Shown here piece by piece: positions 1-32,556 of a stretch of 32,556 nt of DNA (its first letter is position 1; every line of letters starts with the position of its first letter). Source of the stretch: Nitrososphaeraceae archaeon (GTDB lineage Archaea > Thermoproteota > Nitrososphaeria > Nitrososphaerales > Nitrososphaeraceae). The stretch covers positions 1 to 32,556 of the forward strand of contig WHTU01000038.1 in the NCBI GenBank assembly GCA_009377575.1, in the 5' to 3' direction. The notes under the pieces are model-generated. The model was given only the letters and a program-made list of their open reading frames with translations. It was not told where the DNA came from and made no database searches. Both the position numbers and the translations under genes were made by a program.

Positions 1-322
1 GGGAGATATAGATAATGTACGAAGGGATAAAATGGTTTATGCAACAGAGCTTCCTTCTATATTATACAAGACTGTGAAGTTGGCAGTCCACTGTCACAAT
101 ATACTGCCAACGTTCCAAAAAAAGCAAATGGTAGATAAAAATTATTCGTTCCATGGAAGGAATTTCATTTATGGGGCACGGATTCTGGCTCGTATAGAAG
201 ACGATCATACCTGCAAATGGTGATTCCCATCCCAATTATTTTAATATGTTTAAGTTAGAGAATAGCAATGTGACGTGGCGTTTTCTGCTAATGCGTCTAA
301 GGTTAGTACTTTCGCATGAGTT
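1..322. other. Window start; no convincing gene, one hairpin
   Basis: A 63-codon open frame on the plus strand (32-223) has no recognisable motif and is probably chance. A 9-bp perfect inverted repeat, GTTGGCAGT at 79-87 and ACTGCCAAC at 103-111, with a 15-nt loop lies inside that frame. This makes a structured non-coding stretch about as likely as a protein. Confidence 0.4.
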
Positions 323-1081
323 TTAGCGATAAGGATCTATGCTGTATCCTCCTTGGTTCGCTCTAAGTCTCAACAGGTCTTGTTCATACATTCTTGCCAT
401 TGAGATCAAAAACTTGGTATCGCAAGTTAACCCAGGAACTAGTTTCATGATTGCTTGCGAAACTGCGGCAGCCGCTCGGTATTCGGAAGACTTTATTGGC
501 AGCTTACCTAAGAGTACGATAACGTCAAAATCGGTTCTCGCTCCTTCATTAAGTAACAGAGCTGGGATTCCGGTAACAGAGCCATTATATAGTTCTAATG
601 CTGTGATATTACTGTCTATAATCCTCTGCTTTGCACTTTCTGTGCTGGCTGCACCATATAAATTATGAGGCTGGCGTTCTTTGCGAGAATGTTTCATTTC
701 TTTAGTATCTTGAGTAGATAGACTTCCAGAACTAATCACAAGTTCGCATTCATTCTCTTTAGCCCAACGCAAAATTGTTCTTGAGACATCATAATACAAT
801 GACTGATTCAGATTTAATTCGGAAATCAGGAAGGAAATCCTAAGTTTTTCATTTGCATAAATTCGAACTGGAGAGTTTGCAATCCCACTGCGTACCGTTG
901 ATATTGGCGGAAATGATGGTGATTCTAATACTGAAACTAGTTGATTTTGCACTGAACTCATAAAGCACATCGAAGCGATCGAGTTTGATAATCCTCCACT
1001 GGGAAACCCATCAATGAGTATGCCACCTTTAAGGTCTAGCTTTTTTACCGAGTGAATTTCAATCGCAATTGCCTGTGACAT
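323..1081 (-). CDS. PAC2-family protein (proteasome assembly chaperone 2-like)
   Basis: The 252-residue protein matches the PAC2 family, whose archaeal members are thought to help proteasome assembly or act in related ways. The N-terminal beta-strand runs into the typical glycine-rich turn GFPSGGLSNS (residues 25-34). Later come LVISSGS around 114-120 and a segment around 172-196 (GIPALLLNEG, then DVIVLLGKL). The C-terminal third is helical (AAAAVSQAIMKLVPGL), as is usual. The length is normal. The ATG start at 1081 is supported by a TATA-like AAATATTTAAG about 27 nt upstream on the minus strand, which implies a leaderless transcript. No operon partner is adjacent. The family call is firm; the partner and exact role are inference. 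Confidence 0.85.
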   Translation of the reverse strand: MSQAIAIEIHSVKKLDLKGGILIDGFPSGGLSNSIASMCFMSSVQNQLVSVLESPSFPPISTVRSGIANSPVRIYANEKLRISFLISELNLNQSLYYDVSRTILRWAKENECELVISSGSLSTQDTKEMKHSRKERQPHNLYGAASTESAKQRIIDSNITALELYNGSVTGIPALLLNEGARTDFDVIVLLGKLPIKSSEYRAAAAVSQAIMKLVPGLTCDTKFLISMARMYEQDLLRLRANQGGYSIDPYR

Positions 1082-1476
1082 ATTAGATTTAGGAAACTCG
1101 AACTTAAATATTTGACTTGACGATTCTAATGGACTATTGAGGCAGAATCTATTTCATTACCATTTGGTTCAGCGTAACAATATTACTGATTGTGATCTCT
1201 ATCCTAATCTTTTTCGTGGCTTTTCCTCTTTTACCTTCCGTTTAGGCATTTCAAATGAGATGTATTATTTGGGTCGAACTGTTATTAGATATTTTAAGAC
1301 TTTACCCTGTATAGGTCTCATTTTGATATGCTTCAGTTTTTTAGAGGGCTGTTACTTAGCACGTGTAAAGCTTTTTTCCTTAATTGTGAACTGCGGCTGA
1401 TTGTTATTATGCTATACTCACTGGAGAAAAACCTTCAGTATTGGATAAATAGTTCAATACATTATATATATTATAG
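1082..1476. other. Intergenic region between divergent genes
   Basis: It holds the PAC2 promoter. An 87-codon frame on the plus strand (1137-1400) starts with TTG, has no motif, and I do not regard it as a gene. AT-rich ATTATATATATTATAG directly precedes the zinc-finger gene at 1477, but lies too close to its start to be an ordinary TATA box for that start. Confidence 0.4.
1103..1113 (-). promoter_or_regulatory. TATA box of the PAC2 gene
   Basis: Read on the minus strand this is AAATATTTAAG, centred about 27 nt upstream of the start codon at 1081. That is the spacing expected for an archaeal promoter driving a leaderless mRNA. Confidence 0.5.
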
Positions 1477-1698
1477 ATGAGACTTGGGAAGTTATTAAGT
1501 CCCCGAAAGCAATTATGCAATAATTGTGGCGAAAAATTCCATGAATACAGCGACTTGGTTGCACATGTAAAATCAAAACGCCATGGTCCCGTTTCACGCT
1601 GCCAAACTTGTGGTAAAGAATTTGTGAGGGAAAGCGACAGATACCGTCATATACAAGAAGAAAAGTCACGAAAACTAGATTCTCGTAGACATAGGTAG
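1477..1698 (+). CDS. Small C2H2 zinc-finger protein (two fingers, second atypical)
   Basis: The protein has 73 residues. Finger 1 is a standard C2H2: C-x2-C-x12-H-x5-H, beginning CNNCGEKF and ending SKRH. Finger 2 repeats C-x2-C-x12-H (CQTCGKEF) but the next histidine comes only 13 residues later, so the second finger is non-canonical or binds metal differently. The tail is strongly basic, which fits nucleic-acid binding. Small C2H2 proteins are common in soil thaumarchaea and are presumed DNA- or RNA-binding regulators; targets are unknown. It is transcribed divergently from the PAC2 gene. A second, even smaller C2H2 protein lies at 9740-9871. Confidence 0.75.
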   Translation: MRLGKLLSPRKQLCNNCGEKFHEYSDLVAHVKSKRHGPVSRCQTCGKEFVRESDRYRHIQEEKSRKLDSRRHR

Positions 1699-2274
1699 TA
1701 TCAGGGTTCTTATTGCTGGGTCTAATTTTGTGGCTGACAGTCTAAGATATTTACATTCAAATGAAAAAAAACTTAATCTGATTTACTTGTCAATCCTTCC
1801 TTTTATTATACACTAAGTCTGCGCTCAAGCAAAAGTTATTGATATACGACTAATACGATATTACTCATTCCCGCTAGTTTTCTTGCATTTGCTCAGTTCT
1901 AGATAGAAATTTAGTCAAGCCCTAAATATTATTAAATGGTACGAAATGGACAACAATCTCCATATAGCTGACGGGTGGATAATCTTGAGTAAAATTTTTC
2001 TCCATTCATTTGTTGGTTGTCTACCTTCAGCATGTCAAAAAGGATTTTATAGGTATAGTAACAACATGAATACCATCAAATGGTAAGTTAGATGACCATT
2101 TTACCTGTTATCACCGTGGCCATCAACCTTTTAATTTGCAAATATTATAGGGTCTAGTCAGCCTTCATTCGAGTCAAGATCTTTTATAATGATTAAGCAC
2201 TAGTCTGATTAAATCGCCTTATTTAGTCTACAAATACGTTCGGCCAGGTATGTGATTGCACATTTCTATAGAAT
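1699..2274. other. 576-nt stretch with no gene seen
   Basis: All frames are interrupted by frequent stops and I see no motif, tRNA-like fold or strong inverted repeat. Confidence 0.5.
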
Positions 2275-2742
2275 TCATCTCACAACCAGAACTGGACATT
2301 CAGCATGTGTGACGACGTAGGAAGCTACACTACCAAGTAACACTTTCTCTGGTCCTGTCTTTCCCCTTGTTCCTAATATGATAAAGTCGATTTTATTCTT
2401 TTCTACATAGTTTAGTATCTCGGCCGGAACTGAGTCCAGAGCAATAAGAACTTTGATTTCTGTACTAATGTTCTTATTCCGAGCACTTAGGGCCATAGAC
2501 TCAAGCCATCTATATGCCTGTAAATAGGCATCTTCAGCTAATTTCACAGATGGAGATGATGCTAAAATATCATTGTCAACTCCATTTACAGCATGCTCTT
2601 CATATCTGATCCCAGAAGAAACAATATGTAAAAGAATTATTTCAGCTTTACATCTTCCGGCTATGGTCTTTCCATAATTCATTATATTCTCAGATTGTTC
2701 AGATTGATCTAGAGCAATCAGTAGTTTTTTAAATTTTTTCAT
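2275..2742 (-). CDS. Universal stress protein, UspA family
   Basis: This is a single-domain USP of 155 residues, the normal length. The N-terminus KKLLIALDQSEQSE holds the adenine-binding Asp12. The C-terminal nucleotide loop is G-x2-G-x9-G-S (residues 124-138, GTRGKTG then LLGS), the signature of ATP-binding USPs. It closes with CPVLVVR, the usual final strand. USPs are cytoplasmic, usually dimeric and respond to stress; thaumarchaeal genomes carry many copies. The gene stands alone. An A/T-rich AAATAAAC about 26 nt upstream on the minus strand could be its TATA box. A remnant of another USP C-terminus lies at 12685-12717. Confidence 0.9.
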   Translation of the reverse strand: MKKFKKLLIALDQSEQSENIMNYGKTIAGRCKAEIILLHIVSSGIRYEEHAVNGVDNDILASSPSVKLAEDAYLQAYRWLESMALSARNKNISTEIKVLIALDSVPAEILNYVEKNKIDFIILGTRGKTGPEKVLLGSVASYVVTHAECPVLVVR

Positions 2743-3326
2743 ATTTTTATTCTTACTGGTTACTGTTTATTTCAAGTCTGAGATTTTATTGTTTACCGAT
2801 TTGAAAATTCTATTCTACCGATTTTGTTTCCTAAATGAAATTCGATCTTATAACCAGCTGGCAACCGTGATCGTATCATGAATTGTATGGATCGCTAGAG
2901 GCATACGTCATTGAATCAGATGCGACGATCAAACTTGGCAGCAAGAATGCCAATAATATGGAAGAATTAACGTAATGAAATTTCCTACTATTGGGCTATG
3001 TTGGGAATTCAGCATTATCGATATTAGAATTAGAAAGTGTGCGAATTTAATATTTTATAATATTGCTTGTATAATATAATTATAGAAATATCAGTACAAT
3101 GAATTAGACTCTTCCAACTGTGTAAAGCCTCATGCTTGAACAACTTCACAGATTGGTTTCGACGTATCAGTTGAGAGTGGACCTTGTCAAGTTTCCAAAG
3201 GTTGCGTTTATTCCCTATGACAAGTGGGTCCATCCATCTAACTTTTTATAGTATGTCATGAATTGGGCAGGAGTACACAAAAAAACACTGTTCAATTTAA
3301 GCATCGTATCGTATCGGCAAGTATAA

Positions 3327-3380
3327 GGTAGGTAACCCGTTATAGCATATTCTGTGCACTTATCCACGGGTCGTCCTACC
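3327..3380. repeat. Hairpin element, GGTAGG family, copy 1
   Basis: The left arm GGTAGGTAACCCG (3327-3339) faces the right arm CGGGTCGTCCTACC (3367-3380). The outer GGTAGG/CCTACC and inner CCCG/CGGG pair, with a bulge because the left arm lacks part of the ACGACC core. The loop contains AGCATAT followed by a TGCAC-like string, resembling the loops at 18050-18098 and 20224-20272, so similarity goes beyond the stem. It is followed by TTTCC. Confidence 0.6.
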
Positions 3381-3463
3381 TTTCCTTACAAGCATAACCA
3401 AGTTCCGGAAGCCTATTATGCTAAAATATAGATCTTGTTAAAATCACTAGATCGGCATGGACA

Positions 3464-3507
3464 GGCTAGACGGCCCATTCTGTTCTCTCTAACCCAGGTC
3501 ATCCTAC
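3464..3507. repeat. Hairpin element, GGTAGG family, degenerate copy 2
   Basis: The left arm GGCTAGACGGCC and right arm GGTCATCCTAC are mismatched versions of the family half-sites, 21 nt apart. The right arm GGTCATCC is the same as in the copy at 20511-20563. Confidence 0.4.
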
Positions 3508-3806
3508 ATTCTGTAAGTCTTATCACCTTTTCTATCATTTATTGTGAAGAGTTATAGCAGTATACAGAAGTGCTGCAAAATACAAACATAGGTATCGTCA
3601 TGTACCTTGATTTGTATCAAAGCTCCCTTCAATCTTATAATCAATAGCAGGGATCTTTTTTGCCTACTCTATATCCGCTAAATTAGATCAAGGCATAAGC
3701 AGGCTAACATATACACTTTTCCAAAACCTCCCCCCTGGACATCATTAACAACTATTTTAAGTGTAGGTAGTCTTAATCGATTATTCTCAAAATAAGAGAA
3801 ATAAAT

Positions 3807-3959
3807 CTAGATTGCACCTCTTCTTTCCCCAGACGTAGAAGCAGGGGCAGCGGACTTTTTCTCTTCGGACTTTCTTTTTGCTCTCGAGCCAAATAATATT
3901 CCTGTTAGTACTGCAAAAGCGCCAGCTACGATGGCATACATGAACAGTTGATCTGCCAT
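3807..3959 (-). CDS. 50-residue single-span membrane protein
   Basis: The start is ATG at 3959 and the stop TAG at 3807. After a short N-terminus (MADQLF) comes one hydrophobic helix, roughly residues 7-25 (YAIVAGAFAVLTGILFG). The tail is basic and hydrophilic (SRAKRKSEEKK) and ends in a flexible Ala/Pro/Ser stretch. Charge placement predicts the tail in the cytoplasm. An AT-rich GATATAACTTTATC about 30 nt upstream could be the promoter. It is alone in a gene-poor region. I do not recognise a family; it could be a small accessory subunit of a membrane complex. A 62-codon frame read across it is only its shadow. Confidence 0.65.
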   Translation of the reverse strand: MADQLFMYAIVAGAFAVLTGILFGSRAKRKSEEKKSAAPASTSGERRGAI

Positions 3960-4139
3960 AATTACTAATACACAAAGTAACAGATAAAGTTATATCTGCC
4001 CCTCAACTAGGGAACCATAAATTCACTTAAGGCAGACGCAATTGCCTTATTAAATATGGTGATCAGATTAACTTTAATGTATTCAGTGTAATTTTATTGA
4101 TCATCCTTGAAATTAAGTTATTAACCAATTTAGTTGTGG

Positions 4140-4326
4140 ATGACTGGATCCCCTAATACATACAATGCTTCTCATAATCATCTGCAGCAGCAATTAGCAC
4201 CTTATTACCATCAAAGTACTATATATGTAATCATATTTCATTGTGATCGTGTTCTTTACCATCATTGGCTACATACAGATAATCGGTGTGAATACCCGTA
4301 TCACTCCATTCATTGCAACTCAATAG
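4140..4326 (+). pseudogene. Possible frameshifted small membrane protein
   Basis: From ATG 4140 the frame reads MTGSPNTYNAS, then a Gln/His/Tyr-rich stretch up to STIYVII. If one base is skipped near TTTCATT (about 4225) the reading continues IVIVFFTIIGYIQIIGV and ends at TAG 4324-4326, creating a long continuous hydrophobic helix. Without the shift the frame runs on as His/Tyr-rich sequence unlike a protein. The joined product would be about 61 residues. I infer a frameshift, but the reading is short and could be chance. Confidence 0.3.
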
Positions 4327-4731
4327 GTGTTGATAATCCATCAAGAAATTTTACCACCTGAAAATATAGTTCAGAAATTCATGGTATAACGTTATACAAT
4401 GACGATGATCTTAGGACTAGCCATTACTTAGAAAGAAGCATACAATATTAAAAGATTCTCCTAGAGGGGAAGCAAGTTGCACGTAAGAGGATATTCAGAT
4501 AAGCAGGACGAAGCAAAGCTAATCGTTAGTATCACGCATTCAACTCTAGAAACTAGAAGTCACATAGTCAGATGTATAATATTTAATGTATCATACTGCA
4601 ATCTAGATGACTTTAATCAGGTCCCTCTTTATATTTCAGAACTGCAAGGCCTGGGAATGTAGTTGGCTTAAAAAACTGATGCGAAGTCATATTAGTCTAG
4701 AAATGTACTATAGATTAGGTAAAAAACGAAG
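4327..4731. other. Stretch with no convincing gene
   Basis: A 61-codon TTG-initiated frame (4477-4662) has no motif and is probably not coding. I see nothing else. Confidence 0.4.
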
Positions 4732-5013
4732 ATGAGTGAGTTTGCATTCTTTCGATTTATGAGTCTTAATCTACTTACACAGGAGGAGATAAAGAATAAA
4801 ACGGATATTATTTCTGTAACTGAACAAGTTCTAGATGCAGAAGGTATTGAATGTGACTCTAAAATTGCAAAACTGTCTGAAGAAAAGATTAATAAGATTC
4901 TTTCTGAAGTCAGGAAGCGACGGCGACGCAGAAGTGTTCAAAATGAGAATGCAGAAGAAGAAGAAGAAGAAGAAGAAGAAAAGGGACAGGAGAGTCCTCT
5001 TCCTACGACATAA
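4732..5013 (+). CDS. Small charged protein with Arg tract and Glu9 tail
   Basis: Ninety-three residues. The first two thirds look like an ordinary small helical domain (TQEEIKNKTDIISVTEQVLD, then IAKLSEEKINKILSEV). Next comes a basic RKRRRRR cluster, then nine consecutive Glu encoded by a perfect (GAA)9 run, and a short tail. I do not recognise a family. The end of the gene is odd: the GAA run is open in all three frames, and the -1 frame continues without a stop into the membrane protein at 5064-5534. This frame may therefore be the front half of a longer, frameshifted gene. Confidence 0.5.
   Translation: MSEFAFFRFMSLNLLTQEEIKNKTDIISVTEQVLDAEGIECDSKIAKLSEEKINKILSEVRKRRRRRSVQNENAEEEEEEEEEKGQESPLPTT
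4954..4980 (+). repeat. (GAA)9 trinucleotide repeat
   Basis: Nine uninterrupted GAA units. They read as Glu in the frame of the upstream ORF, Arg in the frame leading to the downstream ORF, and Lys in the third. Such tracts are prone to length change and slippage. Confidence 0.9.
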
Positions 5014-5063
5014 CAATTGGTTCTCACAAATATGCCAAATATTATTGGGGTTTCTACCCAAAC

Positions 5064-5534
5064 TTGAATTTAAGCAACATCGATACCAGTGACAACAACA
5101 ATGGTGATAATCCCACAGGGCACTCTGGCACCAAGAATAATGGCAATAGTGATGATAAGAACTCAAATTACAACAATCAGTCAACTCCTGAACGCTGGAT
5201 TCTTATTTTTGCAATGACGATACTTGCACTCGGTATCATTTTGCTGACATTACGTTCGGTAATATTCAGCCTAATACTTATAATAATCGGTGTATCACTT
5301 TTTGCGTATTGGTTATACGTAGGAGTAAGATCAAAAGAAGAACATCGCCTTTTCTCAGATTATAATACCAGTTCTTCCTCTACCAATTCAGGAGGTAAAG
5401 AAGGAGAACATATCTGTACGTGTCCTATCTGTAAACATCACGAATCCAACGCGTGTATGCAGGTAAGATGTCCTTGTTGTATATTAACAAGAAACAGACA
5501 AATTATTGGTCACTTTAATAATCCACTTCAGTAG
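5064..5534 (+). CDS. Membrane protein with C-terminal Cys/His cluster
   Basis: Up to 156 residues from a TTG start at 5064; no ATG precedes the membrane part. A low-complexity Asn/Asp/Gly/Ser N-terminus leads into two adjacent hydrophobic helices, residues about 46-63 (WILIFAMTILALGIILL) and 66-88 (SVIFSLILIIIGVSLFAYWLYVG in part). A polar linker follows, then a cysteine cluster CTCPICKHHES-NAC and CPCC near 118-138, probably a metal site, and IIGHFNNPLQ at the end. It resembles small membrane zinc proteins of thaumarchaea but the function is unknown. The same frame is open upstream to 4947, so the start is uncertain and a fusion with the 4732 ORF is possible. Confidence 0.6.
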   Translation: MNLSNIDTSDNNNGDNPTGHSGTKNNGNSDDKNSNYNNQSTPERWILIFAMTILALGIILLTLRSVIFSLILIIIGVSLFAYWLYVGVRSKEEHRLFSDYNTSSSSTNSGGKEGEHICTCPICKHHESNACMQVRCPCCILTRNRQIIGHFNNPLQ

Positions 5535-5966
5535 TGGCTACTCCAGGTTGCACATCTACACTAAGTCAGGCACTTATTTGCAGTCTTTTCCGTTACTTCA
5601 TTTGCATTTTTTAATATAGGTCGTAATGGCTAGAAGGTTTTAGTAAAGACTCAAATCAAACCATCCGTTCTACGAGCAGACAACTGCAGTTTGAAGTTAG
5701 AAACGCCTAGCCATAGTGGCCATCGTACAATAAATTATAAAAAATGTTATTTGAAAAGGTAGGACGACCAGAGGTTGTGTAATAGGTTTTACCTTCCATT
5801 CCAAACTAGAGCATACCTAGCTACTTCTTATTTGAAACTCTGATTTCTTTTGTACCCCCTAACTTTTTCCCTATAAACTATGGTTATTCTTCTTCCAATC
5901 ATGGACTAACAACGATAGACTACTAAAACTATTTTTATCGCTTACCCACAATTATAATACAATATC
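5535..5966. other. Intergenic region with inverted repeats and the regulator promoter
   Basis: No gene seen. ATGGCTAG (5626-5633) and CTAGCCAT (5707-5714) are a perfect 8-bp inverted pair about 73 nt apart. A single GGTAGGACGACC half-site lies at 5758-5769. An AT-rich CTATTTTTATC near 5929-5939, about 30 nt before the regulator ATG, is a plausible TATA box. Confidence 0.45.
5758..5797. repeat. Hairpin element, GGTAGG family, partial copy
   Basis: It starts with the exact consensus half-site GGTAGGACGACC, followed by AG as in the copies at 18050 and 18308. The right arm has decayed to TTTTACCTTCC, leaving only AAGGTA/TACCTT pairing. Confidence 0.45.
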
Positions 5967-6809
5967 ATGTCGTCACCATCATCATCGCATATACAATTCG
6001 CTGAACTGGAAAGGGATAATATAGGCGGACAACGATCTAAGATTGACGTTATTGCTACTATTCTGTATATATGCAATGATGGAAGTTTAAAGAACCATAT
6101 TGTTGGCAAAGGTAATTTTAGTGATTCCATGGCAAATCATTATATCTCAATTTTACTCTACAACGAACTACTTTCTACCTATGTCGATAATGAAAATAAT
6201 GGAAGAACTTACTATCGAACTACTGATAAAGGGAGAGGCCTAATTTACCATTATAATCAAATACAAAGATTATTTGCAACAGATAACGATCATCAAATTA
6301 ATGAAACTCAAACTCAAACCAAAACTAGATCTTCGCGGAATGCCATACCAAGTTCGGACGCTCAGTCAGCAGCGAAAAGATTGCTTATTATCGATGATGA
6401 AGAGGATATAACCTCAGCTCTGAAGGCCGGACTTGAAAAATATGGGATTAATGTAGATGTTAGCAATAATCCAGTATCGACATTGTCAAACTATAAGCCA
6501 GGTTACTACGATCTTGTAATATTGGACATAAAGATGCCAAATATAGATGGCTTTGAGTTGTACAAAGTAATAAGAAAACTAGATAATAAAACGAAAATCT
6601 GTTTCTGGACTGCTTTCGAAGTGGCATTTGAACAGTTTCTCAAGATGTTCCCAACAATGAATGAGCAATACTTTATCAAAAAGCCTATAACACTTGATGA
6701 TTTGGTCAACAGAATAGACAAGTTGATAGTTCTCGAAAATCAAAGTATTAAACAATCATCATCTTCATCTTCAGATTTGTTCTCTTCCTCATCATTGCCC
6801 ACTTCATAG
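5967..6809 (+). CDS. Winged-helix plus receiver response regulator
   Basis: The 280-residue protein joins an N-terminal winged-helix-like domain (about 22-100, with IDVIATILYIC, ISILLYNELL and the wing YYRTTDKGRG) to a C-terminal CheY-like receiver (about 137-256). Receiver residues are visible: acidic pocket DDEED (143-147), phospho-acceptor Asp187 in VILDIKMP, Thr215 and Lys239 before Pro240. A Gln/Thr/Ser linker separates the domains and a Ser-rich tail follows. The order (DNA-binding domain first, receiver last) is the reverse of the usual bacterial one but occurs in thaumarchaea. The histidine kinase starts 26 nt downstream, so the two form a two-component operon. The DNA-binding role of the N-domain is inferred. 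Confidence 0.85.
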   Translation: MSSPSSSHIQFAELERDNIGGQRSKIDVIATILYICNDGSLKNHIVGKGNFSDSMANHYISILLYNELLSTYVDNENNGRTYYRTTDKGRGLIYHYNQIQRLFATDNDHQINETQTQTKTRSSRNAIPSSDAQSAAKRLLIIDDEEDITSALKAGLEKYGINVDVSNNPVSTLSNYKPGYYDLVILDIKMPNIDGFELYKVIRKLDNKTKICFWTAFEVAFEQFLKMFPTMNEQYFIKKPITLDDLVNRIDKLIVLENQSIKQSSSSSSDLFSSSSLPTS

Positions 6810-6835
6810 AGACGACAAGAACCCCTTACTAATAA

Positions 6836-8737
6836 ATGAAGAAACTATTTGGAAAACTTCCAAGGCGAAGTTACGTTCTTTTTACAATTCTTATAGTATG
6901 TTCAGGTATATTGTCTTTCTTCTCTTACTATTACTCTTCATTAGCCGCTAGGCAGATTGTAGAATTAGCCTCAGAAGATATACGATCGAACGCAAAAATT
7001 CAAGCTCATGACTTAGGGTCTATTCTATCTAATGCGTTAAGTTCAGTTGCTACTAATCTCGGAATCCTCACTACATTTCAAGAGACAGTAGAGCAACAAT
7101 ACGGCAATATAGAAAATCCTATTCTTGATATTGTTCAACAATCATCTAGTGGTCTATTCGTACAGTATTTAAAATTGAATCGTGATGGGCAGATACTTTG
7201 GCCTAATAGCAGCAGCACTACTTCTAATTATACCAATTTTATCTTTAGTACACTTGCCGAGCAAGCCCTTGATGATTTCAATAATGAAAGTAGGGACAGT
7301 GATAATAACAATATCTTGCAGAGCACACTTTTTTTAAGTAATGCAATACGTGAACCCGCTACAGATAAAACGTACAGTTTGATGCTATATCCTCAGATTG
7401 AAAATTCGAATCACACAGATGATTCTGTCTCCGGCATATTTACTAGAGAAGTAATGGCAGCACTCATAGGATTCGATCATGACAATAATAACAGAGCTAG
7501 CATGTTAAATAGACAATCTTCAGATGAAGTTAAGCAGAATATAGTGTTGCTTGCAGACAGTGAGAATGTCATCCTTGAATCTAACAATAATTCTTTGATA
7601 GGGATGCCAATTTCTCAATATTTTAATCAAATGACTATACCTAATTCTGCCTTGGACAATAAAAGCTCTGACTCTGAATCATTTGCAGCTCAAGTCCAAG
7701 CGTCAGTACAGACTGATGCGTCGGAGCCATTATCTTTGGACGTTATGTTAGGTGGCAGTAAAATGAGCTTAATCTCAGAACCAATATACCTGGGCGACAA
7801 ACACGTATGGACATTATATGTCTTGGCTCCACATCTCCTTACACATGATGTGAATGCGCTTTTTGATCTTCAGAATAATTTTAGCAGTCTAATGATAATA
7901 CTCATTGGCGTAATCGCTTTCGTAATTGCCATGATAATATTATTATGGAACAAGGGTCTTGAAGAAGTCGTCAGTCAGAGAACAGCAGATCTAAGAAAGA
8001 TGAATAATTTTTTGTTAGCCGCTAACGAACGGCTAAAGGTCCATGATCTGATGCAGAAAGAGTTTCTTAATATTGCCAGTCATGAAATGAAGACGCCGAC
8101 ACAAACCATACTGCTACATTCGAATCTTCTATCAATAAATCCTGACTTGGGGCACGAATCTATAGAGGCAATAATACGCAACGCCACGCGGCTTCAGAAG
8201 CTAGTCAATGATATTCTTGATATTACAAGAATTGAAAGCAAGTCTCTAAAGTTAAATAAAGAAAGACTAAATCTCAATGAAATCATAGTTCCAGTTTTAG
8301 AAGAATATTCGTCCCAGGTTGATAGTGGTAAATTAACCATACAGTACGAAGCCAGCTGTGATATATATGCGCACGGAGACAAGGCGAGAATTACACAGGT
8401 TATTTCAAATCTTCTTGATAATGCCATAAAATTTACAAAGGAAGGATTTATTTCGATCAGTACTACGCCGATAGATGACGATTATGTCCTTGTGAGTATA
8501 ACCGATACAGGACCAGGCATCGATTCAAAGGTTTTTCCCCGGATTTTTGATAAGTTTGTTACCAAGTCAGAGCATGGTATAGGTCTTGGATTATATATAT
8601 CCAAGAGCATTATTGAAGCTCACGGAGGAAAAATATGTGCACATAATAATAAGGATGTTAACAAAAATTGCCAATTCAACATTTACCATCCTCAAATGAA
8701 TAAAGGTTCTACTTTCTCCTTTACACTGAGTAAATGA
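6836..8737 (+). CDS. Membrane sensor histidine kinase with Cache-like extracellular domain
   Basis: The protein has 633 residues. TM helix 1 is at about 12-33 and TM helix 2 at about 351-371. The roughly 315 residues between them form a large extracellular sensor, resembling a double Cache domain in size and layout. The cytoplasmic part has all kinase boxes: H-box NIASHEMKTP with phospho-acceptor His416, N-box NLLDNAIKF (about 525), G1 DTGPGID (about 557), F-box FDKF, and G2 GIGLGLYIS (about 581). It presumably phosphorylates the receiver protein encoded 26 nt upstream in the same transcript. The gene is intact, in contrast to many neighbours. The ligand is unknown; the domain layout is certain. 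Confidence 0.92.
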   Translation: MKKLFGKLPRRSYVLFTILIVCSGILSFFSYYYSSLAARQIVELASEDIRSNAKIQAHDLGSILSNALSSVATNLGILTTFQETVEQQYGNIENPILDIVQQSSSGLFVQYLKLNRDGQILWPNSSSTTSNYTNFIFSTLAEQALDDFNNESRDSDNNNILQSTLFLSNAIREPATDKTYSLMLYPQIENSNHTDDSVSGIFTREVMAALIGFDHDNNNRASMLNRQSSDEVKQNIVLLADSENVILESNNNSLIGMPISQYFNQMTIPNSALDNKSSDSESFAAQVQASVQTDASEPLSLDVMLGGSKMSLISEPIYLGDKHVWTLYVLAPHLLTHDVNALFDLQNNFSSLMIILIGVIAFVIAMIILLWNKGLEEVVSQRTADLRKMNNFLLAANERLKVHDLMQKEFLNIASHEMKTPTQTILLHSNLLSINPDLGHESIEAIIRNATRLQKLVNDILDITRIESKSLKLNKERLNLNEIIVPVLEEYSSQVDSGKLTIQYEASCDIYAHGDKARITQVISNLLDNAIKFTKEGFISISTTPIDDDYVLVSITDTGPGIDSKVFPRIFDKFVTKSEHGIGLGLYISKSIIEAHGGKICAHNNKDVNKNCQFNIYHPQMNKGSTFSFTLSK

Positions 8738-8880
8738 ATTGACAAGCGAGTAACTGATAAGTTAGGTACTACAACGGGTAATACATTAGGGAATGATAGT
8801 AAACAGAAACTTTCTGGAATATAATTACGAAATCCTATATCGAATAATATTAAATATTTAGCAGTTTTTCTGTTCCATAT

Positions 8881-9305
8881 ATGCTTAAAGTTAGTTTAGA
8901 GACGTTGGAAAAGATGACAAACTACGGTGCAGAAGATGAACCACACCGTCGTGTTGCTGGAAATTTCGCACTTTACAGTGCACCTGGAACAAAAAGCGGC
9001 TCAGCGGTATATTTTGAGCTCGAACCAGGGTTTGAGCTTGGAAATCATACTAATGGTGCAGAAGAAATAGTCTATATTGTAGCCGGAACTGTTGAAGTTA
9101 CTATAGGGAAGAGAAGGATCAAATTTCAAGTGGTGAATTGGGAGTAGTACCTGATATGGAGCCTCACAATTTTCATAATATAGGATCGGATACGGCTAAA
9201 GTCATTGGGGTCTTCTCGAGTCCTAGTGTAATCAGCACTTTTGAGAAGGCCTTCTTATCTCTTAACGTTAAAGAATTTGATACAACCAAATTACCCACTA
9301 CTTAA
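8881..9305 (+). pseudogene. Cupin-domain protein, broken by a -1 frameshift
   Basis: The first frame (8881-9147) encodes the front of a cupin barrel: GNHTNGAEE with His56, then VYIVAGTVEVTIG. It stops after 88 residues. The frame one base back resumes exactly where a cupin should continue, GELGVVPDMEPHNFHNIG (second cupin motif with PHNF), then KVIGVFSSPSV, ending at TAA 9303-9305. Joined, the protein is about 141 residues, normal for a small cupin. The break lies near 9125-9140; the total of 425 nt is one short of a multiple of three. I see no canonical slippery heptamer in phase, so mutation or sequencing error is likelier than programmed frameshifting. Substrate unknown. Confidence 0.8.
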
Positions 9306-9310
9306 CGGAG

Positions 9311-9691
9311 TTGACCTCTGACCCCTCTAATAATACTGGAGAGGATTTCCTGTATCAGGTATGTTGGTTAGCCGTTTATATGACAATAGGACTTGTTATT
9401 ATTTGGATATTCATATTCCCTCTTGACTTTGCGATATTAGTACTGGTACTCATTTCAATAAATATCTGTAGGAAAGGGGGGTTATTTAAAAGACTTGGCC
9501 TTCAGGATCAAACTCATATGAAAGGCTGGAGAGGATTTTTTAAATCATTATTTCAATCTAGGGCTTCATCATCAGCCTATGGCGGCAGTAGCGAAAGTAA
9601 CCTAGTCAAATATTACTGCATGTTATGTGGTAATGAGAATAACGGAATTGTTTGTCCGAAATGTGGCTCAAAAATGAAAAGAGCAGACTAA
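9311..9691 (+). CDS. Membrane-anchored zinc-ribbon protein
   Basis: 126 residues from a TTG start 5 nt after the cupin stop, so probably co-transcribed with it. Two hydrophobic helices lie at about 18-36 and 39-52 (CWLAVYMTIGLVIIWIF; LDFAILVLVLISI). They are followed by a basic amphipathic stretch and Ser/Gly linker, then a C-terminal rubredoxin-like zinc ribbon C-x2-C-x9-C-x2-C (CMLCG and CPKCGSKMK). This two-helix plus short zinc-ribbon plan is common in archaeal proteins of unknown function. Only the architecture can be stated. Confidence 0.7.
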   Translation: MTSDPSNNTGEDFLYQVCWLAVYMTIGLVIIWIFIFPLDFAILVLVLISINICRKGGLFKRLGLQDQTHMKGWRGFFKSLFQSRASSSAYGGSSESNLVKYYCMLCGNENNGIVCPKCGSKMKRAD

Positions 9692-9739
9692 GATTAAGTA
9701 TTTTGTTTTAATTGAGAAGCCGATCCTATTAAAACTTAT

Positions 9740-9871
9740 TTACTGCTTATGATCACTATTTTCCCTTTCATGTGTTATTTGTTGGTGCTTGTTTAGCTCT
9801 GTTTCGTTCTTGAATTTCTCTCCACATTTATCACATTTAAATTTCTTTCTTTCAAATATATTGAACTTCAT
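9740..9871 (-). CDS. 43-residue C2H2 zinc-finger protein
   Basis: It runs from ATG 9871 to TAA at 9740. It is a single classical C2H2 finger, C-x2-C-x12-H-x4-H (CDKCGEKF, then LNKHQQITH), flanked by basic residues at the N-terminus. A good ribosome-binding site, AAGGAG, lies 4 nt upstream of the ATG. Single-finger proteins of this size are known in archaea and their viruses and are usually taken as DNA-binding regulators. It converges with the membrane zinc-ribbon gene, with 48 nt between the stops. Confidence 0.75.
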   Translation of the reverse strand: MKFNIFERKKFKCDKCGEKFKNETELNKHQQITHERENSDHKQ

Positions 9872-10084
9872 AATTCTCCTTACAATATATTGATTTAATA
9901 CTATATATCAACTTTAACCATATTATAGTATCCCAATCAATATCATTTATGATCATAAGGATAAGAAGATCCAGAAAAACTTTCCCTACTAACAATAGGG
10001 AGATTAGAATATTGACTAATTGCTATCCATCAGATAAAAATTAAAAAGGATCAAAAATGTGGCTCTACTGTGTTTAGTATATTC

Positions 10085-10393
10085 ATGAAATATAACACCA
10101 TGCTAAAACCAGGATCGCGATTACATATTCCATATGAATATAGAAATTGAGGGATAATACATAATATATTTGGAAATGAAATCGGTTTAGAAATAAAAAG
10201 ATCTGCTAAGATAAAAACAAGAAGACGTGGATATTTCGAAAGTGGCAAAAGGCTATGTATAAGATGCCGTATATGGTATGGTAAGACCGATTTAAGATTC
10301 TGTAATGAATGCCATCACCAGCTCAGAACAAAACCACGTGGCAGTACAGGAAGACGACGGCAAGAACTCTTTAATCCACATGTGAGATATTGA
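10085..10393 (+). pseudogene. Small zinc-ribbon protein interrupted by an in-frame TGA
   Basis: From ATG 10085 the frame reads 21 residues to TGA at 10148-10150, then stays open for another 80 codons. The second part holds a clear thaumarchaeal small zinc-ribbon plan: RRGYFESGKR, then C-x2-C-x12-C-x2-C (LCIRC and FCNECHHQ), then LRTKPRG and a basic tail ending NPHVRY. The LRTKPR signature after the last cysteine pair is shared with many small thaumarchaeal zinc proteins, as I recall. No ATG, GTG or TTG lies in frame after the TGA, so the conserved half has no start of its own. This is either a nonsense mutation or an unusual start; a nucleic-acid role is inferred. Confidence 0.6.
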
Positions 10394-10480
10394 AAGGAAA
10401 CATTGCAGGCTAATCAATTCACCAAATTGATAGGATGAAGTTTAACTAGTATTTTAGGCAGTGGTCACATCACTTTGACT

Positions 10481-10702
10481 ATGAAAGTAGACAAGGACCT
10501 GCCCTCTGAAATTCGTGTCGTAAAAGGCAATTCGAGTTCACACAAGAAAACAAAACTAGACGAGATAATAAGTTATGCCAAACTTCTATATGAAGACTTT
10601 GTCGAGTCGGATGGAATAAAGAACATAGACCATACGCCATTTGTAGGACGACTTGCCAGGATCATAGAAAAGTTAGAAAATTTCAAGGAAAAGGAGTTAT
10701 AA
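10481..10702 (+). CDS. Small helical protein of unknown function
   Basis: 73 residues from ATG 10481 (a TTG two codons earlier could also serve). The C-terminal 45 residues look like two amphipathic helices (LDEIISYAKLLYEDFV; FVGRLARIIEKLENFKEKEL) after a basic, flexible N-terminus. There is no membrane segment and no cysteine motif. I do not recognise the family. It stands alone between the broken zinc ribbon and the flavoprotein. Confidence 0.5.
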   Translation: MKVDKDLPSEIRVVKGNSSSHKKTKLDEIISYAKLLYEDFVESDGIKNIDHTPFVGRLARIIEKLENFKEKEL

Positions 10703-10922
10703 TGCAAACCGACCATCTGTACTAGACAATATTGAGAGATGATAAAATTCGTAATATAGTCAATGGGTTATGATACGCCCTAGTTGCAAATCGTCTTTTC
10801 TCTTCTGATACGGACTCTTCCTCTCAGTTCAAACACGCGTAGAATAGTTTAGTTCAATTTTGTGAAAAGTAATGATCAGTTAGTCCCGTTTAGTTTTGTA
10901 TTTGTGATTGTGAATTGTATTA

Positions 10923-10936
10923 ATATTTATAATAAA
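10923..10936 (+). promoter_or_regulatory. TATA-like box of the flavoprotein gene
   Basis: ATATTTATAATAAA-like sequence centred about 37 nt before ATG 10966, which would give a 5' leader of roughly 10 nt. Confidence 0.4.
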
Positions 10937-10965
10937 CAAGAAATGAGAATTAAATCAAAGTAAAT

Positions 10966-12360
10966 ATGCAGAAGTTTGATCTTATTGTTATCGGAAGTGG
11001 ATCAGGATTAGATGTTGCAAATGCTGCATCTCAACAAGGACTTAAAGTCGCAATTGTCGAAAAGGGCAAGCTAGGAGGTACATGTCTAAATAGAGGATGC
11101 ATTCCTTCTAAAATGATTATACACAGCGCAGATCTTGTCGAAAAGATAAAACAAGCTGAAATTTTTGGGATAAAGATTAATGACGGTGGATTATCGATAG
11201 ATTTTCAGAAAATAATTAGTCGAGTAAACGAAACTATTGACTCTCATTCACTTGAGATCAAAAATGGGCTAGAGAGATCAGAGAACCCAAGACTTTTTAC
11301 GAGAGAATGCAAGTTTGTGGGAGATAAAACATTTGTTCTGATGGAAGGAAATGAAGCGAAAGAAGAAATTATTAGTGCGGACAAAATTCTAATTGCATCA
11401 GGTGCCAGACCAATTATTCCAGAAATTAAAGGTCTGAAAGTATCAGGATATATTACAAGTGATGAAGCATTGCGAATTTTACATCAGCCGCGTGTTTTAA
11501 CCTTCATAGGTGGAGGATACATAGCCTGTGAGTTAGCACATTTCTTTGGTAGTCTTGGAACTGAGATAAATATTATACAGAAAAGTAATTCATTACTTCC
11601 ACATGAAGATGAGGAAACATCAAAAAAGTTCACAGAAATCTTTTCCAAAAAGTTTAAGGTATATTTAGGATATAATACAGAATCTGTATCAAGGGATAAT
11701 GGTAATGAATTTCATGTCATAGCGAGAAACTCAAATGGTAAATCGATAGAGGTTGAATCTGATCAGCTATTAGTTTCTGTAGGTAGAGGCCCTAACTCAG
11801 ACATACTTGACGTAACAAAAACAGGAGTACAACTCAATGAGAGAGGTTTCGTTAAAGTTGATGAATATCTTGAGACCAGTGTAAAAGGTATCTTTGCAAT
11901 AGGTGATGCTGTTGGAAAATACCAATTCAAACATAACTCTAATAATGAGGCAAAATATGCCTATCATAATATACTGAATCCAGATAAGAAAATAGTGGTA
12001 GATTACTTTGCAATGCCGCATGCGATCTTTAGCTCTCCTCAAATTGCCGGAGTAGGATTTACTGAACAGGAACTAAGAACGATGAAACAGTATGACTACC
12101 AGAAATCAGTATTCCCGTATATTAATACAGCAATGGGAAAAACAATAGAAGACAAAGATGGCTTTGTGAAGTTTCTAGTTGATAAGAAAGATAGAAAAAT
12201 CCTTGGCTGCCACATTATGGGTTCTGATGCCTCGATACTAATTCATGAAGTTTTAGTAGCTATGAAAGCAGGTGATGGTAAAATAGATAGTATAAACAAA
12301 ACTATACACATACATCCAGCACTCTCTGAAGTGGTTGCAAGGGCGGCAAGTAGTATATAA
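10966..12360 (+). CDS. Dihydrolipoamide-dehydrogenase-like FAD disulfide oxidoreductase
   Basis: 464 residues, full length for class I pyridine nucleotide-disulfide oxidoreductases. The FAD-binding GxGxG is IGSGSG (9-14). The redox disulfide is Cys40/Cys45 in GGTCLNRGCIPSK, as in lipoamide dehydrogenase, glutathione and mercuric reductases. A second Rossmann motif, FIGGGYIACE, near 181-190 binds NAD(P)H. The second FAD motif is GIFAIGDAVG. The C-terminal acid/base pair is His450 and Glu455 in HIHPALSE. Substrate cannot be read from sequence: lipoamide, or a low-molecular-weight thiol as in mycothione reductase, are both possible. No 2-oxoacid dehydrogenase E1 or E2 genes are nearby, which weakens the lipoamide assignment. 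The gene is intact. Confidence 0.85.
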   Translation: MQKFDLIVIGSGSGLDVANAASQQGLKVAIVEKGKLGGTCLNRGCIPSKMIIHSADLVEKIKQAEIFGIKINDGGLSIDFQKIISRVNETIDSHSLEIKNGLERSENPRLFTRECKFVGDKTFVLMEGNEAKEEIISADKILIASGARPIIPEIKGLKVSGYITSDEALRILHQPRVLTFIGGGYIACELAHFFGSLGTEINIIQKSNSLLPHEDEETSKKFTEIFSKKFKVYLGYNTESVSRDNGNEFHVIARNSNGKSIEVESDQLLVSVGRGPNSDILDVTKTGVQLNERGFVKVDEYLETSVKGIFAIGDAVGKYQFKHNSNNEAKYAYHNILNPDKKIVVDYFAMPHAIFSSPQIAGVGFTEQELRTMKQYDYQKSVFPYINTAMGKTIEDKDGFVKFLVDKKDRKILGCHIMGSDASILIHEVLVAMKAGDGKIDSINKTIHIHPALSEVVARAASSI

Positions 12361-13115
12361 AATTAAGTACAAGACATATAATTTAGAAGTATTTTTTAAT
12401 ACTCCATTTAATTATTTTTGAAATTTATCTTAAAGTTCGATATTCTCATTTCTTTTGATGATAACTTTTGACCTTTCGATCGGTCAATAAAGCTCCGCTA
12501 AACCAATAGTAAATTTCGTTAAATCTGTTTGCGAAAAAAAACACTGGACCTAACCCCACTCTTAGTGAGGGAAAAATATTGTCAGATGAACTTTATGTAT
12601 GCAAAGATAATCAAAGAACGAAAGCTAGTAATGTGGCAACTGCAGTTGTACAGCGACCACCTACATCTGTCAAGATGAGCTAAACTACTTGACTACCAGT
12701 ACTGGACAATTGGGTTCTAAATATAAGCAAGGACATTTGTTGAATTATTCAAGGTCGTTAAGTACCAAGACTTCTTGTGTCCTTGTCGATTGTCAAATTA
12801 TTCTCTTATTATCCTAATTGAAGACTTGCTCATTAAGCTTTTCTTTTCTCTTGTTCGATATATTTCTTCAGGCATAATGGTTCAGAAACTAATTTAATTC
12901 AGAGCATGAACAAAAGGGCATCAACCATAATCAGCCGACCTTGGTTACCTTTTCCACATAAATTAAAAAGACACTGACGCTAGACATTAACTTGGGCATA
13001 CTATCGGGGAACTGAAAGGCAAGCAGCAACAACTAATGGCAGATTTATGATTTCGACATTTCTATTTTCGTTGTTTCTTGAGTAATCACGATGCAAGAGG
13101 GAAAACCAGAAACGC
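12361..13115. other. 755-nt decayed intergenic region
   Basis: No intact gene. A 34-codon TTG-initiated frame (12579-12683) has no motif. Two small structures are visible: CCCCACT/AGTGAGGG near 12555-12571, and the inverted pair CAAGGACA/TGTCCTTG around 12728-12786. A universal-stress-protein remnant is listed separately. Confidence 0.4.
12685..12717 (-). pseudogene. Remnant of a universal stress protein C-terminus
   Basis: The minus strand reads EPNCPVLVVK followed by a TAG stop. This is the closing strand of a USP; compare AECPVLVVR at the end of the intact gene at 2275-2742. Nothing upstream matches the rest of the family, so only the last 10 codons would remain. It is very short and may be coincidence, but this C-terminal string is highly characteristic. 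Confidence 0.35.
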
Positions 13116-13145
13116 TTGTATCCCAGTATTAATCATCGACTGCAA

Positions 13146-14086
13146 ATGCCACATACTATCGTTGAAATGTATGTGCCTGCGACTTTTGCGGATGAAGGGA
13201 CATACAAAATCTCCTTGGACAATCGACCTGCCCATATAACTATACAATACCTGCCAAGCCATGGAAATTTTGCACATGTAACAGGTCTGGACGCTACTCA
13301 AAATCTAGATCCTGATGACCCGTCAGGCATAGTTAATTTTTCATACATTGAAATGGATTTCCCATATTATCTAGAGGAACCTGGCAAAGGACTAAGTGAC
13401 GATAGTTCCGAACGAGCGTCGGCATATCATAAGAAGATTGATGACCTATGTTTACGCTACCTGAATCGGTTGGTGGATGTTGTTCGATACTGTACCCAAA
13501 GATATTGGATCAGATCGATTCCTTTAGATCTTCTTCATGTTCACATGATCAAGGAAGTGGAGGAAGACAGTGGCGGCCGAGGAATTTCCTGGATCCGCAT
13601 GCCGTCGGGGAGCAAAGTTGAGTGGAAGATACAGAGTCAGTTAGAAGTTCAAGAACGACTTGTACATATACTGGAGCACGAAACTCGTCTCCCAGTTTCA
13701 GAAACTCTGTTTTTGGAGGCCTTGAACTATTATTATTGTTCAAATATCGTTCAAGCGGTGATAGTCGCAAACACCTTATTGGAGGTTTTCGTAATGGATG
13801 ACATTATTGACTCTTATATGAAACAGGGGAAAAGCGGGGGGGAGGCCAAAATCTTGGTAGCAAAGTCCTACAAGAAAAAGTTTGAACCAATGATAAAAAA
13901 CATTATTTCAAAGAAAGGGCAAACGTGTCATCTGATACAATCTTGAAAAAACTGGTCCGAGCAAGGAATATCCGAAGACAAGTGATCCATCCATTTATAC
14001 GAACTATTTCCGCTGACGAGGCAAAGGAGGTGCTCCACGAAACTCCGGAGATCAAAATGTGGATTAAAACACAGTCGCCAAAATGA
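13146..14086 (+). pseudogene. HEPN-like protein, frameshifted
   Basis: The first frame (ATG 13146, or TTG 13116) runs to a stop at 13946. The frame two bases on continues SSDTILKKLVRARNIRRQVIHPF and ends at TGA 14084-14086. Joined, it is about 313 residues. The N-terminal half is beta-rich and unassigned. The C-terminal half is helical (EALNYYYCSNIVQAVIVANTLL, in part), and the restored tail carries R-N-I-R-R-Q-V-I-H, an Rx4-6H motif typical of HEPN ribonuclease domains. The resemblance is to ApeA/Abi-like HEPN proteins with an N-terminal sensor domain, by layout only. The break is near 13905-13915, before the catalytic motif, so the predicted nuclease would be dead if the shift is real. Confidence 0.55.
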
Positions 14087-14091
14087 GGCTC

Positions 14092-14124
14092 CTTTGACAG
14101 ATATCGGCAGGCTTTGACAGATAT
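14092..14124. repeat. Paired 13-bp direct repeat, 20-bp period
   Basis: CTTTGACAGATAT occurs at 14092-14104 and again at 14112-14124, exactly 20 bp apart, about two helical turns. It lies about 70-100 bp upstream of the small membrane-protein gene at 14193. The arrangement suits a tandem operator bound on one face of the DNA; this is inference. Confidence 0.6.
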
Positions 14125-14137
14125 TTCTAGCAAAATA

Positions 14138-14163
14138 TCAATCTCACCTTGATAGGTGATTGA
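14138..14163. promoter_or_regulatory. Inverted repeat upstream of small membrane gene
   Basis: TCAATCtCACCT, a TGAT loop, then AGGTGATTGA: a near-perfect 10-bp palindrome with one bulged base. It sits 30 nt before the ATG at 14193, where either an operator or an mRNA hairpin could act. Confidence 0.45.
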
Positions 14164-14192
14164 CTCATGAGGAGTGGTTTGGGGAAACTGAT

Positions 14193-14339
14193 ATGGTTGG
14201 CACATGGATTAAAGCTATCGCCGCAATGGTCCTAGTTTCAATATTGGTTCTTGTGGCATACTACAGTTATAATCAATATCAATGCCAGTCTGCAAAAGAG
14301 CGCTATGAACAAGCTGTGGGTACACTAAGCATATCATAA
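14193..14339 (+). CDS. 48-residue single-span membrane protein
   Basis: ATG 14193 to TAA 14337-14339. After MVGTWIK comes one strongly hydrophobic helix (about 8-23, AIAAMVLVSILVLVAY), then a polar, charged tail with one cysteine (NQYQCQSAKERYEQAVG) predicted as a short helix. I do not recognise a family. The direct repeats and palindrome upstream support a regulated gene. The 3' part of an opposite-strand frame (14215-14739) overlaps it entirely; the helix and tail pattern here looks the more protein-like of the two in the overlap. Confidence 0.55.
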   Translation: MVGTWIKAIAAMVLVSILVLVAYYSYNQYQCQSAKERYEQAVGTLSIS

Positions 14340-14739
14340 GTTCTTCGTTATCTAATTGAGTATCAGCAGGCTTGCAATACAGAATAACAAATACGTTCAC
14401 ATGTCCGTTAGATATTTCCAGGTATGTATTTAAAGGAACCAACTCTAACGTGGCTAGCCGTCGGTCCCTCGGAGTCAGGCTATCTTCCAGAAGGCTAATA
14501 AATATCTCCTTATTGAGATAGGTTTGAATATAATGTCGTACACTTGCTACCCTACCAAGTTTTCTTTTGTTACACAAAACAAGTATAAGCGAGATTGTAA
14601 AACCTGTTCGACGTGAACCGCTTCCATCAATTAAAGCCAAAATTTTAGGTTCAGAAATCAAAACGAAGCACAAAAAGATTATTGTAAGAAGCTCCCTTGA
14701 ACACCTCTTTAGAGGCCGAGGCAAGATTCTAATTCTCAA
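14215..14739 (-). CDS. Uncertain open frame of 174 codons
   Basis: TTG-initiated. The middle reads like a protein: KILALIDGSGSRRTGFTISL, then VRHYIQTYLNKEIFISLLED, then RRLATLELVPLNTYLEI and VFVILYCKPAD. The last 50 codons overlap the small membrane gene on the other strand and look like noise. The front 30 codons are low in motif content. It may be the core of an older gene whose true ends are lost. No family recognised. Confidence 0.3.
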   Translation of the reverse strand: MRIRILPRPLKRCSRELLTIIFLCFVLISEPKILALIDGSGSRRTGFTISLILVLCNKRKLGRVASVRHYIQTYLNKEIFISLLEDSLTPRDRRLATLELVPLNTYLEISNGHVNVFVILYCKPADTQLDNEELMICLVYPQLVHSALLQTGIDIDYNCSMPQEPILKLGPLRR

Positions 14740-14769
14740 ACTATTCTTTCTAAATCCTAAGCAAGAATT

Positions 14770-14966
14770 TCATCTATCTCCATCAATCATCTTCCCTTCT
14801 CCACGTCCTGTGGCTGTTGCTACCTCATTACCATCCTTTGTCACTATTATCCCTTGTCCTTCACCATATGACATGCGATCAGATCTTTGTATGGTCCAAT
14901 AGGTCCAAGTTTCTGTTACTTCTATACTTCCTTTAAGCTCACGGCGGCCCCATGTATGGAAGCCCC
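14770..14966 (-). pseudogene. Fragment of a beta-rich thaumarchaeal protein
   Basis: The frame reads GFHTWGRRELKGSIEVTETW in its first part, then TYWTIQRSD, GEGQGIIVTKDGNE and ATATGRGEGK, ending at TCA-complement TGA 14770-14772. Repeated Gly/Thr strands (EGQG, TGRGEG) resemble the intact protein at 20706-21152 (TGTGTGTQ) in pattern, and I recall a family of about 150 residues of this type in thaumarchaea. Here the N-terminal half and the C-terminal strand are missing. Its upstream end abuts a fragment of a different gene. Confidence 0.5.
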
Positions 14967-15184
14967 TGATTAGTCAGACCTCCGCAAATAAAGACAGTAT
15001 TGTCTGGGAGAAGGACAGCATCAGGGGGAACTCGTACTTCAAGAACTGGAAAAGAAGGTTCCTACCTTGAAGATAGTGAAGAAAGATTAATTATTTGTGC
15101 GCTTCTACTTTGAATAGAATCACCTCCGCCTATCACCATAATTCTAACAAATGGATTCGTGTTCTGTAAAAGAATAACTTGCAT
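14939..15184 (-). pseudogene. Fragment of a kelch / galactose-oxidase-like protein
   Basis: From ATG 15184 the minus frame reads FVRIMVIGGGDSIQSRSAQI, an internal TAG (15062-15064), then in the same frame FPVLEVRVPPDAVLLPDNTV and FICGGLTNQG, ending at TGA 14939-14941. The pairing of an xxxGGG blade with PDAVLLPDNTVFICGG is characteristic of the seven-bladed propeller of glyoxal/galactose oxidase-like proteins. Only about 80 codons of an expected several hundred remain. It is a dead fragment: nonsense codon inside, both ends missing. Confidence 0.6.
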
Positions 15185-15378
15185 GCCTTATATAGTAATA
15201 TAGTAGAATTAACCGATCTCTTTTATTGCTTATTGCTTACCAAATGACATTGGTCTGTCATAATATGATTCATATTATTACTTCAATTATAAGTGGGTTT
15301 ATGACATATCCAAGATATATAATCTGATGGCGGGGTGTCTGTAAAGATAGTTACCAGCTGCCCGATTAGGCGTAGTGA
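15185..15378. other. Short intergenic region before the integrase end
   Basis: AT-rich with no gene. As the flank of an integrase gene it is where an attachment site might lie, but I see no tRNA or obvious att core. Confidence 0.3.
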
Positions 15379-16641
15379 TCATCGCTGCTGTCTTCCTTCA
15401 ATTTCCTGTAATCTCACTGTTAAAGCCACAAGCTGGTCTGACAAATGTGCTATCGCATCATCTTTCATCTTGTCCCTTTCTCGAGATGACTGGTTTAATT
15501 CTTCCAGTTCCTCTATCTTGCTTTGTATGTCTGCACCTTGTCGTTCCAGTTGATGAACATTTAGGAATGTTAGATATGGTTCAATCTTTTTAAATATCTC
15601 CGCCTTCTCAGAATCTTTTTTTCGCCAGTACGTAGAACCAATATGCCCGATAAAGTATTCAGAAAAATCAAAATAGCCAAGGTCCGAAATAGTTGTCTTA
15701 ACAAATCGTCTAAATGAGTGAAGTGTAATCTGTCTTCTATTTTGATTACCATCCTCTCTTTCGCCCTTGCCCATTCTGTCAAGTGTTTTGGCAAAAGACT
15801 TTGCTATATCATCGTATATCCCATCAGGGTTTGGCATTCTCTTTGTTTGATAAACAGCAAATAGTAGATCCATCCCCTCTTTAGAAGGCGTTCTATATTC
15901 TGTTACTATTTTTCCATCTTGGTCGTAGCAAACTCTTCTCTTTCTATACTTGTAGCTTAGCCAAGATTTTAGCTGTTGTGTTACCTCTTCTGTTAGAAAT
16001 ACGACTCTATCAGCTTTAGTTTTAGTGTATTCTCCCCTTACAAAAACCTGAGCAGGTTTTGATTCTAAATTTAGATCCTTGATACGAACAGATAATGCTT
16101 CTACAGCTCTAAAACCACCTGCTGCCAAGAACATAACATACGTCTTCAAACGTACATCTGAACATGCATTTAGAATATCAACTACATCTTCCTTAGACAA
16201 TGCTTCTTTATTCTTTCTGACTATCTTTGGCAGTCTTACCTTTAATTTGAATTTTCTAGGACTGATATCAATATCAGAGTATTCCAAAAAGTTCTTGATT
16301 GTTATGATATAGTTTTTTAATGAATTTGGAGAAATGTTGTTATTAGTCCTTTGCTTTAAGTACAAGATATACTTACTAAAGACATCATAAGGATCCATCT
16401 TTCCTATTTTCATTTTTGTAACTATCTCTTCAATTCCAAGACCATATTGATCGGAGGCGAACATACGAAATTTCTTTAATCTTTCACTATATTTCTGTGC
16501 AGTTGACTCATTACCTATCGCTACGCTAGTCAAATATCTGGATAGCAATGAATCGTCGTCGATGATTGTTGAAATCTTGTTTTTAGTAGTAAGACTGCGT
16601 TGGCTAGTTCTAGCTGAAGTTGATGCAGAAATAGACTTCAA
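15379..16641 (-). CDS. Tyrosine recombinase / integrase, intact
   Basis: 420 residues. The N-terminal half is a core-binding (SAM-like) domain. The catalytic half shows the tyrosine-recombinase set: Arg178 in GGFRAVEAL, a basic TKTKADR beta-hairpin near 206-212, His308-x-x-Arg311 in LHSFRR, His333 in IGHIGSTYW, and the probable nucleophile Tyr338. A C-terminal coiled coil (about 362-420, QLERQGADIQSKIEELEELN in part) may mediate oligomerisation. The gene is complete, so an integrative element with a working recombinase may border here. A truncated integrase of a different subfamily lies head-to-head, 60 nt away. Confidence 0.9.
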   Translation of the reverse strand: MKSISASTSARTSQRSLTTKNKISTIIDDDSLLSRYLTSVAIGNESTAQKYSERLKKFRMFASDQYGLGIEEIVTKMKIGKMDPYDVFSKYILYLKQRTNNNISPNSLKNYIITIKNFLEYSDIDISPRKFKLKVRLPKIVRKNKEALSKEDVVDILNACSDVRLKTYVMFLAAGGFRAVEALSVRIKDLNLESKPAQVFVRGEYTKTKADRVVFLTEEVTQQLKSWLSYKYRKRRVCYDQDGKIVTEYRTPSKEGMDLLFAVYQTKRMPNPDGIYDDIAKSFAKTLDRMGKGEREDGNQNRRQITLHSFRRFVKTTISDLGYFDFSEYFIGHIGSTYWRKKDSEKAEIFKKIEPYLTFLNVHQLERQGADIQSKIEELEELNQSSRERDKMKDDAIAHLSDQLVALTVRLQEIEGRQQR

Positions 16642-16701
16642 TTGATTCTAATATCCGATAAGATGAGATATTATTAAGGATTTTGTATTCGACGCTTTTA
16701 A

Positions 16702-17235
16702 TGCACTTCTAATCTGTACATTTTCCGTCATTCCGTGCTGACTCAAAAGTCACAGATATTAAAAGAGGCGACCTTGAGAGATCATGCAGGTTGGAGCATC
16801 AATTCAAAAATGCCCTCTGTTTATCTCCATTATTTCGGAACAGAATCATGCAATTCGCTACTAGAAACATTTGGAGTTGTCAAAAAACAGAGCGGTCAAG
16901 GGTCGTTTCAGACTTCGAAACTATGCCCAAGTTGTAAAGAGCCAAATAAACAGGATAGTAAGTTCTGTGCCAGTTGTAAGATGGTATTGACATACGACGC
17001 ATATAGTGAAACACTCGAAAAAGAGCAAAAGATTCCAGATGATGCTGTTGTTAATATATTACAGAATTGGTTGAGCAAATGCAATGATATGAGAACATTA
17101 AATTTTAATATGCAATATTTGATTAAACTAAATACTAGAAATAGTAGAAAACGTAGATACCTGCCAATAAGTTTCCACAATTTAAAATCTGAAAATCAGG
17201 GATTGTACAGTACTATTTTGAGTAGTACAAGGTAA
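16702..17235 (+). pseudogene. C-terminal part of a second tyrosine integrase with zinc ribbon
   Basis: The frame, entered just after an in-frame stop, begins IFRHSVLTQKSQ and continues TLRDHAGWS, PSVYLHYFGTES. These are the catalytic Arg/His box and nucleophile Tyr of an archaeal integrase, but the N-terminal domain and the first catalytic Arg are missing. A zinc ribbon follows, CPSC-x8-11-CASC, with KMVLTYDAYSETLEK. The tail ends RRYLPISFHN-LKSENQGLYSTIL. A GTG at 16735 is the first start codon, too late to restore the active site. The tail (about 17095-17220) has a second copy at 26841-26996. Confidence 0.75.
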
Positions 17236-17293
17236 TATTGAGCTTTACCTTGGTCATTAGCCGGTATAAACTATATACTATGCGGAAGGTACT

Positions 17294-17488
17294 ATGAGTA
17301 ATGGCCGAAACAAGGGGTTGAAAGGGTATCAGTGTGAATGTTGTGGTCATAAATGGACACCAAGAGAAGATGAGCGACCAAGAGAATGCCCAAAATGTAA
17401 GAGTGGGTATTGGGACGTGGTGAGAAAACAAGATATGGCAAAACGACTGGCTGGAATAAAAACCGAGGATCCAGATTGTAACACATAA
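17294..17488 (+). CDS. Small zinc-ribbon protein
   Basis: 64 residues from ATG. A basic N-terminus precedes C-x2-C-x16-C-x2-C (YQCECCGHKWTPR, then ECPKCKSGYWD), the plan of small thaumarchaeal zinc ribbons ending CPKCKSxYW. The tail is helical (MAKRLAG). Size and fold suggest a nucleic-acid-binding accessory protein carried by the integrated element. It follows the integrase fragment by about 60 nt in the same direction. Confidence 0.75.
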   Translation: MSNGRNKGLKGYQCECCGHKWTPREDERPRECPKCKSGYWDVVRKQDMAKRLAGIKTEDPDCNT

Positions 17489-17676
17489 AGCTGAAAACAT
17501 CTGATAATGGACGACATACAGGTTTTATCACGGAGGCGAATGACTCCGGAGCGTTGGGCTGCATAGGCTGGGCTATCGAGAGACACCTTGATGTTATCCC
17601 ACCTAAACTAAAGCCAATATTTCATAAAATTCTAGAGGATACTAAAACTAGGAAAGATATTTTAGTAAGATCATAA
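17482..17676 (+). pseudogene. Coding-like fragment without start, copy 1
   Basis: The frame is open for 64 codons with no ATG/GTG start and overlaps the end of the zinc-ribbon gene by a few bases. It reads RHTGFITEANDSGALGCIGW, then AIERHLDVIPPKLKPIF, and ends LVRS. A diverged copy lies at 19391-19470; between them several differences fall in third positions (ATC/ATT, GAG/GAA, CAC/CAT, TTG/TTA), as expected if both descend from a translated gene. Family unknown. Confidence 0.4.
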
Positions 17677-17759
17677 AAATAGATCGTTTTTATAATTTGT
17701 TGCACAAGCGACCGCTGCAGGATACAAATACTGCAAAGGGGAAATTCTGGCACCCTATA

Positions 17760-17804
17760 GGTAGGAGTAAGTGACCAGGCTCTGATCTGCCTGGTTATCT
17801 TACC
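17760..17804. repeat. Hairpin element in block A (first)
   Basis: The left arm GGTAGGAGTAAGTGACCAGG and right arm CCTGGTTATCTTACC enclose a 10-nt loop; CCAGG/CCTGG and GGTA/TACC pair with mismatches between. CTCTTTT follows. Confidence 0.6.
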
Positions 17805-17910
17805 TCTTTTATAATTTGTTGCGAACACACCAACGACAGTATCTCTAGCTACTGCCGCTGATAACAAATCCAACCAACTTCAAGCGCCCCATCATGACGG
17901 CAAACAGGTT

Positions 17911-17959
17911 AGATAGGAATAGTTACCAGGTTTGGGGATAGCCTGGTAGCTTCCTATCT
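17911..17959. repeat. Hairpin element in block A (second)
   Basis: AGATAGGAA and TTACCAGG on the left face CCTGGTA and TTCCTATCT on the right around an 11-nt loop. This is one of the strongest stems in the window, about 17 pairs with small internal bulges. Confidence 0.7.
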
Positions 17960-18049
17960 TCATTAAAAAAAGATAACTCAGTTCAGGAAAGTCTTTTATG
18001 TTTATGTCAAGATAATACACCACGCCGCAAACCTGCACAATGTGAAGGG

Positions 18050-18098
18050 GGTAGTGGCGGCCAGCATATCTGCACAAATTCTCTTGGTCGTCCCTACC
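18050..18098. repeat. Hairpin element, GGTAGG family, in block A
   Basis: GGTAGTGGCGGCC pairs with GGTCGTCCCTACC. The loop begins AGCATATCTGCACAAATTCT, nearly the same as at 20224 and similar to that at 3327. TTTTTC follows the right arm, as in an intrinsic terminator. Confidence 0.7.
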
Positions 18099-18307
18099 TT
18101 TTTCTAAACCTTTCTACAAAGTTTTAATAACCCATTTTGTGAATTCGGAGAATCACAACCAAGGTTTTAACTGTCCGGTGAATCCATCATGGAGGGCTGG
18201 AGATTTTTTTGCATTGGTATTGCTAGCTCTTAATAGTCTAACCTCACAATTTCAGGATATATAAAAAATGCCTGAAATATGAAGTTTAATATGGTTTGTC
18301 ATAAATG

Positions 18308-18361
18308 GGTAGGGCGGCCAGCAGGCTCATTTAATTAGACAAAATCTCTTGTCATCCTACC
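18308..18361. repeat. Hairpin element, GGTAGG family, in block A (last)
   Basis: GGTAGGGCGGCC and TGTCATCCTACC pair at their outer ends. The interior begins CAGCA and ends GACAAAATCTCTTG, echoing the ACAAATTCTCTTGG of the 18050 copy. Confidence 0.6.
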
Positions 18362-18417
18362 TTGCAGAGCTCCAACAGTTCTGATCCGATTAACAGACAG
18401 GTGTCAATAGTTAATTA

Positions 18418-18480
18418 GACGCTTAAATATACTAAAAAAATTAGTGATCGCAGCCGCAACTACTCTGTCTCATAAACCTC
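18418..18480. other. Spacer between block A and phasin upstream repeat
   Basis: AT-rich, no gene; part of the 125 nt that block B lacks. Confidence 0.3.
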
Positions 18481-18727
18481 GTACCACATGTAACAGCTTT
18501 TATCTTTTGAAGACCGTGCATTTCAGGCTGCGATCTTCAGGTTATACTCGGCTTATCTTTGCATAAATGGCCTTAATTTCATCATCTGGCAAACTATCTC
18601 AATAGCTTAAACGAATGGCCATGTTCAATGATTTTTTATTAATTTTTGATGTAATTCTATGGTATTAAATGGTAACTAATGCCATAAATTGCCAATGTAT
18701 ATATAAGTGTCATGAGAAGATATCACC
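18481..18727. repeat. Conserved 247-bp upstream region of phasin-like gene, copy 1
   Basis: It is matched without gaps by 28674-28920, with about 16 differences by hand count and only about three in the middle 190 bp. It includes the promoter. A 19-nt piece of it (CATTTCAGGCTGCGATCT region, 18518-18536) also appears at the right edge of block B. Confidence 0.85.
18698..18706 (+). promoter_or_regulatory. TATA box of the phasin-like gene
   Basis: TATATATAA centred about 26 nt before ATG 18728, the textbook archaeal spacing for a leaderless transcript. The paralogous position at 28891-28899 reads TTTATATAA. Confidence 0.75.
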
Positions 18728-19243
18728 ATGTCAAAACCACAACACGTAGTAGCACAAGACTTTCAACACACATTGCACAGATCATTAGATGAAACAAAAG
18801 AGAATGTAAAAAAATCAATAGATGAAGCGAGAACTCAAATTCCACAATTTACCCATGTAGTTACTAACTATCAAGAGCATGTCTTACAATCCACTGGAAA
18901 AATGGTAGAAGATTATGTTGAAGCTCAAAAATCAGTAATGAATGCTGTCTTTAACTCTGCAAACCCGTACTATGGAAATGCTAATAGAGTGTTTAATTAT
19001 TGGTTTACTCCAAAAGTCACTGCAGAGATATATGCCAGATCAGTCAGCAATATTGCTGAAAACGTCTCAGCATCAGCTAGAATAGGTAACGAAATCTTAT
19101 TTGGAAACATTGAAGCTTTGGGAAACGATTTCGAACGAGCTCAACGACACACAAAAGAGTTTACGAGAATCAATGCGAATACAGCAAAAGCCATTGAAAA
19201 TACAGCAAGAGAAACGGCAGCAGAGTTTTCAGTTAATAGCTAG
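18728..19243 (+). CDS. Phasin-like helical protein (polyhydroxyalkanoate granule type)
   Basis: 171 residues, almost wholly amphipathic helix with no cysteine. It resembles the phasin-like proteins of soil thaumarchaea, thought to coat polyhydroxyalkanoate granules. Typical stretches are LHRSLDETKENVKKSIDEAR, LQSTGKMVEDYVEAQKS and NANTAKAIENTARETAAEF. The N-terminus begins MSKPQHVVAQDF. The truncated paralog at 28921 has about 38 more residues before its PQHVV, so this copy has probably lost its original N-terminal segment. After the stop, the next bases encode the paralog's C-terminal REVYRHRTAC in another frame. Strong TATA box at 18698. No PHA synthase gene is in the window. Confidence 0.75.
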   Translation: MSKPQHVVAQDFQHTLHRSLDETKENVKKSIDEARTQIPQFTHVVTNYQEHVLQSTGKMVEDYVEAQKSVMNAVFNSANPYYGNANRVFNYWFTPKVTAEIYARSVSNIAENVSASARIGNEILFGNIEALGNDFERAQRHTKEFTRINANTAKAIENTARETAAEFSVNS

Positions 19244-19343
19244 AGAAGTTTATAGACACAGAACTGCCTGTTAACAGAAATCTGATATATTAGAAATTAC
19301 TCTAGTCATCAACTGATGACAAGGTAAGCTAATTATTTTGCTC

Positions 19344-19395
19344 ACCCAGCATTTTGTTTTTTTTTCAAACAATGAAATAGCTTCAAAAAAGACGA
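19344..19395 (-). pseudogene. Short fragment of the duplicated helical protein
   Basis: The minus strand reads SFLKLFHCLKKKQ, matching SFLKLFHCLKER in the pseudogene at 22124-22746. Differences in the matching codons are largely synonymous (CTG/TTG, AAA/AAG, TTA/CTA), which supports common coding ancestry. Only about 13 codons remain. Confidence 0.4.
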
Positions 19396-19470
19396 CATAC
19401 AGGTTTTATCATAGAAGCGAATGACGCCGGTGTGTTAGCTGTGTGGGCTGGGCTATTGAAAGACATTTTG
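19391..19470 (+). pseudogene. Coding-like fragment, copy 2
   Basis: It reads RRHTGFIIEANDAGVLA, then after a small frame disruption WAIERHFD and a stop. It is the diverged second copy of the fragment at 17482-17676, in the same orientation. Confidence 0.4.
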
Positions 19471-19752
19471 ATTAAGTTCAATTTTGGGGCTGCGGATGAC
19501 TACCGGCTCTAGTGTTGACGGAGATATAAACGAAGAGAATATGTATCTATAACTAACCCAGTATTCAGTCCACTCTTCTCTACAATAATTACAACGAGAT
19601 ACCTGATAAGACAAATTATCATGAATACGATATTTTGGAATGATTGTGATATTGTCCGCTTTACATATACAACGTCTATTAGTTGCAGCAGGTCTTGCAA
19701 GGTTACTGCGTTTATTTTCTATCAGTTTACTCGTGTGCCCACAACACCAGCT
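19453..19752 (-). pseudogene. Zinc-binding protein lacking a start codon
   Basis: A 99-codon minus frame bounded by stops with no ATG, GTG or TTG start. It holds CCGH near the front, then RRCICKADN, then a well-kept block, NITIIPKYRIHDNLSYQVSR followed by CNYC and EEWTEY. An inverted, intact paralog at 22755-22994 shares the block almost residue for residue. There, the position of this copy's ACG codon is ATG, so loss of the start is the likely first lesion. Cysteine pairs CCGH, CIC and CNYC suggest metal binding; function unknown. Confidence 0.6.
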
Positions 19753-19985
19753 CTAGTATGCAGATCATAACTATAACATTTTCTAATATTACACCAGCTA
19801 AAATAGCTCCATCGTATTTAATCTGGCTCACAAAGATTAAACATGAATTGTCAGTCCCTAGACAAGCTCATGGACGATTGGGGGCAAAACTCTAGACTAA
19901 CAATCACCCTGACCCTTTCGTAGCAATTCCACCAACAGACTTCAGATATAAACTACCTATCTTGAATTAGGTAGGTCACCAAAAT
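19753..19985. other. Spacer with no gene seen
   Basis: A 70-codon frame crossing 19683-19895 is a shadow of the zinc-protein remnant. CTACCTATC and GATTAGGTAGG-like strings near 19952-19973 form a weak inverted repeat at the edge of block B. Confidence 0.35.
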
Positions 19986-20090
19986 ATGGACCGTTTTTAT
20001 AATTTGTTGTGCAAACGGCTGCAGCAGTATGCAAATACTGCTAACCACGAAAGAGACCAAACTCATTCTGGCACACCCTATAGGTAGGAG

Positions 20091-20132
20091 GCAAGTCACC
20101 AGGTTCGGGGATAGCCTGGTAGCTTCCTATCT
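20091..20132. repeat. Chimeric hairpin in block B
   Basis: The left arm TAGGTAGGAGGCAAGTCACC matches the first hairpin of block A, and the right arm CCTGGTAGCTTCCTATCT matches the second. CCAGG/CCTGG is the shared core at which the two were joined. Confidence 0.6.
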
Positions 20133-20223
20133 TCATTAAAAAAAGATAACTTAGTTCAGGAAAGTCGTCTTTTATGTTTATGTCAAGATAATACAGCACG
20201 TCGCAAACCTGCACAGGTAAAGG

Positions 20224-20272
20224 GGTAGTGGCGGCCAGCATATCGGCACAAATTCTCTTGGTCGCCCCTACC
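20224..20272. repeat. Hairpin element, GGTAGG family, in block B
   Basis: GGTAGTGGCGGCC / GGTCGCCCCTACC with loop AGCATATCGGCACAAATTCT, counterpart of 18050-18098. The right-arm change T to C improves pairing with the left arm. TTTTTC follows. Confidence 0.7.
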
Positions 20273-20374
20273 TTTTTCTAAACCTTTCTACAAAGTTTTA
20301 AGTGTCCGTTTTATGAATTCGGAGACCGTAACAAGGTTTTAACTGGTCCGAAACCAAAGGCGCGGTGAACCTAT

Positions 20375-20422
20375 GGTAGACGGCTAGAGATTTTTTGCAT
20401 TGGTATTGCTAGCCGTTCTACC
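20375..20422. repeat. Hairpin element, GGTAGACGGCTAG type, in block B
   Basis: GGTAGACGGCTAG (20375-20387) faces CTAGCCGTTCTACC (20409-20422), pairing perfectly except for one extra T. The loop GATTTTTTGCATTGGTATTG is kept in block A at 18200-18222, but A has lost most of both arms. Confidence 0.7.
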
Positions 20423-20510
20423 TCTTAATACTCTAACCTCACAATTTCAGGTATATAAAAAATGTCTGAAATATGAAGTTTAATATGGTTTGTCATGAAT
20501 CATTATGATG

Positions 20511-20563
20511 AGATAGGGCGGCCAGCAGGCTCATCTGATTAGACAAAATCTGGTCATCCTACC
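20511..20563. repeat. Hairpin element, GGTAGG family, last in block B
   Basis: AGATAGGGCGGCC / GGTCATCCTACC, counterpart of 18308-18361, with interior CAGCAGGCTCATCTGATTAG. Confidence 0.6.
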
Positions 20564-20705
20564 TTGCAGAGCTCCATCAGTTCTGATCCGATTAGCATTT
20601 CAGGCTGCGATCTACAACATCCCTATTAAAAGTTCAAATGTATTATAGAATTGTTAGCAATTACTGTAAAAGCTATTATAGTCACGGAATTCATACTGTG
20701 GCTAC

Positions 20706-21152
20706 ATGACAAAAGCTTCATCGAAAAAGCGGTCATCTGTCAAATATGATGTCATTATTAAGGCCAAGGCAACAACTGCGAGGATCGTAGACATTAGCAA
20801 TGAAATCGTGAGGTTTGAGAGTAATGATAAGGGACAAGTTACTGGAAAACACTATTCAGGAGTTCACTGGGACACGGTGGAATCCACATTGTTAGCAGAT
20901 GGAAGCGCGACTCTGACCATAAGATATTTCCATATGACTAATAAAGGCGAATCGATTACGGGAACTGGAACTGGCACTCAGATGGCTCCAAACAAAAGAG
21001 GAATTACGAAAGTTACTGCCGAGGGAACTATGTGGACGTCTGCTCCTAGATTATTGCATCTAAATGGAGGTAGATGGACAGTTGAAGGGGAAATGAATAC
21101 CATTAAAGAGACTGTTGTGGTCCGGGGTAATTTTACCACCTCAGGGATATAA
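20706..21152 (+). CDS. Beta-rich protein of unknown function
   Basis: 148 residues from ATG 20706, without signal peptide, membrane span or cysteine. A basic N-terminus (KASSKKRSS) precedes alternating strands such as SATLTIRYFHMTNKGESI, a TGTGTGTQ turn, ITKVTAEGTMW, WTVEGEMNTI and ETVVVRGNF. The pattern suggests a small beta-barrel or lipocalin-like fold. It resembles the fragment at 14770-14966 in layout, and I recall related thaumarchaeal proteins without known function. The gene is intact and follows block B by about 90 nt. Confidence 0.65.
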   Translation: MTKASSKKRSSVKYDVIIKAKATTARIVDISNEIVRFESNDKGQVTGKHYSGVHWDTVESTLLADGSATLTIRYFHMTNKGESITGTGTGTQMAPNKRGITKVTAEGTMWTSAPRLLHLNGGRWTVEGEMNTIKETVVVRGNFTTSGI

Positions 21153-21356
21153 AAAAACCTATTACAATATCTCAAACCAAACCTCTAAATAAGTTGCGCT
21201 CTTAAGCGGAGCTATTCACTCTTTCAAGGTATTTTGATATCTATTGAGGATATTAGATTAAAGGCTGTCTAAACACAAATACATTTATCGTATAAATCTT
21301 CTACAATATGATAACTCTCATAAATCTGATATTTTTTCTATCTGAACTACAAGCGG
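21153..21356. other. Short intergenic region
   Basis: AT-rich space between convergent genes; nothing seen. Confidence 0.3.
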
Positions 21357-21560
21357 TTAACGCATAGCCAAACATTCATCTTCAGACCATGCTCGCTTGA
21401 AGGGCATAATCTTCTTTCTACGTGGAGGTTCATCCCACCAACCCATAAGACCTTTACATCTACTGCACCGAAGCTCCGTTCTAGAATCACTTATCTTAAA
21501 CTCTATTGTCCTAGAATCAGTCAACGATTTATTGCAAATATAATCATCGGTCCAATGCAA
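21357..21560 (-). CDS. Small zinc-binding protein, start uncertain
   Basis: 67 residues from a TTG. It has CNKS near the front, a CSRCKGLMGWW knuckle in the middle, and a basic tail PPRRKKIMPFKRAW followed by SEDECLAMR. An ATG at 21568 encodes MSYC but is one base out of frame, so the true N-terminus may be disrupted. A 57-nt stretch of the tail (21369-21425) is repeated exactly, inverted, at 24076-24132. No family recognised; small zinc-binding proteins are typical of this region. Confidence 0.5.
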   Translation of the reverse strand: MHWTDDYICNKSLTDSRTIEFKISDSRTELRCSRCKGLMGWWDEPPRRKKIMPFKRAWSEDECLAMR

Positions 21561-21769
21561 TACGACATATTATAGCCAAAATAAGATATTACATGATATG
21601 ATCCATATGACTATTAGAATAGTACTGGAATTGGTACTAGTTATATCTAGCAGGCTTAACATACGCTTTTATAGGTCTATCTTTCTAATAAGGCGGAGAA
21701 TGTATCAATTAGAGCAACTCGAAAAATAAGAGAATTAATAATTACGTTAGTCTTACAGTAGAAACAAAC

Positions 21770-22030
21770 CTAAGTCGTATCTGTCGAACCTGCTGCTACC
21801 TCTGCAGTAGCAAATCTACTTCCCACAGAATTAATCTTAATCTTTACGTTTTTGTCTCCGGCCTTTGCGCTTTTTACAAAAATTACTAGGCCGCCTATTC
21901 TTGCAATACCGTCTCCTCCTCTGCCTGTGTCAGTAATATCTACGGTGTACTCTTTGCCTGTTTCTACAGGTTTTGAGAAGCTATTCGTGTTCTGTCCGTA
22001 ACTCATTAAAAGTCGCAATATAGTAGGCAT
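21770..22030 (-). CDS. TRAM-domain RNA-binding protein, copy 1
   Basis: 86 residues. The TRAM core is clear: PVETGKEYTVDITDTGRGGD, GIARIGGLVIFVKSAKAGD and VKIKINSVGSRFATAEV. Single-domain TRAM proteins are abundant archaeal RNA chaperones that act rather like bacterial cold-shock proteins. The annotated ATG (22030) gives MPTILRLLMSYGQN; the second ATG at 22006 (MSYGQN) is the start I expect from other TRAM proteins. A near-identical paralog is at 30849-31109. The core is intact in both, so both may be functional. Confidence 0.9.
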   Translation of the reverse strand: MPTILRLLMSYGQNTNSFSKPVETGKEYTVDITDTGRGGDGIARIGGLVIFVKSAKAGDKNVKIKINSVGSRFATAEVAAGSTDTT

Positions 22031-22123
22031 TATGGTAATATGAACTAATGTATTAACGTATTAAAAGCTCTATCACTATCCAAAATGTCGGTCTAAATGC
22101 TAGTTGGTTTCAGGTTATGACAT

Positions 22124-22746
22124 CTATTTACCCATTCGCTTTAGTTGTTGGTTTTTAATATCTATAGCTCTGTCCAGATCCGACAATTGAGCATTCCATA
22201 GTACTAGTTTATTCATCAAATTTCTCTTTTGACCTTCTAAATTTATTATGTTATTACTAAGACATTGAACTCCGTCAAATCAGCTAAATCATAATTTGCG
22301 TATCTGAAAAACTTTGAGATTTGTTTTTCATTGAGTATATGACGCTCTTTCAAACAATGAAATAATTTCAGAAATGACGGTAGATAAGTTTTAATCTCAT
22401 TGTACACGAATGCCAGCTCATGAAGATCATTCAAGTAGCTCTGGGTCATCATTAAAAAATTCTGCAATTATCTCTTTAGTTGGTTGGGATAGATTGGATG
22501 TATGGGTATTAATCGTTAAGGTCGCCTTTCGTATTTGATTATTAGTATTAGTGAAAGACTGATCATTTTCAGGGTTTTCTAAATGAATATCATCATGATG
22601 TACCGAATTTGTATTCTCTATAGCTGTCTGGCTATCTAAACTTACTATCTTATTATGATTATCAGGCTTAGAGAAGAATACTTTTTAATATCATCAATCT
22701 GTCTAATGAAATTGTTAATGTTTGAAAGTATATTTAGATCTGGCAT
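22124..22746 (-). pseudogene. Helical / coiled-coil protein with several frameshifts
   Basis: Four frame pieces in one direction together make a protein of about 200 residues. MPDLNILSNINNFIRQIDD starts at 22746; VFFSKPDNHNKIVSLDS and an Asn/Asp-rich linker follow; then EIIAEFFNDDPELLE; then LHELAFVYNEIKTYLPSFL, FHCLKERHILNEKQISKFF, RYANYDLADL; and finally CLSNNIINLEGQKRNLMNK with DRAIDIKNQQLKRMGK up to TAG 22124-22126. The end is a coiled coil. I recall similar proteins on thaumarchaeal integrated elements, function unknown. It lies upstream of the TRAM gene on the same strand, and the pair is duplicated at 30849-31338. Confidence 0.6.
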
Positions 22747-22754
22747 AGTGGCGC

Positions 22755-22994
22755 ATGAGTAATCTCACACTAAACAAACACAGCGACCCTACTAGGACTA
22801 CTAAACATAGCAAATGTATAACTGACAATATAACAACCATTCCAAAATATCGTATTCATGATAATTTGTCTTATCAGGTATCCCGATGTAACTATTGTGG
22901 AGAGGAGTGGACTGAATACGGGGTTAGTTATAGATACATATTCTCTTCTTATATATCAATATCAACGCCAGCGTCAGTAGCGTACGTCAACTGA
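22755..22994 (+). CDS. Small zinc-binding protein, paralog of 19453-19752
   Basis: 79 residues from ATG. The front half (MSNLTLNKHSDPTRTTKHSK) corresponds to the cysteine-bearing front of the 19453 copy but has lost most of its cysteines. The core IPKYRIHDNLSYQVSR-CNYCGEEWTEY is nearly identical to it. The end is short and Ser-rich. It diverges from the helical pseudogene on the other strand with 8 nt between the two starts. Only one Cys pair remains, so metal binding is doubtful. Confidence 0.5.
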   Translation: MSNLTLNKHSDPTRTTKHSKCITDNITTIPKYRIHDNLSYQVSRCNYCGEEWTEYGVSYRYIFSSYISISTPASVAYVN

Positions 22995-23212
22995 AAAATA
23001 TCTTCATCTTCGATCACTGACCTATTGGTGACCATCAGGTGGCGGAAACGGGTAGTCATCCACACATAATGACCTTTAGTGGACTCGGAAGGCATTTCTA
23101 TACTAATTAGATAGATATCTTACAAGTTGTTTTACAATCTTTTAGCCAAAGTTGGCTAGTTAGTAACGATGAAATTAATATGAAAGGAAAAAGAAGAAAA
23201 GAGCATATTTCA
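22995..23212. other. Spacer with no gene seen
   Basis: No frame or structure worth naming. Confidence 0.3.
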
Positions 23213-23882
23213 CTATGGTACTAATTTTGCACAGCAAAAACCTGTATAGTGGCATCCCCTTCACCCTCCACCCACATTACTGTAAATTAACTCAAAGGTG
23301 TTTGGTGAACCATGGATTCCTTGGAAGACGTGTGTTGGATTTACCGTATTTATACCGTCGACAGCACGTATTCCTCCACCGGTTACCACCTCGTCAGGGT
23401 CGCAGCTTGCTGTTGTTGTCCTCGTTTGGCCTGGCGGTATGTTTACTGAGCTACCAGTAATTGATCTCACTTCTAATTCCTTATCTGTTCCAGGTGGTCC
23501 TTACTGCCCTTGAATGCCTTGCGATCCCGGAGGGCCGGCTGGTCCCTGGGGTCCAGTAGCGCCCAGTATCTCTTTTAGGTCCTGCTAATCCTTGGGGTCA
23601 TGATGGACCCTGTAACCCTTGCAATCCTTGCAATTCAGGATTAGAAATTTGTAAGCTCAGTGGTGTACTGACAACCCCTTCACCTTGCGTTTGCGGACTG
23701 TTTACTGCACAATTAACATTCCCCGCACAGTTGTTAATGACAGACTGCGTTTGAGTATTTACATATTTTGCATATGCATAGTACTTAAGATCATCACCAT
23801 CATTTACTATCAGGGATACAGTAAATACTGCTATAACTACCACAAATATTTCAAAGTGTATGGCTTTGCCAATAGCCTTCAT
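23213..23882 (-). pseudogene. Secreted collagen-like protein, multiply broken
   Basis: The minus frame from ATG 23882 encodes a signal/anchor helix (FEIFVVVIAVFTVSLIV) and a linker, then the start of a Gly-x-y region (LQGLQGLQGPS), where a TGA occurs. After it, GPQGLAGPK, a frame change, then TGPQGPAGPPGSQGIQGQ, a TAA, and GPPGTDKE follow. A beta domain comes next (RSITGSSVNIPPGQTRTTTA, then CDPDEVVTGGGIRA), and further shifts before DATIQVFAV and CAKLVP at 23213. Collagen-like repeats followed by such a globular domain are known in thaumarchaeal cell-surface proteins. Two stops and at least two frame changes make it a pseudogene as written. Confidence 0.75.
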
Positions 23883-24202
23883 ACAGGTTATGTGAATATC
23901 ATTATTTATATGGACTTAGAGTGATTCCAATACTAATTTAGTCACATATTTCTTTATACATTGCCATGGTTGATTAATTCTAATTCTAAGGCGAGCAGAA
24001 TTTTTTAGGATAAGTGGTTGAACAGAGCTTCGATGCATAGGGTATCATAGACTAATGGATTGTTGAGATGAATCACCACGTAGAAAGAAGATTATGCCCT
24101 TCAAGCGAGCATGGTCTGAAGATGAATGTTTGACTATGCTAACATGATGTGTTACAATTTATTCAATATATTATCATTCACATAATGAATAATATTCTAT
24201 CT
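23883..24202. other. Intergenic region containing an inverted gene fragment
   Basis: Apart from the fragment at 24067-24147 I see no gene. Confidence 0.35.
24067..24147 (+). pseudogene. Inverted fragment of the 21357 zinc protein
   Basis: It encodes DESPRRKKIMPFKRAWSEDE, CLTMLT, stop. It matches the last third of the minus-strand protein at 21357-21560, with 57 identical consecutive bases (24076-24132). There is no start or zinc knuckle here. Confidence 0.7.
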
Positions 24203-24784
24203 CTATTCCATCCAATCTCTGTATTCAAGATACTCAAGTAGTTTTAAGAGTTCTTCTATTCTTGCCTGCCCGCCACTTTTATTTTTGCATAATTCATAGT
24301 GATGCCTTATCATTTTATCTTCATCAAAGGATATAATACCTTTATCTTCCACAATATCAAAAAATTTATCTTCTTTTCCTAGATGGTCTGTGATAAAAAT
24401 AGCATACGATTTAAGAAACCTAGCTATAGGTTCTTTTGAGCCAGTCTGTTTCCCTTCATTGATGCATTTCCTCGGAATTAACAGTTCTCTCTTGAACATT
24501 CTGGATATCCTTCTTCCAAGCTCATGTTCTATCAAAAATTTTCTAATATCTTCTGAAAAGTTATTCTTATCATGAGTACTTGGGAAATATACCTCCTCTT
24601 CTTTACCATGATGAAATGTGTCAATAGGTTCTTCCATAATTACTGAGGCAATCTCAAGATCTTCAAGTAAAATATCACTATCTTTGTCAGCATAAATCTT
24701 ATCTGAACATTTTTGTATTACTTCTCCAAATCTTCTTACAAATAGATGATCTTTCTTGAGATCTGATGTTGCCAGATGAAACAC
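24203..24784 (-). CDS. Hemerythrin HHE-domain-like protein
   Basis: The proposed GTG start at 24784 gives about 193 residues beginning MFHLATSDLKKDHLFV; the open frame extends 32 codons further upstream, but that part looks non-coding. Iron-ligand-like residues follow the HHE pattern: KKDH in helix 1, DTFHHGKEEEVYFPS in helix 2, LIEHELGRR in helix 3, and FITDHLGKEDKFF in helix 4. HHE proteins bind a di-iron site and oxygen or nitric oxide, and may act in redox or NO sensing. The C-terminus is charged helix. It resembles the archaeal DUF438/hemerythrin type. Intact in the core. Confidence 0.8.
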   Translation of the reverse strand: MFHLATSDLKKDHLFVRRFGEVIQKCSDKIYADKDSDILLEDLEIASVIMEEPIDTFHHGKEEEVYFPSTHDKNNFSEDIRKFLIEHELGRRISRMFKRELLIPRKCINEGKQTGSKEPIARFLKSYAIFITDHLGKEDKFFDIVEDKGIISFDEDKMIRHHYELCKNKSGGQARIEELLKLLEYLEYRDWME

Positions 24785-24884
24785 TTTATAGACGAACCTA
24801 CTTATACTTTTATGGGTTGAAAGCCAACAACGGTAATGGAAATCCCAATTTAAATACAATAAACAAATACCTGGAAGCAATGTA

Positions 24885-25381
24885 GATAGAGATCAATCCA
24901 AGCAAAAGTTATGAGATCAGCATTAAGATAATTTTCGGAAGCTTTTCCAAATTTCATAACAATAAGCTCCAAATACCAGAGACAAGTGTTATCATACTAT
25001 TAGTAGAGATGACATCACACGATATTGCTGTGTGTTTTAATCGTAAGCCCTGAAAGTCTGTAACTGGAAGATCATTCTTCATAAGTCTTAAGGAATGAGA
25101 ATTAATAAGCATCTATTTTTGATATTCTTAATAGTACAATTCTCAATAATAGTAATGTCATGTTTAATCGGACTCACTTCTGTAGCTTTTTGTCACACAT
25201 GTAAATTTCACGTCTCCAAATAAAATTCGATTTGAAACTAAAGATCTGTCAAATGTTTCTTTTTCGAATATTGATACAACCCGAATTATTTGGTGAAGAT
25301 ACCTGTTTTTGGTGATGTAAAAGAGGTAAAGGATAGGTTTAAGATAAAATAAAAAATTGGTGATGGCAGTATTCCCGGGAT
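24885..25381. other. About 500 nt with no gene seen
   Basis: Frequent stops in all frames and no motif. Short A-rich tracts lie near the right end, downstream of the secreted-protein gene. Confidence 0.5.
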
Positions 25382-26032
25382 CTATCTCACGAAAAGTTCT
25401 GTGTTTCTATCTGCTGTATCTTCAAGTACAACACATACTGCTGATGGCGTAGTATCTCCTGGTCCCACTCCGACGGGGATCAAACTGAAGGAAATCGCAT
25501 CTACCACATTGTTTCCTGGAGATAGGGTCAATGGTTGATTGCTAAAGGAATCAGTGCCTGTAAACGAATTTGGAATTCTAGCCTGAAGGGCATCTGTACT
25601 TTGTATCCTTACCTGACCTGGGGATTGGAAGGTTATTTTGTCTACCGCTCCTATCGCATTGGTTGGACATCCTGTGCCTGCGATTGATTTCAGTGTTATG
25701 AAGTGATTGTGGAATATGGGATTATTGCCGTTACCACCCTGTGTTGCGCTGTCTAGTACACCTTTGTGTGTGGTACTTACTATTATTCCTTGCCCGCTGG
25801 CGCTGCCCGAAGTTAGTAAGCCATAACCAAATACTGATGGATTTCCGTTACCGTTCGTTGGGATCAGTCCATCGGTTCTAAATAAGGCATCTAGTCCGGA
25901 TGGGTTTTTGCGTACAAGTACCTGTTCTAGATTCAGAAAGTCTGCTAATGCTGAGACTGCGACTGGTGATATGACCATTGCAGCTACTAATGATGCTACC
26001 ACGAATCCGCTAACAATTAAGGTGTTTTTCAT
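25382..26032 (-). CDS. Secreted protein of unknown function
   Basis: 216 residues with a clear signal peptide (MKNTLIVSGFVVASLVAAMV, cleavage probably near SALA about residue 30). The mature part is Gly/Asn/Thr-rich and beta-like, with two cysteines far apart (CPTNAIGAV and AVCVVLE) that could form a disulfide outside the cell. Stretches such as NHFITLKSIAG, ITFQSPGQVRI and VVDAISFSLIPVGVG suggest a single beta-sandwich. I recall similar exported proteins in Nitrosocosmicus-type archaea but no function. The gene is intact and stands alone. Confidence 0.7.
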   Translation of the reverse strand: MKNTLIVSGFVVASLVAAMVISPVAVSALADFLNLEQVLVRKNPSGLDALFRTDGLIPTNGNGNPSVFGYGLLTSGSASGQGIIVSTTHKGVLDSATQGGNGNNPIFHNHFITLKSIAGTGCPTNAIGAVDKITFQSPGQVRIQSTDALQARIPNSFTGTDSFSNQPLTLSPGNNVVDAISFSLIPVGVGPGDTTPSAVCVVLEDTADRNTELFVR

Positions 26033-26298
26033 GTTTATGGAATTATAAATCAGATTATCGTATTTCTGAATTAAGCAGCCTTTGTCCCCAAGAATAATAT
26101 GAGATATATAGCAGAGAATTTATCCTCATCGATCTCTGGATACATCCCCAACTATTTAGTTTATAGAATTCTTGTCAATCCTTGGCGTTCCCATCTTCCT
26201 ATTATCGATTGATACTGGTCCATATATCCCCTAGTATTCATAATAGCCCATGGTGTCGATTTCAACTAGTATATTTTGTTAGAGCTCATTTCTTACTT

Positions 26299-26600
26299 AT
26301 GACCATATTACCTTTAATCTTCTTTCTTGTTGCCGGCATACTCCAACTGTTCTGGATAATACCAATGATAGAGATGGGGAGGGGTTTGGTATGCTATTGG
26401 AATTGTGGGTACTGTTATTCTGATTAGAATATGGGCAGTAACTAGAATCCCTGACAATCCAATAATTGGTAGAGATGGACCTATAAATGAAATGGCTATT
26501 ACTATAGAAGTATTTCAGATTTGCATACATTGTAATATCAGCTGTAATTAGAGCAAATGAGAAAGTTGGCAAGCCTCAAATGATTAAGGAGAAGCGATAA
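26299..26600 (+). pseudogene. Small multi-span membrane protein with two frameshifts
   Basis: From ATG 26299: MTILPLIFFLVAGILQLFWI, then a +1 change near 26375. The next frame reads WGGVWYAIGIVGTVILIRIW, RIPDNPIIGRDGPINE and MAITIEVFQI. After a second change comes FAYIVISAVIRANEKVGKP, ending at TAA 26598-26600. Joined, it has three hydrophobic helices with a conserved-looking RxPDNPIxGRxG loop, a pattern I recall from thaumarchaeal membrane proteins of unknown function. As written it cannot be translated whole. Confidence 0.6.
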
Positions 26601-26840
26601 GCTTCATTTTCTTTGAATCTTTCAATCAACCTCTTCATAATGACCTGTTCCAGGTGGTAATTCATACATGTAGAATAGAGCAATAATATGGATAAACAGA
26701 CTAGGATAATAAAGGAAAGCGTTTCATGTTAGGACATTATTGAGATCTGACGTTGCGTTCAAGTTAGTATTTTGTGATCATAAACAGATTTAAATATTGA
26801 TTATTTTTAGTTACCAATGCTCTTCTACATCTACAGCTAG
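26601..26840. other. Spacer with no gene seen
   Basis: Nothing recognised. Confidence 0.3.
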
Positions 26841-26996
26841 GATGAAACGAGAGCATTAGATTTTAACTCGAAATATTTGATTAGACAGAATATTAAAAAT
26901 AGTAAGAGGCATAGATATCTACCAATAAGCTTCGGCAAACTCAGCTCTGAAAATCAGGGATTGTACGACATTATTATTGAAAGACAGAAACAATAG
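26841..26996 (+). pseudogene. Second copy of the integrase C-terminal tail
   Basis: It reads DETRALDFNSKYLIRQNIKN, then SKRHRYLPISFGKLSSENQG, LYDIIIERQKQ, stop. This matches the end of the truncated integrase at 16702-17235 (LNFNMQYLIK, then RRYLPISFHN, SENQGLY). Catalytic and zinc parts are absent. It lies in the same orientation about 10 kb from the first copy, and the sugar-dehydrogenase signal peptide starts 1 nt after its stop. Confidence 0.65.
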
Positions 26997-28401
26997 ATGC
27001 TAGTTACTAATTGGATTGGACTCTTATTATCATTATTGGCTCCAACCATATTTACTAATTCTCTTACTAAAATACAACCAACTTTGGCACAAGTCAAAGA
27101 ACCAATTTTCTATGCCCAGTAACGATACAACTAAGTCACAAAATAGTACTCAGGAACGGCTTCCGAAACAGGAAGGCTTCTCGGTGAGTCTGCTCACGAC
27201 AAACCTTAGCCAGCCACATAACATTCTCTATGGCCCTGATAATACTCTCTGGATTACCGAGCGTTTTGCCAAAAATATCACACGAATTGATCCGAGCAGC
27301 GGACTCGAACTTAACAGCATGCCAGTCCCTAATGTCCACCAATCCGAAGGTCAAGATGGCCTCATGGGTATGACGTTTGACCCTGACTTTAACAATACAC
27401 ATCATATTTACATCGCCTACACCTACGACGCTGCTGATGCCAGTGAGGAACTTGACCGCCGCACCAAAATCACTCGCTTCACATATGATTCAACAGCAGG
27501 TACTATCACTGAACCAATGGATGTAATCAAGGGACTTTCCGGTAGTACTGATCATAACTCAGGTCGTATGACATTCGGTCAAGATGGAATGCTATATTAT
27601 ACAATAGGCGATCAGGGCAAAAACTATCTCTCTTACTACTGCCTGGAAAACCAGGCACAAGAGCTACTAATGGCGGCAGACCAGATCGCGGCCCAGAATT
27701 GGACAGCATATGAAGGTAAGGTGCTACGAATGAACCCTGATGGCTCCATCCCCTCCGATAATCCAACGATCAATGGCCTTCTCAACCACATCTTCACGTA
27801 CGGACACCGTAACGCGCAGGGCATTGCAATGGGTCCCAGTGGTGATCTCTACATCTCGGAGCATGGCGACAAATCCGATGACGAGGTCAACCATCTCGAA
27901 GCAGACGGGAACTACGGCTGGCCTTATACTGCAGGTTACAACGACAAACAAGCGTACCAATTCGTCAATTGGTCAGCCGCGGAGAACTGTGAGGACCTGA
28001 CATTCACTAACATAGCACCTCCGCCAGCAGGCGTGCCTGTGATGAACGAGAGTGAGTTTGGGGCGTCCAACTTCATGCCACCGCTTCACACATTTTACAC
28101 AGTCGATAATGGTTATAACTTCACGGTGCCCGGATGTGACTACGTCTGCTGGCCGACCGTTGCGCCATCGAGCTTGCGACTCTACACGGCAGATGTTATT
28201 CCTGGATGGGAGAACACCTTCCTGATGACAACCCTGAAGGCCGGTAGAATTTTCCAGCTCGCGCTGAACGAGAACGGCACGGCGCTCGCGCGTGACCCTG
28301 TAGAACTCTTCCGCTCGGAGAACCGCTATCGTGATGTGGCATTTGACCCTGATGGCCGCACCCTGGTTCACTACTCGTATTCAGATATCAAGATAATATG
28401 A
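26997..28401 (+). CDS. Soluble PQQ-dependent glucose/aldose dehydrogenase, frame-split signal peptide, truncated end
   Basis: The main frame (27016-28401) closely follows bacterial soluble PQQ glucose dehydrogenase, which oxidises aldose sugars outside the membrane. Visible are the catalytic-base motif DHNSGR (179-184), IGDQGKN (197-203), GHRNAQG (263-269), SDDEVN and NYGWP (287-303), and WPTVAPSS (379-386). A signal peptide, MLVTNWIGLLLSLLAPTIF, is encoded from ATG 26997 in another frame and joins the mature frame if one T is changed in ATTTTC near 27106. The end stops at ENRYRDVAFDPDGRTL plus 14 unrelated residues, roughly 50 short of the family. GC content is far above the surroundings (40 of 60 bases at 28261-28320), indicating transfer from bacteria. 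Both ends are damaged. Confidence 0.8.
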
Positions 28402-28673
28402 CTAGTCAATAATCAAAACGCTCTCGACTACGTGATCGCCATAATAGATAGTTGATAATATTAATTGATATGAAGCCAATGAAACGCAAGACGTTAGAAT
28501 TAGGCTGCCTAATACAAAAGATATAACGCATATTAACGCCATTTTAATACAGCCTAATATGCATGTAAATGTTGACGAGGGTAAAATCGAGATAGATATC
28601 ACCAATGCTCATGATTGGGTTGAACGTATAGATAAAACAACTAAAGAGATATGCGATGGTCCAAATTGCAATC
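28402..28673. other. Region between sugar dehydrogenase and phasin repeat
   Basis: A 9-bp perfect inverted repeat, ATTAGGCTG (28499-28507) and CAGCCTAAT (28550-28558), precedes an open frame starting ATG 28559. That frame reads MHVNVDEGKIEIDITNAHDW then VERIDKTTKEICDGPNC, and after about 40 codons runs into the repeat at 28674. It could be the front of a small gene cut by the duplication, but no family is recognised. Confidence 0.4.
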
Positions 28674-28920
28674 GTACAACATGTAATACATTTTATCTTT
28701 TGAAGACCGTGCATTTCAGACTGCGATCTTCAGGTTATACTCGGCTTATCTTTGCATAAATGGCCTTAATTTCATCATCTGACAAACTATCTCAATAGCT
28801 TAAACGAATGGCCATGTTCAATGATTTTTTATTAATTTTTGATGTAATTCTATGGTATTAAATGGTGACTAATGCCATAAATTGCCGATGTTTATATAAC
28901 TGCCTTGGCGAGATATCAAC
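28674..28920. repeat. Conserved 247-bp upstream region, copy 2
   Basis: Gap-free counterpart of 18481-18727 including the TATA box (TTTATATAA at 28891-28899). Most differences lie in the last 50 bp before the ATG and the first 20 bp. Confidence 0.85.
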
Positions 28921-29091
28921 ATGTCAATGTCACAAAGAGTAGAAGAGAAAGCTATTGAAGACACTCAAAGAGTAGCTGAAGAAGCCAAGAGTATAAAAGA
29001 TAAACACGATGCAGCTCAAACTTTACAACAAGTTGGACAACCACAACACGTAGTAGTCAGAGAAGTTTATAGACATAGAACTGCCTGTTAA
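28921..29091 (+). pseudogene. Truncated phasin-like paralog
   Basis: 56 codons: MSMSQRVEEKAIEDTQRVAE, EAKSIKDKHDAAQTLQQ, then VGQPQHVV, which matches the start of the intact copy (PQHVV at its residues 4-8). It then jumps to VREVYRHRTAC, which corresponds to bases just after the intact copy's stop. The central roughly 165 codons have been deleted. The 3' flank (CAGAAATCTGATA onward) matches that of the intact copy. It has a promoter and a start, so a short peptide could still be made. Confidence 0.75.
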
Positions 29092-29439
29092 CAGAAATCT
29101 GATACATTAGAAATTACTCTAGTCATCAGTTGATGGCTAGATGAACTAATTATTTTGCAATATAATTGCTAGCTATTTAATCTATATATTGACGTGGACT
29201 TATCACCGCCGCAGGCGAGAGTTTGGGTGATAATAGAGAATGAAGAGACGTGGAAAGACCCGGATATAAAAGACTTTAAAAATACAGAGATTTGCTATTT
29301 TGGAGCTCAAAATCTATAACAAATGATCATTTCTCAGGAATTTATAGCCTCTCTAATTTGGCTCAAAGCTGAGATGATAATGCATAAAAACTATAGCTGC
29401 GATTAAAGACTTTTAGTCTACTAATTAAGACTTATAGAA
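29092..29439. other. Intergenic region with a hairpin
   Basis: No gene. TTATCACC (29200-29207) and GGTGATAA (29226-29233) form an 8-bp perfect stem around an 18-nt loop, a possible transcript structure. Confidence 0.4.
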
Positions 29440-29811
29440 ATGGTCAGACTTAATATAGTATATGATTTGCTGCAAACAAAAAAGCTCTCTGCGAATACCA
29501 TGAAAAATAATCAGATTTTACAGTCTATGGATAAAATCTATTTTATGATTTGTAATTCGTGTTACTGGTGTGCGTCTTATTTCGGCGTTGATGACTTAGA
29601 ATCTTTATCAACATCCTCGTCGCATGTTCTCGATTGTCACGTTTGTAATTCTCATAACACTGAACTAATACCTATCTCAACTGACGAATCGTTTAGAATA
29701 GAATATAGTGCAACTAAAGGTATAGAGATAGAATTCTATAAGAGTAACAAGGTTGTTGTTAGACAGCAATCTGCTAGTGAGTATGAAGCTCCACGACAAA
29801 TACGAGGATAA
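29440..29811 (+). CDS. Small zinc-binding protein
   Basis: Up to 123 residues from ATG 29440; a later ATG at 29500 is also possible. The core is C-x2-C-x2-C (MICNSCYWCASYF) followed after about 23 residues by CHVC, then SHNTELIPISTDESFRIEY and TKGIEIEFYK. I recall this plan (CxxCxWCASY, CPMC, ESIPIxxNExY, RGVxLEF) as a frequent thaumarchaeal family of unknown function. A zinc ribbon plus a small beta domain is likely. No operon partner. Confidence 0.6.
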   Translation: MVRLNIVYDLLQTKKLSANTMKNNQILQSMDKIYFMICNSCYWCASYFGVDDLESLSTSSSHVLDCHVCNSHNTELIPISTDESFRIEYSATKGIEIEFYKSNKVVVRQQSASEYEAPRQIRG

Positions 29812-29886
29812 CTTGTGTTCTGTTGAATTGTAACAATCATTGATTGATGGATAGGCTATTGATAGATCCATCTGATAAATTGACAA

Positions 29887-30022
29887 CTAAATAATATCAT
29901 GTTTAATCGCGCAATATTTATGATAGTAGTGTCTTGGTCTTCCACTACTCACGACAACATGATCACGTGTAATTCGGCCTCTACAAGAGACACAAAGTCC
30001 ATTCTGTTTTGGCTTCTATCAT
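29887..30022 (-). pseudogene. Short zinc-binding protein, frameshifted
   Basis: ATG 30022 gives MIEAKTE, then the frame stops. One base over it reads NGLCVSCRGRITRDH, SSGRPRHYYHKYCAIKHDII, stop at 29887. C-x2-C followed by YYHKYCA is typical of small thaumarchaeal zinc proteins ending HKxCAxxLNII. Total length 136 nt is one more than a multiple of three. The main frame itself has no start codon. Confidence 0.5.
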
Positions 30023-30119
30023 TCTGAGTATGCGATTTATTTTTTCATTAGGATTAATGATTAATGGGAGAACCAGATTACCAAATATTAATGAGCATAC
30101 AAATGAAATTTGTTATACA

Positions 30120-30449
30120 CTAACTTGGAGCAAAAACACAATAAAATTTGACCTCGTGTGGGCTTGAACTTAAACTAGCGCCTAATGTACCAATTAAATT
30201 CAATGACCTCACTAGCTTTCGGACTTTCGATTTTGCGATAACTGCGGGTAAGTGAATCAAATGATCTATATATTGACGAGTCTTATACGTTGTTTCTCTG
30301 TTAATTCTAATGTACAGATCAGTTGTCTTAATAGTTATTGTAATCAAAATAATTGGAATAATTGCATCTAGTATAATACTACCCCAGCAGCAAATGTCCT
30401 TTTTTTTACATGTTCGTCTTGTTCTATGAATACCGATGAGAGAATTCAT
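30120..30449 (-). CDS. Possible small membrane protein
   Basis: 109 codons from ATG. It has a Cys/Lys-rich front (CKKKDICCW), one hydrophobic helix (SIILDAIIPIILITITIK), and a basic region (RINRETTYKTRQ; AKSKVRKLVRSL). No family recognised. It could be chance in AT-rich DNA. Confidence 0.3.
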   Translation of the reverse strand: MNSLIGIHRTRRTCKKKDICCWGSIILDAIIPIILITITIKTTDLYIRINRETTYKTRQYIDHLIHLPAVIAKSKVRKLVRSLNLIGTLGASLSSSPHEVKFYCVFAPS

Positions 30450-30848
30450 GTGTATTGCAGAAATCCTGATACCGTTAATAAAAACTTGCTCTTAGAGCAT
30501 AAACAAAAATTAATGCCAAGGCCAATTATGGATGATGATCACTATGTCAATACTCATTATTACATGCAAAATCAACTTAATGACAAGATAAAATCTAGTT
30601 CGATCAGCTTATCAACATCATACTGAAAACAATATATTTGAATCCATAAAATTGATAAATGGGTATTAGAATAAAATATTTAATATTGGTATCGATAATT
30701 CGCCTGTAGCGTTTGAACAAGATCGTGCTATACTATACCTGAAATAACGTAGCACAACCCTATTACTCATTAAGAGTAACTAGTGATATAATTATGGGTT
30801 AGGATAAAAATAGAAAAGTTATTTAGTTTAGCGATATAAACAAAAAAC
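30450..30848. other. Stretch with no convincing gene
   Basis: A 66-codon plus frame (30426-30626) is rich in His, Asn and Ser without motif. Nothing else seen before the TRAM gene. Confidence 0.35.
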
Positions 30849-31109
30849 TTAAGTTGGTTCTGTTGAACCCGCTAGCACTTCTGCTGTAGCAAATCTACTT
30901 CCCACAGAATTAATCTTAATCTTTACGTTTTTGTCCCCTGCCTTTGCGCTTTTTATAAATATTATAAAGCCTTGTATTCTTGCGATACCGTCTCCACTTC
31001 TACCTGTGTCAGTAATGTCTACTGTATACTCTTTGCCTGTTTCTACAGGTTTTGAGGAACCTCTCGTGTTCTGTCCGTAACTCATTAAAAGTCGTAGTTG
31101 GGTAGGCAT
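30849..31109 (-). CDS. TRAM-domain RNA-binding protein, copy 2
   Basis: 86 residues, paralog of 21770-22030. The core VETGKEYTVDITDTGRSGD, GIARIQGFIIFIKSAKAGD and VKIKINSVGSRFATAEV differs at only a few positions. The second ATG (31085, MSYGQN) is the likelier start. Non-coding bases on both sides are also duplicated, so this is a recent segmental copy rather than an old paralog. Confidence 0.9.
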   Translation of the reverse strand: MPTQLRLLMSYGQNTRGSSKPVETGKEYTVDITDTGRSGDGIARIQGFIIFIKSAKAGDKNVKIKINSVGSRFATAEVLAGSTEPT

Positions 31110-31190
31110 TATGGTAATATGAATTAATGTATTAATGTAGTAGAATCTGTATCACTTTCTAATATGTTCTAATGTTTTGTCTTTTGACAT

Positions 31191-31338
31191 TCATTTACCC
31201 ATTCGCTTTAGTTGTTGGTTTTTAATATCTATAGCTTTGCCAAGATCATATAATTGAGCATTTCATAGTACTAGTTTATTCATCAAATTTCTCTTTTTAT
31301 CTTCTAGGTTTATTACGTCATTACTGAGACATTGAATT
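31191..31338 (-). pseudogene. C-terminal fragment of the helical protein, copy 2
   Basis: It reads CLSNDVINLEDKKRNLMNKL, VL, a TGA where the other copy has TGG (Trp), then NAQLYDLGKAIDIKNQQLKR and MGK, stop. It is the counterpart of the last 48 codons of 22124-22746. Similarity ends at about 31338, which marks the edge of the duplicated cassette. Confidence 0.65.
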
Positions 31339-31391
31339 CTGTGGTCTCCTAGTACAATTTATCACACTGTTAAAATATGTAATTTTACTGT

Positions 31392-31652
31392 ATGTTTCTG
31401 ATATTCCAAACATTCGAAGACTGTATAAGATCATTCTGTATTCGCTGTGACGATGTAGGACTAGACTGTAATTGCATTATTTATGGAAATACTGCAGAGA
31501 AAGTCGTGGATGAGACATTCATGCACATGTTTGAATATCACGCTATAAATCCGAATGAAATGACCACGTCTATGAGATTGAAGATTAAAGAGAATATGCA
31601 GATTCATTCTCATAGTGATTGTCTATCAAAATCGAATTGTACTATCTTTTAG
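31392..31652 (+). CDS. DUF1059-like small protein
   Basis: 86 residues from ATG 31392. The core CDDVGLDCNCIIYGNTAEKV, HMFEYHAINPNEMT and RLKIKENMQIH follows DUF1059 (CxDVGxDCxxxIxGxTxEEV, then HAxxxHGxxPxxMT). The family usually has about 50-60 residues and unknown function; here an N-terminal extension (MFLIFQTFEDCIRSFCIR) and a Cys/Ser tail are added. The gene appears intact. Confidence 0.7.
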   Translation: MFLIFQTFEDCIRSFCIRCDDVGLDCNCIIYGNTAEKVVDETFMHMFEYHAINPNEMTTSMRLKIKENMQIHSHSDCLSKSNCTIF

Positions 31653-31821
31653 GTGACATTACTATCACTAGATATCGTCGTCTGGTTGATCAGATTTAGC
31701 AAGATAACAATTGATTGGATGCATGCACTGACTAGGCTGTTGCATATATATAGAAATCGCAGATTATCTGACATTACTCAATCAACAAAAACTGAAATAT
31801 CAAGACATCACGAATTAAGCT

Positions 31822-32095
31822 ATGGTAAAAATCGTAGAAATGGACGATAGAATAACTCTTGAAAAACAGTTGGATGAAGATGCTGGGCCAATCATCGTAA
31901 TGAATAAGTTGAATGTAGAGCTCAACTAGCAATGGTACGTTCATTAATTGTGTCGTTTGGGAATCTGCAGCACATTTTAAACAGGCTTTTAATAGGCTAA
32001 AATTCCATTCAAACATGGCTAGTATTCTGCCCAATACCATGATGTCTCCTCATTTATTCAAAAAGGTCGCAGTGCCAGGGATCTGTGTAGACTGA
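31822..32095 (+). pseudogene. ABM-type monooxygenase-like protein with internal deletion
   Basis: ATG 31822 starts MVKIVEMDDRITLEKQLDED, AGPIIVMNKLNVELN, stop. A few bases on, in another frame, NGTFINCVVWESAAHFKQAF, NRLKFHSN and MMSPHLFKKVAVPGICVD end at TGA 32093-32095. These are the two ends of an antibiotic-biosynthesis-monooxygenase (ABM) domain of about 115-125 residues; about 35-40 central residues are missing. The join is near 31925. As written it encodes only a 34-residue peptide. Confidence 0.6.
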
Positions 32096-32192
32096 ATCTT
32101 TAGCTATCATTCAGATTGTCGAATAGTAGAGACAATTTGATCGTAATATGGTTTTATAGTTTGACAGCATTAGCATAAAGGCAATAATAATT

Positions 32193-32556
32193 ATGCACGG
32201 TGAATGGTGGTTAGAAGATCCTACACTATCGATTTTCCTGTTTTGTATTGCATTTTATCTACTCTATAGAATACTACGTACTAAAAAACAATATAGATAT
32301 CATCAACACAGTGACCATAACGACGTACAAAGAATAATTCTTGGACGCAAAGTCATAGATACCAGTACTGGTTGGCTGCTGTTTACAGGTTTTATCGCAC
32401 TAACTGCAATTAGCGCTCATTTTCTAGCAGAGTACACATTTCATCTGTATGATACTACACCTATTGACAAATTTACCCATGGATTATCGGGAATGGCCAT
32501 AACTGCATTAATCTTGAACTTTTATTTGACGAGAAAGCGACAGCTGTACTATATCG
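32193..32556 (+). CDS. Multi-span membrane protein, partial (runs off the end)
   Basis: ATG 32193 opens a frame with no stop before the window ends (121 codons). Helix 1 is SIFLFCIAFYLLYRIL. A polar, His-rich loop follows, then WLLFTGFIALTAISAHFLAE, and TPIDKFTHGLSGMAITALIL as helix 3 with the pattern D-K-x-x-H-x3-G. That pattern recalls DUF2238/YjdF-type membrane proteins, but I am not sure. GTTTTATAG at about 32150-32158 is a plausible TATA box. Confidence 0.6.
   Translation, partial: MHGEWWLEDPTLSIFLFCIAFYLLYRILRTKKQYRYHQHSDHNDVQRIILGRKVIDTSTGWLLFTGFIALTAISAHFLAEYTFHLYDTTPIDKFTHGLSGMAITALILNFYLTRKRQLYYI

Follow-up and report, generated by a model that had tools for sequence, protein, structure and literature searches.

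Two phasin-like coding sequences preceded by closely similar upstream DNA lie in one contig of a soil ammonia-oxidising Nitrososphaeraceae archaeon, raising the question of how the two copies are related and what their upstream regions encode. An earlier note interpreted them as a reciprocally truncated pair, reflecting either a very recent duplication or constraint on the upstream region (a long operator or an embedded RNA). The window, meaning the whole stretch of DNA analysed (32,556 nt), is one entire contig of a draft assembly comprising 380 contigs with 2.4% contamination. Comparison genomes include TH526, a related but fragmented genome, TH5895 and TH5896, along with 300 genomes of the order for the operator scan. 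Ammonia-oxidising archaea are known to carry genes for polyhydroxyalkanoate (PHA) storage, and carbon limitation lowers PhaE and PhaC in N. viennensis (PMC12542715). For this group, the literature searched describes neither phasins nor a regulator of PHA.

Relationship between the two copies

Table 1. Features of the two phasin-like copies in the window
Feature	Position	Strand	Remarks
Copy 1 distal upstream segment	18479-18638	+	96% identical to copy 2; pieces of dispersed repeats
Copy 1 operator	18660-18694	+	Exact match, 35 bp
Copy 1 TATA box, TATATATAA	18698-18706	+	3 bp 3' of the operator, ~26 bp 5' of the ATG
Copy 1 phasin-like gene	18728-19243	+	171 aa, open; variable N-terminal block absent, last 4 residues missing
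Copy 1 3' flank	19234-19341	+	Common to copy 2 (about 88-89%) and C255 (92%)
Copy 2 distal upstream segment	28672-28831	+	Counterpart of 18479-18638
Copy 2 operator	28853-28887	+	One mismatch: final CCA to CCG
Copy 2 TATA box, TTTATATAA	28891-28899	+	
Copy 2 relic, 56-codon ORF	28921-29091	+	N-terminal block, 487-bp out-of-frame deletion, former gene end in another frame
Copy 2 3' flank	29051-29158	+	Nearest C255 (96%)

Copy 1 lacks an N-terminal block of 35-37 residues that is present in copy 2, close to the earlier figure of about 38, and an early stop turns its end from SVNNQRSL* into SVNS*. The N-terminal block is variable in the family, being short in TH526 C733, C627a, TH5895 C705, and TH5896 C122 and C139. 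A short-N orthologue in TH526 begins MSTREQSQHVV, which comes near to the natural MSKPQHVV start that the earlier note had set against its own truncation reading. Comparison with full-length homologues, as that note had proposed, identifies a paralogue of 210 aa on C255, another contig of the same genome, sharing 90% amino acid identity over copy 1. Measured against C255 and against longer relatives at greater distance, copy 1 has a dN/dS of 0.25-0.52. Against its closest relative the value is 0.75, which derives from 4 differences and leaves selection on copy 1 alone unproven. The copy 1 frame remains open in 29% of random simulations. The short distance from TATA box to ATG makes a leaderless transcript probable, with the transcription start placed by archaeal promoter spacing.

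Relative to intact C255, copy 2 has lost 487 bp, equal to 162 codons plus 1 nt. The retained N-terminus and the central loss described earlier both stand, but the ten residues previously taken for conserved final codons, REVYRHRTAC, come from reading the end of the gene and its 3' flank out of the original frame as a result of this loss. Having lost both the conserved core and the reading frame, as expected of a pseudogene, copy 2 is, on this alignment, a dead, frameshifted deletion relic. Its N-terminal block is nearest to C255 (96%), and its 3' flank likewise shares 96% with C255 versus about 88-89% with copy 1.

The upstream regions align without gaps over 264 bp (18479-18742 vs 28672-28935) at 92.8% identity, and the matching 3' flanks and paired TATA boxes are also confirmed. 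The first 190 bp contain 6 differences rather than about three, with 4 of these in the first 20 bp, while the 59 bp immediately preceding the ATG contain 10 (83% identity), indicating that similarity peaks far from the gene and is lowest at the promoter. The 247-bp upstream region is composite, with a distal 160 bp that is 96% identical and a proximal part, 88% identical, that corresponds to the family promoter. The distal block carries repeat fragments also found elsewhere, one of which, read on the opposite strand, is similar to coding sequence for a zinc ribbon, and the pair sits inside a wider, patchy, colinear duplication of ~5 kb (17084-22275 vs 26842-31342). Segment by segment, copies 1 and 2 are mutually closest in the distal block only, and not throughout as a recent tandem pair would be; the copy 1 promoter is more similar to those of TH526 C733 and C669 (92.1%) than to that of copy 2 (88.8%). 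These comparisons indicate that the copies are one open and one dead member of a multi-copy phasin-like family rather than a single pair split recently. Local duplication or conversion acting on repeat-rich DNA that is probably non-functional, rather than constraint, best explains why the distal blocks are nearly identical.

Operator and promoter module

The operator is a 35-bp palindrome, TGG-N6-ATGG-N9-CCAT-N6-CCA, with four half-sites, a 10-bp spacing in each half and a TATA box 3-5 bp downstream. Palindrome and TATA box together form a conserved promoter unit of ~70 bp across the family, and the earlier suggestion of a long operator holds for this unit and fails for the distal 160 bp. Five exact and four one-mismatch sites occur in this genome (control 0). 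Scanning the 300 genomes of the order reveals 28 exact sites, all inside Nitrososphaeraceae, with none for the control pattern; a phasin-like coding sequence lies within 400 bp downstream at 25 of the 28, including three sequence types. Degenerate operators precede homologues with only 33-42% identity in further genera. Comparison across genomes thus shows the operator to be conserved and specific. With almost no background, it provides a direct handle for finding putative granule-coat genes in Nitrososphaeraceae. No operator is present within three mismatches at the phaC locus or the phaE-phaR locus, so no autoregulation through this element is seen.

Phasin-like family

Relics other than copy 2 include the frameshifted C310 and C122, where operator and TATA box stand without a gene, with intact copies alongside. 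Matches to Pfam phasin families, including Phasin_2 (PF09361), do not pass the curated cut-off (best member E 1.1e-4), and genome-level hits are absent. Scattered matches under the cut-off involve Phasin_2 in 5 of 17 members and PhaE-type (PF09712) in 3 of 17. A PDB sequence search with the family returns nothing meaningful, and an NCBIfam search gives no specific match. The AlphaFold model is all-helical, of low confidence, with a mean pLDDT of 61. Phasin identity, as named in the earlier note, is plausible but unproven, and the granule function of these proteins is a prediction.

PhaR homologue as candidate regulator

PhaC and PhaE genes are present in the genome, pointing to PHA production on the evidence of genes rather than of polymer. 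The true PhaE is separate from the phasin-like family, and the PHA synthase is class III. Adjoining phaE, here and in several other genera, is the gene of a PhaR-like protein, P0003, which in this genome is not next to phaC. P0003 shares 44% identity over 81% of the query (E 3e-11) with PhaR of haloarchaeal phaRPEC clusters, and its C-terminal domain matches PDB chain 2glw (E 4.7e-5), which we take to be an AbrB-like swapped-hairpin fold. Haloarchaeal homologues are annotated AbrB/MazE/SpoVT and lie in maoC-phaR-phaP-phaE-phaC clusters; the Pfam MazE match to P0003 itself falls under the cut-off. P0003 thus combines the C-terminal AbrB-like domain, phaE linkage and PhaR homology of a PhaR-type protein.

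The palindrome probably binds a granule-sensing repressor, for which P0003 is the named candidate; its proposed binding to these promoters and response to PHA follow from a common half-site and spacing. The Haloferax larsenii phaRP promoter contains CCAT-N6-CCAT-N6-CCAT (2/20000 shuffles), with the half-site and 10-bp spacing of the operator. A search of the plasmid collection did not recover the phaRP promoter of H. mediterranei. Operator and PhaR do not co-occur cleanly by genus: PhaR was not found in TH526, the fragmented genome with the most operator sites, and genus g11, without PhaR, has no exact operator yet shows a two-mismatch excess over the reversed control.

In the proposed mechanism, the PhaR-like AbrB-domain protein would bind the palindrome and block TBP/TFB access. 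As PHA granules form, it would relocate to the granule surface, and its departure from DNA would switch on the phasin-like genes together.

Evaluation of alternative explanations

An expanding, decaying family of phasin-like paralogues under a common promoter module and a PhaR-like regulator is, as a whole, the best explanation, with a probability of roughly 70%. The recent, possibly sub-functionalised split of a single gene suggested earlier is improbable. Location on the same contig, the 96% identity of the distal 160 bp and the ~5 kb duplication favour it, but copy 1's promoter lies nearer TH526 C733/C669, C255 is nearest to copy 2 in both the N-terminal block and the 3' flank, a short-N orthologue exists in another genome, and the deletion in copy 2 breaks the frame. 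A misassembly or binning artefact is conceivable in a draft assembly where repeats are involved, the window being a whole contig and contamination 2.4%, but is very unlikely given segments 83-97% identical, too divergent for typical collapse, and the independent presence of similar upstream pieces before the short-N gene in TH526 C733. Least probable of all, an embedded RNA or ~250-bp regulatory region would account for the high identity of both copies over 250 bp; however, the fold z-score is -0.22, Rfam gives no match, and the repeat-bearing distal 160 bp is missing before C255, C733, C669 and C708, where the earlier note had looked to conservation of a 190-bp core.

Unlikely, though deserving serious consideration, is a reading in which palindrome and TATA box are real but serve another DNA-binding regulator, the family being unrelated to PHA and consisting of other helical proteins, for example membrane- or DNA-associated ones. 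The sub-threshold Pfam matches, the low-confidence model and the operator-free phaC and phaE loci agree with it, whereas the PhaR homologue adjoins phaE in several genera, the H. larsenii phaRP promoter has an equal half-site and 10-bp spacing, and the AbrB pseudo-consensus TGGNA-N5-TGGNA fits (PMC11497800). Within the favoured explanation of a decaying paralogue family, we lean, with some reserve, toward a genome-wide PhaR-phasin regulon in Nitrososphaeraceae, with dispersed paralogues that fall into three or more sequence types, a four-half-site inverted operator and a haloarchaeal-type AbrB PhaR. In such a regulon the storage-granule coat genes would multiply, shorten and die, and their switch would persist.

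Comparison with known systems

Relics beside intact copies resemble the birth-and-death evolution of multigene families, in which solo promoters and pseudogenes occur, a process ordinary in itself. The proteins resemble bacterial Phasin_2 and PhaE-type phasins in being small, all-helical in a low-confidence prediction and hosted with a class III PHA synthase, and differ in the sub-cut-off matches and the separate true PhaE. The Bacillus AbrB regulon (PMC11497800, PMC11135676) shares the AbrB-type domain and, in its sites, both the half-site sequence and the 10-bp spacing, but its regulator has a different N-terminal region, and a strict inverted array of four half-sites serving a single gene family is particular to the system described here.

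Closest is haloarchaeal PhaR-PhaP. Published accounts describe PhaR of H. mediterranei as an AbrB-type protein that regulates phaRP negatively (PMC7137286, PMC9049629), and a semi-palindromic element lies just upstream of the BRE (PMC6085418). Both systems place a homologous AbrB-domain PhaR beside phaE and a palindromic or semi-palindromic element upstream of BRE/TATA. Haloarchaea co-transcribe a single phaP with phaR, whereas here the operator stands before many phasin-like genes dispersed in the genome, with PhaR encoded outside their operons. The sites here are palindromes of four inverted half-sites, and the phasin-like proteins do not clearly resemble haloarchaeal PhaP in sequence. The likeness suggests an AbrB-PhaR switch common to haloarchaea and ammonia-oxidising archaea.

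Origin of the Two Phasin-Like Copies

Contig C312, spanned in full by the window, belongs to a 3.9-Mb Nitrososphaeraceae draft genome whose genus also holds the assemblies TH526, TH5895, and TH5896; its placement in the family follows from gene content and from how those relatives are named. Relative to a full-length paralogue on contig C255 (210 aa, same promoter in front), copy 1 carries an in-frame N-terminal deletion joining MSK to PQHVVAQDF... and an early stop four codons short of the end, and copy 2 keeps the N-terminal block followed by a 487-bp out-of-frame deletion. The last 10 codons formerly credited to copy 2 (REVYRHRTAC) are the former gene end and 3' flank in a different frame. 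A dN/dS of 0.25-0.52 against the C255 paralogue and several relatives suggests, short of proof, purifying selection on copy 1 itself. Relatives of two window ORFs occur in order downstream of the C255 paralogue. In the window itself, one of the two ORFs is found past copy 1 and its partner past copy 2, as would be expected after loss of complementary genes from the duplicated blocks.

The earlier note saw a reciprocally truncated pair, with either a very recent duplication or a constrained upstream region behind the similarity. The similarity on which it drew is real, with a gap-free upstream alignment of 264 bp at 92.8% identity and 3' flanks 89% identical across 108 bp. Upstream identity is 96% in the distal 160 bp, 88% in the proximal 98 bp, and 83% in the final 59 bp before the ATG; regulatory constraint alone would be expected to produce the opposite gradient. 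Compared segment by segment, copy 1 has an 89-bp promoter that shares 92.1% identity with those of TH526 contigs C733 and C669 and 88.8% with that of copy 2. In copy 2, identity to C255 reaches 96% both in the N-terminal block and in the 3' flank, the flank matching copy 1 at 88%, which leaves the distal block as the only segment joining the copies. A recently split pair is not supported: the promoter of copy 1, and the N-terminal block and 3' flank of copy 2, are closest to other genes.

Birth and death of paralogues explains both copies, the pair as first described being ordinary gene-family decay. Searches by tblastn showed the family to have many copies, with 15 matches in TH526, 5 in the source genome, and 7 in TH5896. 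The N-terminal block is the least conserved part of the family, and several members lack much of it; the TH526 gene on C733 begins MSTREQSQHVVAQDF, with upstream sequence matching the window piecewise. Other frameshifted or cut members are C292b and C235 in TH526 and C310 in the source genome. The putative phasin label rests on a low-confidence helical prediction, weak profile matches, and context.

Coordinates of features in the window and at related sites
Feature	Location	Remark
Copy 1	18728-19243 (+)	171 aa
Copy 2	28921-29091 (+)	relic
Operator	18660-18694; 28853-28887	copy 1; copy 2
Distal block	18479-18638; 28672-28831	copy 1; copy 2
Further repeat pair	17921-18395; 20094-20597	~84-85%
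Further repeat pair	21763-22275; 30842-31342	~84-85%
Further repeat pair	19500-19683; 22797-22980	~84-85%
Tyrosine recombinase (phage integrase family)	15379-16641 (-)	
Small zinc-ribbon ORF	17294-17488 (+)	CECCGHKW...CPKC
Glucose/sorbosone dehydrogenase gene	27016-28401 (+)	directly upstream of copy 2
ORFs after C255 paralogue	L040:11273-11777; 12030-12366	relatives of window 20706-21152; 29440-29811
Exact operator, no phasin-like gene	C122	operator and TATA, gene absent
Exact operator, no phasin-like gene	G051 C264	before 91-aa protein
Exact operator, no phasin-like gene	G041 C96	no TATA-like box; inside aminopeptidase-like reading frame
One-mismatch operator with TATA	G000:C144:45112-45146	

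Distal Block and Repeat Tract

The distal block, absent upstream of C255, C733, C669, and C708, is an assembly of fragments recurring on other contigs; one of them, read on the opposite strand, resembles a zinc-ribbon coding sequence. Folding revealed no RNA structure in it and Rfam gave no match. Of the earlier proposal of a long operator or embedded RNA, only the operator part survives. We read the block as repeat-rich, probably non-functional DNA, common to both copies through local duplication or conversion.

The window is mostly non-coding from 17 to 31 kb and filled with further direct and inverted repeats. Shortly before the duplicated, repeat-rich region comes a tyrosine recombinase gene, and the region may be the remnant of an integrated element. 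The small zinc-ribbon ORF belongs to the repeat tract that precedes copy 1, and similar tracts recur on C365, on C316, and in TH526.

A Palindromic Operator Before the Phasin-Like Genes

Alignment of upstream regions of the genus' paralogues revealed a palindrome, TGG-N6-ATGG-N9-CCAT-N6-CCA, immediately upstream of the TATA box. The source genome contains five exact and four one-mismatch sites (reversed control, 0), and 70 family and 300 order genomes yielded 28 exact sites, every one inside the family, with 0 matches to a control pattern in the same genomes. A phasin-like coding sequence follows within 400 bp (25 of 28 sites), and a TATA-like box lies within 25 bp of nearly all. The sites precede three sequence types (copy 1, C353/C327, and G046/G051), and recognizable degenerate sites precede homologues of just 33-42% identity in other genera. 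Copy 2 retains its operator with one mismatch; the copy 1 TATA box lies ~26 bp ahead of the ATG, so its transcript is probably leaderless. The C144 site precedes a Rieske-type ferredoxin by ~200 bp; every other operator in the source genome has a phasin-like gene or a plausible relic close by.

Candidate Regulator and Comparison with Known Systems

The source genome encodes PhaC and PhaE, and adjoining phaE is the gene for P0003, a 98-aa protein with a nearly invariant C-terminal segment, present in 56 of 70 family genomes. P0003 matches PDB chain 2glw (E 4.7e-5), a protein from Pyrococcus with the AbrB-like swapped-hairpin fold, and its top matches among plasmids are AbrB-domain proteins of haloarchaeal maoC-phaR-phaP-phaE-phaC clusters. 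These similarities point to P0003 as a PhaR homologue and likely regulator of the operator genes. No operator was seen at phaC, phaE, or phaR of the source genome, and genus-level co-occurrence of P0003 homologues with the operator gave no clean pattern.

What merits pursuit is the operator together with its probable link to PhaR. The PhaR of H. mediterranei, whose C-terminal domain is AbrB-like, regulates phaRP negatively and responds to PHA (PMC7137286, PMC9049629); its semi-palindromic cis element sits just 5' of the BRE (PMC6085418). In the H. larsenii phaRP promoter, the sequence CCAT-N6-CCAT-N6-CCAT agrees in half-site and spacing with each half of the Nitrososphaeraceae operator. The AbrB pseudo-consensus, TGGNA-N5-TGGNA (PMC11497800), likewise fits this operator, except that position 5 in the outermost half-site is not conserved as A.
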